Positions 1 through 64,000 of a stretch of DNA of 64,000 nt are shown piece by piece (position 1 is the stretch's first letter; every line of letters begins with the position of its first letter). The notes beneath the pieces are model-generated. The model saw only the letters and a program-made list of their open reading frames with translations. It did no database searches and was not told where the DNA came from. The position numbers and the translations under genes are program-made. Origin of the DNA: Thermoanaerobaculia bacterium (GTDB taxonomy: Bacteria; Acidobacteriota; Thermoanaerobaculia; UBA5066); assembly GCA_022071945.1 (NCBI GenBank), contig JAJVIN010000004.1:34827-98826 (forward strand), in the 5' to 3' direction.

Positions 1-1692
1 ATGCGCGGCCTGGAAGACGGATCCCTGAAGTGGCTCTGGATCCAGGTCACCAATCCCTTCCAGTCGACGGCGAACGCCAACCACTGGATCAAGGCCGCGC
101 GGGAGAAGGACGCCTTCATCGTCGTCAGCGACGTCTACCCGACGCTCTCGGGAAAGGTCGCCGACCTGCTTCTGCCCTCGGCGATGATCTTCGAGAAGTG
201 GGGCGGATACGGGAACTCGGAGCGACGCACCCAGCTCTGGCGTCAGCAGGTGAACCCGCCGGGCGAGGCCAGGACGGACCTGTGGCAGATGATGGAGTTC
301 TCCAAGCGCTTCAAGCTGACGGACGTCTGGGGCGGGCAGAAGGTGCCGGGCCTGAAGTCCGACGGATTCGAGGACGGCAAGCTCCCCGATGTTCTCGAGG
401 CGGCCAAGGCGCTCGGCTACAAGCCCGAGACAACCCTCTACGAGGTGCTCTTCGCGCGGCCCGAGAACAAGAAGTTCGCCTGGCCGGACAAAGTCGCCGG
501 AAAGGCTCGGAACGCCACGGTTGCGGCCGGAAAGCTGGACTGGTTCCCGGAGAAGGCGCTCTTCGAGGAATACGCGGGGTTCGGGCGCGGCGAGGGCCAC
601 GATCTGGCGCCCTTCGACGTCTACTACCAGCCTGAGGTTCGCGGGCTGAGATGGCCCGTCGTCAACGGCAAGGAGACCCCCTGGCGCTTCAACGAGGAGT
701 ACGACCCCTACGCGGCCAAGGGCAAGGGTTTCGACTTCTACGGCAAGGCGATGAAGAAGATCCCGTCCGGCGACCTGAAGGGTGTGACGAACCCGGAGCC
801 GGTGGCGCTGCCGGGCAAGGCCAAGATCTTCTTCCGCCCCTACGCGGCTCCCGCCGAGCGGCCCGATTCGCAGTTCGACCTCTGGCTCACGACCGGCCGC
901 GTTCTCGAGCACTGGCATTCGGGGTCCATGACGCGAAGAGTCCCCGAACTCCACGCGGCCGTCCCCGAGGCGGTCCTCTTCATGCACCCCGAGGATGCCA
1001 AGAGCCGCGGCCTGGCCCAGGGGGACCTCGTCTGGATCGAGTCGCGCCGGGGAAAGATCAAGGTCCGTGTCGACCTCCAGGGCCGGAACAAGCCGCCGAG
1101 AGGAACCGTCTTCGTCCCCTGGTTCGACGAATCGGTCTTCATCAACAAGGTCACGCTCGATGCCACCTGCCCGATCTCGAAGGAGACCGATTTCAAGAAG
1201 GCGGCCGTCCGGGTGACCAAGGCCACGGTCCTTCTCCTGGCCGCGCTACTTTCCCTGCCTCTGTTCGCGGCCACCCAGACGGCGAAGGCTCCCAAGCCGG
1301 CTCCCAAGACGGTGGCACCAGTTTCCGACCGGGACCTCTCGCTCTACCCGGGCAGCGTCTTCGAGGTCCCGGCACCATCAGGGGCGAAGGCGGATACGTC
1401 CGGGCCGGGAGACAAGAAGCGGTTGGCGCGGCCCTTCCCGATCTCCCCTCCACGCATTCCCCACGGCATTGCCGACCTCGACCCGATCACCGTCGCCGGC
1501 AATCAGTGTCTCGACTGTCACGCGCCGGATGCCGGGGAGGCGGCCGTGTCGAAGAGCCACCTCATCGACTACAGGAACTCGCCGGACAAGGCCGGGACGA
1601 CGCTGGCGGGCGCCCGCTATGTCTGCACGGCCTGCCACGTCTCGTTGACGGACGCCCGGTCCCTGCGGAAGAACGACTTCCGGTTTCCCTGA
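1..1692 (+). CDS. napAB: NapA-NapB in-frame fusion (periplasmic nitrate reductase), 5' partial
   Basis: The 5' end lies outside the window; the frame is open from base 1. Residues 1 to about 404 match the C-terminal half of the molybdopterin catalytic subunit NapA (motifs [33 protein letters not shown], and the terminal [17 protein letters not shown]). Without a stop codon the frame continues into a hydrophobic signal-like stretch (about residues 409-425, [14 protein letters not shown]) and then NapB, the dihaem cytochrome c subunit, with haem motifs CLDCH (503-507) and CTACH (542-546). NapA and NapB are normally separate periplasmic proteins. NapB could also start internally at GTG 1213 (VTKATVLLL). 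Either this is a true fusion, or a lost stop or single-base error joins overlapping genes. Family identity is very likely; the fusion itself is moderately sure. Confidence 0.88.
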
Positions 1693-1700
1693 ACTCCAAA

Positions 1701-1728
1701 GAGGGGCAACCTCGTGGGGTTGCCCCTC
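1701..1728. terminator. bidirectional hairpin between convergent nap and gnd
   Basis: GAGGGGCAACC (1701-1711) pairs perfectly with GGTTGCCCCTC (1718-1728) around a 6-nt loop. It lies 9 bases after the nap stop and upstream of the convergent gnd stop. There is no strong T-tract, so it may act as a weak intrinsic or bidirectional terminator. Confidence 0.6.
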
Positions 1729-1794
1729 TCACACCCTGCATCCGCTCCCGGAGGCACCCGCGGCGGTCCGGCCAGACGTCCAGGGCACCGCGGT

Positions 1795-3252
1795 TCAGAC
1801 GCTGTAGGCGGACGAGGCCGTCTCCCCTCCGCGTCCCGTCCAGTTCGTGTGGAAGAACTGGCCCCGCGGACGATCGATGCGCTCGTACAGGTGCGCGCCG
1901 AAGTAGTCGCGCTGAGCCTGGAGGAGATTCGCGGGAAGCCGCGCGCTCTTGTAGCCGTCGAACCAGGTCAGCGCCGTCGCGAACGAGGGGACCCAGACGC
2001 CCCCGAGAACGGCCGCCGAGACGACCCGGCGCCACGCTTCCTGAGCCTCCTCGACCTTTGACCGGAAGTACGGGTCGAGAAGGAGGTTCGGAAGGTCCGG
2101 GGTCGCGTCGAAGGCCTCCTTGATCTTCCCCAGGAAGGCCGAGCGGATGATGCATCCGCCGCGCCACAGGAGGGCGATACTCCCGTACTTCAGATCCCAG
2201 CCGTGTTCCTTCGCCGCGGCGCGCATGAGGGCGAATCCCTGCGCGTAGGAAACGAGCTTCGAGGCGTAGAGGGCCTTCTCGAGGTCGTCGACGAAGGCGG
2301 CCCTGTCTCCGGAGAAGGCCGGCTTTTGTGAGGAGAAGACCTTCGAGGCCGCGACACGTTCGTGCTTCATCGCGGAAAGGCACCGCCCGTAGACGGCCTC
2401 GCTGATCAGGGTCAGCGGCACGCCGAGATCGAGCGCGGCCACGCTCGTCCACTTGCCGGTCCCCTTTTGCCCGGCGGTGTCGAGGATCCTGTCCACGAGA
2501 GGGCTTCCGTCCCCGTCACGAAAACCCAGGATGTCCCGGGTGATTTCGATCAGGTAGCTGTCCAGGTCTCCCTGATTCCAGCGGGCGAAGACCTCGTGCA
2601 TCTCCGGGGCCGTCATTCCGAGAAGCTGGGACATGAGCTGGTACGCCTCGCAGATCAGCTGCATGTCGCCGTACTCGATCCCGTTGTGGACCATCTTCAC
2701 GAAGTGGCCCGCGCCGTCCGGGCCGACCCAGTCGCAGCAGGGTGTCCCGTCGTCGACCTTTGCGGCGATCGCCTGGAAGATGGGGGCAACGTGGGGCCAG
2801 GCGGCCGGCGAGCCGCCAGGCATGATCGACGGCCCGAGAAGCGCGCCTTCCTCGCCGCCGGAGACGCCGGTCCCGATGAAGAGAAGCCCCTTCGCCTCCA
2901 GGGCCTTGGTCCTGCGGATCGAGTCCGGGAAGTGGGAGTTCCCTCCGTCGATGACGATGTCCCCGGGTTCGAGATGGGGCAGGAGCTGGTCGATGAAGTC
3001 GTCGACGGCGCTGCCCGCCTTGACCATCAACATGACACGGCGCGGTCTCTTCAGCGACGAGACGAGGTCCGCGATTGAGCGGGTCCCGATGATGTTCTTC
3101 CCCTTCGCACGGCCCGAGGTGAAGGCGTCCACCTTGCTCACGGTCCGGTTGTAGACCGCGACGGTGAAGCCGTGGCTCTCCATGTTGAGAACGAGGTTCT
3201 CGCCCATGACGGCGAGGCCGACGAGACCGATGTCTGCGAGTTCATTTGTCAC
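1795..3252 (-). CDS. gnd: 6-phosphogluconate dehydrogenase (decarboxylating)
   Basis: Cytoplasmic oxidative pentose-phosphate enzyme: 6-phosphogluconate + NADP to ribulose 5-phosphate + CO2. The N-terminal Rossmann motif GLAVMGENLVLNM, a DGGNSHFPDS segment, the GTGVSGGEEGA substrate loop and the HNGIEYGDMQL signature are all present, and 485 aa is normal. The frame is open further upstream to an ATG at 3375, but GTG 3252 is chosen because an ideal GGAGG lies 7 bases upstream and the protein then begins directly at the Rossmann strand. It is convergent with nap. Its product joins the same triose/pentose pool fed by the KDPG route encoded downstream, but nothing in the sequence ties it to the pectin regulon. 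Confidence 0.96.
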   Translation of the reverse strand: MTNELADIGLVGLAVMGENLVLNMESHGFTVAVYNRTVSKVDAFTSGRAKGKNIIGTRSIADLVSSLKRPRRVMLMVKAGSAVDDFIDQLLPHLEPGDIVIDGGNSHFPDSIRRTKALEAKGLLFIGTGVSGGEEGALLGPSIMPGGSPAAWPHVAPIFQAIAAKVDDGTPCCDWVGPDGAGHFVKMVHNGIEYGDMQLICEAYQLMSQLLGMTAPEMHEVFARWNQGDLDSYLIEITRDILGFRDGDGSPLVDRILDTAGQKGTGKWTSVAALDLGVPLTLISEAVYGRCLSAMKHERVAASKVFSSQKPAFSGDRAAFVDDLEKALYASKLVSYAQGFALMRAAAKEHGWDLKYGSIALLWRGGCIIRSAFLGKIKEAFDATPDLPNLLLDPYFRSKVEEAQEAWRRVVSAAVLGGVWVPSFATALTWFDGYKSARLPANLLQAQRDYFGAHLYERIDRPRGQFFHTNWTGRGGETASSAYSV

Positions 3253-3325
3253 GATGTTTCCTCCAGGAATGAGGGGGCTTACCGGGGCTGTGCGCCAGTT
3301 CTGTGGATGAGAAGGCGAGTCCATC

Positions 3326-3466
3326 CATCCTCCCCTTGGGAAGGGGAGGATGCGCGTGAGCGCAGGAGGGGTCACTCGCTCGCCTTGGTTGTTCAGGCTT
3401 CGATTTGTTCGACGTCATCAGACCCCTCCGCCTCTGCCGAGGCACCTCCCCTTCGTAAGGGGAGGA
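3326..3466. repeat. paired palindromic hairpins (REP-like element)
   Basis: Two near-identical hairpins lie about 95 bp apart. The first pairs CATCCTCCCCTT (3326-3337) with AAGGGGAGGATG (3341-3352); the second pairs CCTCCCCTT (3445-3453) with AAGGGGAGG (3457-3465). Between them, GGAGGGGTC (3365-3373) is complementary to GACCCCTCC (3421-3429), so the whole block is a nested inverted repeat. This looks like an intergenic palindromic repeat rather than a gene; both neighbouring gene ends (gnd start, GH105 stop) flank it. Confidence 0.6.
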
Positions 3467-3515
3467 GAGGCGAGCAGGTCTCCCGGGCCGTCTCCTCGAG
3501 CGGGGGCTTTCGGAG

Positions 3516-4910
3516 TCACGGCTTTGCCACCGGCTTCTTGACGCGCCAGTGAAACGTGTTGAGCTTCTTTTCCACGTCGAAGGTGCGGAGCATCGTCATC
3601 ACTTCGGCGCCGGCCATCAACGTGGCGCCATAACCCTGCATCGCGCCGAGGTCGGTGGGACGGTTGTAGTAGTAGACGGCGTCGTAGGCGGCCGTCGTCC
3701 CGACGCAGATCCCCTCGATCTGTCCGTCGGACCGGACCCGCCGGGCCACGGCCTGCCATCCCGTCTGGGCGACCGGGGCCCAGGCCGTCGAGAGCCAGCC
3801 CCGGTTGACGCCGCGTGCGATGGCAAACGTGAACATGGCCGAGGCGGACGTCTCGAGATAGCTGTCTGTTCTGTCGAGAAGCTGATGCCAGAGCCCCGTT
3901 CCGCCCTGTACGGCTCCAACGCCCGCCACGGCGCGCCGGTACTGCTCGAGGACTTTCGCCCGGTCGGGGTGGTTCTCGGGCATCACCGAGAGGAGATCCG
4001 CCATCGACATGAGCATCCAGCCCGCCCCGCGGCCCCAGAAAAACTTCGGATCGACCGGCAGCGCATTCTCGAACCACGAGTGGTCGTAGAGGCCGGCATC
4101 CTCGTGGAAGAGGCGCGCCGACATCCCGATGACCTGGCGGGCGGCATCGTCGAACCACTTCTGCTCTCCCGTGGCCGCCCCCATCTGCGCCAGAAACGGA
4201 ATGCTCATGTAGGCGTCGTCGATCCAGAGAGAGACCGGCTGGGGCCGGGGCCGGCACAGAGTGCCGTCCGGAAGCCGCGGCTGCCGTTTCGTGATGTGCT
4301 CGACGACGAGGTCGATTCCCTCCCGGTAGCGCGGGTCCTTCTTCCTCGCCTGCGCCCGGACGAGCGCGGCGCCGATCGCCCCGCAGTCGTCGAGTTCGTG
4401 CATGTCGATGAGGCGCCTGTATCCGTTCTTCTGTGGGCCGAACTCCTTCGCCTGCGCGCGGAAGTGCGGGAGGTGCTGGAAGATGAAGTCGAAGTTCTTT
4501 TCGGTGTAGGCGGCGAAGCGAGCATCCCCCGTCACCTCGGTGACCTGGACCATCCCGGAAAGGACGACGCCCATCGAGTAGGTCCAGTCGATGAACTCGC
4601 CCTTGCGCGTGTCGATCCCGGCGTTCTTGCGGGGCTTCGAAAAATCGGTGATCGGCGCGCCGGTCTCCACGTCGATGATCGTGTAGGGTGTCGAGCGTTC
4701 GAAGTGCTCTCGAATCCGGTCGAGCACGGCCTTGATCTCACTCTCGGAAGGAAGGGTGTAGTCGACTCCGGGGGCGAGGGACGGCTGGGAGAACGACGGA
4801 TCACTTCGTCCCGTCGACGCGACCGGGTCGGCCGCGGGCGCCTGCGCCAGGAGCAGAGAGGGGGCGGCCAGGACGAGCAAGAGGCCGGCGAGCGGGAGCG
4901 AGAGTCGCAT
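3516..4910 (-). CDS. GH105/GH88-family unsaturated rhamnogalacturonyl hydrolase, secreted
   Basis: A predicted (alpha/alpha)6-barrel enzyme removing the unsaturated galacturonyl residue left at the non-reducing end by rhamnogalacturonan or pectate lyases. The mature region shows family features: EFIDWTYSMGV, DDCGAIGAAL, the catalytic-type WIDDAYM segment (D231/D232), and HSWFENALPVDPKFFWGRGAGW. At 464 aa it is slightly long because of an N-terminal signal peptide (LPLAGLLLVLAAPSLLLAQA). The frame opens further upstream, but ATG 4910 is preceded by GGAGC and begins the signal peptide. It is divergent from the GH43 operon. A TGGTCATTCCA site (one mismatch to the locus operator) sits 22 bases upstream of the start. 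Confidence 0.9.
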   Translation of the reverse strand: MRLSLPLAGLLLVLAAPSLLLAQAPAADPVASTGRSDPSFSQPSLAPGVDYTLPSESEIKAVLDRIREHFERSTPYTIIDVETGAPITDFSKPRKNAGIDTRKGEFIDWTYSMGVVLSGMVQVTEVTGDARFAAYTEKNFDFIFQHLPHFRAQAKEFGPQKNGYRRLIDMHELDDCGAIGAALVRAQARKKDPRYREGIDLVVEHITKRQPRLPDGTLCRPRPQPVSLWIDDAYMSIPFLAQMGAATGEQKWFDDAARQVIGMSARLFHEDAGLYDHSWFENALPVDPKFFWGRGAGWMLMSMADLLSVMPENHPDRAKVLEQYRRAVAGVGAVQGGTGLWHQLLDRTDSYLETSASAMFTFAIARGVNRGWLSTAWAPVAQTGWQAVARRVRSDGQIEGICVGTTAAYDAVYYYNRPTDLGAMQGYGATLMAGAEVMTMLRTFDVEKKLNTFHWRVKKPVAKP

Positions 4911-4932
4911 CAAGGGCTCCTGATTCTTCAAG

Positions 4933-4943
4933 TGGTCATTCCA
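4933..4943 (-). promoter_or_regulatory. candidate uronate-regulator operator upstream of GH105
   Basis: TGGTCATTCCA matches the palindrome TGGTNNNACCA with one mismatch. It lies 22 bases before the GH105 ATG, similar to the position of the sites before GH43 and kduD. Assignment to the GntR regulator at 27999-28769 is inference. Confidence 0.4.
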
Positions 4944-5121
4944 CATTGATATCTTGGCGGAGATGTTGTCCGCTCTCCGGTGGTGAGATGCTGGCGCGCC
5001 GGGAGCCGAACGATGCTCGCACAATCGGGCCCGGATTGTTTTCCCGTGTGGGTTCTCCTGGTCGGATTGACCGGTCGCGCCATGCGTGAGGGATCCTAGC
5101 GTACGATCGATTCTGGCGCAA

Positions 5122-5132
5122 TGGTATTACCA
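5122..5132 (+). promoter_or_regulatory. candidate GntR/FadR-type operator upstream of GH43
   Basis: TGGTATTACCA is a perfect TGGT-N3-ACCA palindrome 16 bases before the GTG start of the GH43 gene. Immediately downstream is ATGATAGACT, resembling the CTATAGACT -10 region found at the same position after the kduD site. TGGTNNNACCA is the classic recognition pattern of FadR-subfamily GntR regulators. Confidence 0.6.
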
Positions 5133-5148
5133 ATGATAGACTCATGCC

Positions 5149-6819
5149 GTGCCTCCCCGGATCGGATCCGTCTCTTTCGCGACCCCGGCTCGCAGGGGTT
5201 CCGGGCTCGCGTCCGCTCTCTGGGTGAGCCTTCTCCTCGGGCTGGCCAGCACTTCCTGCGGGACGCCGCCGCCGCGGTCGAAGAGTCCCGCGGCCGCCCG
5301 GGACGGCGACACGTACCGAAATCCGATCCTCTTCGCGGATTGGTCCGACCCCGACGTCGTCCGGGTGGGGGAAGACTTCTGGCTCGTGGCGTCGAGCTTC
5401 CATGAAGTGCCCGGCCTGCCGGTTCTGCACTCGAAAGACCTCGTCCACTGGGAACTTGCGGGGCACGCGGCGTCCCGGCTTCCCTCGCCCCGCTACGACG
5501 TGCCGCGGCACGGTGGAGGCGTCTGGGCGCCCTCCATCCGCCACGACGGGGACGTCTACGAGGTCTGGTACGGCGATCCCGACCTCGGCCTCTTCGCGAC
5601 GCGGGCCCGTGATCCTCGTGGCCCGTGGGAGCCACTCCGGCAGGTTCAGGAGGCGCGGGGCTGGATCGATCCCTGCCCGTTCCGCGACACGGACGGGTCG
5701 CGCTGGGTCGTTCACGCCTGGGCGAAGAGCCGCGCGGGCTTCAATGGAGTCCTCACGGTCCGTCGTCTCTCGCCGGACGGTCTCTCCGTGGTCGGCGAGG
5801 GGGTGAACGTCTTCGACGGGGGCACCGAACACCCGACGATCGAGGGACCGAAGCTCTACCGCCGGGGCGAGTGGGTTTACATCTTCGCTCCTGCCGGAGG
5901 TGTGAAGAACGGCTGGCAAACGGTGTTGAGGTCGAAGAGTGTCCTGGGGCCCTACGAGGGGCGGATCGTTCTCGACCAGGGAGGCACGCCCACGAACGGA
6001 CCGCACCAGGGTGGCCTGGTCGACACTCCGTCCGGTGAATGGTGGTTCGTCCACTTCCAGGACCGGGGAGCGTACGGCCGCGTCACGCACCTCGAGCCGG
6101 TCTCCTGGCGCGACGGCTGGCCCGTGATTGGCGAGGATCCGGATGGCGACGGCAAGGGTCAGCCGGTAGCGGTCTTCAAGAGACCAGACGCTGGCCGCGG
6201 CTCGGCCTCGGTCGCGCCCCAGGTGTCCGACGAGTTCGACGGGACGTCCCTCGGTCCGATGTGGGCCTGGAACGCGAACCCTCGCCCGGATTGGGCCTCT
6301 CTCACGGCACGGCCGGGATTTCTCCGGCTCATCCCCGTGCGAAAGACGGAGGACGCGCCTGCCTCGATCGCTCATGAACCGAACGTGCTCCGGACACGCC
6401 TCTCCTCCGAGCGCCTCGTCGCGACGGCGCTCGTCGAGTTGAACGGCACGTCGAGGGGCGCCGAGAGTGGCCTCGCGGTCCTCGGGTTGGACGTCGCCTA
6501 CGTCGCCATCGCGAGAACCGAGAACGGATGGGAAGAGATCTTTGCCACCGGCGCCGGCGTTCTGAAGGACGGCGTGGAGCGCGTTGTCGAAAGGCGGCCG
6601 ATACCGTCCGGCAGACTCCATCTTCGCGTCACGGTCGAGCCGGGAGCCCGGCTCCGCTTCGCGACGAGCGAGGACGGCACGAACTTCACACCAATCGGAG
6701 GAGAGGTCGTCGCCCGCGAGGGAGCCTGGGTCGGAGCCCGACTCGCGCTCTTCACGCGGCCCCTTCCCGACCCGAAGCCGCAAGACGTCACGGACGTGGA
6801 GTTCTTTCGGGTGGAGTGA
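5149..6819 (+). CDS. GH43-family beta-xylosidase/alpha-L-arabinofuranosidase-like lipoprotein
   Basis: Five-bladed beta-propeller glycosidase acting on arabinan, xylan or galactan side chains. The N-terminus is hydrophobic (LWVSLLLGLAST) and ends in a Cys at about residue 37, suggesting export, perhaps as a lipoprotein (weak lipobox). GH43 signatures follow: NPILFADWSDPDVV with the likely base D67, HSKDLVHWE, APSIRHDGDVYEVWY, IEGPKLY with the likely acid E232, and GPHQGGLVDT. Residues from about 360 to 556 form a beta-sandwich (GH43 C2/DUF1349-like). GTG is the only sensible start; no Shine-Dalgarno is visible and the -10 lies about 10 bases upstream, so the mRNA may be nearly leaderless. First gene of a three-gene operon. 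Confidence 0.87.
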   Translation: MPPRIGSVSFATPARRGSGLASALWVSLLLGLASTSCGTPPPRSKSPAAARDGDTYRNPILFADWSDPDVVRVGEDFWLVASSFHEVPGLPVLHSKDLVHWELAGHAASRLPSPRYDVPRHGGGVWAPSIRHDGDVYEVWYGDPDLGLFATRARDPRGPWEPLRQVQEARGWIDPCPFRDTDGSRWVVHAWAKSRAGFNGVLTVRRLSPDGLSVVGEGVNVFDGGTEHPTIEGPKLYRRGEWVYIFAPAGGVKNGWQTVLRSKSVLGPYEGRIVLDQGGTPTNGPHQGGLVDTPSGEWWFVHFQDRGAYGRVTHLEPVSWRDGWPVIGEDPDGDGKGQPVAVFKRPDAGRGSASVAPQVSDEFDGTSLGPMWAWNANPRPDWASLTARPGFLRLIPVRKTEDAPASIAHEPNVLRTRLSSERLVATALVELNGTSRGAESGLAVLGLDVAYVAIARTENGWEEIFATGAGVLKDGVERVVERRPIPSGRLHLRVTVEPGARLRFATSEDGTNFTPIGGEVVAREGAWVGARLALFTRPLPDPKPQDVTDVEFFRVE

Positions 6820-6821
6820 GG

Positions 6822-9818
6822 ATGCGCGCGCGCCGCACCACGTCTCCGCTCGCCGCCGCGCTTGTCGTCGTCCTGACGATGTCGGACGCCGCGACGGCCG
6901 CCACACGCCCCGAAGGCGTGGATCTCGTCGTCGCGCGAGATGGAAGCGGCGACGTCACTACGGTCCAGGCGGCCCTCGATGCGCTCCCCCAGGTGGCGTC
7001 CCGAACCCGAGTGGTCCTGGTGAGGCGCGGCAGCTACCGGGAGAAGGTCTTCATCACCAAGAGCCGGCTGGCCCTCGTCGGCGAGGATCGCGACGCGACG
7101 CGAATCGAGTTCGACGTCCTTCGCCGCGACTGGCGAGCGTCACATCCCGATGACTGGGGCGCCGCCGTCGTCAACATCGGCGATGACGTCACCGATCTCA
7201 TCCTCGCGAACCTGACCATCAGGAACGACTACGGGTCTCGCAATGGCGGCGATCACGACCACCAGTTCGCTCTCCGCTCGGGCGGGAACTCGTCACGTAT
7301 CGCTCTCGTCCACGTGAACGCCCTCTCGGACGGCGGAGACACCGTGAGCCTCTGGAATCCGTTCGGCGGGATGACGTACTACGCCTCGTGCACATTCGAG
7401 GGTTGGGTCGACTTTCTTTGCCCTCGAGGGACCGCGTACGTGACGAGCAGTGAGTTCGTCGCCCACAGCCCGACGGCGGCGATCTGGCACGACGGCAGCA
7501 AGGACCGCGACCACAAGATGGTGATCCGGTCGTCGCGCTTCGACGGCGCTCCCGGGTTTCCGCTCGGCCGCAACAACCGCGACGGACAGTTCTATCTCCT
7601 CGATTGCGTGTTCTCCGCGAACATGGCCGACAGGCCGATCTACCAGCCTTCCGCGCCCGAAACGTACGCGTGGGAACCGCGCTCCTATTTCGACGGTTGT
7701 CACTCCGACGGCGGCGACCTGGCCTGGATCGCGAACAACCTGAGAACCGCGGATTTCGCTCCGGCGCCGTCAGAGATCACGGCCGAGTGGACCTTCTGCG
7801 GCCAGTGGGATCCCGAAGGCATGATGCCCGCCGTCCTTCCGTTCGCCGCCTTGCCGCGACCCAACGAGCGGGCCAGGAACGTCCCGCTGTTCGGTGTGCG
7901 GCTTCGCTGGGCCGCGGCCCGGGGCGCTCGCTCCCACGAGCTCTTCTTCGGCCCGGGCGACGGTCCGCCGCTCGTGTCCCGTCTCGAGGGCACGGCTTAC
8001 GACACGGGCCCGCTCGCGCCAGCGACGCGTTACTCGTGGCGAGTGGATGCGATAGGGCCGGGCGGGCGTGTTGGCGGAAAGACCTGGACGTTCGAGACGG
8101 CGGCCGCTCCCTCCCGGATCGCTCTCGCGGGCGACTCGACCGTCACCGAGCGGCAGGGCTGGGGGACGGGTTTCGCGTCGCATCTGCGGCCTGGCGCCGT
8201 CTGTTCGAATCACGCGCGGGGGGGACGCAGTTCGAAGAGCTTCGTCGACGAGGGGCACTGGAAGAAGGTGCTCGCGGAGCGGCCGGATTTCGTACTGATC
8301 CAGTTCGGGCACAACGACGCTCCCGGGAAGGGGCCCGAGCGAGAGACCGATCCCACGACGACGTACAGAGAGAACCTTGCGCGAATGGTCGACGAAGCGC
8401 GCGCGGTGGGAGTCCGTCCGGTCCTTCTGACGCCTCTGACGAGGCGTTACGTCGACGAGGTGGGGTGCATCCGGTCCGATCTGGGCGCCTATGCCGAGGG
8501 AGTCCTGGCGGTGGCGGCAGAACGTCGCGTCCCGGTCATCGACCTGCACCGGCTCTCCATCGAGGTGCTCGAGAGGATGACGCCCTCGGAGGTGGCTGCG
8601 CTCGGTGTCCCGAAGGAAGACGGTACTCTCGACCGAACCCATCTCTCCCCGCTCGGGAGTGTCCTCTTCGGTGGTCTCGTGGCGGAGGAACTCGCACGCG
8701 TCGTCCCGGAGCTGCGATCGGCGGTCAGACCGGCCGGTCCGGTGGAAGCCCCGTCGGCCGGAGTGGCGTCTGACGACGGCGCGGCCGAGTCGGAGGACCA
8801 TGGGGTCCGAAGGCTGGCGGAGCGACTCGACCGCCCAGTGGCCTTCTTCTCGACGAGCGAAGCGGCCCGCATCGGAGAGAACCTCCTCCTCTGGCAGAGG
8901 TCGAACGGCGGTTGGCCGAAGAACATCGACATGGTTCGGCCGCTCGGCCTTGCCGGCCGCGAGAAGGTCTTGCGAGGCCGGCGTCGAGAAGACACCACGA
9001 TCGACAATGGAGCCACATACACGCAGATCCGCTTCCTTGCGCGCCTCCACGAAGTTGCGAGAGACGGCCGCTTCAAGGCTGGGGCGCTCGCGGGTATCGA
9101 CTTCCTCCTGAGGGCTCAGTACCCGAACGGAGGCTGGCCACAGTTCTTCCCGCTGAGAGAGGACTATTCCCGGTTCATCACCTTCAATGACGGGGCGATG
9201 GCCGGGGTCCTGGCTCTCCTGCGCGATGTCGCGGCCGGACGGGGCTTCGACTTCGTGGATTCCGCTCGCCGGACTCGGGCGGCCCTGGCCGTCGAGAAGG
9301 GCACCGCGGCGATCCTCGCGACCCAGATCGTCGTCAACGGCAGGAAGACCGCGTGGGGAGCACAGCACGATGCGGTCTCCCTCGAGCCTCGTCCGGCGCG
9401 AGCCTTCGAGCCGGCCGCCCTCGCATCCTCGGAGAGCGTCTCGGTCCTCCGGTTTCTGATGAGTCTCCCTTCGCCCTCGAAGGGTGTCCGAGACGCCATC
9501 GAAGCCGGGGTCGACTGGCTTCGCTCCGTCAAGATCCCGGGCCTGAGAATCGCGCGCGCGGACTCTCCGTCGCTTCCGAAAGGCTGGGACGTCGTCGTGA
9601 CGCCCGACCCGGCGGCCCCACCAACCTGGGCGCGTTTCTACGAGATCGGAACCAACCGGCCGCTTTTCGCGGGACGCGACGGAGTTGTCCGGTCGAGCCT
9701 CGCCGAGATCGAGCACGAGAGACGGACAGGCTACGCCTGGTATGTCGACTCGCCCGCCGCCCTTCTCGCAACCGAGTACCCCGCGTGGAAGGCAAAGCTC
9801 CTGAAGGAGGCCCCATGA
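6822..9818 (+). CDS. trifunctional pectinase: CE8 pectinesterase - FN3-like - CE12 acetylesterase - PL10 pectate lyase
   Basis: Secreted 998-aa multidomain enzyme with a signal peptide (residues 1-27). Residues about 33-345 are a CE8 pectin methylesterase helix with Q148, D173 (GGDTVSL), D197 (VDFLC) and R250 (LGR) in the expected places. Residues 352-427 resemble a fibronectin III-like linker (YSWRVDAIGPGG). Residues 431-640 are a CE12 SGNH rhamnogalacturonan acetylesterase: GDSTV with S439, GGRSSKSF, GHNDAPG, and D604-x-x-H607. Residues about 680-998 match PL10 pectate lyase (NGGWPKNIDM, YTQIRFLARLHE, YPNGGWPQFFP, NDGAMAG, FYEIGTNRPLF, RRTGYAWY). Together they would remove methyl and acetyl esters and then cleave the exposed galacturonan. 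It starts 2 bases after the GH43 stop. Domain calls are by motif; boundaries are approximate. Confidence 0.92.
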   Translation: MRARRTTSPLAAALVVVLTMSDAATAATRPEGVDLVVARDGSGDVTTVQAALDALPQVASRTRVVLVRRGSYREKVFITKSRLALVGEDRDATRIEFDVLRRDWRASHPDDWGAAVVNIGDDVTDLILANLTIRNDYGSRNGGDHDHQFALRSGGNSSRIALVHVNALSDGGDTVSLWNPFGGMTYYASCTFEGWVDFLCPRGTAYVTSSEFVAHSPTAAIWHDGSKDRDHKMVIRSSRFDGAPGFPLGRNNRDGQFYLLDCVFSANMADRPIYQPSAPETYAWEPRSYFDGCHSDGGDLAWIANNLRTADFAPAPSEITAEWTFCGQWDPEGMMPAVLPFAALPRPNERARNVPLFGVRLRWAAARGARSHELFFGPGDGPPLVSRLEGTAYDTGPLAPATRYSWRVDAIGPGGRVGGKTWTFETAAAPSRIALAGDSTVTERQGWGTGFASHLRPGAVCSNHARGGRSSKSFVDEGHWKKVLAERPDFVLIQFGHNDAPGKGPERETDPTTTYRENLARMVDEARAVGVRPVLLTPLTRRYVDEVGCIRSDLGAYAEGVLAVAAERRVPVIDLHRLSIEVLERMTPSEVAALGVPKEDGTLDRTHLSPLGSVLFGGLVAEELARVVPELRSAVRPAGPVEAPSAGVASDDGAAESEDHGVRRLAERLDRPVAFFSTSEAARIGENLLLWQRSNGGWPKNIDMVRPLGLAGREKVLRGRRREDTTIDNGATYTQIRFLARLHEVARDGRFKAGALAGIDFLLRAQYPNGGWPQFFPLREDYSRFITFNDGAMAGVLALLRDVAAGRGFDFVDSARRTRAALAVEKGTAAILATQIVVNGRKTAWGAQHDAVSLEPRPARAFEPAALASSESVSVLRFLMSLPSPSKGVRDAIEAGVDWLRSVKIPGLRIARADSPSLPKGWDVVVTPDPAAPPTWARFYEIGTNRPLFAGRDGVVRSSLAEIEHERRTGYAWYVDSPAALLATEYPAWKAKLLKEAP

Positions 9819-11176
9819 CCCGCGACGATGACCGCTTCGTCAGTAGCCCTGTCACCCGTCGCGCCTTCCTGGGCGCGGCGGGCGCAACAGCAGTTTCGGC
9901 CGCTGCCTCGTTCTCGGCCCCGGTTTCGGGCGGGAACGCGAAGGTCCGCTACGCCATCGTGGGCGCCGGGCACCGTGGAAGCGGCATGTGGGGGGCCGAA
10001 GCGCTCAAGCGCCATGCCGACACCCTCGACCTCGTCGCCCTCTGCGACCTCAACCCGGAGCGGGCCGAGGCCGCAAACGCCCTCATGGGGACGAAGGCGC
10101 CGGTCTTCACGGATCTGGACCGGATGCTCTCCGAGGCGCGTCCGGAGAAGGTGGCCGTCTGTACCGTGGATGCCACGCACGCCTCGGTCATCACCAGACT
10201 TCTCGACCGGGGAGTCGAGGTCGTCACCGAGAAACCGATGGTGACCGAGGTGGACCAGCTCCAGAGCATTCTGGAAGCAGAGAAACGCAGCCGGAAGAAG
10301 GTCGCCATGGCGTTCAACTACCGGTATTCCCCGAAGAACGAACTGATCTGGCAACTCCTGCGGAACTCGGACCTCGGACGAGTCACCTCCGTGGACTTCT
10401 CGTGGTACCTCGACGTGACGCACGGAGCGGACTACTTCCGCAGGTGGCACAGGCTCAAGGCAAAGAGTGGTTCCCTCTGGGTCCACAAGGCCACCCATCA
10501 CTTCGATCTCGTGAACTGGTGGCTCGGGGCGGACCCGGTCGAGGTCTTCGCTGCCTCCTCCCTTCGCCGTTACGGGAGGAACGGGAACCTGCGCCACAGT
10601 CACTGCCGCGAGTGTCCACACAGGGGCAAGTGCGAGTTCTTCTTCGACCTCACGAAGAACCCACGCTTGATGGCTCTCTATGCGGGGCCGGTGGGCTCGG
10701 ACGGCTACCATCGCGACGGCTGTGTCTTCCGCGAAGACTGTGACATCTACGACACCATGGCGGCCGTGATCACCTACACGAGCGGAGCCTCGATGAGCTA
10801 CTCCCTCAATGCCTTCATGCCATTCGAAGGGTTCCGGCTCGCCTTCAACTGCGAGAAGGGGCGGATCGAGGTGCGCGACTGGGAGCGACAGGGGTGGGAG
10901 GTCCCGTACGAGACGGAGATCCTCGTGGCCCGGAGCTTCCAGAAGGAGCCCGAGCGAATCACGCTCCAGAGGAGAGAGGGCGGGCATTCGGGAGGAGATC
11001 CTCGGCTGCTCGACGCGGTCTTCGGGAAGAACCCGGTGGCAGATCAGCTCCGTGTTCCGGACTCGCGGGCGGGCGCCATGTCGTGTCTGACCGGAATCGC
11101 GGCGCGGACGAGTTCCGAATCCGGCAAGCCCGTGAAGATTGCGGGGCTCCTGCCTGCGGCCGGGCTGGGGACGTGA
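9815..11176 (+). CDS. Tat-exported Gfo/Idh/MocA-family oxidoreductase
   Basis: NAD(P)-dependent sugar oxidoreductase fold of 453 aa. The N-terminus carries a twin-arginine signal (VTRRAFLGAAGA), so the protein should be folded with cofactor and exported. Then comes the Rossmann motif AIVGAGHRGSGMW, the EKPMVTE motif (lysine of the family's EKP), and a C-terminal substrate domain. Unusual is a cysteine cluster near residues 260-310 (HCRECPHRGKC and later CVFREDC), suggesting a bound metal in the substrate domain. It overlaps the trifunctional pectinase by ATGA, so it belongs to the pectin operon. Substrate unknown; a pectin-derived sugar or uronate is a reasonable guess. Confidence 0.87.
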   Translation: MTRDDDRFVSSPVTRRAFLGAAGATAVSAAASFSAPVSGGNAKVRYAIVGAGHRGSGMWGAEALKRHADTLDLVALCDLNPERAEAANALMGTKAPVFTDLDRMLSEARPEKVAVCTVDATHASVITRLLDRGVEVVTEKPMVTEVDQLQSILEAEKRSRKKVAMAFNYRYSPKNELIWQLLRNSDLGRVTSVDFSWYLDVTHGADYFRRWHRLKAKSGSLWVHKATHHFDLVNWWLGADPVEVFAASSLRRYGRNGNLRHSHCRECPHRGKCEFFFDLTKNPRLMALYAGPVGSDGYHRDGCVFREDCDIYDTMAAVITYTSGASMSYSLNAFMPFEGFRLAFNCEKGRIEVRDWERQGWEVPYETEILVARSFQKEPERITLQRREGGHSGGDPRLLDAVFGKNPVADQLRVPDSRAGAMSCLTGIAARTSSESGKPVKIAGLLPAAGLGT

Positions 11177-11369
11177 CGAGCACCCGATGGGCGTAGCCTG
11201 GAGACCCTGCGTCGGCTCCCTGGTTCCGGCCTGCGGAGTTGATGCCCGCTACGGTGATGCGGACCAGGCTGACCTCGACGGGGCCGTTGCGTCCATTTTG
11301 AGTTCACTCTTTCAAGAGTTGCGGGATTAGACTAATCGGGTCACCGCTGGAAATTCCGAGGAGGATCAG

Positions 11370-14300
11370 ATGCCGCGTCTTACGCGCCTCGCCGTTGTCC
11401 TCAGCCTGCTGCTGGCCAGCTCCCAGCAACTCCTCTCACAGACGCCGCCGAAGGACCTCGTCAAGCTACCGGGCATGAAGTCCGGCGGGACCGTGACGAG
11501 GGACGGAAACGGGATCCCCGCCATCTGGGGGGCGACTTCCTACGACCTCTTCTTCCTGCAGGGCTACACGCAGGCAGGCGACCGGCTCTTCCAGATGGAC
11601 ATGAGCCGGAGGCAGGCCTCGGGGACCCTCGCCGAACTCCTGGGCCAGGGCGCTCTCTCGTCGGACGTCCAGTTCCGCACCTTCGGACTGAGGAGAGCAG
11701 CCGAGCGTTCGATGGCGGTCCTCACCGCGGAAACGCGGGAGGCTCTCGACGCCTACGCGGCCAGCGTGAATCTGTGGGTGACGACGCACGCGCTGCCGCC
11801 GGAGTACGGCGCTCTCTCCTTGACGAAGTTCGAGCCGTGGACCCCGCTCGACAGCGTGACCATCGGCAAGCTCTTCGCCCTGAGCCTCTCTTTTGACGAC
11901 GAGACCTCGGCGACCGTGGCGCTCCTCACCTACGTCGCCGCGGGCAAGCAACTCGGCTTCGACGGTACCAAGCTCTTCTTCGAGGACCTCTGGAGAGCGG
12001 CTCCGTTCGATCCCTTCACCACGCTTCCGGTCCCCGGTACCGCCTCGGGCCGGGTCGCCGGGGGCGAGGACTTTCCTGGACTCTCCACGACTCGTCTCGC
12101 TGCGATTGACCGGGCGGCGGAGGAGATGCTGGCCAACGGCGCTCTCGAGGCTCTCCTCGGCTACCAGCAGAAGGCCCGCGAGGTCCCGATGCTGAAGGAC
12201 ATCATGGATGGGGTCCACCTGGCGGGCTCGAACGAGTGGGCCGTCAGCGCGAGGCTGTCCGCGACGGGGCAGGCCCTCGTGGCGAACGACCCGCACCTCT
12301 CGCTCGGAACGCCCGCGATCTGGTATCCGCTCTCTTTGCGCGGCGGGAAATACAACGTCTCAGGAAACAGCTTCGCGGGCACCCCGTTCGCGATCCACGG
12401 GCAGAACGAGAAGCTGGCGTGGGGCTCCACGGTCAACTACATGGACGTGACCGACTGGTACAGCGAGAAGGTCGTCCCGGCGCCCGGCACGGCCTCCGGG
12501 CTCGGCACTCTCTACAAGGGGAAGGTCGAGGAGATCGTCGCGATCCCGCAGGTCTACAAGATGAACGTGCCCGGTACCGCCACGAAAGACAACATCGTCG
12601 TCGTCCCCCCGGGAGGCTCGATCCCGGCAGTGACCCTGATCGTCCCGAGACGTGACAACGGCCCCATCGTCAGTCTCGACATGGCGACGGGAGCCGCGAT
12701 CAGCGTCCAGTACACCGGCTGGAGCGCCACGCGCGAACTCGACGCGATCCGCAAGCTGGGGCTCGCCCAGACGATCGAGGAGTTCCGAGGCGCCCTGCAG
12801 AACCTGGACACGGGCTCGCAGAACTGGGCCGTCGCGGAGACGAGCGGCCGCATCGCCTACTTCACGAGTGCCGAGATGCCGCTGAGAGAAGACCTCCAGG
12901 CCAATACCGTGGCTGGTGTTCCACCCTGGATCGTTCGGGACGGCACCGGCGGCAACGAGTGGATGGCGCCGGCCGCCACTCTACCCGCGGATCAGGCCGT
13001 GCCGCACCAGATCCTGCCGTATGCCGAGATGCCCCAGTCCATCGAGCCGGCCCAGGGCTGGTTTGCCAACGGAAACAACGATCCGAACGGAGTCACGATC
13101 ACCAACAACCCGCTCGGCCGCCAGAGAGCGGGAGGCGGCATCTATTACCTCCGCGGGATCGGCTATGACGGTTTCCGCGGCGCCCGCATCGCCCAGGTCA
13201 TCAAACAGAAGCTCGCGGCCAAGGGGAAGCTGACGCGGGCGGACATGAAGGAAGTCCAGTCCGACAACGTCCTGATCGACGCCCAGGTGTTCGTGCCGCA
13301 CATCGTCCAAGCGATGACGAACGCGAAGCTGACGGGCGCGACGCCCGCGCTCGCGGCGTTTGCGAAGAACCCCGCGGTGGTCGCGGCCGTCGAGCGCCTC
13401 GGCAGCTGGGACTTCTCGACTCCCACGGGTCTGAAGGAAGGCTGGGACGCGGGCAAGCCCGCGGGCTGGGAACCGACGGCGGCGCAGGTGCGGGCGAGCA
13501 CCGCCGCCACGATCTACGCCGCCTGGAGGGGCCAGGTCCTCGCCAGAACGATCGACGCGACGCTCAGCCCCGCGAAGCTCCCTGGTCCGACCTCAAGCCT
13601 TGCTGTTTCGGCGCTCAGAAACCTGCTCGAGAAGTTCGCCACGCGAGGCGGGACCGGCGCCTCCGGAGTCAACTTCTTCGTCGTTCCGAATGTGCCCCGG
13701 GCCGAGGACAGGCGGGACATCATCCTCCTCGAGAGCATTGCGAACGCCCTTGCCCTCCTTTCGAGTGACGCCTTCGCTCCCGCCTTCTACAAGTCGACCA
13801 GCCTGGACGACTACCGCTGGGGCAAGCTCCACCGGATCGTCTTCTCACACCCGCTCGGAGACACCTTCAGCGTGCCATCGGCGGGCGGGGCTTTCCCGCA
13901 TCCGCTCGGCAGCGCGCTTCCGGGGATCCCGCGACAGGGCGGAATGGGGGTCGTCGACGCCTCCAACCACAGCTCCCGGGCCAACACTCTCAACGGATTC
14001 ATGTTCGCCTCGGGTCCGTCTCGGCGCTACGTGGGTGAGATGGTTCCCGGTGGGATCCTCGGCGAGAACGCTCTCCCTGGCGGTGTCAGCGGAGTTCTCG
14101 GGAACCCCAACTACCTCAGTCTCCTGCCGATGTGGCTGACGAACCAGACCTACCCGGTCGCCACCCAGTCGGAGCAGGCGGTCCTGTCTCTGGGTCGTGT
14201 CTCGGCGGAGGTGACCTGGAAATCGCAGTACAGGGGTCAGGGAGGGTATGCGCGCTCTGTCCTTCAGGGCGACAACGCGGCGTATTTCTACTTCTCCGGC

Positions 14301-14954
14301 TCCGGGAATGCCGAGGTCGTGGTCAAGGTGCTGGACCCCGGTGGTGACAAGCCTTATCTCCTCTTCTACGGCGGCCTGACGGACTACGAGTTCACCGTGA
14401 CGTTCACGAACACCGCCACGGGCAAGCGCGTCAGCTTCAACCGGCCCGCGGGCAGCGCCGCGGGCGGGGCCAACACCGCGGACCTGCCGCCGGTCGTGGC
14501 TCAGGCGGTCTACTGGAGCAAGGACGGGGAGACGTCCGAACCGGCCGGCGAGGCGCGCACCGTCCGGATGGAAGGCCTCGAAGGCCGGACGCCGAAGAGC
14601 CTGGATAACCCGGAGAGCCCCCTCGCGGCCGCGGAGATCCCGCTTTCGAGTGGCCGCATCGGCGTGAGCGTGACCTGGAAGGACCCGTACTCCGGCAAGA
14701 CGGGAGACGCGGTTCCCCTCGCGATGGCCGACGCGTTCGGGAGCTTCCACTTCGGCAATCCCGCCAGTCCCGAGGTCTTCGCGAAGGTCCTCGACTTCGG
14801 ACCCGGCACCCCCTACGTCCTCTTCTTCGCGGGCCTGACGGACTTCGAGTACACGATCACGTTCCGGAACACGAAGACTGGACAGACGGTGCCCTTCAAG
14901 AAGGAGGCCGGAAGCTACAACGGCGGCTGGGACGCCAAGACGATGGGCCGCTGA
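11370..14954 (+). CDS. penicillin acylase/aculeacin acylase-family Ntn hydrolase, secreted, with two C-terminal repeats
   Basis: 1194-aa exported protein (signal peptide residues 1-23). It matches the penicillin amidase family, which self-cleaves into alpha and beta chains; the predicted beta-chain nucleophile is S287 in AGSNEWAVS, followed by NDPHLSLGTPAIWY and the GTPFAIHGQNEKLAWG core. Substrates in the family include N-acyl amino acids, beta-lactams and acyl-homoserine lactones; the actual one here cannot be told. After the catalytic region are two related modules of about 100 residues (about 970-1075 and 1085-1190), each with a VTWK...Y.G opening, a KVLD centre, Y(L/V)LF and GLTD(Y/F)E. 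RBS GAGGAGGATCAG precedes ATG. It stands alone between two units and is convergent with the phosphatase gene. Confidence 0.88.
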   Translation: MPRLTRLAVVLSLLLASSQQLLSQTPPKDLVKLPGMKSGGTVTRDGNGIPAIWGATSYDLFFLQGYTQAGDRLFQMDMSRRQASGTLAELLGQGALSSDVQFRTFGLRRAAERSMAVLTAETREALDAYAASVNLWVTTHALPPEYGALSLTKFEPWTPLDSVTIGKLFALSLSFDDETSATVALLTYVAAGKQLGFDGTKLFFEDLWRAAPFDPFTTLPVPGTASGRVAGGEDFPGLSTTRLAAIDRAAEEMLANGALEALLGYQQKAREVPMLKDIMDGVHLAGSNEWAVSARLSATGQALVANDPHLSLGTPAIWYPLSLRGGKYNVSGNSFAGTPFAIHGQNEKLAWGSTVNYMDVTDWYSEKVVPAPGTASGLGTLYKGKVEEIVAIPQVYKMNVPGTATKDNIVVVPPGGSIPAVTLIVPRRDNGPIVSLDMATGAAISVQYTGWSATRELDAIRKLGLAQTIEEFRGALQNLDTGSQNWAVAETSGRIAYFTSAEMPLREDLQANTVAGVPPWIVRDGTGGNEWMAPAATLPADQAVPHQILPYAEMPQSIEPAQGWFANGNNDPNGVTITNNPLGRQRAGGGIYYLRGIGYDGFRGARIAQVIKQKLAAKGKLTRADMKEVQSDNVLIDAQVFVPHIVQAMTNAKLTGATPALAAFAKNPAVVAAVERLGSWDFSTPTGLKEGWDAGKPAGWEPTAAQVRASTAATIYAAWRGQVLARTIDATLSPAKLPGPTSSLAVSALRNLLEKFATRGGTGASGVNFFVVPNVPRAEDRRDIILLESIANALALLSSDAFAPAFYKSTSLDDYRWGKLHRIVFSHPLGDTFSVPSAGGAFPHPLGSALPGIPRQGGMGVVDASNHSSRANTLNGFMFASGPSRRYVGEMVPGGILGENALPGGVSGVLGNPNYLSLLPMWLTNQTYPVATQSEQAVLSLGRVSAEVTWKSQYRGQGGYARSVLQGDNAAYFYFSGSGNAEVVVKVLDPGGDKPYLLFYGGLTDYEFTVTFTNTATGKRVSFNRPAGSAAGGANTADLPPVVAQAVYWSKDGETSEPAGEARTVRMEGLEGRTPKSLDNPESPLAAAEIPLSSGRIGVSVTWKDPYSGKTGDAVPLAMADAFGSFHFGNPASPEVFAKVLDFGPGTPYVLFFAGLTDFEYTITFRNTKTGQTVPFKKEAGSYNGGWDAKTMGR

Positions 14955-14967
14955 GACGTCTGGAGCC

Positions 14968-16974
14968 TCACCCGAGGTCCGGCCCAGATCCTGAGGGGCC
15001 GGACTTCGGGGAGGTCACCCTCACGACCAGGAACGTGACATCGTCCTCGAGCGGGCAGGTTCCGCGAGAGCGCTCGAGAGCGACTCCGAGAGCTTCGATG
15101 ACGCCCGGGACGGTCGGGGAGAGCGCCGCCGCGCCGAAGAGCCTGGCGGCCCCTTCGTAGCCCAGCTCTCCCCCTCCGGGCATTCGGAGTTCGCCGAGGC
15201 CGTCACTGGCAAAGAGAAGCGTGTCCCCGGGGTCGAGTGTGGTCTGTCGCTCCACGTAGGTTCCTGTCAAACGCGTGCCGAGTGGAAGGCCTCCGGCGCC
15301 GAGTTCCTCGACGGCGCCCGAGGCGGCGCGGTGTACGAGAACAGGCGGCATCGCGGCCGAGGCGACGCGGGCCTGGTGTGGCGTGATCCTCGCGAGCGCG
15401 AGGCACATCTTCAACCTCGGGAGGTTCATCTCGGCAAGGGCACGGCCGCACCGGTCGAGGAGTTGGGGCAAAGGGTCGCCGGCCGGGAGCGCCGTGAAGA
15501 GCGCCTTGGCGGCCGCGACGAGAATGCCCGCCGCCATGCCGTGCCCCGTGGCGTCCCCGAAGGCGACGAGAAGCGTGCCGTCACCTTCTGTCCGCATGTC
15601 GTAGAAGTCGCCCCCGACCTCGGCCGCCGTGTGTGTCGATGCGGCCACCGTGAGCCCGGGGAGCCGGGGGAGGACGCGGGGGAGCATCGAGAGCTGAAGC
15701 TCCCGCGCCTGTGCAAGTTCGCGCCCCTTCCGTTCGTTCTCCACTTCCGCGAGGCGCGAATGACCGTACGTCCTGGCGAGGTAGAAAGACATTCCGGCCG
15801 CGGAAGCGAGGATCCCGAGGATGTAGACGGCGCGGATTCCCGCGACCGACTCGAGGAGCCCGGTGACGACCAAGACCTGCAGCACGATCGTGAAGCCGAA
15901 GATCGCGAAGCTGACCGTGAAAAACCTGGCGCCTTGCCTCGACACGGTGCGGCCACTCCGTTCGATCCGTGCGACCTCGAAGATGACGGCTGCAAACAGG
16001 GGAATCCAGAGGTAGCCGGAGCCAGCCAGCCAGGCGTACGACGCGACGAGCAAGACCAGGCTTGCCGCTGCGAAGGGCCGCCAGCTTCCCGGGTACGGCC
16101 GCGTCCGGACGGCGTAGTAGGTCAGGAGGCCGAAGAAGATGGCCAGGACGGGGAGCCCCTGGGCGAGGAGATCGAGCCCGTTCTGCAGGGACTCGGTCGG
16201 GATCAGGTCCTCGCGGTACTCCCGCAGAACGATCAGGGCGAAGGCCGCCATCTCGACGGCGTAGAAGAGGTTCTCCCGGACGCGGGTGTCGGACCAGAAG
16301 AGCGCGAGGTGGAGAAACGCCAGGAACGCGGGGAGCGCGACGACGGCGCCCCTGAGGCCCTTGAGCCACGACGGGTCTGCCTCCGCCGGGGTTCGCGACG
16401 GGTCGGCGATTGAGAGTTCGAAGCCGATGCCCTCGGGCGGGGGCTTCACACCTGCCGGGTAGAAGTACCGGATGGCGAGGAGGTGTCTCGGACCCGTGAA
16501 CGTCACGAGACTCGCCTCGAGCCGGCGCGAGGGGAGTTCGGGCGTCGCGGCGCCACGACCCGTGGCGGCACCACGACCCGTGGCGACACCGCGACCGGCG
16601 GCGAGGACGAGCTGACCGTCGAGAAAGACGTCGGCGGCTCCGCGTGTCTCCAGGCGTAGGGCCAGCACACGGTCTTGAAGCGCTGGCTCGATCAACAGGT
16701 GCCGCCGGAACCACCCGACCCCGGCCCAGTCTGCGGGGACGGCCCCCGGGGGCATCCTCGGGATCACGGGCTTCCAGCCCGAGTCGTCATGCGCAACGGC
16801 TTCCCTTCCAGCGCCGTCTCCGGGCGCGAAGCGCCACGCTCGGGTCAGAAAGATGCCGTCCGCTCCGAGGATGGACGAGGCCCTGATTTCCGCCGGCTTC
16901 GGCTCCTGCGCCCGGGACGGAAGCCCGGAAATGGAAAGGAGCAGAACGAGGACGGGGAGGACCTTCACGCGCAT
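14968..16974 (-). CDS. RsbU/SpoIIE-type PP2C phosphatase with sensor and multi-TM region
   Basis: 668-aa membrane-bound regulatory phosphatase. Signal peptide (1-22), then an extracytoplasmic beta-sandwich sensor region (about 25-200) resembling 7TMR-DISM proteins, about seven TM helices (about 210-410), a short coiled coil (AEVENERKGRELAQARELQ), and a SpoIIE catalytic domain with GGDFYDM, GDATGHGMAAG, ASDGLGEL and EDDVTF supplying the metal-binding aspartates. Such proteins dephosphorylate anti-sigma-factor antagonists in partner-switching cascades. An 18-bp coding repeat gives VATGRGAATGRGAAT near residue 135. It begins 31 bases after the GH28 gene on the same strand, so it may be read with the pectin operon. 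Confidence 0.87.
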   Translation of the reverse strand: MRVKVLPVLVLLLSISGLPSRAQEPKPAEIRASSILGADGIFLTRAWRFAPGDGAGREAVAHDDSGWKPVIPRMPPGAVPADWAGVGWFRRHLLIEPALQDRVLALRLETRGAADVFLDGQLVLAAGRGVATGRGAATGRGAATPELPSRRLEASLVTFTGPRHLLAIRYFYPAGVKPPPEGIGFELSIADPSRTPAEADPSWLKGLRGAVVALPAFLAFLHLALFWSDTRVRENLFYAVEMAAFALIVLREYREDLIPTESLQNGLDLLAQGLPVLAIFFGLLTYYAVRTRPYPGSWRPFAAASLVLLVASYAWLAGSGYLWIPLFAAVIFEVARIERSGRTVSRQGARFFTVSFAIFGFTIVLQVLVVTGLLESVAGIRAVYILGILASAAGMSFYLARTYGHSRLAEVENERKGRELAQARELQLSMLPRVLPRLPGLTVAASTHTAAEVGGDFYDMRTEGDGTLLVAFGDATGHGMAAGILVAAAKALFTALPAGDPLPQLLDRCGRALAEMNLPRLKMCLALARITPHQARVASAAMPPVLVHRAASGAVEELGAGGLPLGTRLTGTYVERQTTLDPGDTLLFASDGLGELRMPGGGELGYEGAARLFGAAALSPTVPGVIEALGVALERSRGTCPLEDDVTFLVVRVTSPKSGPSGSGPDLG

Positions 16975-17005
16975 CGCCCGGCCCGTATCGTACGTGAGCG
17001 ATGCG

Positions 17006-18427
17006 CTAGTTCGCCGGAGTCGCCCGCGGGGGCGCCGCCTTCTCCTTGGCAGGGGCTGGGAGGAACGTCACGTTCTCGAGGTCGATGTCGACTGTCCCTT
17101 CGATCCGGTTCCCTTTCTCGAGGTCGCGGAACGTGCTGTCCTTGACCAGCAAGCCGCGGAGCGGCGAACCGGCGAGCGCCCGGAGAAACAGCGCATGGAC
17201 GGCCCTGCCGGCCGTCATCCGCTCGACCCTGATGTTTCGCACGGTGGGGGAGAAGGAGCCGGAAGCTCCCTCCTCGTAGAGCATGTCGATGTCGATGGCG
17301 TTCCCGGCCTGCCCGATCGTCACGTCCCTGACGAAGACGTTCTCGATGACGCCTCCGCGCATGGCGTTTGTCTTGATGCGGAGGCCCCGTTCCAGGTCGG
17401 GGCTCGACATCTCGCACGACTCCACGAAGACATTCCGGGCGCCGCCGCTGATCTCGCTGCCGATCGTCACGCCGCCGTGCCCGGCCTTCATCGTGCACCG
17501 GCGGACGACGACGTCCTCGACCGGGGTGGCGAGCCGCCGGCCGTCAGCATTCCGGCCCGACTTCAGCGCGATGCAGTCGTCCCCCGTGTCGAAGAGGGAA
17601 TCCTCGATCAGGACGCCGGTCGACGATTCGGGGTCGCACCCGTCGTTGTTCGGTCCGTGAGAGACGATCTTCACCTTCCTGACCGTGACGTTCGTCGAGA
17701 GGACCGGATGGATGACCCAGAACGGGGCATTGGTGATCGTGACCCCCTCGATGAGGATGTTCTTGCACCTGTAGGGTTCGATGAAGGAGGGCCTGAGACG
17801 GTTCCCCTCGGCGAAGACGCGGTCCTGGACCGGGACGCCGTCCTCCGCCATCTTGAGCAGCCGGTTCCGGTCCCGGTGCTGACCCTCCGGACCCTTTTCC
17901 TTCCAGGGCCACCAGTGTTGAGGAGAAGCGCCCCCATCCAGCGTTCCCTCTCCGGTGATCGCGATGGAGTCCTCGCCGAGCGCGTAGATGAGGGGCGAGT
18001 AGCCCATCAGCTCGACACCCTCCCAGCGGGTCAGGACGGGTGGAAGGTACAGGGCCGGGTCGGTCAGGAACCGGATGACGGCGCCCTTGGCGACGTGGAG
18101 TTCGACGCGGCTCTTGAGGTGGATCGGCCCGGTGACGAAGGTGCCGCCGGCAACGACGACCCGGCCGCCGCCGGCCTTCGCGCAGGCCTCGATCGCCTTC
18201 CGGAAGGCCGCCGTCGCGATCGTCTTCCCGTCACCCTTCGCTCCGAACTTCGTCACGGGGAAATCACGCTCGGGGAAGACGGGAGCCGATACCCTGGCGA
18301 GGATCTGCGGCAGACGCGTCCAGGGATCGGTTTCGAGGCGATCGGTACCCTGCGCGAAGGCGACGGACGCGGAGAGGAGACACGCCACGAGGGCCGGAGA
18401 AGCGGCTCGGCCGCGACGGAGGATCAC
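17006..18427 (-). CDS. GH28 polygalacturonase, secreted
   Basis: Right-handed beta-helix enzyme that hydrolyses homogalacturonan or trims galacturonate from rhamnogalacturonan. Signal peptide ends near residue 26 (SASVAFAQ). All GH28 signatures are present: NNDGCD (D262/D265), DTGDDCIA (D283/D284), GHGGVTIGSE (His about 312) and RIKT (about 342). 473 aa is normal. GTG start overlaps the kduI stop by GTGA, placing it fourth in the receptor operon. Exo- or endo-mode cannot be decided from motifs alone. Confidence 0.94.
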   Translation of the reverse strand: MILRRGRAASPALVACLLSASVAFAQGTDRLETDPWTRLPQILARVSAPVFPERDFPVTKFGAKGDGKTIATAAFRKAIEACAKAGGGRVVVAGGTFVTGPIHLKSRVELHVAKGAVIRFLTDPALYLPPVLTRWEGVELMGYSPLIYALGEDSIAITGEGTLDGGASPQHWWPWKEKGPEGQHRDRNRLLKMAEDGVPVQDRVFAEGNRLRPSFIEPYRCKNILIEGVTITNAPFWVIHPVLSTNVTVRKVKIVSHGPNNDGCDPESSTGVLIEDSLFDTGDDCIALKSGRNADGRRLATPVEDVVVRRCTMKAGHGGVTIGSEISGGARNVFVESCEMSSPDLERGLRIKTNAMRGGVIENVFVRDVTIGQAGNAIDIDMLYEEGASGSFSPTVRNIRVERMTAGRAVHALFLRALAGSPLRGLLVKDSTFRDLEKGNRIEGTVDIDLENVTFLPAPAKEKAAPPRATPAN

Positions 18428-19251
18428 AGCTCGTCCAGCGAAACGCCCTGCATGTCCTCGAACTCCTGGTTCTCGCCGCCCATGCTCCAGACGAAGGCGT
18501 ACCGGCTCGAACCGGCCGCGAAGTGCATCGACCAGGAGGGAGAGAGGACGGCCTGCAGGTTGCGAACGACGAGGTGACGGGTTTCGCCGGGACGGCCCAT
18601 GAAGTGGAAGACGGCGGCCCCGGGCTCCATGTCGAAGTAGAGGTAGATCTCGGTTCGTCGCGTGTGCCGGTGAGGGGGCATGGTGTTCCAGACCGAACCC
18701 GCTTCGAGATCCGTGATTCCCATGACGAGCTGGCCGCTCGGCGGACCGCCCGGGTGGATGTAGCGCCGGAGGACCCGGACGCTGGCGTGCTCCTGGTCGC
18801 CAATCCGGAAGGTCTGGGCCGCCGCGACGGCGACCTTGGCGGTCGGGAAGTCCGCGTGGCAGGGGTGGCTCATCAGATAGAAGAGGGCGGGAGTCGTCTC
18901 GGTGGAACTCTCGAAGCGGATCTGGCGTGAGCCGCGGCCCACGTAGAGCCCCTCGCGATGCGTCAGGGAATGCGGAGTCCCGTCGACCGTCACGGTTCCG
19001 GACCCGCCGAGGTTGAAGACACCGAGTTCGCGCCGCGCGCAGAAGAACGGCGCCCGCAGCTCCGGTGGAGCTCCGAGACTCAGGGGCTCCGCGAGCGGGA
19101 CGGCGGAACCGGCGATCGTTCGCTCGGCTTCCCAGTGCAGCAGACGGATCTCTCCGCGAGCGAAGAGGTCATCGACGAGGAAGGCAGCGCGTAGCTCCGC
19201 GGCCGTCATCGTTTCGGCGCGGACGGGATCGACGAGGAGCCGGTTCTGCAT
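18424..19251 (-). CDS. kduI: 5-keto-4-deoxyuronate isomerase
   Basis: Cupin-fold isomerase converting 4-deoxy-L-threo-5-hexosulose uronate, the product of pectate lyases and unsaturated glycuronyl hydrolases, to 3-deoxy-D-glycero-2,5-hexodiulosonate. Zn ligands are visible in PPHRHTRRTE and in the C-terminal SMHFAAG segment; 275 aa is typical. ATG 19251 fits the family N-terminus (MQNRLLVDPVRAE); an ATG at 19263 is also in frame. It lies between the DUF4861 protein and GH28, and its partner KduD is encoded at 29059 on the other strand, probably under the same regulator. Confidence 0.96.
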   Translation of the reverse strand: MQNRLLVDPVRAETMTAAELRAAFLVDDLFARGEIRLLHWEAERTIAGSAVPLAEPLSLGAPPELRAPFFCARRELGVFNLGGSGTVTVDGTPHSLTHREGLYVGRGSRQIRFESSTETTPALFYLMSHPCHADFPTAKVAVAAAQTFRIGDQEHASVRVLRRYIHPGGPPSGQLVMGITDLEAGSVWNTMPPHRHTRRTEIYLYFDMEPGAAVFHFMGRPGETRHLVVRNLQAVLSPSWSMHFAAGSSRYAFVWSMGGENQEFEDMQGVSLDEL

Positions 19252-19259
19252 GGGAGCCC

Positions 19260-20504
19260 TCATTCTGTGATGACTTCGATTTTCAAGGGGGAGCGTACGC
19301 GTCTGGCGAAATCCGCGATCGCTCGATCCCAATCTTCCACGGTCCGGATCTCGCCTCCCTTGTCCCACGCCGATCCGGCCCAGTGGACGGCCGGCCGCGT
19401 CGCGGAGGGATTGCCGATGGCGAGGACGTTGCCGTCGGCCTCGACGATCTCGGACAGAGAAGATGGGTCCACGACGAGGGCGAGACCGAGGTTGCCGTTG
19501 TCTCCCTTGAGCGCCTCCCAGGTCCGGATGGTCCCGCTCGGCCTGTCGGTCTTCACCGAGGCCACGGCGGCCTTCTTGAGACCAGCTGCATGCGCGAGGG
19601 GAACGCCGCCGCTCTCGTAGAAGCTCTCGAAGCGGTTGAAGCGGGAGCCGGCGTCGAGGGTGACGCGCTTGACCTCGGAGACCCGGGTGCCGGCGGCGTC
19701 CCACGCCTCGTAGATCAGCTCGAAAACGAGGCGGATTGGGCCTGCCGCAAGGACGCGGGAGAGGCGGAAGTTCTTCGAGGGGAAGAGACGGCCGTCCTTC
19801 CAGATGCCGCTCCCACCGTTTCCGCGGGACTTCCCGGCGGAGTAGAGGTCGGCACCTTCGCCGTTGTCCCGGTGGTAGTCGTCGACCATGTACCAGTCGT
19901 TGATGACGAGGCGAGAGGTCTTCTTGCACCAGACGTCGACCGTGCTGCTCGTCAGGGGTTCCTGCTGCCAGGTTTCGAGGGCGGTCCCGTACATCCGGTG
20001 GGCGACGAGGTCGTTCTCCCAGGCGAAGTCGTCGAAGCGCTCCCTCACGAACCGGCCGTAGACCCGGAAGTCCTCCTTGCGGTACGGGGCGCGCTTGCCG
20101 GGCTCGAGGAGGAAGATCTTCGTTTCGCCGGGTCCGAAGCTGGACTGGAAGACGAGGGTGTCTGGCTTGCCGTCGCCGTCGGAGTCGACGGCCTGAGACA
20201 GGATGGGTTTGCCGGTCGACGCGTCCACGACGGCAAGAGTTGGCAGGCTGGTCGTTGAAAGGGCCGTCGCGGCCCCGGATGGGACCGCGACGGTTTCGTT
20301 CGGACGTGGAACGGCGAGCGGGTTCGTCACGACAACTCGGATGGGTGCACTTGCCAGAAGTGAACCGGGAGGGAGCATCAGGCCTGCCGCGACGACGAGG
20401 CAAGAGACGGCCCGCGCCTTTCCTTTTCCCACGGCCCTCAGGGCGACGGGACGAGAGAAGAGCTGGAGGTTCACGAGCCTCGCGGGTCCAAACGGGGCTG
20501 TCAT
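19260..20504 (-). CDS. DUF4861-family secreted protein of the pectin locus
   Basis: 414-aa protein with a hydrophobic export segment (CLVVAAGLMLPPGSLLA, about residues 34-50) after a basic N-terminus. The mature part has features recalled for DUF4861 proteins: VVVTNPLAVPRPNETV, DSDGDGKPDTLVFQ, GKRAPYRKEDFRVYGRFVRERFDDFAWEND split over residues about 135-160, and WEALKGDNGNLG. DUF4861 proteins recur in pectin/uronate gene clusters; their biochemical role is not settled to my knowledge. ATG overlaps the receptor stop by ATGA, and it ends 8 bases before kduI. A role in processing or binding oligogalacturonides at the surface is inference. Confidence 0.78.
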   Translation of the reverse strand: MTAPFGPARLVNLQLFSRPVALRAVGKGKARAVSCLVVAAGLMLPPGSLLASAPIRVVVTNPLAVPRPNETVAVPSGAATALSTTSLPTLAVVDASTGKPILSQAVDSDGDGKPDTLVFQSSFGPGETKIFLLEPGKRAPYRKEDFRVYGRFVRERFDDFAWENDLVAHRMYGTALETWQQEPLTSSTVDVWCKKTSRLVINDWYMVDDYHRDNGEGADLYSAGKSRGNGGSGIWKDGRLFPSKNFRLSRVLAAGPIRLVFELIYEAWDAAGTRVSEVKRVTLDAGSRFNRFESFYESGGVPLAHAAGLKKAAVASVKTDRPSGTIRTWEALKGDNGNLGLALVVDPSSLSEIVEADGNVLAIGNPSATRPAVHWAGSAWDKGGEIRTVEDWDRAIADFARRVRSPLKIEVITE

Positions 20505-23500
20505 CAGAAGCTGAACTTGGCTCCAATCTGCCAGTCGCGGGGGTTGTTCCGTTGCTCGCGGAAATAGCCGAAGGTGGCGCTGCGGGGGTTCGTGTCGGGG
20601 TTCCACCAGACGGTGTAGTTGAGGGCGTTGATCGCCTCGAACCGGAGCTGGAGCTCGATGTCGTTCACGATGCGGAACGTCTTCGAGATGCCGATGTCGA
20701 GGAGGTGGAGGTCCGGGTAGCGAGCGCTGTCGATGGTGGACGGGAACGTCCGGACGTTCGCCTCTCCGAGAGCGATGCGCGGGTCGGCGATGTTGCCCTG
20801 GGCGTCGGGCAGGTAGAAGCACGAGGTGTTCCAGGCGGGCCGGTCGAACCCGCCGATGGCGCCGTTCTGGTTCGAGAAGTCCGTCGAGATGGACTTGGGG
20901 TCGCAGTCGGGGTTGAAGTAGAGGTTGTTCCAGATCGGAACGCCGCTCGAGAAGCTGGAGTACCAGAGGATGGGCTGGCCCATCTGGTACTGATAGGCAG
21001 CGGTGACCTGCCAGCCGCCGAAGAGGGCGTCGAGGAGGCCGCTCCAGCCGCTCCCCCACTTCCGGCCCTTGCCGAATGGGAGCTTGTAGATGCCGGCGAG
21101 GGTGGCGCGGTGCGGCCGGTCGTCCGGAGAGATCCTCTTTTCGAGGTTCGTGTCGGAGGGGTTCAGGTACCCGAGTTGATCCAGCAGCTTGGACCAGGTG
21201 TAGGTGACGAGGATCGACGAACCCTCGCTGAACTGCTTCTGCAGGGAGATCTGGAGGGCGTTGTAGGAGTCGGAGCCGTTGTACTCCTCGATCGCCACGC
21301 GGCCGAACTCGGAGTGGGGCCTCAGGAGCTGGCTGCGCTGGATCGTCGAGCCGTTGTAGCTCGTGCCGGGCAGCAGGCCTCGATAGGGGTTCGTGACCGC
21401 CTGGCTGAGGTAGGCCTCGACCGCCGTGTCGCGGACGGGGCTCGTCGAGAGGTACTGTCGCGGAATGGCGTTGATGTCGCGGCGGACCGGGAGGTTGCGT
21501 CCCTCGCTGCCGACATAGGCGACGTCCAGACGCCAGTTCTTCCCGAGGTCCTGCATGACGCCGAGGGACCAGCGCAGGTAGGTCGGATTCTCGCGGTCCT
21601 GCTGGATGATGGAGGTCGTCGTCGAGACGAGGTCCCTTCCATTGAAGGTGGCGAGCCCGAGCGAGGATCCCGTCGGAGCCGTCAGTCCGTTCGGGAAGGG
21701 ATTGTTGAGATCAGCAATGAAGGTCGCGCCGTTGTTCTCGGTGGAGACGAGGAGTGTCGGCTGGGAGAAGCCGGTCTGGTTGATTGCGTCAAAGAAGTAG
21801 GGGAATGAGAAGAGGCCGGCGCCGCCGCGAAGGACGGTCTTGTCTGTCAGGACGTAGGAGAGGCCGAGCCTCGGGAGGACCTTGGCGTTCGTGTCCCACG
21901 TGGAGCCCTCGCCATACAGGAGACCGCCCCGAACGAAGAACTGGTCGACCGGGATCTCTGGGATCGGAGCCCTGGCGTAGGCGGCCTGGGCCGCGGCCTC
22001 GACCGGGTTCGAGCTGAGCCGGTCAAAGCCGTAGATGTTGCGGTCATCGGACTCGGTGAGGCCCTGGTCGACCTCGAGCCTGAGCCCGGCATTGATCGTG
22101 AGCTTCTTTCCGACGCGCCACTCGTCGTTGACGAAGAGCGCGTGACCGATCTGGCTGTAGTCCCCCGCGGTATTCCAGTCGATGAGGCTGTTGCCGCCGG
22201 ACGTCGGGATGCCCAGAAGGAACTGGGCCAGGGCCTGACCGGTCTGTATGGCGGCGCTGTTGCTGGCGCGGGTGTAGGCCCCGGTGAAGTTGTACCGGCC
22301 GGCCAGGTAGCCGTCGTCCGTCCTCCACCAGCGCTGGTAGCGGAAGTCATAGCCGGCCCGGACGGTGTGGTCCTTGAGGAGCCACGTGATCGACGGGGCC
22401 GCGGCGTAGTTGTAGAAGGGCCGGTTGAACCCGCGCGTGTAATCGGAGCGCTGCGCGCCAAGGGTGGCGAAGCCGGAGATGTCGAACCGGGGCAGGTAGT
22501 CGTACCCCCGGAACAGGGAGACCGTCTGGGCGTTGAATCCGAGGGACGCGGGGTCGAAGGTGTCGGACGGACTGCGGCGCTCGCCGAACTTCGAGTAGGA
22601 CAGGCGGAGCTCGCCGAGGAGTGACGGAGAGAAGGTCCCCGTGTAGCCGAGCGTCGATCCGAAGTTGTCGCGAGTGTCCACGCCCTGGGTGACGGCGAAA
22701 TCGCTGACGACGCCGGCCCAGTTGTACCGGTCCTCCAGTCTCTGGTTCCAGTAAGCGTTCACGAAGAGCTGGTGCCCGCTTCCGAGGCTCTGGTCGAGGC
22801 GGATCAGCGCCGCGTTGTAGTCGTAGTCGCGGTCCTGGGGGGAGTAGTAGTTGTTCGACTGGTCGGACCGGCCGGCCTGATTGGCGAGCGGGTAGTACTT
22901 CAGGAGGGCGAGGGCGATAGGGTTCAGGCGGTTCGCCGGGATCACATTGTTCGGGAACGCCGTCCGGTTCGTGGTCCCCGTCAGCGGGTCGTAGATCCTG
23001 ATGCCGAGCGAGAGGAGCTCGGAAAAGTCGCCGGTCCTCATCTTTTCTGTGGGTACCGTGTAGGTCGCGGGTTCGCCCGTGAGGTCCTTCAGCTTCTCGT
23101 AGGAGATCATGAAGAAGGTGGAGTCCTTGATGATGGGGCCCGCAACCATCGCGGAGAACCGGTCGTACTCGCGGCTGACGTTCTCCTGGCCGGCCCTGTG
23201 CTGGAACGGGGACTTCGCGGTTCTGTCGCTCGAGCGGTTGAAGTAGGAGGCGGAGCCGTGGAAGGAGTTGGTCCCGCTCCTCAGAGCGAGGTTGATGACC
23301 GCGCCGGCCGTGTGTCCGGACTGAGCGTCGAAGGCGTTCGTCTCGACCTTGAATTCCGAGATGGCCTCGGACGGGGGGGAGAACCCGACGCGGCGGTCGG
23401 AGACGATGTTGGGGGCGCCGTCGAGGGTGAAGTCGTTGCCGCCCCTCACGCCGTTGGCGATGACGCCCCCGAGGTTCGCGTTGTCACCCGGGCGCGAGAA

Positions 23501-24013
23501 GTGAAGGTCGGAGGCCTCGGAGATGCCGGGCGCGATCCGGCTCAGCATGTAGGCGGTGCCGTCGGCGAGAGGCAGCTCCTTGATCTGTTCACGGGTGACG
23601 ACTTGTCCGGTCACCGGGGACGTCTGATCGAGCAGGGGAGCGGCTCCGGTCACGATGATCTCCGACGTGACACCCATCTTCACGACGAGGTCGACGGTCA
23701 GCACGTCGCCGACCCTCACGGGTACGGCCTTGCGAGAAACCGGAGGAACCCCGGTCAGTCTCGCCGTCACGTCGTACTTGCCCGGGTTGAGGTAGGGGAC
23801 CCGGTAGAAGCCTTTCCCGTCCGTGATCGTCGACGCGGCGACGTTCGTTTCCACGTTCGTGACGGTGATGCTCACCCCGGGCAGCTCCAGGCCCGAGTCG
23901 TCGATGATTCGCCCCTTGATCGTGCCGCGGACGTCCTGTGAGAGCGCGATCGAGGAGATCCCCAAGAGGAAGAGACAGAGGATCGGGGTGAAGGAACTGA
24001 TCCGCGGTTTCAT
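20504..24013 (-). CDS. TonB-dependent receptor, Oar-like, with N-terminal carboxypeptidase-regulatory domain
   Basis: 1169-aa outer-membrane receptor. Signal peptide (1-25), a CarboxypepD_reg beta-sandwich (about 28-110; GTIKGRIIDDSGLELPGV), a plug (about 120-235; VVTREQIKELPLADG, DFTLDGAPN), then a long beta-barrel ending in the typical terminal Phe (GAKFSF). This architecture is abundant in Acidobacteriota as a SusC-like importer. No SusD homologue is next to it. It opens the receptor-DUF4861-kduI-GH28 operon; Shine-Dalgarno GGAGG lies before ATG 24013. It probably imports oligogalacturonides; substrate is inferred from context. Confidence 0.92.
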   Translation of the reverse strand: MKPRISSFTPILCLFLLGISSIALSQDVRGTIKGRIIDDSGLELPGVSITVTNVETNVAASTITDGKGFYRVPYLNPGKYDVTARLTGVPPVSRKAVPVRVGDVLTVDLVVKMGVTSEIIVTGAAPLLDQTSPVTGQVVTREQIKELPLADGTAYMLSRIAPGISEASDLHFSRPGDNANLGGVIANGVRGGNDFTLDGAPNIVSDRRVGFSPPSEAISEFKVETNAFDAQSGHTAGAVINLALRSGTNSFHGSASYFNRSSDRTAKSPFQHRAGQENVSREYDRFSAMVAGPIIKDSTFFMISYEKLKDLTGEPATYTVPTEKMRTGDFSELLSLGIRIYDPLTGTTNRTAFPNNVIPANRLNPIALALLKYYPLANQAGRSDQSNNYYSPQDRDYDYNAALIRLDQSLGSGHQLFVNAYWNQRLEDRYNWAGVVSDFAVTQGVDTRDNFGSTLGYTGTFSPSLLGELRLSYSKFGERRSPSDTFDPASLGFNAQTVSLFRGYDYLPRFDISGFATLGAQRSDYTRGFNRPFYNYAAAPSITWLLKDHTVRAGYDFRYQRWWRTDDGYLAGRYNFTGAYTRASNSAAIQTGQALAQFLLGIPTSGGNSLIDWNTAGDYSQIGHALFVNDEWRVGKKLTINAGLRLEVDQGLTESDDRNIYGFDRLSSNPVEAAAQAAYARAPIPEIPVDQFFVRGGLLYGEGSTWDTNAKVLPRLGLSYVLTDKTVLRGGAGLFSFPYFFDAINQTGFSQPTLLVSTENNGATFIADLNNPFPNGLTAPTGSSLGLATFNGRDLVSTTTSIIQQDRENPTYLRWSLGVMQDLGKNWRLDVAYVGSEGRNLPVRRDINAIPRQYLSTSPVRDTAVEAYLSQAVTNPYRGLLPGTSYNGSTIQRSQLLRPHSEFGRVAIEEYNGSDSYNALQISLQKQFSEGSSILVTYTWSKLLDQLGYLNPSDTNLEKRISPDDRPHRATLAGIYKLPFGKGRKWGSGWSGLLDALFGGWQVTAAYQYQMGQPILWYSSFSSGVPIWNNLYFNPDCDPKSISTDFSNQNGAIGGFDRPAWNTSCFYLPDAQGNIADPRIALGEANVRTFPSTIDSARYPDLHLLDIGISKTFRIVNDIELQLRFEAINALNYTVWWNPDTNPRSATFGYFREQRNNPRDWQIGAKFSF

Positions 24014-24088
24014 GGCGCCTCCTGTTGCCTCGTACTGCCGGATGTGAATCGGGGCCCTAGCGTTCCCCGGGGTGATTTGCTCTGGAGA

Positions 24089-24118
24089 TTCGTATCACCA
24101 CAGCTTTTCCCGTGTCAA
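24089..24118 (-). promoter_or_regulatory. sigma-70-type promoter of the receptor operon
   Basis: On the minus strand, TTGACA (24118-24113) and TACGAA (24094-24089) are separated by 18 bp. The predicted start near 24082 gives a leader of about 68 nt ending in GGAGGCGCC-ATG. Confidence 0.6.
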
Positions 24119-24122
24119 GTAG

Positions 24123-24133
24123 TTGTTTTACCA
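24123..24133 (-). promoter_or_regulatory. candidate uronate operator adjoining the receptor -35
   Basis: TTGTTTTACCA (minus: TGGTAAAACAA) matches TGGTNNNACCA at 10 of 11 defined or free positions and lies 4 bp upstream of the -35 hexamer. Confidence 0.45.
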
Positions 24134-24298
24134 ATTCTCGCGCCGAGCCTTCGTCTGGAGGGGACGTGAGGGGGGGGAGAGGGGTCGCTGGCCTGATCTT
24201 GGAGGTCAGGGAGAGGGAGGGCGGGTGCTCGGAATGGGGCTTTGCGAGGAGGTGCCGTCCCGCGAGGGAGGCTGTCGCTCCGGTTTGTCTGGTACTAA

Positions 24299-24309
24299 TG
24301 GTCAGACCA
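24299..24309 (-). promoter_or_regulatory. second candidate uronate operator, perfect palindrome
   Basis: TGGTCAGACCA is a perfect TGGT-N3-ACCA palindrome, 165 bp upstream of the first receptor site. A distance of about 16 helical turns could allow looping by a dimeric regulator. Confidence 0.5.
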
Positions 24310-24329
24310 ACCGGAGTCTCGGAGTGCCC

Positions 24330-24374
24330 GATGCGCGCCCGCCTGATGCGCGCCCGCTTGATGCGCGCCCGCCT
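24330..24374. repeat. 15-bp tandem repeat, three copies
   Basis: Three units of GATGCGCGCCCGCCT (the middle one with a T for C) run head to tail between uxaC and the receptor promoter. No function evident. Confidence 0.75.
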
Positions 24375-24451
24375 CTCCCGTCTGGGCTTACGGAGCCGGC
24401 CAGCGGGCAGAACGGCCGCGCGGGAGGACTCCCGTCCTCAGCGGGCGCGTC

Positions 24452-25897
24452 TCAGGCCGCCCGCCTCCCGGCCGTCCGGCCAAGCCGGCCGAGCGGGATG
24501 CCGAGATAGGCCCTGGCATTGAAGAACGAGACGTCCTCCACGAGCCGGCCGAGGAGGGGAAGGTCTCGGGGCAGGAGGCCCTTCTCGACGTCGTTCCCCA
24601 GGATCTCGCAGAGGAGGCGGCGGAAGTACTCGTGCCGGGAGTACGACAGGAAGCTCCGTGAGTCCGTCACCATCCCGATGAACCGGGCCAGAAGACCCAT
24701 GTTCGAGAGGGCGCCGATCTGCTTCTCCATCCCATCCTTCTGATCCAGGAACCACCATGCCGAGCCGTACTGGAGCTTGCCAGCGACGCTCCCGTCCTGG
24801 AAGTTGCCCGTCATCGTGGCGAAGAGCTCGTTGTCGCGGGGATTGAGATTGTAGAGAACGGTCTTGGCGAGCCGGTCGTTCTCGTCGAGCCTGTCGAGAA
24901 AGCGGGCGAGCGATTCCGCCTGGGGGAAGTCTCCGATCGAATCGAATCCGGTATCGGGGCCGAGGATGCGCCGCATCCGGCTGTTGTTGTTCCGGAGGGC
25001 TCCGAGGTGGTACTGCTGCACCCAGCCCCTCCCGTGGTCCATGAGCGCCAGCTCGTGGAGAAGGGCGGAGCGGAAGAGGGACGCCTCCCCGCGCTCCGCA
25101 GCCTCTCCCCGCCGGAGCTTCGTGAAGGTAGCCGAGACGGAGGACTCATCCCACGAGTCCGCCTCGATGCGGGTCAGGCCGTGGTCCGAGGCCCGGCACC
25201 CGGCCTCGTGGAAAGCCCGGTGCCGGCGCTCGAGGGCCTCCAGGAAGGTTCCCCACGATCCGATGGCGAGACCCGAGGCGGCTTCGAGCTGCTCGACCCA
25301 CGCGTTCCAGGAGGCCGGATCGTCGATGGCACCCGCCCTGTCGGGGCGGTAGGTCGGCAGAACGATGGTGTCGGGGTCCTCACGCCTGGAGAGAGCCGCG
25401 TGATGGGAAAGCCCGTCGACGGGGTCATCGGTCGTGCACACCGTCGCGACGCGGAACTGCCGGAGGAGACCCTGAGCGGAGAACTCGGGCCTCGAGAGCT
25501 TCAGGTTCGTCCGTTCCCAGATCGCGCCCGCCGTCGAGCCGTCGAGCAGGAGATCGATGCCGAACGGGCGCTTGAGCTCCATGTGGGTCCAGTGGTAAAG
25601 GGGATTTCGCAGGGTTGACGGAACGGTCCGGGCGAAGGCCTCGAACTTCTCGCGGTCGGTCGCGTCTCCGGTGCAGTAGCGCTCCGGGACGCCATTCGTT
25701 CGCATCGCGCGCCACTTGTAATGGTCGCCCTTCAGCCAGATCTCCGTGATCGTCTCGAAGCGGTGGTCCCCGGCGATCTCCGCCACGGGAAGGTGGCAGT
25801 GATAGTCGATGATGGGCAGGTCACGCGCCCAGCCGTGGAAGAGCTCCGAGGCCACGGGCGAGGAGAGGAGAAAGTCGTCGTGGATGAAGGGCTTCAT
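24452..25897 (-). CDS. uxaC: uronate isomerase (glucuronate/galacturonate isomerase)
   Basis: Amidohydrolase-superfamily enzyme converting D-galacturonate to D-tagaturonate and D-glucuronate to D-fructuronate. Family features: IIDYHCHLP near residue 30, WLKGDHYKWRAMR, TTDDPVDGLSHH, QYHLGALRNNN, LYNLNPRDNELFATM and the C-terminal GMVTDSRSFLSYSRHEYFRR. 481 aa is typical. A strong AGGAGG precedes ATG 25897. It is the last gene of the GntR-SDR-dehydratase-uxaC unit, 45 bases after the dehydratase. It supplies the entry point for saturated galacturonate released by GH28. Confidence 0.96.
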   Translation of the reverse strand: MKPFIHDDFLLSSPVASELFHGWARDLPIIDYHCHLPVAEIAGDHRFETITEIWLKGDHYKWRAMRTNGVPERYCTGDATDREKFEAFARTVPSTLRNPLYHWTHMELKRPFGIDLLLDGSTAGAIWERTNLKLSRPEFSAQGLLRQFRVATVCTTDDPVDGLSHHAALSRREDPDTIVLPTYRPDRAGAIDDPASWNAWVEQLEAASGLAIGSWGTFLEALERRHRAFHEAGCRASDHGLTRIEADSWDESSVSATFTKLRRGEAAERGEASLFRSALLHELALMDHGRGWVQQYHLGALRNNNSRMRRILGPDTGFDSIGDFPQAESLARFLDRLDENDRLAKTVLYNLNPRDNELFATMTGNFQDGSVAGKLQYGSAWWFLDQKDGMEKQIGALSNMGLLARFIGMVTDSRSFLSYSRHEYFRRLLCEILGNDVEKGLLPRDLPLLGRLVEDVSFFNARAYLGIPLGRLGRTAGRRAA

Positions 25898-25942
25898 GCC
25901 GGACCTCCTTGGAGGATCGAAGTGAGGACGAGCGTGGTGCCG

Positions 25943-27229
25943 TCAGTCCTGCCAGGCGGCGCCGCCGGGGAATTCGTGGGCGTCCAGCGAGTCCGCCTTC
26001 ATGGCGGCGCTGGTTCCGGGAGCGGCCGGGGCGAGATACCGGGCGCGGATCACGCGGCACGGATCGATGAAGTGCTCGTGGAGGTGGTCGACGTACTCGC
26101 AGATCTGGCCCGAGCCCATGCCGCCGAGCGCGATGGCGTCGAAGAAGGAGAGGTGCTGCACGTACTCGCACAGGCCGACGCCGCCGCCGTGGGGGCAGAC
26201 CGGGATTCCGAACTTGGCCGCCATCAGGATGACGACGAGTGCCTCCGAGATCCCGGCCATCCGGCAGGCATCCACCTGGGCGAACGAGAGGGCGCGAGCC
26301 TCGAGGAGCTGGCGGAAGACGACGCGGTTCTGGCAGGCCTCTCCCGTCGCGACGCCGATCGGCGCCACGGCGCGCGCGATCTGCGCGTGGCCGAGGATGT
26401 CGTCTGGGCTCGTCGGCTCCTCGATCCAGTACGGATCGAAACGGGCGAGGGCCGAGACATGCCTGATCGCCTCCGCCGTTTCCCAGCACTGGTTGGCGTC
26501 GAGCATGAGACGGTTGGACGGGCCGATGGCGTCTCTGACGAGCGCGACCCGGCGCACGTTCTCCGCAAGGTCGGTTCCGACTTTGATCTTGAAGGCCGTG
26601 AAGCCCTGGGCGAGAGCCTCGCGACAAAGCCTCTCCACCTTCTCGTCCGGGTATCCGAGCCAACCCGTGGATGTGGTGTACGCCGGGAAGCCTTCCTCCA
26701 GGATGGTCTTCTCCCGTTCCCTTCTCCCCTCCGATCTCTCCGCGAGGAGCGAGATCGCCTCCTCTGGAGTCAGGACGCCCGTCACGTACGAGAAGTCGAG
26801 GGCGGAGACGAGGTCTTTGGGGGCCAAGTCGACGAGGAACTTCCAGAGGGGCTTTTCGGCCTGACGAGAAGCCAGGTCCCAGACGGCGTTGACGAGGGCG
26901 GCCGCCGCCATCTGAAGGACGCCCTTTTCAGGGCCGAGCCATCGCAGCTGCGTGTCCCGTGTGAGGTCGAAGAGGAGTGAGCGCATGCCGGCCGGGAACT
27001 CGCCGAGCTCCCGCCCCTCGACGTGGCGCGCCAGAGCCTTCACCGCCGCCACGCAGATCTCGTTGCCGCGTCCGTTCGTGAAGGTGAGGCCGTGTCCGGT
27101 GCGCCCCGAATCCGTCGTCAGCGTGACGTACGTCGCCGAGTAGTCGCCCTGGTTGAGGGCGTCGGACCCGTCTCTCTGCCTCGATGTGGGAAAGCGGATG
27201 TCGCGGACCTTGACGGTTGCGATTCTCAA
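25943..27229 (-). CDS. enolase-superfamily sugar-acid dehydratase, L-fuconate dehydratase type
   Basis: 428-aa mandelate-racemase-subgroup dehydratase, strikingly similar throughout to L-fuconate dehydratase (FucD): RFPTSRQRDGSDA, QLRWLGPEKGVLQMA, YTTSTGWLGYPDEK. K214 and K216 (FKIKVG), metal ligands in LMLDANQ, WIEEPTSPD and TGEACQN, and H347 (PHGGGVGLCEYVQH) give a full active site. TTG start overlaps the SDR stop as TTGA. FucD enzymes have been reported to accept D-altronate besides L-fuconate. Next to UxaC and an SDR, and with no UxaA in sight, I infer that it dehydrates D-altronate (or D-mannonate) to 2-keto-3-deoxygluconate. Genuine L-fuconate use is the alternative. Confidence 0.88.
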   Translation of the reverse strand: MRIATVKVRDIRFPTSRQRDGSDALNQGDYSATYVTLTTDSGRTGHGLTFTNGRGNEICVAAVKALARHVEGRELGEFPAGMRSLLFDLTRDTQLRWLGPEKGVLQMAAAALVNAVWDLASRQAEKPLWKFLVDLAPKDLVSALDFSYVTGVLTPEEAISLLAERSEGRREREKTILEEGFPAYTTSTGWLGYPDEKVERLCREALAQGFTAFKIKVGTDLAENVRRVALVRDAIGPSNRLMLDANQCWETAEAIRHVSALARFDPYWIEEPTSPDDILGHAQIARAVAPIGVATGEACQNRVVFRQLLEARALSFAQVDACRMAGISEALVVILMAAKFGIPVCPHGGGVGLCEYVQHLSFFDAIALGGMGSGQICEYVDHLHEHFIDPCRVIRARYLAPAAPGTSAAMKADSLDAHEFPGGAAWQD

Positions 27230-28002
27230 CTCAGGACTCCCGCGGCCAGGAGCCCGCCATCCACGACGAGCACATCGCCATTGATGAAGCTCGCCGCGTC
27301 GGAGGAGAGCAGGACGCAGGCCCCCTGAAGCTCCTCGACCTTTCCGTAGCGCTTGAGTGGCGTGCGCCTGACGAATTCGCGTCCGCGCTCGGTGCCGTCG
27401 AGAAGCTCTTGATTGAGAGGTGTCCGAAAGACACCGGGGGCGATCGCGTTGACGTTCACCCCGCGCGGACCCCACTCGATGGCGAGGGACCGCGTGAGCG
27501 CCGCGACGGCGGCCTTGCTCGCGTCGTAGGCGGCGACCTCGAGGAGTCCGACGAAGGAGGCGAGCGAGGCGATGTTGACGATCCGGCCGGAGCCCCGCTC
27601 CAGCATGTGCCGCCCGAAGACCTGGCAGCACCTCAGAGTGCCGGTGAGATTCGTGTCGATGATCCGGTTCCAGTCGTCCTCGAGAAGATCGAGCGCCGGC
27701 CGTCTGCGCGTCGTGGCGGCGCAGTTGACCAGAATGTCGACTCTTCCCAGGGTGGCAAGGCAGCCGGCGAGGGCAGACTCGAGCGAGTCGCGCCGGGTCA
27801 CGTCGGCGGTGATCCGCGTGGTCTTGCGGCCGAGGCCCTCCACTTCGGAAGCGGCGCTCTCGACTCCCTGACGCGTCCGCGAGATCGGAATCACGTCGGC
27901 GCCCGCCATCGCGAGGCCTCGGACGAGGCCGAGACCGATTCCGGAGGTGCCGCCCACGACGGCCGCGACCTTCCCCGAGAGGGAGAGGCCCGGCAGGCTC
28001 AC
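27226..28002 (-). CDS. SDR-family oxidoreductase, candidate hexuronate (tagaturonate/fructuronate) reductase
   Basis: 258-aa classical short-chain dehydrogenase: GGTSGIGLGL cofactor motif, NCAAT, catalytic S in ASLASF, YDASK (Y-x-x-x-K), and IAPGVFRTPLNQ. It resembles gluconate 5-dehydrogenase/KduD-type enzymes, but a separate, better KduD is encoded at 29059. GTG start overlaps the GntR stop (GTGA), and its stop overlaps the dehydratase start. Position between UxaC and a sugar-acid dehydratase suggests reduction of tagaturonate to altronate (role of UxaB), or oxidation of a keto-deoxy acid if the operon handles L-fuconate. Function is inferred from context. Confidence 0.83.
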   Translation of the reverse strand: MSLPGLSLSGKVAAVVGGTSGIGLGLVRGLAMAGADVIPISRTRQGVESAASEVEGLGRKTTRITADVTRRDSLESALAGCLATLGRVDILVNCAATTRRRPALDLLEDDWNRIIDTNLTGTLRCCQVFGRHMLERGSGRIVNIASLASFVGLLEVAAYDASKAAVAALTRSLAIEWGPRGVNVNAIAPGVFRTPLNQELLDGTERGREFVRRTPLKRYGKVEELQGACVLLSSDAASFINGDVLVVDGGLLAAGVLS

Positions 28003-28769
28003 TTCTTTCTCCTCGGGCGAGGCGCGAGGGCGGTTTCCTTCGGCCCGGCGGCGGGATCCTCCTCGGCGGCCTGTGCCATTCGGGCCATGTTGAGGTGGTC
28101 GCTCATCTGACGCCGTGCCTCGTCGGGGTTCCGGTCGCGGATGGCCTTGTAGATCCGCCGGTGGAGCTCGGCCGACTCCCTGAGGTCACGGGCCCTCTCG
28201 ACCGTCGTGCGCCGGTACTCGAAGACGAGCTCGGCGACAGTGTCGATGAGGGTCGCCAGGACGGCGTTTCCCGAGCCCGCGGCCACCGCCCGGTGGAACT
28301 GCAGGTCGTGCACCAGAAACGTCTGCGGGTCGTCCAGAGTGGCGAACATGCTCGTGACCTCGTCGGCGATGCGGGCGATGTGCTCGGGCGTCGCTCTCTC
28401 GGCGGCCAGCCCCGTCGTCCCGACCTCGAGAACCCGGCGCGCCTCGAACATCTCGTCCCGCGTGAAGCCGTGGAGGGCGGCCAGGAACCGGAGCGGCCCA
28501 TCGCCCAGCTTCGGCGGCCCGTCGGCGATGTAGGTGCCGGAGCCCTGTCTCGCCTCGATGACGCCCATCGCCTGAAGCGTCCGCAGACCGGAACGCAGCG
28601 ACGGGCGGCTCACCTGAATCTGCAGGGCGAGGTCACGCTCGGCCGGGAGCCGGTCGCCCGGACGCAGGCTGCCATCCTCGATGAGTCGCCGGACGTGCTC
28701 CACCACCTTGGCCCCGACCGCCCCGCCCTCTTTTGGCTTCTTGGCCCCTGAGGTCTGACCTTTTTCCAT
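27999..28769 (-). CDS. GntR-family regulator, FadR subfamily (FCD domain)
   Basis: 256-aa transcription factor. After a charged N-terminal tail comes a winged helix (about 18-80; DRLPAERDLALQIQVSRPSLRSG, split here as DRLPAERDLA and VSRPSLRSGL), then an FCD effector domain (about 95-215) with metal-ligand-type HDLQFHRAVA, ELHRRIYKAI and MSDHLNMA. It heads the SDR-dehydratase-uxaC operon and faces kduD-eda-kdgK, so a hexuronate or KDG-type effector is likely (compare UxuR/ExuR/KdgR roles). FadR-subfamily proteins bind TGGTNNNACCA-like sites, which occur several times in this locus. ATG 28769 has GGAGG upstream; the open frame continues upstream without support. Confidence 0.92.
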   Translation of the reverse strand: MEKGQTSGAKKPKEGGAVGAKVVEHVRRLIEDGSLRPGDRLPAERDLALQIQVSRPSLRSGLRTLQAMGVIEARQGSGTYIADGPPKLGDGPLRFLAALHGFTRDEMFEARRVLEVGTTGLAAERATPEHIARIADEVTSMFATLDDPQTFLVHDLQFHRAVAAGSGNAVLATLIDTVAELVFEYRRTTVERARDLRESAELHRRIYKAIRDRNPDEARRQMSDHLNMARMAQAAEEDPAAGPKETALAPRPRRKK

Positions 28770-29028
28770 GAATCCTCCAAAGTGGTTCGCTCCATGAATA
28801 GCATTCGGGGTGCCGGGAGTCAAGCACGAAGGCGAAGCCGGAGAGACGATCCCGCCCCGCGCAAGCCGGTTCCCGTGAGGCTCCCTGCTCGACTTCATCA
28901 TTTGTAAAGCGGGGCTGTGACGTGCTGGCCGATGTCAGGGGTCCGGTATCCACAGTCGAGACACAGCGAGGCGAACGCGCCCGATGTGGTTGCCATCAGG
29001 CCTCGTTTCCTGCCGGTCGTTTTCAAAA

Positions 29029-29039
29029 AGGTCGGACCA
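29029..29039 (+). promoter_or_regulatory. candidate uronate operator upstream of kduD
   Basis: AGGTCGGACCA matches TGGTNNNACCA with one end mismatch (core GGTCGGACC is palindromic). It lies 19 bases before the kduD ATG and directly abuts the -10. Confidence 0.5.
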
Positions 29040-29040
29040 C

Positions 29041-29046
29041 TATAGA
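29041..29046 (+). promoter_or_regulatory. -10 element of the kduD-eda-kdgK operon
   Basis: TATAGA lies immediately after the operator and 12 bases before the kduD ATG. The expected RNA start (near 29052) leaves a leader of about 7 nt with no Shine-Dalgarno. A -35 is not convincing (TTTTCA at 15 bp spacing). Confidence 0.5.
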
Positions 29047-29058
29047 CTTCCCGCCATC

Positions 29059-29826
29059 ATGAACATCCCCGACCTGTTTCGTCTCGATGGCCGCATCGCC
29101 CTCGTCACGGGTGCGACCGGAGGGCTCGGCGGCGCGATGGCGGAGGCACTGGCCGCCGCGGGGGCCGACGTCGTCTGCCACGGGCAATCCGAGCCTCCGG
29201 AGACGACGATGGCCGCCGTCCGCGGGCATGGCCGCCGCGCGGCCTCCGTCGTCGGCGACCTCGGCGACTCCTCCACGGCGAGCCGGCTGGTTGCCGAGGC
29301 GGAGGCCGCTCTCGGCCCCGTCGACATCCTCGTCAACAACGCTGGGACGATCCGCCGGACCCCTGCGGCCGAGCATCCGGACAGCGAGTGGGATCTCGTC
29401 CTGGCGGTGAATCTCTCGAGTCCCTTCCGCCTCGCCCGCGAGGTCGGGAGACGCCTCATCGCTCGCGGCTCCCGAGGGAAGATCGTGAACGTGGCCTCGC
29501 TCCTCTCCTTCCAGGGGGGCATCCTCGTCCCCTCGTACACGGCCGCAAAAGGAGGACTCGCGCAGTTGACGAAGGCACTCGCCAACGAGTGGGCGCCGAA
29601 GGGAATCCAGGTCAATGCCATCGCGCCCGGGTACATGAGGACCGACAACACCGCGGCGCTCAGGGCCGATCCGAACCGGAGCCGTCAGATTCTCGAGAGG
29701 ATCCCCACCGGGCGCTGGGGCGAGCCAGAGGACCTCGCGGGGGCGGTGGTGTTCCTGGCGTCAGCGGCAAGCGACTATGTGACCGGCCACGTCCTCGTCG
29801 TCGACGGCGGCTGGCTCGCGAGGTAG
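29059..29826 (+). CDS. kduD: 2-dehydro-3-deoxy-D-gluconate 5-dehydrogenase
   Basis: 255-aa SDR reducing 3-deoxy-D-glycero-2,5-hexodiulosonate (KduI product) to 2-keto-3-deoxygluconate. Cofactor motif GATGGLGGAM, NNAGT, ASLLSF, YTAAKGG and the KduD-type C-terminal signature APGYMRTDNTAALRAD with RIPTGRWGEPED are all present. ATG 29059 follows the operator and -10; an ATG at 28984 is in frame but upstream of the promoter. First gene of kduD-eda-kdgK, divergent from the GntR gene. Confidence 0.95.
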   Translation: MNIPDLFRLDGRIALVTGATGGLGGAMAEALAAAGADVVCHGQSEPPETTMAAVRGHGRRAASVVGDLGDSSTASRLVAEAEAALGPVDILVNNAGTIRRTPAAEHPDSEWDLVLAVNLSSPFRLAREVGRRLIARGSRGKIVNVASLLSFQGGILVPSYTAAKGGLAQLTKALANEWAPKGIQVNAIAPGYMRTDNTAALRADPNRSRQILERIPTGRWGEPEDLAGAVVFLASAASDYVTGHVLVVDGGWLAR

Positions 29827-29833
29827 GGGAGAG

Positions 29834-30487
29834 ATGTCCACTCGTGCCGAGACGGTCTCCGCCATTCAGGCCTCGGGAGTCGTGGCCGTCATCCGGATGA
29901 AAGAGTCAGCGGCGCTCCGATCCGTCATCGATGCGCTGGCGCTCGGGGGCGTCTTCGCCCTCGAGGTCACGATGACCGTGCCGGGAGCGGTCGGCCTGAT
30001 CCGGGAACTCGCTCCCTCGCTGCCTCCGGAGATCATCCTGGGGGCCGGGACCGTGCTGGACGCCGAGACGGCGCGGGCCGTCGTCGAGGCGGGTGCGCGC
30101 TACGTCGTCAGCCCAGTCTTCAAGGAGGACGTTCTGCGCCAGACCCAACGCCTCGGCGCCGCCGCGATGCCGGGATGCTTCACGCCGACCGAGATCCTCA
30201 CGGCGTGGGAGGCGGGCGCCGACATCGTCAAGGTGTTTCCCGCCACCGCGCTCGGTCCGTCCTACTTCCGCGATCTTCGCGGCCCGCTGCCGCACCTGAA
30301 GCTGATGCCGACGGGTGGTGTCTCGCTTTCGAACGCCGGCGAGTGGATCCGGGCCGGGGCCGCGGCGATCGGCGTTGGAACGGCCCTCGTCGACACGGCG
30401 GCGATCGCGGCGGGCCGGTTCTCGGAAATCACCGCCAGGGCCAGACAGTTCGTGGATGCCGTACAGGAAGCGAGGATGGGGCGATGA
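29834..30487 (+). CDS. eda: KDPG/KHG aldolase
   Basis: Class I aldolase cleaving 2-keto-3-deoxy-6-phosphogluconate to pyruvate and glyceraldehyde 3-phosphate. 217 aa. Catalytic residues are at the family positions: E44 in LEVTMT and Schiff-base K133 in VKVFPA, with GAGTVLD and MPTGGVS phosphate-site segments. GGGGAGAG precedes ATG, 7 bases after kduD; the stop overlaps kdgK. Closing step of the locus. Confidence 0.96.
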   Translation: MSTRAETVSAIQASGVVAVIRMKESAALRSVIDALALGGVFALEVTMTVPGAVGLIRELAPSLPPEIILGAGTVLDAETARAVVEAGARYVVSPVFKEDVLRQTQRLGAAAMPGCFTPTEILTAWEAGADIVKVFPATALGPSYFRDLRGPLPHLKLMPTGGVSLSNAGEWIRAGAAAIGVGTALVDTAAIAAGRFSEITARARQFVDAVQEARMGR

Positions 30488-31512
30488 AGAAGGTCGTGTC
30501 GTTCGGGGAGATCATGTTGCGGCTCAGTCCTCCCGGATTCGAGCGGTTCTTTCAGTCACCCGTCCTTCAGGCGACCTTCGGGGGCGGCGAAGCGAACGTC
30601 GCCGTCAGTCTGGCCCAGTTCGGGCTCGACAGCCGGTACGTCACGAGGGTTCCCGCGAATGCCCTGGGAGATGCGGCTCTCAGGGTGCTGAGGGCGGAAG
30701 GGGTCCATGTCGACGGGGTGTTGCGAGGTGGAGAGAGGCTGGGCATCTACTTCGCAGAGACCGGGGCGAGTCAGCGTGCGGGGACCGTCATCTACGACCG
30801 GGCCCGTTCGGCCATCGCCGAGGCCAAGCCCGGGATGTTCGACTGGAAGAGGCTTCTCGAGGGGGCGGAGTGGTTCCACGTCACCGGGATCACGCCGGCG
30901 CTCGGAGCAGATGTCGCGCGGGTCGCGCGGGAGGCGATCGAGGCCGCTCGCGCGGCGGGTGCGCGCGTCAGCATCGATCTGAACTACCGCAGGAAGCTCT
31001 GGACCGAGAGCCAGGCGCGGAGCGTCATGCGCTCGCTGGCGGCCCTCTCGCACGTTCTCATCGCCAACGAAGAGGACATTCAGTCCTGCCTCGGAATCGA
31101 GATCGAAGGTGCGGACGTCACGTCCGCGAACCTCGGGATCGAGGCCTACCGGACAACGGCGCGGCGCGTGGCCCGGGAGTTCGGAGCCGAGATCGTCGCC
31201 ATCACTCTGCGCGAGAGCTTCTCGGCCAGCCGCAACGGCTGGAGTGCTCTCCTGTGGGACGAGGCGGCCGGGCAGTGCCACGAGGGGCCGAGGTTCGACG
31301 TCGCCCTGGTCGACAGGATCGGCGGGGGTGACTCCTTCGCCGCTGGATTGATCTTCGGCCTCGTCACGGGGCGCGGACCCGAGGCGGCCCTGAGATTTGC
31401 GGTGGCCGCCAGCGCGCTCAAGCAGACCATTCCCGGAGATTTCAACCGGGTCAGCGTGGCCGAGGTGGACCTCCTGGCCGGCGGCGACGCGAGCGGCCGC
31501 GTGAGACGGTGA
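30484..31512 (+). CDS. kdgK: 2-keto-3-deoxygluconate kinase (PfkB family)
   Basis: 342-aa ribokinase-fold kinase phosphorylating KDG to KDPG, just upstream of Eda in the pathway. SFGEIMLRLSPPGFERF, GGGEANVAVSLAQFG, and the anion-hole/base motif GGGDSFAAGL with D283 are present. ATG overlaps the eda stop (ATGA). PfkB kinases vary in substrate, but the operon context is decisive. It receives KDG from both the KduI/KduD and the UxaC/SDR/dehydratase branches. Confidence 0.94.
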   Translation: MKKVVSFGEIMLRLSPPGFERFFQSPVLQATFGGGEANVAVSLAQFGLDSRYVTRVPANALGDAALRVLRAEGVHVDGVLRGGERLGIYFAETGASQRAGTVIYDRARSAIAEAKPGMFDWKRLLEGAEWFHVTGITPALGADVARVAREAIEAARAAGARVSIDLNYRRKLWTESQARSVMRSLAALSHVLIANEEDIQSCLGIEIEGADVTSANLGIEAYRTTARRVAREFGAEIVAITLRESFSASRNGWSALLWDEAAGQCHEGPRFDVALVDRIGGGDSFAAGLIFGLVTGRGPEAALRFAVAASALKQTIPGDFNRVSVAEVDLLAGGDASGRVRR

Positions 31513-31576
31513 ACGCGCCGCGGGTCCGCGCCAGGTCAGCATTCATGTAGGCGGGGGGCGCTTCGGGGTCTGGCAC

Positions 31577-31605
31577 TTGACACCGGCGACGGTGTGAATG
31601 AATAT
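31577..31605 (+). promoter_or_regulatory. argR promoter
   Basis: TTGACA (31577-31582), 17-bp spacer, GAATAT (31600-31605). The predicted RNA start near 31612 falls on the start codon itself, so the argR message is likely leaderless; no Shine-Dalgarno is present. Confidence 0.6.
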
Positions 31606-31630
31606 CCGGCTTGGTGAATACTTATTCGAG
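31594..31630 (+). promoter_or_regulatory. two ARG boxes (ArgR operator)
   Basis: Two sites resembling the 18-bp ARG box (TGAAT-N4-ATTCA core). The first, TGTGAATGAATATCCGGC, overlaps the -10. The second, centred on TGAATACTTATTCGA (31615-31629), overlaps the start codon. Paired boxes a few bp apart are the known ArgR hexamer target, implying autorepression of the whole operon. Confidence 0.6.
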
Positions 31631-32165
31631 CGGTCTGGCCCTGAGGCGGCGCGGTGAGATCTTGAAGCTGGTTTCCGAGAAGCCGGTCCGTTCTCAGGAG
31701 GAACTCGCCGGCCTTCTGGCCGAGCGGGGCTTCTCGGTCGCGCAGCCCACGCTCTCTCGGGACATCAAGGATCTCGGGCTCGTCAAGACGGCGGCCGGGT
31801 ATGCCGCGAGCGTGATGGCCGGGGCGGGACAGGCCGGCCGCCGGGAGTCCGAGGCCAGGTGGGAAGAGAAGCTCTCCAGGGTCTTTCGCTCGACAGTCCT
31901 GACCGTCGTCCCCGCGTCCTCCCTCGTCGTCGTCAAGACTCCTCCCGCGCAGGCGCACCCCGTGGCCCGCGTGATGGACGAGTCGCCCGTCCCGGAGTGG
32001 GCCGGGACGATCGCGGGCGATGACACCGTCTTCATCGCCACCGAGTCCCCGAACGCCGCGGCGGCTCTCGCGCGGCGGCTTCGGGGCTATCTCGAGCTGG
32101 CCTCTCCCTCGTCATCTCCCGCGCGCCAACCACGGCTGGCGCGCCGTACGCGCCGAAGCCGCTGA
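31614..32165 (+). CDS. argR: arginine repressor
   Basis: Hexameric arginine-sensing repressor. N-terminal winged helix (RRRGEILKLVSEKPVRSQEEL, split as RRRGEILKLV and VRSQEELAGLL; then QPTLSRDIKDLGL) and a C-terminal oligomerisation/arginine-binding domain, with GTIAGDDTVFIA as the GTIAGDDT signature. About 183 aa, slightly long because of a basic C-terminal tail. GTG 31614 is preferred; TTG 31611 directly before it is also possible. It is the first gene of the arginine operon. Confidence 0.93.
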   Translation: MNTYSSGLALRRRGEILKLVSEKPVRSQEELAGLLAERGFSVAQPTLSRDIKDLGLVKTAAGYAASVMAGAGQAGRRESEARWEEKLSRVFRSTVLTVVPASSLVVVKTPPAQAHPVARVMDESPVPEWAGTIAGDDTVFIATESPNAAAALARRLRGYLELASPSSSPARQPRLARRTRRSR

Positions 32166-32183
32166 GGCGGGAATCGACCCCGC

Positions 32184-33221
32184 ATGGATTCTGATGTGAG
32201 AACTGTTCGTGTCGCCGTCGTCGGGGCCACCGGCTATTCCGGAGCCGAGCTGACGGTCCTCCTCGCCCGCCACCGGCAGGCGGAAATCTCCTCCCTCTTC
32301 TCGAGTGAAGGGGGGAAGTCCGCTCCCTTCTCGCGCCTCCACCCGGCGCTGGCCGCCCGCTCGGGGCCCGGCGTCCGTCCCTTTCGCCTCGAGGCCCTCC
32401 TCGAGAGCGCTCCCGATGCGGTCTTTCTCGCGACGCCGCACGAGACCTCGGCCGAGCTCGCCCCGAACCTTCTCGAGCGGGGAATGAGCGTGATCGACAT
32501 CTCGGCCGCCTTCCGTCTGAAGAATCCGGCGGTGTTCGAGGCGGCGTACGGGTTCGCGCATCCCGCGCCCCAGCTCCTGACCGAGGCCGTGTACGGCCTC
32601 ACGGAGTGGTCGGGAGACCGGCTTCTTGGCGCGCGGCTCGTTGCCAACCCCGGCTGCTATCCGACCTCGGTGCTCCTTGCCCTCAAGCCGATCCTGGATC
32701 TCCTCGCTCCGGCGATTCCCGTCGTCTGCGACTCCAAGAGCGGGACCTCGGGCGCGGGGAAGAAAGCGGATCTCGCCTTCTCGTTCTCCGAGCTTTCCGA
32801 GAACCACAAAGCCTACGGCGTTTCGGGACATCGCCACGAGCCCGAGATGCTGCAGGAGCTCGGCCTGGCTCCCGGGACGCCCTTCAGCTTCGTCCCGCAT
32901 CTCTTGCCCATCGTGAGAGGCATGCTCTCCACGATCCACGTTTCCTTCGCCGCCCCGCAAACGGCCGAAGACCTTTTCTCCCGGTTCGCCGCGGCCTACG
33001 CGGGTTCTCCGTTCGTGTCGGTGCGGCCGCACGGGGAGATGCCGGACGTGAGGTCCGTGGCGAACACGCCGAACGCGGCGATCGGTTTCTGTCTGCGCGA
33101 CGGCGGCCGCCGCGCGGTTCTCGTCTCGGTCATCGACAATCTGCTCAAGGGGGCCGCCTCGCAGGCGGTTCAGAACTTCAACCGGGTCTTCGGATTCCCG
33201 GAAACGGAGGGACTCGAATGA
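32184..33221 (+). CDS. argC: N-acetyl-gamma-glutamyl-phosphate reductase
   Basis: Third step of arginine synthesis. GATGYSGAEL nucleotide motif, catalytic Cys in NPGCYPTS, and SGHRHEPEM with the active-site His. 345 aa. The ATG lies 18 bases after the argR stop and the stop overlaps argB (ATGA). Confidence 0.96.
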   Translation: MDSDVRTVRVAVVGATGYSGAELTVLLARHRQAEISSLFSSEGGKSAPFSRLHPALAARSGPGVRPFRLEALLESAPDAVFLATPHETSAELAPNLLERGMSVIDISAAFRLKNPAVFEAAYGFAHPAPQLLTEAVYGLTEWSGDRLLGARLVANPGCYPTSVLLALKPILDLLAPAIPVVCDSKSGTSGAGKKADLAFSFSELSENHKAYGVSGHRHEPEMLQELGLAPGTPFSFVPHLLPIVRGMLSTIHVSFAAPQTAEDLFSRFAAAYAGSPFVSVRPHGEMPDVRSVANTPNAAIGFCLRDGGRRAVLVSVIDNLLKGAASQAVQNFNRVFGFPETEGLE

Positions 33222-34009
33222 CGGAATCCTCATCCCTGACCGTGGTCAAGCTCGGCGGCAGTCTGCTCGAGAACCGCGAGCTTCGCTTCCAGGCTCTGGA
33301 AGCGATCGCGAACCGGGCGAGCGCCGGCGAGAGGCTCGTCGTCGTCCATGGCGGTGGAAAGGAGATCGACCGGTACCTCGCGGCTCTCGGGATCCCGAGA
33401 CGGATCCAGGGCGGGCTGCGCGTGACCGACGCGAGCACTCTCGATGTCGTCATCGCCGTCCTGGCCGGAACGGTCAACAAGACCCTTGTCATGGCGCTCC
33501 GCGAGCGCGGGGTGACCGCCGCCGGGATCTCGGGGGTCGACGGCGAGACTCTCTTTGCCGAGTTCCACCGGGAAGTCGAGGGAGTCGATCTCGGGTTCGT
33601 GGGCCGCATCGCGCGATGTCAGACCAAGCTTCTGCGGTGCCTTCTCGAAACCGGCTTCTTGCCCGTCGTGGCGTCGATCGCGGCCGGTAGAGACGGCGTC
33701 CTCTTCAACGTCAACGCGGATGCGGCGGCCTCGGCCCTGGCGGGAGCCCTGTCTGCCCGCCGCCTCGTCTTCTTCACCGACGTCGAGGGCGTGAGGGACG
33801 CGTCGGGTGCCGTTGCCCACAGGCTCACGGCACCCGCGGCCCGCGCCCTTCTGAAGAGCCCGGCCGTTCAGGGCGGCATGCGGCCCAAGCTCACCGCCTG
33901 CATCGAGGCCCTCGATTCCGGCGTCGGCGAGGTCGTCATCGCCGGACCCGAGCGCCATGCGTCCGTCCTTCTCGACGGACAGGGAGGAACACACCTTGTC
34001 GCAGCCTGA
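33218..34009 (+). CDS. argB: acetylglutamate kinase
   Basis: Phosphorylates N-acetylglutamate. Amino-acid-kinase fold of 263 aa: VVKLGGSLL, VVHGGGKEID, GLRVTDA, NVNADAAA, and GGMRPKL near the C-terminus. It lacks the N-terminal helix that usually marks arginine-inhibited hexameric forms, so feedback by arginine is uncertain. Overlaps argC at its start and argD at its end. Confidence 0.95.
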   Translation: MTESSSLTVVKLGGSLLENRELRFQALEAIANRASAGERLVVVHGGGKEIDRYLAALGIPRRIQGGLRVTDASTLDVVIAVLAGTVNKTLVMALRERGVTAAGISGVDGETLFAEFHREVEGVDLGFVGRIARCQTKLLRCLLETGFLPVVASIAAGRDGVLFNVNADAAASALAGALSARRLVFFTDVEGVRDASGAVAHRLTAPAARALLKSPAVQGGMRPKLTACIEALDSGVGEVVIAGPERHASVLLDGQGGTHLVAA

Positions 34010-35213
34010 TCTCTCGCCGTCCGCGGTCGCCGCGCGGGACGAAAAGAACATCCTCGGCACCTACGCAAGGACGCCCTTCCACCCTCGATCCGGCTCGGGA
34101 GCACGGCTCTTCGACGCCGATGGAAAGGCCTACTGGGACCTTCTGGCGGGCATCGCCGTCAATGCGCTGGGATACAACCACCCGCGCCTCGTCGCGGCCC
34201 TGACGGAAGAGGCGTCCGGCCTCTATCACATCTCCAACCTCTTCTACCACCCCGCGCAGGGCCTTCTCGCCGAGAAGCTCGTGGCGGCCTCCGGTCTCAC
34301 GAAGGTCTTCTTCTGCAACAGCGGGGCGGAGGCAACCGAGGCGGTCCTGAAGCTCGCGAGGTTGAAGACCCCTGGCCGCTTCAAGGTGGTTTCTCTGGAA
34401 GAGAGCTTTCACGGGCGAACCTTCGCGGCCGTCTCCATCACGGGGCACGCCCCGTACAGGACACCGTTCGAACCGCTGGTGCCGGGGGCCGAGTTCGTCC
34501 CGGCCAACGACATCCCGGCACTGGAAAAGGCCGTCACGCCCGACACCTCAGTGATCATGCTCGAGCCGATCCAGGGCGAGGGCGGAGTCATTCCCCTCAC
34601 GGACGAGTTTCTGAAGGCCGCCCGCGCGGCCGCGGACCGTGTGGGAGCTCTTCTCGTTCTCGACGAGATCCAGTGCGGCCTGGGCCGGACCGGAAAGCTC
34701 TTTGCCTATGAGGGAACGGGCATCGTGCCCGATGCCGTCACCCTGGCCAAGGCGATCGGCGGCGGCCTCCCGCTCGGCGCGGTCCTCGTCGGGCCCGCCC
34801 TTGCCGATGTGATCAAGCCCGGCCAGCACGGGACGACGTTCGGCGGCAACCCGGTCGCCTGCCGGCTCGGCTACGAGGTGCTGTCGGTCGTCTCGGAGCC
34901 GCGGTTTCTTGCCGGAGTGGCCGAGCTCGGCGAGTGGTTCCGCAAGAGCCTCCTCGAGCTGAAGGCCCGCTGCCCCGCCATCCAGGACGTGCGGGGACGA
35001 GGGCTGATGTGGGGGATCGAGCTCGACCGTCCCGCCAAGCCCCTGATCCGCGATTTGATGGAGCGCGGCTTTGTCGCTGGCACGGCGCGGGAGAAAGTCA
35101 TCCGTCTGTTGCCTCCCCTCGTCCTTCCGAAAGAAGCCCTCGTTGAGTTCCTGACTGTTCTCGAAGAACTCCTGACAGCCGTGCCGGTCGCCCCGGCGGA
35201 GGTATCGAAATGA
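33996..35213 (+). CDS. argD: acetylornithine aminotransferase
   Basis: PLP class III aminotransferase of 405 aa: FCNSGAEATEAVLKLAR, FHGRTFAAVSITG, EPIQGEGGV, VLDEIQCGLGRTG, and PLP lysine in TLAKAIGGGLP. TTG 33996 is chosen because GGGAGGAA stands 6-13 bases upstream; an in-frame ATG at 33957 has no such site and would overlap argB more. It overlaps the argB end by 14 bases and argG by ATGA. Confidence 0.94.
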   Translation: MSQPDLSPSAVAARDEKNILGTYARTPFHPRSGSGARLFDADGKAYWDLLAGIAVNALGYNHPRLVAALTEEASGLYHISNLFYHPAQGLLAEKLVAASGLTKVFFCNSGAEATEAVLKLARLKTPGRFKVVSLEESFHGRTFAAVSITGHAPYRTPFEPLVPGAEFVPANDIPALEKAVTPDTSVIMLEPIQGEGGVIPLTDEFLKAARAAADRVGALLVLDEIQCGLGRTGKLFAYEGTGIVPDAVTLAKAIGGGLPLGAVLVGPALADVIKPGQHGTTFGGNPVACRLGYEVLSVVSEPRFLAGVAELGEWFRKSLLELKARCPAIQDVRGRGLMWGIELDRPAKPLIRDLMERGFVAGTAREKVIRLLPPLVLPKEALVEFLTVLEELLTAVPVAPAEVSK

Positions 35214-36442
35214 CAAAGCGCATCAAGAAAGTTGCCCTGGCCTACTCCGGTGGACTGGACACGTCCGTGATCATTCCCTGGCTCAAGGAGAACTATGGCT
35301 GCGAGGTCGTCGCCGTCGCGGTCGACGTCGGTCAAGCGGAGGAAACCTCCGGACTGAAGGAGAAGGCACTGAAGACGGGGGCCTGCGAGTTCCACCTCCT
35401 CGATGTGAGAGAGGAGTTTGCTCGCGACTACCTGTTCCCCGTACTTCGGGCCGGCGCCATTTATGAGAAGGACTACCTCCTCGGCACGTCGACCGCCCGT
35501 CCCCTGATCGCCAAGAAACAGGTCGAGGTCGCGCTCGCGACCGGATGTGACGCCCTCTCGCACGGGTGCACGGGAAAGGGCAACGACCAGGTTCGCTTCG
35601 AGCTCGCCTACCAGGCGCTCGCTCCGGAACTCGGCGTCATCGCGCCCTGGCGCGAGTGGTCGATCATCTCCCGCGAGGACGCCATCGACTACGCGGCCGC
35701 CCGCGGGATTCCGGTCGTTGCCACCAAGAAGGACCCCTATTCCAGGGACAGGAATCTCTGGCACCTTTCGCACGAGGGGGGACCGCTCGAGGACCCGGCG
35801 TTCGAGCCCGAGGCCTCGATGTTCAAGCTGACCGTCGATCCGAAGGACGCGCCGGATACCCCCGAGTACGTCACGATCGTCTTCGAGAAGGGGATTCCCG
35901 TGTCGGTGAACGGGGAGGTCCTCAGTCCCGCGGGCCTGATCGAGAAGCTCAACGAGATCGGCGGCCGCAACGGAGTGGGCCGCGTCGACCTCGTCGAGAA
36001 CCGGCTGATCGGCATCAAGTCGCGCGGCGTTTACGAGACCCCCGGCGGGACGCTTCTCGTCGAGGCCTTGAAGGCGATCGAGTCGCTCACGCTCGACCGC
36101 GAGAGTGCCCACGAGAAAGAGCGTCTCTCGGCGAGGTACGCGCAGCTCGTCTACTTCGGCCAGTGGTTCACGCCGCTGCGCGAGGCTCTCGACGCCTTCA
36201 TGGCGAAGCTCTGTGATACCGCGACCGGAACGGCCAAGCTCAAGCTCTACAAGGGCAAGGCGATCGTCGTCGGGCGAAGCTCGCCCAACGCCCTCTACTC
36301 GCAGAAGCTCGCCTCGTTCGACATGACCGGCTACAGCTCGCAGGATTCCGCCGGCTTCATCCGGCTCTTCGGGCTGCCTTACCGCGGCCGCGCCAAGATG
36401 TCGGGCACGCCGTATCCCGCCGTCGTGGCGGGCGAGCGCTGA
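35210..36442 (+). CDS. argG: argininosuccinate synthase
   Basis: Joins citrulline and aspartate with ATP. 410 aa, with the N-type ATP pyrophosphatase motif AYSGGLDTSV, LGTSTARPL, HGCTGKGNDQVRFE and GRNGVGRVD. ATG overlaps the argD stop. Standard length and sequence. Confidence 0.97.
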   Translation: MTKRIKKVALAYSGGLDTSVIIPWLKENYGCEVVAVAVDVGQAEETSGLKEKALKTGACEFHLLDVREEFARDYLFPVLRAGAIYEKDYLLGTSTARPLIAKKQVEVALATGCDALSHGCTGKGNDQVRFELAYQALAPELGVIAPWREWSIISREDAIDYAAARGIPVVATKKDPYSRDRNLWHLSHEGGPLEDPAFEPEASMFKLTVDPKDAPDTPEYVTIVFEKGIPVSVNGEVLSPAGLIEKLNEIGGRNGVGRVDLVENRLIGIKSRGVYETPGGTLLVEALKAIESLTLDRESAHEKERLSARYAQLVYFGQWFTPLREALDAFMAKLCDTATGTAKLKLYKGKAIVVGRSSPNALYSQKLASFDMTGYSSQDSAGFIRLFGLPYRGRAKMSGTPYPAVVAGER

Positions 36443-36454
36443 GGAAGCCGGGCC

Positions 36455-37825
36455 GTGACGCGTCACCAGCTCTGGGGCGGTGGGTTCTCCGAAGGGCCGT
36501 CCGAGGTCCTCAGGGCCTTCAACGACTCGTACTCGTTCGACCGCGAGCTATTCGCTGAGGACGTTGCGGGCTCGCTGGCCTGGATCGAGTCCCTCCGGGA
36601 GTGCGGCGTCTTGACGGCCCGCGAACAGAAGGAGCTCACACGCCATCTCTCGGCAATCGCGGCGGAGGGAGCGCCGGCCGTGGCCAGCGAGGAAGACGTC
36701 CACTCCTTCGTCGAGGCCCGGCTTTTTGAAAGGGCCGGGCCCCTCGCCGGAAAGCTCCACACGGGGAGGTCCCGTAACGACCAGGTCGCGACGGACTTCC
36801 GGCTCTATCTTCGAGGCGCTCTCGATGAGCTTCTCTCGGACATCCTCTCGCTGGCGGAGGCGATGGCGAGCCGGGCACGGGCGGAAGCCGCCACCCCGAT
36901 GCCGGGCTACACACACCTCAAGCGCGCCGAGCCGGTGACGGCCGGTCACTGGCTCCTGGCGTACGTCCAGATGCTCCTGCGCGACGCGAGCCGGATCGAC
37001 GGCGCGCGAGAGCGGGGCAACGAGTGCCCGCTGGGCGCGGGCGCCCTGTCGGGGACGCCCCTCGCCATCGACCGCGAAGGGCTCGCGCGCCGCCTCGGCT
37101 TCGCCCGGGCGTCGGCCAATTCCCTTGATGCCGTCTCCGACAGGGACCTGGCGGCGGACTACCTCTACTCGGCAACGCTCCTTCTCGTTCACCTCTCGCG
37201 GTTCGCCGAGGACGTGATCTTCTTCGTCACCGACGAGTGCGGCTTCATCAGGCTTCCCGACGCGCTGGCGACGGGCTCGTCACGCATGCCCCACAAGAAG
37301 AATCCCGATCTCCTCGAGCTCGTGAGGGGCCACGCGGGCCGTGCCCTTGGCGACCTGACGGGATTCGTTGCGATTCTCAAGGGATTGCCTCTCGCCTACG
37401 ACAAGGATCTCCAGCTCGACAAGGAACCGGTCTTCAGGGTGAGGCGGACGCTCCGGGCGGCTCTCCCGGCGCTGTCCGCCCTCGTTGCCACCCTGGAATT
37501 CGACCGGGACCGGATGCGAGCGGCGGCCTCGACGGACCGGATGCTGACGACGTCTCTCGCCGACGCGATCGCGGCCCGCGGCGTTCCGTTCCGCGAGGCC
37601 CACGAGATCGCGGGACGGCGCCTGGCTGAAGCGGAGAAGGCGGGCCGGACCCTGAAGGAAATGGGGCCTGGAGAAGGAGTCCTGGCCGAAGACCTCGCAT
37701 CGCTCACCGTCGAGAGGGCCCTTTCGGTGAGGCGGTCCAGGGGCGGGACGGCGCCTTCCGAGGTGAAGAAGGCCGCGCGAGGTGCCCTTTCGGAAATCGC
37801 GAAGCTGAGGAGGAAGAAGTCGTGA
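36455..37825 (+). CDS. argH: argininosuccinate lyase
   Basis: Final step of arginine synthesis, fumarase/aspartase superfamily. HTGRSRNDQVATD, PGYTHLKRAEPV and the flexible catalytic-serine loop GSSRMPHKKNPD are present. 456 aa. GTG start 12 bases after argG, with GGAAG upstream. Stop overlaps argJ as GTGA. Confidence 0.96.
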   Translation: MTRHQLWGGGFSEGPSEVLRAFNDSYSFDRELFAEDVAGSLAWIESLRECGVLTAREQKELTRHLSAIAAEGAPAVASEEDVHSFVEARLFERAGPLAGKLHTGRSRNDQVATDFRLYLRGALDELLSDILSLAEAMASRARAEAATPMPGYTHLKRAEPVTAGHWLLAYVQMLLRDASRIDGARERGNECPLGAGALSGTPLAIDREGLARRLGFARASANSLDAVSDRDLAADYLYSATLLLVHLSRFAEDVIFFVTDECGFIRLPDALATGSSRMPHKKNPDLLELVRGHAGRALGDLTGFVAILKGLPLAYDKDLQLDKEPVFRVRRTLRAALPALSALVATLEFDRDRMRAAASTDRMLTTSLADAIAARGVPFREAHEIAGRRLAEAEKAGRTLKEMGPGEGVLAEDLASLTVERALSVRRSRGGTAPSEVKKAARGALSEIAKLRRKKS

Positions 37826-39003
37826 AGCTCCCGCGGGGATTCGGGGCCTCTGGTGTCAGGGCCGGGTTGAAGAAGCAGGGGACGGACCTTGCCGTGATCG
37901 TTGCGAAGGGCGGAGCGAACGCGGCCGCCGTCTTCACCCGGAACAAGTTCCAGGCGGCTCCGGTCGTTCTCTCGAAGAAGGGCCTGACGGCCTCTCGGGG
38001 CCGGGTCAAGGTGGTCGTGGTCAATGCTGGCTGCGCCAACGCGATCACGGGTCCAGAAGGAGAAGCCGCCGCGGGGCGCGTCCGCCAGGCGGCGGCCGCG
38101 CTCGCGGGATGCCCACAGAACGAGGTCTTCGTCGCCTCGACGGGCGTGATCGGCGTCGTCCTTCCCGATGACAGGATCCGGGAGGCCCTGCCCGGTGCCT
38201 TCGAGGCGCTTTCGGAAGATGGCCTCGAGCCGCTCTCTGAGGCCATCATGACGACCGACAACGCGCCCAAGGTCGCCGAAGCGGCCTTCATGTGGAACGG
38301 AAAAAGGGCCCGGTTGACGGGCGTCGCCAAGGGTGCCGGAATGATCCACCCCGACATGGCGACGATGCTGGCCTTCTTGATGACGGATGCGCCGGCCACG
38401 CCGGGGTTCCTCGCGGCCGCTCTCTCGGCGGTGAACGCCATCAGCTTCAATGCCATCTCCGTCGATGGCGACACCTCGACGAACGACACGGTTCTCCTCA
38501 TGTCGTCCGGGGCGCTGGCGGGAGAACCGATGACGGACCCGCGAAGGGAGGCACCGTTTCTGAAGGCGCTGACCAAGGTCTGCCGCGAGCTCGCCTGGAA
38601 GATCGTCCGCGATGGAGAGGGCGCCTCGCGCGTCATGGAGATCACGGTGAGAGGAGCCCGGACCGAGAAAGAGGCGCGGGCCGCCGCCCACGCCATCGGA
38701 ACCTCGCCTCTCGTCAAGACGGCGCTGAACGGCGGGGATCCGAACTGGGGCCGCATCCTGGCGGCCGTGGGTCGGAGCGGTGTCGCGCTCTCGACTTCGA
38801 AGGTCTCGCTGAGGGCCGGGAAGCTCTGGATCGTGAAGGATGGAGCCCCGACGGCCTACGAGGAGGCCGCTGCCGCGAAGGTCTTCGCCCTCGAAAGAGT
38901 GCCCCTTACAGTCGACCTCGGGGTGGGGAGTGCCTCCGCGGTGCTCCTGGCCGCGGACCTCGGGCATGGCTACGTCTCGGTGAACGCCGACTACCGGTCG
39001 TAG
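37822..39003 (+). CDS. argJ: glutamate N-acetyltransferase/ornithine acetyltransferase
   Basis: Recycles the acetyl group from N-acetylornithine to glutamate; an Ntn-like enzyme self-cleaving before the Thr of ATML (KGAGMIHPDMATML). Also VVVNAGCANA, STGVIG, and GGDPNWGRI. 393 aa. Whether it is mono- or bifunctional cannot be told. Its presence means linear acetyl hydrolysis (ArgE) is not needed; argF is not in this window. Last gene of the operon. Confidence 0.95.
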   Translation: MKLPRGFGASGVRAGLKKQGTDLAVIVAKGGANAAAVFTRNKFQAAPVVLSKKGLTASRGRVKVVVVNAGCANAITGPEGEAAAGRVRQAAAALAGCPQNEVFVASTGVIGVVLPDDRIREALPGAFEALSEDGLEPLSEAIMTTDNAPKVAEAAFMWNGKRARLTGVAKGAGMIHPDMATMLAFLMTDAPATPGFLAAALSAVNAISFNAISVDGDTSTNDTVLLMSSGALAGEPMTDPRREAPFLKALTKVCRELAWKIVRDGEGASRVMEITVRGARTEKEARAAAHAIGTSPLVKTALNGGDPNWGRILAAVGRSGVALSTSKVSLRAGKLWIVKDGAPTAYEEAAAAKVFALERVPLTVDLGVGSASAVLLAADLGHGYVSVNADYRS

Positions 39004-39086
39004 CTTCCCTCGGCATCCCCGCCGTCTTCGTTCCGTTCGCGGCGTCCTGGGAAGGTGGCCACGGGTTCGGGGAGTGCCGGGTCTCT

Positions 39087-39120
39087 CCCTCCCCCGCGGT
39101 CGCCGCGGTGGCGGGGAGGG
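39087..39120 (+). terminator. putative terminator after the arginine operon
   Basis: CCCTCCCC (39087-39094) pairs with GGGGAGGG (39113-39120), 84 bases after argJ, with additional C/G pairing inside. No T-run follows, so intrinsic termination is only possible. Confidence 0.4.
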
Positions 39121-39187
39121 CGAGGGTGGGGCCAGCCTCTCGGTGCTTGAATAGGCGTCTCTTGGGTTTCAGAGAAGGAGCGACAGG

Positions 39188-42112
39188 ATGGCCGAAGACG
39201 ACCCCACCCGACCGTCTCTAGACGACATCCACACCCTGGCCATCGACCCCCGGGAGACCTTCCAGCCAGGCAAGTCAGAGCTTCTCGGGCGTGTTTCGGG
39301 GAAACCCGTCGAGGAGGGCAAGACCGCGCCAGAACCGGCGCCTCCTCCGGCTTCCTTCTCGTTGAGAAAGGTCGTGGGCCGGGGCGGGATGGGCGAAGTG
39401 TGGGAAGCGACCCAGCTCTCGCTCGACCGCACCGTCGCCGTCAAGCGCGTTCGAAAGGACCTGGGTTCGAGTCTGACGGTTCCCGAGCTGGCGTCGATGA
39501 GCCGGATGTTCACCGAGGAGGCGCTCACGACGGCGTTCCTCGATCACCCGAACATCGTCGCGGTCCACGACTTGATCTTCGATGAGTCGGGAGAGCCGCT
39601 CCTGGCGATGAAGCTCGTGAAGGGACGGCCCTGGAACGAGATGATTCGCGAGGACTTCTCGACTCTCGAGCCCGGTGCGTATCTCGCCCGCCACATTCCG
39701 GTTCTCATCGCCGTTTCTCAGGCGGTGGCGTTCGCCCACTCGCAGGGGATCGTTCATCGCGATCTCAAGCCGTCGCAGGTGATGGTCGGGGAATTCGGGG
39801 AGGTCCTGTTGATGGACTGGGGGCTTGCGATCAGCCTGTCGCAGAGGAAGGACAAGCGCTCGCATCCCTTCGCGCCTGGCCGCGGCGAGGCGCCGAATCC
39901 CGCGGGCACCTTCGCCTTCATGGCGCCCGAGCAGACCGAGGACTCCGCGGACGGGATCGGTCCGTGGACGGATGTGTTCCTTCTCGGAGCGACGCTCTAC
40001 AGCCTCGTCACCGGCGGATGCTCGCCGCACGAGGGGGCGGGCCTGCCGGAGCTTCTCGAGGCAGCCCGCCGCTGCGAGGTCGTCCCACCGGAAAAGCGGG
40101 TACCGGGAAGGGAGTTGCCCGGCGAGCTCTCGGCGCTCTGTCAGTGGGCGATGCGTAAGAACCCCTCGGAGCGGCTTCCTTCCGCCCTCGACTTCGTCCG
40201 GGAGCTTCAGGAGTACCTGACGGGAGCCCGCAAGAAGCGGGAGTCAACGGAGTTGACGAAGGCCGTGGCTTCCGAGCTGAGAGCGAAGACGCCGGACTAC
40301 ACCGCCCTTTCGGACTTCGAGGCACAGCTGATGCGGGCCGAGGGGCTGTGGCCCGAGAACCAGGACGCGAGCCGGCTCAGGCAGGTGGTTCTCGAGATGT
40401 ACGCGAGAAGGGCCCTCGAGAATGGAGACCTCGTCCTCGCCGGCATCCAGGCCAGAAGGCTTGCCGCGGAAGAGGTCCGGGAACAGGTGCTCGGCGGAGT
40501 GGAGGCCAGGCGCGCGGCCCTCGTGCGGACGCGCCGTCAGAGGGCGGCCTTTTTGGGGACCGCGGTTGTCGCGGCGGCCCTCCTTCTGGGACTCGGTGTC
40601 AAGTACACCGCGGACCAGGCGCGGGCGCGCCGCCAGATCGCGGCGGAGCGTGACCGGGCCAACGCGGCGCGTCTGGATGCCGAGGGCCTCATCGCCTTCA
40701 TGCTGGGCGACCTGAAAAAGAAGCTCGATCCGATCGGGAGGCTCGACGTTCTCGACGAGGTCGGCAAACGCGCCCTGACGTATTTCGACGGACTCCCCGA
40801 ATCCGACAGGAGCTCGTCGGCTCTCGCCAAGAGGGCCGAGACCCTGCGCCAGATCGCGGAGATCAGACTCGATCAGGGCGATCCGAAAGGGGCGGCCGTC
40901 CTCCTGGAAGAGGCGCGCGGAATCTGCCGCGAGCTCCTCGGGAGGTCCCCGGCCGAACCGGCCTGGCTGAGGCTCGAGGCCGATCTGCGTCTCGCCTCAT
41001 CCTCGGTGCAGAGGAGCGAGGGGAAGTTGGGCGATGCCCTCCTCGAAGCCGAGGGAGGAACACGCACCCTCGAGACCCTCGTGGCCGGTTCCGCAGACCC
41101 ATCCGTTCCTCTGAGCCTCCTGCGTGCCTACAGTCAAACGGCGCTCCTGAAGCGGATCGCCGGGAATCTCGACGGTGCTCTCTTGGAATCGAAGAAGGCC
41201 GCCGCGCTGGCCTCCGCGCTCCTCCAGAAGAACCCCTCGAATCCAGAATGGCTCGACGCTCTCGCCAGCTGCCACGCGAGGATGGGGGGTGTCCATCGCA
41301 TGAAGGGAGATGCGAAGAGCGCTCTCGCCGAGTACGACGAGTGCGGGGCCGTCCTGGCGCGCCGGCTCTCGCTCGATCCGGCCGACACGCGGGTTCAGGC
41401 CGAGATCGCCGCGAATCACTCGCACCGTGGAGCCGTCCTCGTGGCCGCCGGGCGCCTGGACGAGGCGCTGGCGGAGAATCTCGAGCACCTCCGGATCATG
41501 CGAGACCTGGCCGGGATCGACCCGGGGAACACCAGCTGGAGGCAGGAACTGGGTGTCGGGCACGCAACCGTCGCCCGCGTTCTGCGAGCGAGGGGAGATC
41601 TGGCGGGCGCCCGGAAGGAACTGAGGGAGGAAGAGGCGATCCTGAGGGGCCTTCTCCGGATGAAGCCGTCGAATGCGTCCTGGAAGCGGGGGCTCGGCGC
41701 GAACCTCCTCGCACAGGCGTCCGCGCTCTTCCTCGGCGGAGAAACCGGCGAAGCTGCCGTCTTGCTGGCGGCGGCCGGCCCGCTGGTCTCGGACGCCGCG
41801 GAGAAGGCACCGGGAGACCAGCAGGCCCAGCGCTTCCTCGGCCAGTTCCTGCTGCTTCGGGGCCGGGTCGCCCAGGGGCAGGGCAACAGGGAATCAGCCC
41901 GGGAGGACATCGAGCGGGCGGCCGCCGTGCTGAGTCCACTCGTCGAGAGGTCCAAAGACGTCCTGTTTGTCGTGCCGTACGCCCAGGCGCTCGTCCTTCT
42001 TGGGCGCAAGGACGAGGCCCTCCCCCTCGTGGCTGACGCGGTTGGCCGTGGCTTCGGCGACCGCTACGAGATGGAGTTCTTCAGGAAGAACGGTCTCGCT
42101 TTGCAGAGGTGA
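39188..42112 (+). CDS. receptor-like Ser/Thr protein kinase with C-terminal TPR repeats
   Basis: 974-aa PknB/Hanks-type kinase. Kinase domain about residues 57-345: GRGGMGEVW loop, K86, HRDLKPS with D192, metal-binding D210 in DWG (a common variant of DFG in this kinase group), and MAPEQ. A single TM helix spans about 450-472. The C-terminal half is a TPR-like helical array (about 490-960; LLEEARGICRELL, ALAEYDECGAVL, ARKELREEEAIL). Such proteins phosphorylate signalling partners in response to cues bound by the other side; ligand unknown. GAAGGAG before ATG. Stands as its own unit. Confidence 0.93.
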   Translation: MAEDDPTRPSLDDIHTLAIDPRETFQPGKSELLGRVSGKPVEEGKTAPEPAPPPASFSLRKVVGRGGMGEVWEATQLSLDRTVAVKRVRKDLGSSLTVPELASMSRMFTEEALTTAFLDHPNIVAVHDLIFDESGEPLLAMKLVKGRPWNEMIREDFSTLEPGAYLARHIPVLIAVSQAVAFAHSQGIVHRDLKPSQVMVGEFGEVLLMDWGLAISLSQRKDKRSHPFAPGRGEAPNPAGTFAFMAPEQTEDSADGIGPWTDVFLLGATLYSLVTGGCSPHEGAGLPELLEAARRCEVVPPEKRVPGRELPGELSALCQWAMRKNPSERLPSALDFVRELQEYLTGARKKRESTELTKAVASELRAKTPDYTALSDFEAQLMRAEGLWPENQDASRLRQVVLEMYARRALENGDLVLAGIQARRLAAEEVREQVLGGVEARRAALVRTRRQRAAFLGTAVVAAALLLGLGVKYTADQARARRQIAAERDRANAARLDAEGLIAFMLGDLKKKLDPIGRLDVLDEVGKRALTYFDGLPESDRSSSALAKRAETLRQIAEIRLDQGDPKGAAVLLEEARGICRELLGRSPAEPAWLRLEADLRLASSSVQRSEGKLGDALLEAEGGTRTLETLVAGSADPSVPLSLLRAYSQTALLKRIAGNLDGALLESKKAAALASALLQKNPSNPEWLDALASCHARMGGVHRMKGDAKSALAEYDECGAVLARRLSLDPADTRVQAEIAANHSHRGAVLVAAGRLDEALAENLEHLRIMRDLAGIDPGNTSWRQELGVGHATVARVLRARGDLAGARKELREEEAILRGLLRMKPSNASWKRGLGANLLAQASALFLGGETGEAAVLLAAAGPLVSDAAEKAPGDQQAQRFLGQFLLLRGRVAQGQGNRESAREDIERAAAVLSPLVERSKDVLFVVPYAQALVLLGRKDEALPLVADAVGRGFGDRYEMEFFRKNGLALQR

Positions 42113-42293
42113 CCCCCCGGGGCAGGATAGGGGTCAGAGAACTACCAAGGTTCGAGCCTTGTGGGGTTCGTTGTTGACCCGGGTCAGGCCGTCCCTCGCT
42201 ATCTCATTGATTTTCATGCCCTTCTGTGTGGATGGGCGGGCGGTATGAAATCTGCTTGCCTGAAGGAAGAGAGATCCTCAGGAGAACGATTCG

Positions 42294-44276
42294 ATGAAAT
42301 CCACACTGCTCCGACTCATGGCCCTGAGCCTCGTGCTCACCTGCGCTCCCGCCATAGCAACCCAGAACCAGCCCGATGTGATCGGTGAAGAGATTCCGCT
42401 CACAGTGGCGCGGGTTTCTCCGGGGCAGTCGGACCTGATGTCCGTTGTCCGGCCGGGCGATGACGAGGGGGGGCTCGCTCCCGTCCGCGAGGCCGAGCTC
42501 GTCTGGGCCACCGAGCTGTTCTTCGAGGGTGCCGACTACATCGCCCCTCACTTCTCTCGTTTCGATCTCCCCCAGGGGGCGTACGCGGTCGTTCGCTCGC
42601 TGGACGGAACGCGCTCCTGGAGGTACGAGGGGCGCGGGAAGAACGTGAATCCTGGTGAGGGATTCTGGGCGATCCACATTTATGGTGAGTCGGCGATCGT
42701 CGAGGTCTACAGCAACCGGCCGCTCTCGGAAGGAGCCGTGACGATCGACAGGTTCGCCCGTGGGTTCAACGCCCGGGAGCTTTCCGGAGGCAAGAACCCC
42801 AAGGCTCCGCTCGCGCTGTGTGGGAGCGATGACTCGGCGTGGGCCAAGTGCTATCAGACGACCGAGGCGAACGCCTACAACAAGAGCAAGGCCGTCGCGC
42901 GCCTCATGATCAATGGCACGGGCGCCTGCACGGGCTGGCTCGTGGGCAACCAGGGTCACGTGATGACGAACGAGCACTGCATCACGCAGGCGAGTGACGC
43001 GACGAACACGACCTTCGAGTTCATGGCCGAGGGCGCCACCTGCTCGACGAGCTGCGCGACCTGGGGGGGATGCCCCGGAACGGTCGTCGCCTCGACGTCG
43101 ACCTTCGTGAAGAACGACGCGGCCCTGGACTACGCTCTCGTCAAGCTGCCGACGAACCCGACGGGCACTTACGGCTACCTCCAGCTCCGGACGAGCGGCG
43201 CCGTCCTCAACGAGCGGATCTACATCCCGCAGCACCCGGCCGCGTGGGGCAAGAAGATCGCCATGAAGGACGGATCGGCGAACGCCACGGTCAGCAGTCT
43301 GAACACGACCCCGTGCTCGGGTGGCAGCGGTGACCTCGGCTATAACGCCGACACCCAGGGCGGCTCGTCGGGTTCTCCCGTTCTCGGCTACAGCGACAAT
43401 CTCGTCATCGGCCTCCACCACTGCGGCACGTGCCCGAATCGCGCCGTTCCCATCCAGGCCGTGATCTCGAGCCTCGGGTCCCTCCTTCCTCCGGGCTCGA
43501 CCGCTGGCGGCGGCGGCGACACGACGAAGCCGGCGACGTCCGTGACGGCTCCGGCCAACGGCGCGACGGTGGCCGGAACGGTCACCGTGACCGCGACGGC
43601 CTCGGACAACGTCGGTGTGACGAAGATCGAGATCTACATCGATGGAGCGCTGAAGACCTCGAACACGAACGCGACGTCGCTCTCCTATTCCTGGAGCACC
43701 ACGTCGGTCGCCAACGGCTCCCACACTCTCTACTCGAAGGCGTACGACGCCGCGGGGAACTCCCAGACCTCCACCACTATCACCGTCACGGTCAACAACA
43801 CGACGGGCGGGCAGCAGCTCCTGCTGAACCCCGGATTCGAGTCGGGCAATGTCAACTGGACCGCCACCTCGGGTGTCATCACCAGCAGTACCAGCCGGCC
43901 GGCCCGGACGGGCAGCTGGAAGGCGTGGCTGAACGGCCTGGGCTCGACAAGCACCGAGACGGCCTATCAGAGTGTGACGATTCCGGCTTCCGCGACGACC
44001 GCGACTCTCACTTTCTGGCTCCGGATCGACACGGCCGAGACGACGACTTCCACGGCTTACGACAAGCTGCAGGTCCAGATCCGCAATAGTTCGAATGCGG
44101 TCCTGGCGACCCTCGCGACCTACTCGAACCTGAACAAGAACACGACATACACGCAGAAGTCGTTCAGCCTCGCCGCCTACAAGGGGCAGACCATCCGCGT
44201 CTATTTCCTCGGGACGGAGGACTCGAGCCTCCAGACGTCCTTCGTCATCGACGACACGGCCCTGAACGTCCAGTAA
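42294..44276 (+). CDS. secreted trypsin-like serine protease with Ig-like and C-terminal beta-sandwich domains
   Basis: 660 aa with signal peptide (about 1-22). The protease core carries a complete triad: H228 (TNEHC), D279 (LDYALVKL), and S359 (GGSSGSPV), plus paired cysteines, as in lysyl-endopeptidase/trypsin-like S1 enzymes. A glycine linker leads to a bacterial Ig-like domain (about 405-500; PATSVTAPANGATVAGTVTVTATASDN, shown here only as key words VTVTATASDNVGVTKIEIYIDG). A carbohydrate-binding-like beta-sandwich follows to the end (NPGFESGNVNWT ... FVIDDTALNV). RBS CAGGAG. A hairpin terminator follows directly. Extracellular role; target unknown. Confidence 0.92.
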   Translation: MKSTLLRLMALSLVLTCAPAIATQNQPDVIGEEIPLTVARVSPGQSDLMSVVRPGDDEGGLAPVREAELVWATELFFEGADYIAPHFSRFDLPQGAYAVVRSLDGTRSWRYEGRGKNVNPGEGFWAIHIYGESAIVEVYSNRPLSEGAVTIDRFARGFNARELSGGKNPKAPLALCGSDDSAWAKCYQTTEANAYNKSKAVARLMINGTGACTGWLVGNQGHVMTNEHCITQASDATNTTFEFMAEGATCSTSCATWGGCPGTVVASTSTFVKNDAALDYALVKLPTNPTGTYGYLQLRTSGAVLNERIYIPQHPAAWGKKIAMKDGSANATVSSLNTTPCSGGSGDLGYNADTQGGSSGSPVLGYSDNLVIGLHHCGTCPNRAVPIQAVISSLGSLLPPGSTAGGGGDTTKPATSVTAPANGATVAGTVTVTATASDNVGVTKIEIYIDGALKTSNTNATSLSYSWSTTSVANGSHTLYSKAYDAAGNSQTSTTITVTVNNTTGGQQLLLNPGFESGNVNWTATSGVITSSTSRPARTGSWKAWLNGLGSTSTETAYQSVTIPASATTATLTFWLRIDTAETTTSTAYDKLQVQIRNSSNAVLATLATYSNLNKNTTYTQKSFSLAAYKGQTIRVYFLGTEDSSLQTSFVIDDTALNVQ

Positions 44277-44302
44277 AGAACGGCCGCTTTCCCTTACTGT
44301 TA

Positions 44303-44325
44303 GGCCCGGGCGTCTCGCCCGGGCC
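44303..44325 (+). terminator. intrinsic terminator after the secreted protease
   Basis: GGCCCGGGCG pairs perfectly with CGCCCGGGCC around a 3-base loop, followed by GTTCTGTCT. Starts 27 bases after the protease stop. Confidence 0.8.
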
Positions 44326-44487
44326 GTTCTGTCTCTCCAGGAGACCCGCGGACCCGGCGAACCGGCATGGGATTCGACCGGCGCCGGAAGGCGACTCGCC
44401 GAGCCGCCACCGCGGACAGCCTTCTCGAGGCGTGCATCCTGGGCTCGAGAGAGCGATGGACGAGCGGGTGCTAGCATCCGGGCCGCC

Positions 44488-45594
44488 TTGGACCCTCTCG
44501 CCCACACCCTCGTCGGCGCCACGCTCGGTGAAACCCGCCTCAACCGCTCCACACCCCTGGCCCGCACGGCGCTCCTGATCGCCGCTAATCTGCCCGACAT
44601 CGACGGTGTTTGTTCGCTCTGGGGGCCGGACGTCATGCTGGGGTGCCGGCGCGGGCACACGCACGGGATTCTGGCGGTCGTGGTCCTTCCTCTCGTCGTC
44701 ACCGGCCTCTTCTGCCTCGTCGACCGCTTCTTTCGCGTGCCGAGGGGACGGCCTCCGGTTGTGCCTCGGGCGATCTTCGGGCTCTCTCTTCTGGGTGTCG
44801 CGACCCACCCGTTTCTCGACTGGCTCAACAACTATGGAATTCGCCTGCTGATGCCCTTCAGCGGCGAGTGGTTCTACGGCGATGCCCTCTTCATCATGGA
44901 TCCCTGGCTCTGGCTTCTGGCGGCCTGCGCGGTGGTGGCGGGCCAGAGTGCGTCCCGCTCGAGCGTGGCGAGCTGGACCGTCCTTGGAGTTCTCACATCC
45001 GCACTCGTTCTCTCGACGGGCTTCGTTCCGCTCGCCGCCAAGCTCGTCTGGCTTCTGGGGCTCGCCGCCGTCGTCATCCTGCGCGTTTCGGGGTGCGGGG
45101 AAGCTGGAGTTCCGCGCCTTGCGGCCGCCGCCCTGGGGACGATGGGTCTCTATGTCATCGCGATGGTGGCCGGGAGCGCGCTGGCTCGGGAGCAAGCGCG
45201 TGCCTGGTACCGGGAGCACGGAATCGAGGCGGGTACGGTGATGGCCGGCCCCGTTCCGGCCCGGCCTTTCGTCCGCGATGTGATCGTGAAGGCCGGAGAG
45301 CACTACCACTTTGCCGAGTTGAACTGGCTGGGAGATCCGATCTTCAGGCCCGCTCGTCCAGCGATGCCAGTCGGCGACGGCCCCATTCCCCGCGCGGCGC
45401 TCGCGCAACTCCCCGGTCTAAGGACCTGGATTCGGTTCCCGGCTTTCGAGACAGTCGAGGTCGAGGACGGCTACGAAGTCCGGATCCGGGATGTCAGGTA
45501 TGACCGGCAGGGGACGGGCCTCGGCTCGGCGGTCGTGCGCGTGCCGCGGAGTGCGGCGGGGGCGGCCGGGGGGCCGGAAGAGATCGTCGAGTGA
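44488..45594 (+). CDS. DUF457/YdjM-type membrane-bound metal-dependent hydrolase
   Basis: 368-aa inner-membrane protein with about five to seven TM segments. The family's metal-ligand motifs are all there: DPLAHTLVGA at the N-terminus, NLPDID, RRGHTHGI and HPFLDWLNNYG. TTG is the start because the DPLAHT motif must be near the N-terminus. Substrate of this family is unknown; some members are LexA-regulated, but no LexA box is evident here. A soluble C-terminal region of about 120 residues follows the last TM. Confidence 0.83.
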   Translation: MDPLAHTLVGATLGETRLNRSTPLARTALLIAANLPDIDGVCSLWGPDVMLGCRRGHTHGILAVVVLPLVVTGLFCLVDRFFRVPRGRPPVVPRAIFGLSLLGVATHPFLDWLNNYGIRLLMPFSGEWFYGDALFIMDPWLWLLAACAVVAGQSASRSSVASWTVLGVLTSALVLSTGFVPLAAKLVWLLGLAAVVILRVSGCGEAGVPRLAAAALGTMGLYVIAMVAGSALAREQARAWYREHGIEAGTVMAGPVPARPFVRDVIVKAGEHYHFAELNWLGDPIFRPARPAMPVGDGPIPRAALAQLPGLRTWIRFPAFETVEVEDGYEVRIRDVRYDRQGTGLGSAVVRVPRSAAGAAGGPEEIVE

Positions 45595-45725
45595 GCCGTC
45601 GGCGCGTGTCGTCCCGGTGACGACGAATCGTCGAACCACTCGGGTGGGGCGTCCGGCACCTCGAGGGAACCGGCTCGCCGGCAAGATAGGACGCCCGTCA
45701 TGCCAAGAGAAATTCTGTCGAGATA

Positions 45726-46793
45726 TCAGGGGGCGGTGCGCGCCGGTTTCGCCGGGGGCCTGGAGAGCGAGACCGGCGACCAGCCGAGGCCATCCGGCTC
45801 CTTCCCGGCCTTCACCGCCGCGGTGACGGCTCCCTTCTCGAGATCGATCACGGCGATCAAGTCGGCGTTCGCGTTCGCCACGTAGGCGACCTTCCCCGAC
45901 GGTGGAATCAGGATGCCGATCGGGACGGGGCTCTTCCCGAAGCGGTCACCGAAGAGACGGCCGTCGGGATCGGCCGAGGTGAAATCCATCTTGACCCGGT
46001 TCAGCTCCTTGCCAGAGGCGGTGTCGAAGAAGACGACGTCTCCGCTCCGAGCGTTGGAAACGAGGGCTCTCTTGCCGTCCGGGGTGAATCGAAGGCGGAT
46101 GGGGAAAGAAGCCGAGGCGAGGGTCCTCTTCTTCTCCAGAGTTGCGGGGTCGAGGACACTGATGGTGTCGGCGGCCCGGTTCGTCACCCAGAGCTCCTTT
46201 CCATCCGGTGTCAGACCGATCCCCTCGGCACCGTCGCCTGTCGCGACGGATTTCGATTCCCCCGTCATCACGTCGAGGGCGGTCACCGACCCCGACCGGA
46301 TGTTGGCGACGTAGATTCGGCTTCCGTTCGAATCGACGGCGAGCATGTGCGAGAGCTTCTGCCCGGTGGAGATCGTCTTCGTCACTTTCCGAGCCGGTAA
46401 ATCGACGAGGACGACGGCGTCGCTTTCCTCGACTGTCACGGCGACTTCCTTGCCACCTGGGAGGAACTCGATGCCGTGGGGCCGTTTGTGCGGGCCGAGG
46501 TCGATCGTCCCGGCGGCCCTGGCTCCGGAGATATCGATGACCGTGAGCGTCGAGCCGGGCTCCTTCTGCCCGTAGTTCGTGACGACCGCGAGCTTTCCGT
46601 CGGGCGAGACGGCGACCTCGTGCGGGCCCGTACCCGTCTCCACGACGGCGCGTGTCTCGCCACTGGCCGCGTCGATGAGGGACGCCGTGGCCTCCCCCTT
46701 GTTCAGGGCGATCAGGGTAGCCGCGCTCGCGGGAACCGAGCTTGCGGTGAGCATCACGGCGGCGATGAGAGGAGAGAGGCGGCGCTTCTTCAT
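45726..46793 (-). CDS. YncE-like beta-propeller protein (YVTN repeats), exported
   Basis: 355-aa protein with a signal peptide (MKKRRLSPLIAAVML...SASA, about 1-25). Six to seven repeats of about 40 residues with the pattern A(V)SPDGK(L)AVVTNY...(L)TVIDI...G, characteristic of YVTN-type seven-bladed propellers. The family includes E. coli YncE and surface-layer proteins; the function is generally unknown. ATG 46793 is chosen over the in-frame upstream ATG because it begins a signal peptide; GGGGG precedes. Convergent with the DUF457 gene. Confidence 0.85.
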   Translation of the reverse strand: MKKRRLSPLIAAVMLTASSVPASAATLIALNKGEATASLIDAASGETRAVVETGTGPHEVAVSPDGKLAVVTNYGQKEPGSTLTVIDISGARAAGTIDLGPHKRPHGIEFLPGGKEVAVTVEESDAVVLVDLPARKVTKTISTGQKLSHMLAVDSNGSRIYVANIRSGSVTALDVMTGESKSVATGDGAEGIGLTPDGKELWVTNRAADTISVLDPATLEKKRTLASASFPIRLRFTPDGKRALVSNARSGDVVFFDTASGKELNRVKMDFTSADPDGRLFGDRFGKSPVPIGILIPPSGKVAYVANANADLIAVIDLEKGAVTAAVKAGKEPDGLGWSPVSLSRPPAKPARTAP

Positions 46794-47107
46794 GTGGAAC
46801 CCCCGGAAACCATGGTCTTCGGGCCTTGCTACGACCAGAAGGCGCGATCGGACGTCGGAAGGGCTCTCTCCTGACTCGAGTGGGCCGGACTCCACGGTGG
46901 AAGGAGCGGCGCCGTGCCCGATCACAGCGGGGAGAACGGCGAACGGAAGACCGGCCCCGCATGGGAAGAAGGCGATCGCGTGCCCAGGAACGAAGGGGCG
47001 GGAACGTGGGGCGGGAACGCGGGGGCGGGAACGCGGGGCGGGAACGCGGGGCGGGAACGCGGGGGCGGGAACGCGGGGGCGGGAACGCGGGGCGGGAACG
47101 CGGGAAG
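46794..47107. other. intergenic region with G-rich repeat
   Basis: Upstream of the YncE-like gene. Nothing gene-like in 46794-46990; the rest is the 13/14-bp G-rich repeat. Open frames across the repeat are artefacts of composition. Confidence 0.6.
46995..47107. repeat. 13/14-bp G-rich tandem repeat, eight copies
   Basis: Eight copies of GGGGCGGGAACGC or a 14-bp form with one more G. GGGAACG starts at 47000, 47013, 47027, 47040, 47053, 47067, 47081 and 47094, so unit lengths are 13 or 14. Runs of three to five G recur on the plus strand, so G-quadruplex formation is possible. Confidence 0.9.
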
Positions 47108-47165
47108 AGAGCCGGGGACAGCGCCTTGCTTGTCCCCGGCTAATCTCTGATGCCCCTTCCGGGGC
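47108..47165 (+). repeat. left REP-like double hairpin flanking the RAYT gene
   Basis: Stem 1: AGCCGGGGACA (47110-47120) with TGTCCCCGGCT (47131-47141), 10-nt loop. Linker AATCTCTGAT. Stem 2: GCCCC (47152-47156) with GGGGC (47161-47165). The 48 bases 47108-47155 recur inverted at 47612-47659 with 46 identities. Confidence 0.85.
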
Positions 47166-47176
47166 GGGGGAGAGCG

Positions 47177-47596
47177 TTGTCGACTTTTCTGAGCCTTCAC
47201 TATCACGTCGTTTTCAGTACCAAGAACCGGCTGCCCCTGATCGAGGACTCCTGGCGGATGCGGTTTCATGCGTTCTCCGGGGGAGTCGTGAATCAGCTTG
47301 GCGGAGTGCCCGAGAGTGTTGGCGGTGTCTCCGACCACGTCCATCTGCTCATGGGCTTGCGCGCCACCCATCGCCTCTCGGACATCATGAGAGACATCAA
47401 GAGCACATCCTCGCGATGGGTCCGGGAAGTGCTTCTCCTTCCATCCTTTGGGTGGCAGGACGGGTATGCGGCGTTCACCGTGAGCCCTTCGAGCCGCGAG
47501 AGCGTCCGGCAGTACATCGAAAACCAGGAGGCTCACCACCGGGCCCGGTCGTTCGCAGACGAGATGAACGAGCTCGAACGCCGAGCTTCTGCCTGA
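47177..47596 (+). CDS. REP-associated tyrosine transposase (Y1/HUH, IS200/IS605-like)
   Basis: 139-aa Y1 transposase. LHYHVVFSTKNR opens the domain, DHVHLL holds the HUH pair (H54, H56), and Y113 in RQYIENQEAHH is the catalytic tyrosine. TTG 47177 is chosen: it gives the usual family N-terminus (STFLSLHYHVVFSTKNR) and has GGGGGAG upstream, whereas the in-frame ATG 47150 lies inside the left REP hairpin. All catalytic residues are intact, so it may be active. Confidence 0.85.
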   Translation: MSTFLSLHYHVVFSTKNRLPLIEDSWRMRFHAFSGGVVNQLGGVPESVGGVSDHVHLLMGLRATHRLSDIMRDIKSTSSRWVREVLLLPSFGWQDGYAAFTVSPSSRESVRQYIENQEAHHRARSFADEMNELERRASA

Positions 47597-47611
47597 CATC
47601 TCTGCCCGAAA

Positions 47612-47659
47612 GGGCATCAGAGATTAGCCGGGGACAAGCAGAGCGCTGTCCCCGGCTCT
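47612..47659 (-). repeat. right REP-like element, inverted copy
   Basis: Reverse complement of 47108-47155 with two mismatches in the loop of stem 1. AGCCGGGGACA (47626-47636) pairs with TGTCCCCGGCT (47647-47657); the small hairpin is TGCCC-gaaa-GGGCA (47603-47616). It begins within 16 bases of the transposase stop. Confidence 0.85.
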
Positions 47660-48093
47660 TCTCTTCAAGCGTGAGGCCGCGGCGAGACCTGACATCCGCC
47701 GGGGTTGGTGTCGCGTGTCAACCGGCTCCTCGGCTCGGGAGCCTCACGCCTTTGCGGGACGGGCCCCCCCTCGAGGGTCGAAAAGGACCAGGCCCGTACG
47801 TTGGAAGGCCCCCCCTCGAGGGTCGAAAAGGACCAGGCCCGTACGTTGGAAGGCCCCCCCTCGAGGGTCGAAAAGGACCAGGCCCGTACGTTGGAAGGCC
47901 CCCTTCGAGCCTCGAAAAGACCCAGGCCCGTACGTTGGGAGACCTCCCGTTCGTGATCGAGAAGGGCCCTGCCCGCACCTCGTGGCACTCCTCTCTCCGA
48001 CGTTCGAGCCGCCCACGACGGGTGAGTAACCGAAGCGCATCCCGCGCCCCGGGAATAGCGTCCAGGCGGCATCGGCCGGGGGACTCTCTACCT
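47660..48093. other. 434-bp intergenic region with a 45-bp tandem repeat
   Basis: Between the REPtron and the heparinase-fold gene. Apart from the 45-bp repeat I see no gene or RNA. Several frames are open because the unit is a multiple of three. Confidence 0.6.
47762..47941. repeat. 45-bp tandem repeat, three exact plus degenerate copies
   Basis: Units start at 47762, 47807 and 47852 and read GGCCCCCCCTCGAGGG, then TCGAAAAGGACCAGG, then CCCGTACGTTGGAA. The first three are identical. A 44-bp fourth copy (47897-47940) has several changes, and a fifth decayed copy is recognisable to about 47985. Identity of the first three suggests recent expansion. Confidence 0.9.
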
Positions 48094-51000
48094 TCAATCT
48101 CCCGCTACGGCCGCAAGGTAAGCCCCGTCCCCCGTTCGCGTGTCCGGCGCCGGACCGTCGTTGACGACGGCATACGAGAGGAATGGGTTGCTTCCGGTGA
48201 GCCGGGTGACGCGCACGTAGGCGTTCGAGACCCCGGGGGCGTGGTTCAGAAGGAGCATCCCGATCTGCGTCCAGCCCGAAGAGTCCAGGGGTTCCGTGTC
48301 GAACGACGCCGCACGGAGGCCCGAGTCCCCGTCGAAGATCTCGATCCGGAAGACGCTCGCGGAGGAGTCGGTTTCCCCGGTGTTCACGAGGGCCAGATTC
48401 GATCGCGTCAGCGAGTTCTGCTGGAGGCCGTAGAGCCAGACCGGCGTCGAGGTGGCCCGGCCAGAGGCCGTGGCCGGATAGAAGACGCCGTAGCGTCCCC
48501 CGCCTCCTGGTGCCGAGGTGCGGGCGCCGAGGAAGAGACCGCTCGAGTCTCCGCTCGTGTCCGTCACGAAGAGGGCTCCAGCGAGTGACCCGGGAGGACC
48601 GATCCCGGCCACGCCGCGTTCCCGAAGCGTGGAGATGAAGTCGGGTGTGATCCTCTTCTCGTTCGCGCCCAGGGAGAGCGAGAACGTCGTGGAGTTCCCC
48701 GGTGTCGTGAGCGACCCGGCGACGAATCGCGCGGACAGAGAACGGGAACGGCCGGAGAGCTCGGAGAGAACGAGCTCGCTCGTGAAACTCCCCGCCTCGA
48801 CCAGGACGGGGAGGATCCAGCCGGTCTCCCGCGTGCTGGATTCCACAACAGGCGGCACGAACGATCCATCGGAATTGGACTGATCATTGATCACGCCGTA
48901 GGCGTAGAACGGAGCCGATCCGGATACGCGTGCCACGCGCACCGAGCCCCTTTCCACCCCGACGTTCTCCATGGCGAGGATCCCCGAGATCTGGAAGAAG
49001 CCGCCGGGGGCGAGAGTCACATCGTCCGGGATGGGAATGGGCTGACCCGAGCCGTCAGGGATGACGGAGAAGGCCAGCCGGATGTCGCCGGATCCCACCG
49101 GGCCCGCGTTGAGAACGGCGACGTTGGAACGGTCGGTCGCGTTTTGCCTGAGCCCATGGAGAAGCACCGGTTGCGAGAACGCTTCCGTTTCCGACAGGGC
49201 CGAATAGGCGAGACCCGCGCGGCCATCCGGTACGGCCGTCGTGGTGCGCGCGGTGGCCGCCGCCGCGAGAGGCGAAGAGAGGTTCGAGAAGGTGATCTGG
49301 AGCGTGCCTCGCCTCGGGTCAGCCGCGGGGATCGGGATCCCGAGCTCCCGCAGGTACTCGATGGCATTCGGAACGATGAGCTGCCGGCCGGCGGCCAGCG
49401 TGGTGGTGGCGCTCCCCGTCCCGCCTCCCGCGGCGGCCGTGTAGCGAAGCGAGAGCTCGGCTGCCGTCGTTCCCCGATTCGTCAGGGCGAGCTCCGTCGT
49501 GAAGAACGACGTCCCGAGCCCCGCGGAGGAAAGCACGATGGGAACGACGAGCGTGCGGGTGAAGGTCTCGGGCGCCGCCGCTCCGATGACCAGGACACCG
49601 CCGGAGTCCGCCGAACTCGATCCGGAGCTCGAGGGCGCGACCGTGAACGTTGTCCCGCCTGATGCTGGCGTGGAGCTGACGCTGAAGCGGGCGCCCGGGG
49701 CAAGCCCTGTGATCCTGTGTGTGTAGGGTCCTCCCGCGGGAACCGTGTAGGTGACGCCGTTGAAGCTCTGGCGTGTCTCCACGGGGAAGAGCACGACCTC
49801 GTTTCTCACCACCGCTCCGGCGTAGGGGGTCCCAGCCGTGCTCTCGATGAGGGTGACCGGAGAAGGAGCGACGCTCCCGTCCGTGGCCTCGAGAACGTGC
49901 AGAAATCGGGTACGAGCCGGGCCGCCCGGAGCCTCGACACGAAGACGCGTCACGACGGGGTCCCCGGCCGAGGCGAATCCGATCTCCTCCCCGCAAACGA
50001 CGGAGGTGGCGGCCGGCTCCACGGCGATCGCGGCGTCCCTGGGCAGGAGAGTCGAGACGTGGAGCTTCTGCCCTTTCGGGGTGGTGGCAGTCGTGCGCGA
50101 CCCGGAAACGGCCGCCGGCCCGGTGAAGCTCAGCCAGAATCGCTTGAAGCGGTTCGCGGTCTTCGTCTCGGCCCTGTCGTAGACGACGATGTGATCCGGC
50201 TTGATCCAGAGGATGTCGCGGCTCGCCGCGAGAACGTCGGTCGATCCCTCGTACTCGGAGTTGTAGAGGTTCGTGGCGTCGCCGGAAGCAAAGACATAGG
50301 ACGGCGCCTCGCTGTGTGCGAGAAGGACCGGATCGCCCGTCGAGACGTAAGCCCACTGTGAGCCCTGCGCCCAGTTGATCCCGCGGTAGCGGCACGGGTC
50401 ATCCGTGTACGGCCGGTCGTTTTCGATCGCGAGCGTGTTGTGGTTGAGCGAGCTGCCGTAGTCGAGGTCGTACCCGGAGCGCTCCTTCACGAGCCACTCG
50501 CCCTGGCGGAAGAGCTCGAACTGGTTCCCATCGCCGCTCTGGTGATCGACCTGGTTGAAGGAGAGCTTGTAGGTGAACCAGGACGCGTTGGTTTCCCACG
50601 CCGTTCGGGCCAGGATCCTGCCCAGCCCCGGTGCGAAGTGAGACAGCGGCAGCGAGGGGCGCGGATCCGCCGGGAGAGCCTTCGTGGGATCGAAGAGAAG
50701 GAAATAGAGGATGGCGTTCTGGAAGTAGCCGCTTGTATCGCGGGTCCGCTCGGCCAGAGCGGCCGCCCCGCCAGGTGGAAGATGGGCGGAGATCCACTTC
50801 CCGGCCGCCGAGCGGGAGTCGTTCCCGTTTTTCTCGTCGAGGAGGGCAAGAGGTCCGAACATCGCGATGGTGTCCGGGGCCCAGTAGATCTGGCCGCTCC
50901 CGTACCACGCCGGCGCGTAGACCGGACCCTCGATGGCGCTCGACGTCACGGGACCCGGGCTGTTGGAGTGAAGGTAGCCCGCCACGAGCTCACCCCAGAA

Positions 51001-51951
51001 CGGGTGCTCCCGGGCCGAGACCTGGCGGCCGTATCGGGCCGTGTCGTCGCGGCCCGACGTCCTGATGGCCAAGAGGAGCTGGGCGGCGTATCCGAAGGTC
51101 TGCGGGAAATACTCGAAGCCCTCCGGTCCGAGGCCGCCCTGGGCGACCGTCCGCATCGCCTCGTCGGTGATGTAGAGCCACGCCCCGGCCACGTTCAGAA
51201 ACGCCCCTCGAAGCGAGCCGTCCGGATCGTCGGCCGCGTCGAAGGAAAGGGCCATCAGGCCGATGTTCCTCATGTGGGCGGTGAAGTAGTTGTTCATCGA
51301 CCAGCGGAGCTGGGTCCGGTCGAGGAGAACGGGATCGTTGACGACATCGACCGGCTCCGGGTGGTCGTGACCCGTCGTCGGGGCATGCTTGTTTTCGTTC
51401 ACCCAGCGTAGGAAGACCGTGCGAATCGCCGCCTTGTCGGCGGAAGAGAGAGAGGGGTAGATCCAGTCGACGGTGAGGCCGAAGGACTCGCCATGCCAGC
51501 GGGAACGGTCGAGGGTCGAGAACTCGGGGTCACGGTAGGGCTGCCCGAGGGCGGCGCCAGGCAGGGCCTTGTTGATCACGAACATCAGGAGCGTTCGCGC
51601 GCGCTGGGAATAGTCCGCTCTCTCCGTCTCGGACGGCGAGACGAGCGACATGAAGGCGAAGAGCTTCGCGTAGGCCTCCGCCGGGTACTCTACGTAGGCG
51701 TAGCCGCCGTTGTCGGCGTCGGGGCCCGGCACCTCGCCCCTGTCCATCTCTTCCCGGCACCGCTCGGCGAGAGGCCGCAGGCCCTGTTCCCAGATGGGGT
51801 TCGACGCGACAGCCCACGAGCGAAGCCTGGGGATGTCGGCGGAGGTGAACCAGAGCCGGGGGTGTGTCTCGACGGGGGTCGCCTGCGCGAGACAGATTCC
51901 GGAAAGCGCCAGCGACAGAAGGGCTGCCGCCCAGGACAGATGTTTCGACAT
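48094..51951 (-). CDS. secreted heparinase II/III-fold (PL-like) protein with duplicated C-terminal domain
   Basis: 1285 aa. Signal peptide (MSKHLSWAAALLSLALSGICLAQA), then an (alpha/alpha) toroid region (about 25-400; HPRLWFTSADIPRLR, RWVNENKHAPTTGHDH, NNYFTAHMRNIGLMAL) and a beta-sandwich with VDHQSGDGNQFELFRQGEWL and GSSLNHNTLAIEN, typical of heparinase II/III-like polysaccharide lyases. Substrate unknown. Residues about 795-1285 are two copies of a roughly 240-residue module, each ending in a Y(G/A)V(I/V)ND segment. ATG 51951 starts the signal peptide, though no Shine-Dalgarno is visible; the frame continues upstream without support. Confidence 0.82.
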   Translation of the reverse strand: MSKHLSWAAALLSLALSGICLAQATPVETHPRLWFTSADIPRLRSWAVASNPIWEQGLRPLAERCREEMDRGEVPGPDADNGGYAYVEYPAEAYAKLFAFMSLVSPSETERADYSQRARTLLMFVINKALPGAALGQPYRDPEFSTLDRSRWHGESFGLTVDWIYPSLSSADKAAIRTVFLRWVNENKHAPTTGHDHPEPVDVVNDPVLLDRTQLRWSMNNYFTAHMRNIGLMALSFDAADDPDGSLRGAFLNVAGAWLYITDEAMRTVAQGGLGPEGFEYFPQTFGYAAQLLLAIRTSGRDDTARYGRQVSAREHPFWGELVAGYLHSNSPGPVTSSAIEGPVYAPAWYGSGQIYWAPDTIAMFGPLALLDEKNGNDSRSAAGKWISAHLPPGGAAALAERTRDTSGYFQNAILYFLLFDPTKALPADPRPSLPLSHFAPGLGRILARTAWETNASWFTYKLSFNQVDHQSGDGNQFELFRQGEWLVKERSGYDLDYGSSLNHNTLAIENDRPYTDDPCRYRGINWAQGSQWAYVSTGDPVLLAHSEAPSYVFASGDATNLYNSEYEGSTDVLAASRDILWIKPDHIVVYDRAETKTANRFKRFWLSFTGPAAVSGSRTTATTPKGQKLHVSTLLPRDAAIAVEPAATSVVCGEEIGFASAGDPVVTRLRVEAPGGPARTRFLHVLEATDGSVAPSPVTLIESTAGTPYAGAVVRNEVVLFPVETRQSFNGVTYTVPAGGPYTHRITGLAPGARFSVSSTPASGGTTFTVAPSSSGSSSADSGGVLVIGAAAPETFTRTLVVPIVLSSAGLGTSFFTTELALTNRGTTAAELSLRYTAAAGGGTGSATTTLAAGRQLIVPNAIEYLRELGIPIPAADPRRGTLQITFSNLSSPLAAAATARTTTAVPDGRAGLAYSALSETEAFSQPVLLHGLRQNATDRSNVAVLNAGPVGSGDIRLAFSVIPDGSGQPIPIPDDVTLAPGGFFQISGILAMENVGVERGSVRVARVSGSAPFYAYGVINDQSNSDGSFVPPVVESSTRETGWILPVLVEAGSFTSELVLSELSGRSRSLSARFVAGSLTTPGNSTTFSLSLGANEKRITPDFISTLRERGVAGIGPPGSLAGALFVTDTSGDSSGLFLGARTSAPGGGGRYGVFYPATASGRATSTPVWLYGLQQNSLTRSNLALVNTGETDSSASVFRIEIFDGDSGLRAASFDTEPLDSSGWTQIGMLLLNHAPGVSNAYVRVTRLTGSNPFLSYAVVNDGPAPDTRTGDGAYLAAVAGD

Positions 51952-52020
51952 CGAAGGAGGATACTGGATGGAATGCTGCTCTTCCTGACAAGGCTGTGCG
52001 GGTCGGTGACGGGACTCACG

Positions 52021-52068
52021 GGCCTGGCCTGCCAGGGCCTGGTTCCCAGGGCATTGGCAGGCCAGGCC
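52021..52068. repeat. long nested palindrome between divergent genes
   Basis: GGCCTGGCCTGCCA (52021-52034) pairs perfectly with TGGCAGGCCAGGCC (52055-52068). Inside the loop CCTGG-ttc-CCAGG (52038-52050) forms a second stem. It ends 13 bases before the PRTase-like start; it could be a cruciform/REP-type element or an mRNA leader hairpin. Confidence 0.7.
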
Positions 52069-52081
52069 CCATAATCCGGCC

Positions 52082-52501
52082 GTGAAGCGAAAGCCCATCG
52101 AGGAGGTCCTCGAACGCATCGATGCACTCGTGTTCGAGGAGGAGTTCGACGCCGTGGTGGCCATCCTGAACGGTGGCCGCGAGCCGGCCCGGCTCGTGGC
52201 GGCCCGGCTCGGCCTCCCGCTGATCGAGCTCTCGATCAATTTCAGGGACGAGCAGCACCGCCCGCGGCACGCAAAGCCCGTCCTCTCGGCGCCCTTTGGC
52301 CTCGACGTCAGCGGCAAGCGCCTCCTGGTCGTCGACGACCGGTCGCGCACCGGGATGACCTTCGCGAAGGCCCGCGAGATCCTGCGTGAAGCCCAAACCG
52401 TCAAGACTCTCGCCGTCAACGGGAGAGCCGATTACTCGCTCTTCGACGAGCCCTGCTTCATCTTTCCCTGGCTGCCGGATCCGAAGGACCAGAAAGAGTA
52501 G
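52082..52501 (+). CDS. phosphoribosyltransferase-like protein
   Basis: 139-aa type I PRTase fold. The PRPP-binding motif is LLVVDDRSRTGMTF (V-D-D-x-x-x-T-G), with AILNGGREPARLVAARLGLP as the loop region. It resembles small hypoxanthine/xanthine PRTase-like proteins, but no purine specificity can be assigned. GTG start (KRKPIEEVLERID). Single gene. Confidence 0.78.
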   Translation: MKRKPIEEVLERIDALVFEEEFDAVVAILNGGREPARLVAARLGLPLIELSINFRDEQHRPRHAKPVLSAPFGLDVSGKRLLVVDDRSRTGMTFAKAREILREAQTVKTLAVNGRADYSLFDEPCFIFPWLPDPKDQKE

Positions 52502-52641
52502 CCAGCCCCGCTCCCGGGAGAGCAAGGTTCCCTCCCCCGCGGGGGAGGAAACAGGATGGCCGGGGAATGAAACCCCCGCCCCCCTGCCGTCCATCCCGGG
52601 CCAGAAGGCAGGGGGCCCACTGCCTGAAGGCTCAACATCCC

Positions 52642-52667
52642 TGTAACTTTTTCAACGGGCATGTGTC
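52642..52667 (+). promoter_or_regulatory. ECF-type promoter of the sigma/anti-sigma operon
   Basis: TGTAACT (52642-52648) followed 16 bases later by GTC (52665-52667), the AAC/GTC pattern typical of group IV sigma factors. It lies just upstream of the sigma gene, so autoregulation is likely. Confidence 0.55.
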
Positions 52668-52680
52668 TTTTGAGGTTGGA

Positions 52681-53208
52681 ATGGAGAGAGCTGGAACCAG
52701 CACGGACGAGACGGCGGCCTGGAGGGGCGCCTTCTCCTCACACTCGGGAACCATCCTGCGGTTCCTGAAGAGAAGACTCCCTCCCCAGGAAGCCGAGGAC
52801 CTCCTTCAGGAGACGTTCCTCAGAGCGATGAGGACCGGGGGGCCCGAACGGATCGACAACCTCCGTTCCTATCTCCTGGCTACTGCCAAGCACTTGACCC
52901 TGAATGCCTTGCGTCGTCCGCGCCTGTTCCGTCCCCTTCCGGCGGCCTCCCCGTCACCTCTGGATGAGGTCCCCGCGCCCCATCCCGGGCCTCACGAGAC
53001 GGCCTCGTTCCAGCTCCTCACGGACGCTCTCGAGAAGGCGCTTTCCACCCTTCCCTCCGGCCAGCGGAGAGCCTTCGAGCTGGCGGTCCTCGAGGGCCGC
53101 TCGTACGACGAGGTCTCCCGCGAGACCGGCACGACTCTCGCCCAGGTCAAAGTCAACGTTTATCGCGCCCGGCGCCGTCTCGTCGACGTCCTCGGGTCCT
53201 TCCGCTGA
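52681..53208 (+). CDS. RNA polymerase ECF sigma factor
   Basis: 175-aa group IV sigma factor. Region 2 (about 15-80; RFLKRRLPPQEAEDLLQETFLRAMR, key part EAEDLLQETFLRA) and region 4 (about 115-170; LPSGQRRAFELAVLEGRSYDEVSRETG, key part SYDEVSRETGTTLAQVK), separated by a Pro-rich linker. ATG 52681 has GAGGTTGGA upstream; the upstream open frame reads through its own promoter. Followed after 11 bases by its zinc-finger anti-sigma. Confidence 0.92.
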   Translation: MERAGTSTDETAAWRGAFSSHSGTILRFLKRRLPPQEAEDLLQETFLRAMRTGGPERIDNLRSYLLATAKHLTLNALRRPRLFRPLPAASPSPLDEVPAPHPGPHETASFQLLTDALEKALSTLPSGQRRAFELAVLEGRSYDEVSRETGTTLAQVKVNVYRARRRLVDVLGSFR

Positions 53209-53219
53209 GGAGGAGCGGC

Positions 53220-53858
53220 ATGAGCCGATTCATCCGATCCGAAATCTGCGAGGCCGCTTCCCTCTCGGTCTCCGCATTCGTGGACGGCGAGCTCCCGTTT
53301 CCCGAGTCGCTGGCGGCGGTCGACCATCTGGCAACGTGCGACGCCTGCCGCCGCTTCTACCTCGACTCCCGGCGGCTGGCCGAGCAACTGGCGGGGGAAG
53401 ACCTCCCGGCACCCTCCGACGGAATCTGGGCCCAGATCCAGAGCGATGCGGGAAAGGAACGTCCGGAGCCTCGTGAGCCTCGATTCGGGAGGAGCGTGTA
53501 CACGGCGGCGGCCGCGATCGCGGCCCTGCTCCTTCTGGCGTTCACCCTCTCTCTGAGGAGCTTCAGGACCCCGTCCTCTTCTCAACCCGTCCTCGCGGGC
53601 GCTTCGACTCCGAGCGAGATCGTCATCCAGGGTGCAAGGGGCCGGATGACGGATGAGAGGTTCATCTCCTTGCTCGCCGAGATCCTGGCGGCCGACAAGA
53701 AGTACCACCGTGAGACCGAGCGGGTGCTGAGGTTCGTTCTGGGCCGCGAAAACCCCGTGGAGTCCGATGACCGGGAAGCGCCGGCCGACGATTCGGAACA
53801 CGAACAGAAAAGCCGGGGAGAGGACGGGCTCGCCAAGAGCGCCGGGCTCTCCTCTTGA
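53220..53858 (+). CDS. membrane anti-sigma factor with zinc-finger (HC2) domain
   Basis: 212 aa. The N-terminal anti-sigma fold includes H-x3-C-x2-C (DHLATCDACRRFY, about residues 38-50), a TM helix at about 98-118 (AAAAIAALLLLAFTLSL), and a periplasmic tail of about 95 residues rich in charged residues. It should hold the preceding ECF sigma at the membrane until a signal releases it. Three genes in a row (sigma, anti-sigma, secreted repeat protein) look like one unit. Confidence 0.9.
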   Translation: MSRFIRSEICEAASLSVSAFVDGELPFPESLAAVDHLATCDACRRFYLDSRRLAEQLAGEDLPAPSDGIWAQIQSDAGKERPEPREPRFGRSVYTAAAAIAALLLLAFTLSLRSFRTPSSSQPVLAGASTPSEIVIQGARGRMTDERFISLLAEILAADKKYHRETERVLRFVLGRENPVESDDREAPADDSEHEQKSRGEDGLAKSAGLSS

Positions 53859-53875
53859 CATTCGAGGACGAGAAG

Positions 53876-55096
53876 ATGAGAGAGACGCGAAACATCAAGT
53901 ACCTGATCGCGGCATTGGTCCTGACCGGCCTGCCAGCTGCCGCCCATGCGTCGGACACGAAGGGTTACCTCTACGGCACCGTCGAGTCGGTGAGCGGGAC
54001 GAAGTACGAGGGGCGGCTCAGGTGGGGCCGGGAAGAAGCCTTCTGGACGGACCACTTCAACGCCTCGAAGGAGGAGCGGCCCCTCACTCAGGAGATCCCG
54101 CAGAAGTACCGCCGGACCAAGGAAGACTTCCGGATCCTCGGGATCCCCGTCGGCGTGAACTGGAAGCACATCGAGGGGCGTCAGTTGATCGTCCGCTTCG
54201 GGGACCTGAAGTCGCTTTCCCCCAGGGGTTCGAGCGCGGCCTTCCTCGTCTTGAAGAACGGCGAGGAGGTCGAGGCCGGAGATGGCTCGAACGACATCGG
54301 GGCACGGATCACCGTCTGGGACGCCTCGCTCGGCGAGGTCCAGCTCGAGTGGAAGAAGATCCGGCGCATCGACTTCAAGCAGGCTCCTCCGGGACTCACG
54401 GGATTCCCCGCCCGGCTCTTCGGAACCGTGCGCACCACCTCGGAAACCCTCAAGGGGTTCATCCAGTGGGACAAGGAGGAGTGCCTCGCCACGGACCTTC
54501 TGGAAGGAGAGGGCCAGGACGGGAAGCTCAAGATCGAAATGGGGAAGATCAAGTCCATCGAGCGCCAGGGAAAGAAGGCGTCCGCCGTTTCTCTGAAGGA
54601 CGGCCGTCAGGTGGTGATGAGTGGATCGAATGACGTCGACTCGGACAATCGCGGGATCTTCGTCGACGATCCCCGCTACGGCCGGGTGCTCGTTTCGTGG
54701 GAGGCGTTCGACAGGCTCGATTTCGAGGATTCGGATTCCGGCCCCTCCTATGATTCGTTCCCGGCCCTGGGTCCGCTGAAGGGCGCCGTCACGACCACCA
54801 CCGGACTGACCCACAAGGGACGCATCGTCTACGACGTCGATGAAGGCGAAGGGTGGGAGATTCTGGACGGGCAATACTCCGGGCTCACGTACAGCATCCC
54901 GTTCTCGATGGTTGCGTCCGTCAACAGATTGAATGGATCGCGGGTCCGTGTTTCCCTGCGGGGAGGAACAGGCGATCTGAAGCTCGAGGACACGGCCGAC
55001 GTCACCGACCGCAACGCCGGGGTCTTCGTCCTGGCGGAGGGAAAGAAGACCTACGTGCCGTGGGAGGAAGTCAAGAGGATCGACTTCGAGCCCTGA
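53876..55096 (+). CDS. secreted protein with three tandem ~125-residue repeats, unknown function
   Basis: 406 aa with signal peptide (MRETRNIKYLIAALVL...AHAS, 1-25). Three copies of a module: an opening strand pair (GTVESVSGTKYEGRLRW / GTVRTTSETLKGFIQW / GAVTTTTGLTHKGRIVY), then (K/A)S(L/I/V)...R.G, then a GxNDxxxxxxGI(T/F)V segment and a closing (V)xW(E/K)xx(R/K)RIDF. I do not recognise a named family. ATG 53876 has GAGGACGAG upstream; a TTG at 53855 overlaps the anti-sigma stop. Likely product of the ECF regulon, possibly a periplasmic effector. Confidence 0.75.
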   Translation: MRETRNIKYLIAALVLTGLPAAAHASDTKGYLYGTVESVSGTKYEGRLRWGREEAFWTDHFNASKEERPLTQEIPQKYRRTKEDFRILGIPVGVNWKHIEGRQLIVRFGDLKSLSPRGSSAAFLVLKNGEEVEAGDGSNDIGARITVWDASLGEVQLEWKKIRRIDFKQAPPGLTGFPARLFGTVRTTSETLKGFIQWDKEECLATDLLEGEGQDGKLKIEMGKIKSIERQGKKASAVSLKDGRQVVMSGSNDVDSDNRGIFVDDPRYGRVLVSWEAFDRLDFEDSDSGPSYDSFPALGPLKGAVTTTTGLTHKGRIVYDVDEGEGWEILDGQYSGLTYSIPFSMVASVNRLNGSRVRVSLRGGTGDLKLEDTADVTDRNAGVFVLAEGKKTYVPWEEVKRIDFEP

Positions 55097-55121
55097 CCCC
55101 CTCGCCTCGGGGCGCGTGTTG

Positions 55122-55149
55122 AGCCGCGGTCTCATCTTGGGCCGCGGCT
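55122..55149 (+). promoter_or_regulatory. inverted repeat upstream of the hdr-flx operon
   Basis: AGCCGGCGG-type arms: AGCCGCGG (55122-55129) and CCGCGGCT (55142-55149) with a 12-base loop, after the repeat-protein stop and 90 bases before hdrC. Could end the upstream unit or act as an operator. A nearby TTGTGAA (55167-55173) resembles a half-site for the redox regulator Rex; weak. Confidence 0.35.
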
Positions 55150-55238
55150 TGCCGCCAAAAGCCGCGTTGTGAAAAGATCTCTCTCGATCGACGCGAGCCC
55201 GCTCACATCGCGGGCCGCCTCGAGAAAAGGGAGGACTC

Positions 55239-55787
55239 ATGAGTTCCCCTGCGCAATCGACGGCCCCCCCGCCTCGTCTCGGGCCGTACCTGCGGGAGAA
55301 GACGGGTATCAACGCCGCCGCCTGCTACCAGTGCGGAAAGTGTTCGGCCGGCTGTCCCATGGCCGCCGAGACGACGCTTCGTCCGCACGATGTTCTGCGG
55401 CTCATCAACCTTGATCGGAGAGAGGAGCTCCTCTCCGACGAGTCGATCTGGCTCTGCCTGACCTGCGAGACGTGCAGTTCCCGCTGTCCGAACGGGTGCG
55501 ACCCGGCCCGCCTCATCGACGCTCTGCGCGAGGAGGCCGCCGATCGCGCCCCGAGGAGGATCCGTGCCTTTCACGACTCGTTCCTCGAACAGATCTGGCT
55601 AAACGGCAGGATGTTCGAGCTCGGCCTCGTCTTGACCTACAAGTTGAGGACCGGGACATTCACTCAGGACGCGGCTTCGACGCCGGCCATGCTCCGGCGC
55701 GGAAAGCTGAAATTCGTGCCTCACCCCATCGACGGGGTCAAGGACGTGCGCCGCATCTTCGAGGCCTGCGAGGCCGCGGAGGAGTGA
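55239..55787 (+). CDS. hdrC: heterodisulfide reductase subunit C-like
   Basis: 182-aa iron-sulfur protein carrying two [4Fe-4S] motifs, CYQCGKCSAGCP and CLTCETCSSRCPNGC, which relays electrons between HdrA and HdrB. In bacteria without coenzyme M the ultimate disulfide is unknown. GGGAGGACTC precedes ATG. First gene of a seven-gene operon; stop overlaps hdrB as TGATG. Confidence 0.93.
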   Translation: MSSPAQSTAPPPRLGPYLREKTGINAAACYQCGKCSAGCPMAAETTLRPHDVLRLINLDRREELLSDESIWLCLTCETCSSRCPNGCDPARLIDALREEAADRAPRRIRAFHDSFLEQIWLNGRMFELGLVLTYKLRTGTFTQDAASTPAMLRRGKLKFVPHPIDGVKDVRRIFEACEAAEE

Positions 55788-56704
55788 TGAGAGTCGGCTA
55801 CTACCCCGGCTGTTCTCTCCACGCGACGTCTCGGGAATTCGACGAGAGCCTGCGGGCCATCTCGGGACCCCTCGACGTCGAGCTCGTCGAGGTGCAGGAC
55901 TGGTCGTGTTGCGGGGCCTCCTCCGCTCACACCACGAATCACCTTCTGGGAGTTTCCCTGCCGGCGCGAAACCTCGCCTTGGCCGAACAGCAGGGACATG
56001 ATCAGGTGATGGCGCCGTGCGCGGCCTGCTTCAACCGGCTGGCATCGGCCCGGCACGAGATCGCCCGCGACACGGCCCTCGCGAAGAAGATCTCCGGCAT
56101 CCTGGGCCGTGAGTTCCGGAACGAGATCGGGGTCCGGAACGTCGTCGACCTTCTGCGGGAGAGGATCCCGGCCCTGAAAGAGAAGGTGACCCGGCCGCTG
56201 AAGGGTCTCCGGGTGGCCTGCTACTACGGCTGCCTCCTCCTTCGCCCTGCCGAGGTCTGCCAGTTCGACGATCCCGAGAACCCGTCCTCCATGGAAGAAC
56301 TGGTGCGGGCGACCGGGGCCGAGCCGGTCTCCTGGAGCAGCCGGCTCGTCTGCTGCGGCGGGGCCTTCTCGATCTCGAGAACGGCCTCGGTCGTGAGGCT
56401 CGGCCGGGAGATCCTGGAGGACGCCCGGCGGGCCGGGGCAGGTGCCGTGGTCGTCGCGTGTCCCATGTGCCATTCGAACCTCGATTTCCGCCAGGGCGCC
56501 ATGGAACGAAGGGGAGCCGAGCCCCTGCCGGTCCTCTTCATCTCCGAGCTCGTGGGCCTGGCTCTCGGCCTCCCGCCGCAGACCCTGGGTCTGGCCAGGC
56601 ATTTCGTCAGCGCCTCGGCCCTCTTTGATCGAGGGGTTGCCCAGCAGCCGGCGGTGGTCCCCGCCCAAAAACCGCCCGCCGCCGTCACGAAGGAGGCCGT
56701 CTGA
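55787..56704 (+). CDS. hdrB: heterodisulfide reductase subunit B-like (two CCG domains)
   Basis: 305 aa. Two CCG motifs, DWSCCGASS...APCAACFNRL and LVCCGGAF...CPMCHSNLD, bind the non-cubane clusters that cleave a disulfide. Together with HdrC it forms the reductase arm of the complex. ATG overlaps the hdrC stop; the stop overlaps hdrA. An about 25-residue Pro/Ala-rich tail at the end is unusual. Confidence 0.93.
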   Translation: MRVGYYPGCSLHATSREFDESLRAISGPLDVELVEVQDWSCCGASSAHTTNHLLGVSLPARNLALAEQQGHDQVMAPCAACFNRLASARHEIARDTALAKKISGILGREFRNEIGVRNVVDLLRERIPALKEKVTRPLKGLRVACYYGCLLLRPAEVCQFDDPENPSSMEELVRATGAEPVSWSSRLVCCGGAFSISRTASVVRLGREILEDARRAGAGAVVVACPMCHSNLDFRQGAMERRGAEPLPVLFISELVGLALGLPPQTLGLARHFVSASALFDRGVAQQPAVVPAQKPPAAVTKEAV

Positions 56705-58728
56705 TGTCGCGCATTGGCGTCTTCGTCTGTCACTGTGGCGAGAACATTGGACGGACCGTCGACTGCGCCCGCGTCGCCGAAGCCCTCGGAGATGTGCCCG
56801 GAGTCGTCCACTCGATCGACTACAAGTACATGTGCTCGGACCCGGGACAGGCGCTCATCCGGCAAGCCATAACGGAGAAGAAGCTGGACGGCGTCGTCGT
56901 CGCGGCCTGCTCGCCGCACATGCACGAGAAGACCTTCCGGAGGGCCTGCGCCGGGGCCGGTCTGAACCCGTATCTCTGTGAGATGTCGAACGTCCGCGAG
57001 CACTGTTCGTGGATTCACGAGGACCGCGGGGAGGCAACGGAGAAGGCCATCGTCCTGGGCCGCTTCATCATCGAGAAGGTCAAGCGGAACCAGCCCCTCG
57101 CGACGATCCGGATTCCGGTCGAGAGGCGCGCCCTCGTCATCGGAGGCGGGATCGCGGGGATCCAGGCGGCCCTCGACATCGCCGATGGCGGGGCCGAGGT
57201 CATCCTTGTCGAGAAAGAACCCTCGATCGGCGGCCACATGAGCCAGCTTTCCGAGACCTTCCCGACGCTCGACTGTTCCCAGTGCATTCTGACGCCGAGG
57301 ATGGTGGAGGTTTACCAGCACCCCCGAATCAAGTTGATGGCCTACAGTGAAGTCCACGAGGTCTCGGGCTATATCGGGAACTTCACCGTCAAGATCCGGA
57401 AGAAGGCGCGAGGCGTCGACGACGAGCTCTGCAATGGGTGCGGGGCGTGCCAGAAGGCGTGCCCGAACAAGAAGATCCCCTCGGAGTTCGACGAGCGGCT
57501 CGGGAAGCGTCCCGCGATCTACGTTCCGTTCCCGCAGGCCGTCCCGAACATCCCCGTCATCGACCGCGACGCCTGTCTCTACTACAAGGGAAAAGCGAAG
57601 GGCGCCAAGAAGGACGTCTGCGGAAAGTGCAAGGAGGCCTGCACGAGAGAGGCGATCGACTTTGCCCAGGGGGACCGCTTCGTCACGGAGAAAGTGGGGG
57701 CGATCGTTGTCGCGACGGGCTACCAGCTCTATTCGATCGGCAAGGACCAGGCCGACAGCGGGCTCAGGGGCTACGGGGAATACGGCTACGGGAAGATCCC
57801 CGACGTCATCGATGGACTGCAGTTCGAGAGGCTGGCTTCCGCCTCGGGACCGACCGGCGGGAGGATCCTGAGACCGTCCGATGGCAAGGAGCCGAAGCGG
57901 ATCGTCTTTCTCCAGTGCATCGGCTCGCGGGATCCCGCCAAGGGGATCGACTACTGCTCCAAGATCTGCTGCATGTACGTCGCCAAGCACACGATGCTCT
58001 ACCGGCACAAGGTGCACGACGGGCAGGCTACGGTCTTCTACATGGATATCCGCGCGGGCGGCAAGGGATACGACGAGTTCACCCGCCGGGCCATCGAGGA
58101 AGAAGGGGCGGTCTACAGGAGAGGCCGCGTCTCGCGCCTGTACCGGGACGGGGACGTCATCAAGGTCGAGGGCTTCGACACGCTCGGCAGAGAGCCCGTG
58201 CAGATCGAGGCCGACATGGTCGTCCTGGCGACCGCGATGCGGCCCCAGGCCGGGGTCCGCTCGCTCGCCCAGAAGCTCTCCGTCTCCTACGACACGCACG
58301 GCTTCATCAACGAGGCGCATCCGAAGCTCCGGCCCGTCGAGACGAACACCGCTGGCGTCTATGTGGCCGGCGCTTGCCAGGCGCCTCGCGACATACCCGA
58401 TTCCGTGGCGATGGCGAGCGCCGCCGCATCGAAGATCCTGGGCCTCTTCAGCAAAGAGCTCCTCGAAAGGGAGCCAACGGTTGCCCGTGTGGATTCCGCC
58501 CTCTGTACGGGCTGCTTCCACTGTGAACGGGTCTGCCCCTACGGCGCCGTGACACACCTCGAGGTGCGAGACCGGAAGGGCAACCTCGTCAAAGTGGTGG
58601 CGGACGTGAACCCGGGGGTCTGTCAGGGCTGCGGGACCTGCCAGGCCACCTGTCCGTCGAAGAGCGTGGAACTGGCGGGCTTCACGGACGAACAGATCTT
58701 CGCCGAGATCAATGCTCTTTCGGTCTGA
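56704..58728 (+). CDS. hdrA: heterodisulfide reductase subunit A-like (bifurcating flavoprotein)
   Basis: 674-aa flavin subunit, the site of electron bifurcation. N-terminal GVFVCHCGENIG, FAD motif IGGGIAGIQAAL (about 145-156), the HdrA-type DCSQCIL cluster, an inserted ferredoxin region (CNGCGACQKACP, CGKCKEAC), and two C-terminal clusters (CTGCFHCERVCPYGA, CQGCGTCQATCPSKS). Full-length for the family. Followed 10 bases later by the FlxD-type subunit. Confidence 0.95.
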   Translation: MSRIGVFVCHCGENIGRTVDCARVAEALGDVPGVVHSIDYKYMCSDPGQALIRQAITEKKLDGVVVAACSPHMHEKTFRRACAGAGLNPYLCEMSNVREHCSWIHEDRGEATEKAIVLGRFIIEKVKRNQPLATIRIPVERRALVIGGGIAGIQAALDIADGGAEVILVEKEPSIGGHMSQLSETFPTLDCSQCILTPRMVEVYQHPRIKLMAYSEVHEVSGYIGNFTVKIRKKARGVDDELCNGCGACQKACPNKKIPSEFDERLGKRPAIYVPFPQAVPNIPVIDRDACLYYKGKAKGAKKDVCGKCKEACTREAIDFAQGDRFVTEKVGAIVVATGYQLYSIGKDQADSGLRGYGEYGYGKIPDVIDGLQFERLASASGPTGGRILRPSDGKEPKRIVFLQCIGSRDPAKGIDYCSKICCMYVAKHTMLYRHKVHDGQATVFYMDIRAGGKGYDEFTRRAIEEEGAVYRRGRVSRLYRDGDVIKVEGFDTLGREPVQIEADMVVLATAMRPQAGVRSLAQKLSVSYDTHGFINEAHPKLRPVETNTAGVYVAGACQAPRDIPDSVAMASAAASKILGLFSKELLEREPTVARVDSALCTGCFHCERVCPYGAVTHLEVRDRKGNLVKVVADVNPGVCQGCGTCQATCPSKSVELAGFTDEQIFAEINALSV

Positions 58729-58738
58729 GGGGAGAGAG

Positions 58739-59185
58739 ATGCAAGCAAGCACGACGGAAAGCCGCGAGCCGCGCCTCACCGCCTTCGTCTGCAACTGGTG
58801 CACGTACACGGGGGCGGACCTGGCCGGCACGAGCCGGCTCCAGATGGCGCCGAACGTGAGGATCATCCGCCTGCCGTGCACGGGCCGAATCGATCCTCTC
58901 TTTGTTCTCAAGGCCTTCGAGAGAGGGAGCGACGCCGTGATCATCAGCGGCTGCCACCCGGCCGACTGCCACTACACATCCGGCAACTACCATGCCCGAA
59001 GGCGATTCGCACTCCTGAAGGAGCTCCTGGAGTTCCTCGGGATCGATCCCCGCCGGCTCACCTTCTCGTGGGTGTCAGCCTCGGAAGGCGGCAAGTGGAG
59101 AGAAGTCGTGAACGAAGCCACCGTCCGGGCGAGGGAGGCGGGCCCCTTCTCGTCCTACCCGGCGCAGCCGGGGAGGCCCGCATGA
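58739..59185 (+). CDS. flxD: FlxD/MvhD-type iron-sulfur electron-transfer subunit
   Basis: 148 aa, MvhD family: FVCNWCTYTGADLAGTSR, CTGRIDP and SGCHPADCHY carry the cysteines of a [2Fe-2S] cluster. It passes electrons from the Flx module to HdrA. GGGGAGAGAG precedes ATG. Stop overlaps flxC. Confidence 0.92.
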   Translation: MQASTTESREPRLTAFVCNWCTYTGADLAGTSRLQMAPNVRIIRLPCTGRIDPLFVLKAFERGSDAVIISGCHPADCHYTSGNYHARRRFALLKELLEFLGIDPRRLTFSWVSASEGGKWREVVNEATVRAREAGPFSSYPAQPGRPA

Positions 59186-60054
59186 AGGAGCTTCAAGATC
59201 TGGCTCGCCGGCTTCTCTCCGAGAAGACGGTGAGCGTCGTCATCGGCTGGGAGCAGGGACCGCGCGGCCCGCGTCCGGCCTTCATCACGAACCCCGGGGA
59301 TGCGGAGCGCCTCGTCTTCGACTCGGGCTGCGTCCACAATCTCGCGGTCTATCTCAACCCGCGCCGGACGCACGTGGCCCGTCTCGGAAGGCCCGCGGTC
59401 GTCGTGAAGGGATGCGACGCGCGGGCGGTGGCCGGGCTCGTCCGTGAGACTCAGCTGAAACGAGAGGACGTCGTCCTTATCGGAGTCAGGTGCGGAGGCG
59501 TGCGGGCGTCCTCGTCCCGGGGGGATTCAGCCGGAACCGGGAGCCTCGCGGACAAGTGTTCCGGCTGCGAAAGCCGGGAGCCGAGGTTCGTCGACCACCT
59601 CGTCGGAGACCTGCCGCCCGCGCCTCCGGCATCGAGTCGCCGGGTCGAGGAGTTGGCTGCGCTTCAGGCGAGGCCGCCGGCCGAGCGATGGGCATTCTGG
59701 CAAGAGGAGCTCTCCCGCTGCGTGCTGTGCCACGCCTGCAGGGAGGTCTGCCCGATGTGCTTCTGCGAGCGGTGCGTCGCCATGAAGACCCAGCCGCAGT
59801 GGATCGAGTCCTCGCCGCACCCGCGAGCGGTCTTCGCCTGGCACGTCACGCGCGCTCTCCATCAGGCCGGCCGCTGCGTCGACTGTGGCGAGTGTCAGAG
59901 GGCCTGTCCCGCCGGCATCCCGCTCGGACTCCTCAACTCCAAGCTCGCGGAGGTGGCGGAGCGGCGGTTCTCGTGGCGCGCGACGGACGATCCTTCCGTC
60001 CCGTCTCCGATCGGGGCCTTCCGCCTCGACGATCCGCAGGAGTTCATAGTCTGA
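59182..60054 (+). CDS. flxC: FlxC-type ferredoxin-like subunit
   Basis: 290 aa. N-terminal domain resembling coenzyme F420 hydrogenase/dehydrogenase beta-type regions (VVVKGCDARAVAGLVRE), then two [4Fe-4S] motifs, CVLCHACREVCPMC with an extra CFCERC, and CVDCGECQRACP. In Flx complexes this subunit bridges the NAD(H) module to FlxD. ATG overlaps the flxD stop and the stop overlaps flxB. Confidence 0.85.
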   Translation: MKELQDLARRLLSEKTVSVVIGWEQGPRGPRPAFITNPGDAERLVFDSGCVHNLAVYLNPRRTHVARLGRPAVVVKGCDARAVAGLVRETQLKREDVVLIGVRCGGVRASSSRGDSAGTGSLADKCSGCESREPRFVDHLVGDLPPAPPASSRRVEELAALQARPPAERWAFWQEELSRCVLCHACREVCPMCFCERCVAMKTQPQWIESSPHPRAVFAWHVTRALHQAGRCVDCGECQRACPAGIPLGLLNSKLAEVAERRFSWRATDDPSVPSPIGAFRLDDPQEFIV

Positions 60055-61109
60055 TGAAGACGTCCTTTCTTTCTCACGAGGGTCTCGCCGGACTCGTCTC
60101 GGGCCTGCGTTCCAAGGGGACGCTCGTCATCGCCCCCGCCCTGGCGCGAGATGGCCATGTCGACTACCGGTTCATCGAGCGCGCGGAAGAGGCCGTTCTG
60201 TCTGGCGCAGTGCCCAGGAGGTCGCTCAAGGAGTTCTTCCTGCCGCCGACCGAGCCGCTCTTTTGCTGGCGAGAGCAGCGAAGGCAGGTGGACCTCTCCG
60301 AAGTTCCTGTCCAGTTCTCCCCTCGGGTCGTCCTCGGTGCCCGGCCCTGCGATGCCGCGGGAATCGAGACGCTCGATCGCGTGATGGGCTGGGATTACCA
60401 GGACGAACTCTGGTTCGGCCGGAGGGCCGCGACGACGGTGATCACCCTGGCGTGCGCGGGAGGTGACGGCTCGTGCTTCTGTAAGGCCGTGGGCCTCTCC
60501 CCCAAGACGAGTAAAGGAGCAGATCTCCTGCTCGTTCCGGTGGCGGGCGGTCACGCCGTCGAGACGGTGACAGAGAAGGGTGAAACGTTGGTCCGGGGTC
60601 ACGGCGAGTGCTTCTCGGAGATGACGGACCCGTCAGTTACCCAGACAGTGTCAGAGGGAGTCCCGCAAGGTCTGGAGGTCTCGATGCCCGGCATCCGGGC
60701 CTGGCTCGGGAAGAGCTTCACCGATTCCCTCTGGGACACGCTCGCCCTGGGCTGTCACGGCTGCGGCGCCTGCGCGTCCGTCTGCCCCACGTGTCACTGC
60801 TTCGACATCGTCGACGAACCGGAGGGAATCGGGCACGGGACCCGGAGGAGGAACTGGGACACGTGCCAGACGGCGGGCTTCACCGTGCACGCGTCGGGAC
60901 ACAACCCGAGAGAGAACCAGAACGCGCGGCTCCGCCAGAGGATCCTCCACAAGTTCTTCATCTACCCGGAGCGCTTCGGCGAAGTTCTGTGCACTGGATG
61001 CGGGCGCTGCGCACGTTCCTGCCCCGCAGGCATCGACCTGCCCGAGATCCTCGCCCGGATCGCGCGGAGGGCGGCTGGTGACGGAATCGCGCCCGGAGGT
61101 GCCGCATGA
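60054..61109 (+). CDS. flxB: FlxB/AsrA-like 4Fe-4S subunit
   Basis: 351 aa, related to anaerobic sulfite reductase subunit A. N-terminal GARPCDAAGIETLDRV region and two C-terminal [4Fe-4S] motifs (CHGCGACASVCPTCHC and CTGCGRCARSCPAG). Passes electrons from FlxA. No sulfite reductase catalytic subunit (AsrC) is present, which favours Flx over Asr. ATG overlaps the flxC stop; stop overlaps flxA. Confidence 0.88.
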   Translation: MKTSFLSHEGLAGLVSGLRSKGTLVIAPALARDGHVDYRFIERAEEAVLSGAVPRRSLKEFFLPPTEPLFCWREQRRQVDLSEVPVQFSPRVVLGARPCDAAGIETLDRVMGWDYQDELWFGRRAATTVITLACAGGDGSCFCKAVGLSPKTSKGADLLLVPVAGGHAVETVTEKGETLVRGHGECFSEMTDPSVTQTVSEGVPQGLEVSMPGIRAWLGKSFTDSLWDTLALGCHGCGACASVCPTCHCFDIVDEPEGIGHGTRRRNWDTCQTAGFTVHASGHNPRENQNARLRQRILHKFFIYPERFGEVLCTGCGRCARSCPAGIDLPEILARIARRAAGDGIAPGGAA

Positions 61110-61936
61110 ATCTCTATCAGCCCTACAGGGTCACGATCAAGGAGATCACGGACGAGACGCCCGACACGCGCACGTTGAAGCTCGAGTTCCAGGATTCCGC
61201 CGTCGCGGAGACGTTCGACTTCAAGGCCGGACAGTTCGGCGAGTATTCGGTCTTCGGCTCGGGCGAGTGCACGTTTTGCATTGCGTCTTCTCCCACGAGG
61301 AAAGGGAGCATCGAGTGCTCGTTCAAGACCGTCGGAAAGGTGACGAAGGCGATGCGGGGTCTCGATGTCGGGGACACGATGGGATTCCGCGGACCCTACG
61401 GGAACCACTTTCCCCTCGAGCGGATGGAGAAGATGAACGTCGTCTTCATCGCGGGCGGGATTGGACTGGCACCGGTCCGGTGTGTGATCTGGAACGTTCT
61501 CGACCTGCGAGATTCCTTCGGCGACGTCACGATCATTCACGGCGCGCGTTCGGTCTCGGACCTCGTTTACAAGCGCGAACTCGAGGAGTGGGAGCGCCGC
61601 GGAGACGTCAAGGTCTGGAAGACAGTCGATCCGGGCGGCGAGACCGAGGAGTGGAGAGGCGAGACCGGTTTCGTCCCGGCCATCGTCGAGAAGGCCGCTC
61701 CCACGGCCCAGAACTCTTGCGCCGTCGTCTGTGGACCACCCGTCATGATCAAGTACACGCTTCCGGTTCTGAGGAAGCTCGGATTCGATGATGACCGGAT
61801 CTACACGACGATGGAGAACCGGATGAAGTGCGGCCTCGGCAAGTGCGGCCGCTGCAACATCGGGCCGGTCTACGTGTGCAAGGACGGGCCGGTGTTCACG
61901 GCCAGGGAACTCGCGTCCCTGCCGGCCGACGCCTGA
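61106..61936 (+). CDS. flxA: FlxA-type NAD(P)H/FAD oxidoreductase subunit
   Basis: 276 aa, ferredoxin-reductase-like (AsrB/HydG/DHODH-K family). FAD domain (about 1-100; GQFGEYSVFGSGECTFCIASSP), NAD domain (about 105-225; FIAGGIGLAPVR, CGPPVMI) and a C-terminal [2Fe-2S] loop CGLGKCGRCNIGPVYVC. It oxidises NADH (or reduces NAD+) for HdrA. Last gene of the hdrCBA-flxDCBA operon. Confidence 0.93.
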   Translation: MNLYQPYRVTIKEITDETPDTRTLKLEFQDSAVAETFDFKAGQFGEYSVFGSGECTFCIASSPTRKGSIECSFKTVGKVTKAMRGLDVGDTMGFRGPYGNHFPLERMEKMNVVFIAGGIGLAPVRCVIWNVLDLRDSFGDVTIIHGARSVSDLVYKRELEEWERRGDVKVWKTVDPGGETEEWRGETGFVPAIVEKAAPTAQNSCAVVCGPPVMIKYTLPVLRKLGFDDDRIYTTMENRMKCGLGKCGRCNIGPVYVCKDGPVFTARELASLPADA

Positions 61937-61985
61937 TCGCCTCCGGGCCCGGCGGGCCCCTCGGCGGATCAGGTAGAGTTCGGCC

Positions 61986-62486
61986 ATGCAGAGCAAGGCC
62001 CCAACCGTCGACGAGTACCTCGCCAGTCTGCCGGAGGATCGCCGGGCCGCCCTGGCGGCCGTGCGGGACGTGATCAGGAAGAACCTGGATCCCAGCTACG
62101 AGGAGGGGATGCAGTACGGGATGATTGGCTACTACGTCCCGCACAGTGTCTATCCCGCCGGGTACCACTGTGATCCGAAGCAGCCGCTCCCCTTTGCCGG
62201 GCTCGCCTCCCAGAAGGGCCACATGTCGCTCTATCTGATGTGCGTCTATGGCGACAGCGAGCAGGAGAAGTGGTTCCGGGAAGAGTGGGCCAAGACCGGG
62301 AAGAAGCTGGACATGGGCAAGTCTTGCGTCCGGTTCAAGAAGGTCGAGGACTTGGCTCTGGGTGTGATCGGAGAGGCCGTCCGGAGAGTCCCCGCGAAGG
62401 CGTTTGTCGAGCACTATGAATCCGTGATCCGGCCGCCATCCAAGAAAGCAGCCTCCCGGAAGGAAACCGCGCAGCGCAAGCCTTAG
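61986..62486 (+). CDS. DUF1801/YdhG-like protein
   Basis: 166 aa, with DEYLASLPEDRRAALAAVRDVI, EEGMQYGMIGYYVP and MGKSCVRFKKVEDL, matching the small intracellular YdhG/DUF1801 group (SufE-unrelated, frataxin-like fold in some). Function unknown. A basic tail (KKAASRKETAQRKP) follows. ATG start; no obvious operon partner. Confidence 0.82.
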   Translation: MQSKAPTVDEYLASLPEDRRAALAAVRDVIRKNLDPSYEEGMQYGMIGYYVPHSVYPAGYHCDPKQPLPFAGLASQKGHMSLYLMCVYGDSEQEKWFREEWAKTGKKLDMGKSCVRFKKVEDLALGVIGEAVRRVPAKAFVEHYESVIRPPSKKAASRKETAQRKP

Positions 62487-62539
62487 AATGACTCGCGGTG
62501 CCGGCGGCCAGGGCCCGGCGCTCGCTGGGAGGTACCGGG

Positions 62540-62983
62540 ATGTCCACGCCGTTCCGTGACAAGAAGGAGTTCCGGAAGGTCTTCGACCGCGCCTTCGAGG
62601 TCCTGTCTCGTGACGAGAGGTTCGGTCCTCCCCTCAGAGCACGGAAGCTCCCGCAGCGTTTCGTGATCACGGATCTGAAGATCACGCTCGACGTGAGGGA
62701 CTCGGACGACAAGAAGGCCGCCAGGGGGGACCACCTCTTCTGGACCTGGAACGGGGAAGGGCAGACGTGGGACCCCGACGTCACTCTCGAGACGACATCC
62801 GAACTGATGAACCGCTACTTCCAGGGAAAAGAGAACATGCCCATGGCCCTGCTCCGGGGCAAGGCGAAGATCACGCAGGGGAGCCCCGTCGGGCTCCTCT
62901 GGACCGCTCCGATCCTCCACGCGTTTCACCCCGTCTGGGTCGAGGTGATGAAGAAGGAGGGGTGGACCCACCTCCTCGCCTGA
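62540..62983 (+). CDS. SCP2 sterol-carrier-like domain protein
   Basis: 147 aa. FRKVFDRAFEVLSRD, VITDLKITLDVRDSDD, LETTSELMNRYFQGKEN and AKITQGSPVGLLWTAPILH resemble the bacterial SCP2 lipid-binding fold. GGGAGGT precedes ATG 62540; a frame-matched ATG at 62498 lacks support. Its last 113 bases overlap the convergent acyltransferase gene. A lipid-transfer role would fit beside a wax ester/triacylglycerol synthase, but that is inference. Confidence 0.75.
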   Translation: MSTPFRDKKEFRKVFDRAFEVLSRDERFGPPLRARKLPQRFVITDLKITLDVRDSDDKKAARGDHLFWTWNGEGQTWDPDVTLETTSELMNRYFQGKENMPMALLRGKAKITQGSPVGLLWTAPILHAFHPVWVEVMKKEGWTHLLA

Positions 62984-64000
62984 CCGGGCGCTTGCCCGGC
63001 GCCGGAGATGCCGAGCCGTCCTTGCCAGTGCCAGCGCCGGAGTTGGCGGCCGGCCCAGAGTCTCCCGAACCCGGAGGGGGCAGGGAGCGGGCCCACTCGG
63101 CGATTGCCCTGAGCTCCTCCTCGAAGGCCGACACGAGATTCTCCGGGTCGGGGACGAGGCCGCGGTCCGAGGCCACCGCGAGGGAGACCTCGCCGCCGTA
63201 GCTGAAGAAGCTGATTCCGAGTCCCTTGCGGCTCATCTGAGGAACCCAGAAAAGCATCCGGGTGACCTTCTCTCCGGCGAGGTAGATCGGCTTGCCGGGT
63301 CCGATGACGTTCGTGAGGACAAGCGTGGCCTTCGTTCCGAAGAGGTTGACGAAGAGGTCGACCACTTCGGCGGGGGCGACGCCGATGGCGTTGAGGATGT
63401 GAAAGCCGACGAAGGGCTCCGGGGACGTCTTGATCCGGTCCATCCGGCTCTTCACGATCCGGAATCGCTCCGGAAGGCTGGGGACCCCGACCGGCAGGCC
63501 GAGGGAGATCAGGCCGAACCGGTTTCCCAGATCGCCGGCCTCGTCGTGTCCCTTCCCGCGCAGATTCACAGGACTCGTGGCGTGGAGTTCGATCCCGTCG
63601 GCGCTCCCGCCCCGGGAGACGAGGTAGCGGCGCAAAGCGCCGGCGACCGCGGCCGCCAGGACGTCATTGACCGTGCCTCCCGCGCTCCTGCTGATGGCCT
63701 TCACCTCGGAAAGCGCCAGGGGTGACGACCACGCCGCCGACTTGGGGACGCCCAGCGCGCCGCGGAAGACCGTCGCCGGGTCCGGTGGACACGTCAGCAT
63801 CTCCATGAGGACCGAGGCCCCTTCCGTGACTGTCAGGGCTCTGTTGATGACTTGCGACGGGCGCATCAGGGACGGGAGCGGCTCTTTTCCACCGGTCGCA
63901 AATCTTTGATGCAGAGGCGGTTGTTTGCCCGAGGGGTCTTCAGGATGCCAGTCTGGGCGGGGATAACCGAAGCGGCGGAGGTTATCTGTTGCGGAAGGCG
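62871..64000 (-). CDS. WS/DGAT-type wax ester synthase/diacylglycerol acyltransferase, N-terminus outside the window
   Basis: The frame is open to the window edge at 64000, so the N-terminal acyltransferase half with HHxxxDG is not visible. What is seen is the C-terminal WES_acyltransf/DUF1298 region: FRGALGVPKSAAWS, GGTVNDVLAAAVAGALRRYL, SPVNLRGKGHDEAGDLGNRFG, LVLTNVIGPGKPIYLAG and GISFFSYGGEVSLAVASD, all typical. Makes storage lipids from acyl-CoA. The last about 60 residues are low-complexity Pro/Gly/Arg coded antisense to the SCP2 gene, suggesting read-through after loss of an earlier stop. Confidence 0.87.
   Translation of the reverse strand, partial: PSATDNLRRFGYPRPDWHPEDPSGKQPPLHQRFATGGKEPLPSLMRPSQVINRALTVTEGASVLMEMLTCPPDPATVFRGALGVPKSAAWSSPLALSEVKAISRSAGGTVNDVLAAAVAGALRRYLVSRGGSADGIELHATSPVNLRGKGHDEAGDLGNRFGLISLGLPVGVPSLPERFRIVKSRMDRIKTSPEPFVGFHILNAIGVAPAEVVDLFVNLFGTKATLVLTNVIGPGKPIYLAGEKVTRMLFWVPQMSRKGLGISFFSYGGEVSLAVASDRGLVPDPENLVSAFEEELRAIAEWARSLPPPGSGDSGPAANSGAGTGKDGSASPAPGKRPVRRGGGSTPPSSSPRPRRGETRGGSERSRGARRGSPA

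Follow-up and report, generated by a model that had tools for sequence, protein, structure and literature searches.

Several enzymes have been described in which two pectin-active domains are joined on a single chain, and these provide the closest comparisons for the protein reported here (PMC4081043, PMC8072126, PMC4769552, PMC7953866, PMC12109409). The PL10-CE8 enzymes of Ruminococcus albus (PMC4081043) and Maribacter (PMC8072126), like those of Prevotella-type loci (L032-L081), carry a PL10 and a CE8-type domain in one chain, as does the present protein; unlike it, they place PL10 first, have no CE12 part and draw on another PL10 lineage. A CE12-CE8 esterase of Bacteroides xylanisolvens (PMC4769552) likewise unites both esterase types in one chain encoded within a pectin locus, but in the reverse order and with no lyase. 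PmeC5 of Butyrivibrio is similar in being a large secreted protein with CE8 and pectate lyase domains, although the lyase is of family PL9 rather than PL10 and no CE12 domain is named in the excerpt available; Gln230, Phe256 and Trp328, which are replaced in the present protein, are kept among the site residues listed there (PMC12109409). In PemA of Dickeya, subsite +1 comprises Gln177, Asp178, Asp199 and Met306 and subsite +2 comprises Arg267 and Gln177, while Phe202, Trp269 and Met306 form the hydrophobic place of the methyl ester (PMC10530356).

The window, a 64,000-nucleotide stretch of DNA from a Thermoanaerobaculia bacterium, contains a single intact gene at 6822-9818 encoding 998 residues with CE8-type, FN3-like, CE12-type and PL10 regions (Table 1). 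The first-pass annotation had proposed three enzyme-like domains on one polypeptide, and this was borne out by the intact gene, the profile matches and a confident structure model in which all three enzyme folds are present with structural matches. The folds are those of PemA (CE8), Aspergillus RGAE 1deo (CE12) and the PL10 lyases 1r76 and 1gxm; these are single-activity entries, whereas the window protein holds three enzyme domains in one chain. The protein is likely secreted, judging from a signal peptide read by eye. The reading we favour is a multidomain pectinase of a familiar type whose CE8 domain is an uncharacterised variant; every activity named here is a prediction. We consider it reasonably probable that the gene encodes a likely secreted protein predicted to strip esters from pectin, by means of its CE8-type and CE12-type domains, and to cut the bared chain with its PL10 domain. 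Its CE8 domain falls on a separate branch of the family, whose sampled members carry other residues where known enzymes have the methyl-ester-site Gln, Phe and Trp.

Table 1. Features of the multidomain gene and its surroundings, in window coordinates.
Feature	Position	Strand	Basis
CE8-type / FN3-like / CE12-type / PL10 gene, 998 residues	6822..9818	+	profile matches, structure model
Signal peptide (likely), Sec-type, residues 1-27	6822..6902	+	read by eye; pLDDT low at 1-22
CE8-type domain, residues 31-338	6912..7835	+	profile, fold, residue alignments
FN3-like domain, residues 341-430	7842..8111	+	model strands; 7jgt match of A2 profile
CE12-type SGNH esterase domain, residues 431-640; S439, N498, D604, H607	8112..8741	+	profile, fold, alignment
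CE12-PL10 joint, residues 641-670	8742..8831	+	pLDDT 55 (641-650), 58 (651-660)
PL10 pectate lyase domain, residues 671-998	8832..9815	+	Pfam, NCBIfam, structural matches
GH43 + GH43_C2 gene	5149..6819	+	domain matches; stop two bases before ATG of 6822-9818 gene
GH88/GH105 family gene	3516..5024	-	domain match
Penicillin-amidase-type protein, 1194 residues	11370-14954	+	domain match
GH28 polygalacturonase-type gene; genome's only PF00295 match	17006..18427	-	domain match
Frame with KduI domain (frame residues 496-688)	18424..20526	-	domain match
DUF4861 protein	19260-21059	-	domain match, within pectin/uronate locus
Outer-membrane beta-barrel protein (OMP_b-brl_4 + CarboxypepD_reg)	20504..24013	-	domain matches
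UxaC uronate isomerase	24452..25897	-	domain match
Enolase-superfamily protein, GntR-FCD regulator, SDR and KDPG aldolase genes	25943..30487	.	domain matches

The CE12 region has the fold of rhamnogalacturonan acetylesterase in the predicted structure and by structural match. S439, G468, N498, D604 and H607, to which we presumptively assign the Ser, Gly, Asn and Asp/His block names and residue roles, were kept in 87/87, 85/86, 85/86, 86/87 and 87/87 rows respectively of alignment A1 (91 rows, gaps set aside in residue counts), and these counts uphold the earlier claim for S439 and D604/H607. The 'rhamnogalacturonan' part of the acetylesterase label was overstated, since the highest-scoring CE12-type NCBIfam entry was PaeY, a pectin acetylesterase, and its 31.5 bits fall far short of the cut-off of 1000. 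For the PL10 region, Pec_lyase matched at 325 bits (cut-off 22) and TIGR02474 at 315.1 (cut-off 189.8), and the PL10 pectate lyase fold was recovered in the predicted structure and by structural match. The Asp changed to Ala in the 1gxo mutant chain corresponds to D728, which was retained in 64/64 rows, in agreement with the claim that the key residues of this domain are kept. Residues 341-430 form strands in the model and gave no Pfam match above cut-off; the A2 profile met the FN3 chain 7jgt at E 0.0034, a weak match that lends weak backing to the proposed FN3-like middle part. Elsewhere in the genome the linker matched the fn3-like parts of two very long frames of contig C26 (L127; 977-6514 and 7960-13701, 1845 and 1913 amino acids), which have NHL and fn3 matches. 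The first-pass annotation had also read from the domain layout a sequence of esters first, then cutting; domain order says nothing on the order of action, and that part was not sustained.

The CE8-type domain shows a right-handed beta-helix of pectin methylesterase (PME) type in the predicted structure and by structural match, and matched PF01095 at 56.7 bits against a curated cut-off of 27, covering profile positions 1-172 of 298 only. D173, D197 and R250 match PemA Asp178, Asp199 and Arg267. These residues were kept in 81/85 (the remaining 4/85 being non-Asp), 82/82 and 83/83 A1 rows, and each in 121/121 rows of a second search. PemA keeps Gln177, Phe202 and Trp269, whereas the window protein has G172, C200 and N252: a Gly directly before D173, a Cys third after D197 and an Asn second after R250, each no more than three residues from its anchoring catalytic residue. 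The same three positions held G (85/85), C (82/82) and N71/H10/T2 (of 83) in A1, and G118/A2/N1, C121 and H47/T47/N27 in the 121 second-search rows. The earlier statement that the CE8 key residues are kept thus stands for the two Asp and the Arg and fails for the equivalents of Gln177, Phe202 and Trp269. It had also named Q148 as the CE8 glutamine, but both MAFFT and hhalign (the latter comparison leaving out L018, L099 and L100) placed the canonical Gln, PemA Gln153, opposite H147, one residue off, and aligned Q148 with Ala; counting back from D173 without gaps would point to Q148. The equivalent of PemA Gln153 is probably H147, more so than Q148. Positions 147, 173, 197, 223 and 250 are spaced by 24-27 residues, approximately one turn of the beta-helix, and from this spacing H223 may belong to the same stack as the other four.

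The replacement of these residues recurs throughout the sampled members of one branch of the family. One branch of the CE8 tree, with an SH-aLRT of 99 (quick method, long-branch warnings), divided 66 divergent from 35 canonical domains, in a sample that favours the divergent branch because its loci were retrieved for their similarity to P0001 or A2. Prevotella-type rows were thinned to every fourth in the CE8 trees. Partial or non-CE8 loci (L050, L052, L057, L083, L084) and repeat loci (L093-L095, L097, L098) were dropped before the first tree, and L108 (Ig-like part match only) and the duplicates L104 and L110 before the residue count and the final tree. At the Gln, Phe and Trp positions the divergent rows carried G55/N9/A2, C63/V2/A1 and H34/N25/T5/F2, and the canonical rows Q32/G3, F30/L3/W2 and W30/P3/D2. 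The 33 PL10-CE8 frames of Prevotella-type loci scored 286-338 bits with the branch profile, against 56-76 for canonical CE8 domains, and without exception they carry Asn, Cys and His at the Gln, Phe and Trp positions; it is by these rows (33/33) that the Prevotella-type PL10-CE8 enzymes are seen to share the divergent CE8 part with the window protein. A Pseudoalteromonas protein, a Hymenobacter PL10 fusion and a Rufibacter protein scored 343-368. With these members the branch spans Acidobacteriota, Bacteroidota and Pseudomonadota. The Pseudoalteromonas protein, a standalone branch member, is encoded on a plasmid within a pectin catabolism cluster that also holds kduI, tagaturonate reductase and altronate dehydratase genes; its CE8 gene is immediately followed by one for a 464-residue protein without a Pfam match (L128:9070-10464). 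When PDB sequences were searched with the branch profile, 12 chains reached E 0.01 or better; no solved branch member was seen, the best match being the canonical PME 3uw0 at 57.9 bits. Nor did the open-licence PMC literature, among the matches listed, describe an activity for any member of the branch.

Retention of the catalytic residues across so diverse a branch argues for a predicted active esterase, while hydrolysis of methyl esters is not assured because the equivalents of Gln177, Phe202 and Trp269 are missing; removal of methyl groups by the domain is therefore likely, not certain. One alternative, to which we give somewhat less than an even chance, is that the domain is an ordinary pectin methylesterase whose residues have drifted, with activity and preference as in PemA. 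Asp, Asp and Arg are kept, and site residues do vary in the family: 3/35 canonical rows lack the Gln, five the Phe and five the Trp, and the PmeC5 paper, in which the triad is called strictly conserved, gives Arg in place of Gln153 (PMC12109409). Moreover, the genome has a pectin locus but no PF01095 match besides this domain. Drift of this kind sits poorly with the divergent branch, where PemA Gln177, Phe202 or Trp269 was kept in 0/66 sampled rows and where the branch has fixed residues of its own behind the SH-aLRT 99 split. If the domain is nonetheless an ordinary methylesterase, it would show that a CE8 site can work with other residues at the Gln, Phe and Trp positions.

Those branch-specific residues (W178, P201, R202 and G225 in 66/66 rows; H147, W222 and H223 in 64/66) could instead mark a new specificity for another ester or another pectic region, so that the domain would be no pectin methylesterase. 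Loss of the hydrophobic place of the methyl ester, to which Phe202 and Trp269 contribute with Met306 in PemA (PMC10530356), points the same way. The partners found with the branch, PL10, GH105 and GH28, are homogalacturonan tools, and we regard a new specificity as rather unlikely. Such tools usually need methyl groups to be removed. A broader form of the proposal, which we likewise hold to be doubtful, is that the CE8 domain here and in the Prevotella-type PL10-CE8 enzymes would constitute a separate esterase family. Its rebuilt site would have His for one Gln and Gly/Asn for the other and would lack a methyl pocket, its substrate would differ from ordinary methylated homogalacturonan, and many annotated gut and soil PMEs would be misnamed. 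Should the branch have its own specificity, many so-called pectin methylesterases, including the Prevotella-type lyase fusions, would have to be renamed, and estimates of methanol release based on CE8 counts would change.

A domain that is catalytically dead and binds galacturonan for the other two enzymes is improbable. Three site residues are lost, and two relatives on the divergent side, L099 and L100 (Acidobacteriota genomes G215 and G258), have His and Ser for PemA Asp199 and Arg267; both are probably no longer esterases, so the CE8 fold can lose catalysis. The Asp, Asp and Arg kept throughout the second search would, by contrast, not be needed by a pure binding module. For the preferred multidomain pectinase, D197 would attack the ester with D173 as acid/base and R250 holding D197, as in PemA, whose Asp residues we take to be nucleophile and acid/base. 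H147 and the invariant residues of the branch would take over part of the work of Gln177, Phe202 and Trp269, giving an altered preference, most likely still for the galacturonate methyl ester. Acetyl groups would be taken off by the CE12 domain; the PL10 lyase would cut by beta-elimination, the adjoining GH43 enzyme would trim side chains, and the uronate pathway, whose genes lie downstream, would receive the products.

The triple architecture had been called at least rare. When the query and the best 120 of 503 database matches were typed by domain, CE8L-FN3-CE12-PL10 accounted for 55/121; among these are the query itself, P0002 (its 97% twin) and rows truncated within a domain (P0054 and P0056, for example). 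A unique protein was accordingly rejected. The others were CE8L-FN3-CE12 (26), CE8L-FN3-CE12-GH105 (18), GH43-GH43_C2-CE8L-FN3-CE12-GH105 (8), FN3-CE12-PL10 (7), CE8L-FN3-PL10 (4), and one each of GH43-GH43_C2-CE8L-FN3-CE12, a piece of the GH43 kind and PL10-CE8L-CE12-GH105. With residues 1-345 as query, the best 120 of 806 matches were CE8L-FN3 (109), CE8L (8) and CE8L-FN3-CE12 (3). The architecture counts of both searches place the triple within a mix-and-match family: naturally occurring esterase fusions whose chain-cutting module, PL10 or GH105, is interchangeable. Among 148 genomes of the class, its own included, eight matched at 1e-20 and its own alone over residues 1-998. CE8, CE12 and PL10 in one frame of at least 250 amino acids occurred in none of the best 80 of 190 loci from named species genomes, from which own or near-own records may be missing. 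No CE8-CE12-PL10 protein was found described in the open-licence PMC literature, where the matches listed gave two-domain relatives only. The first-pass annotation had named numerous relatives with the same architecture as evidence that would count against it; these are present in the protein database but not in the open-licence papers searched. Rarity thus holds for that literature and not for the protein database; the triple is less rare than thought, and the divergent CE8 branch is the part that a specialist would not expect.

Grouping of the triples as one clade was rejected by the AU test on quick trees, both for CE8 (14 sampled triples, p 1.1e-139) and for PL10 (23 triples, p 1.4e-66). 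In the PL10 tree, from which four of five of L038-L085 were dropped, 34 PL10 domains of P-numbered proteins and L108 formed one clade (SH-aLRT 96), and the best fit would be a single PL10 lineage in which esterase parts were repeatedly gained or lost. A single CE8-PL10 joining was not supported, as CE8-type domains occur on three separate PL10 branches. One, of Bacteroidota, has divergent CE8, another, of other Acidobacteriota, has CE8 that is canonical by score, and the third is the group of the window protein. In this tree L050 and L108 were labelled 'canonical CE8' on low scores, and those two labels are unreliable. Canonical CE8 is also fused to CE12, and additionally to GH43 in L089. Such CE8-CE12 (-GH43) proteins of the same class (L089-L092) resemble the window protein in module pairing but have a canonical CE8 (QDT, LGRPW), and the canonical CE8 + PL10 frames of other Acidobacteriota share its pairing on a different PL10 branch; to judge by sequence, these pairings would have been joined separately from that of the window protein.

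The gene immediately upstream encodes a GH43 part that shares 62-71% identity with its counterpart in nine relatives with a GH43 fusion to CE8L-CE12, a likeness that links the gene to the same function. For the neighbouring GH105, identity with the GH105 parts of fused relatives is no higher than 28-31%. Within the genome (6.17 Mb, 96% complete) the 6822-9818 gene is the only match to PF01095 and the only match to PF09492, PF00295 has one match and PF00544 none. These counts, the pectin-related genes of Table 1, the GH43 fusions in relatives and the pectin catabolism cluster around the Pseudoalteromonas branch member all speak for the preferred reading. The place of the DUF4861 gene in the pectin/uronate locus suggests a pectin-related role for that family. 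The penicillin-amidase-type protein encoded downstream of the pectin genes has approximately 250 residues beyond its domain.
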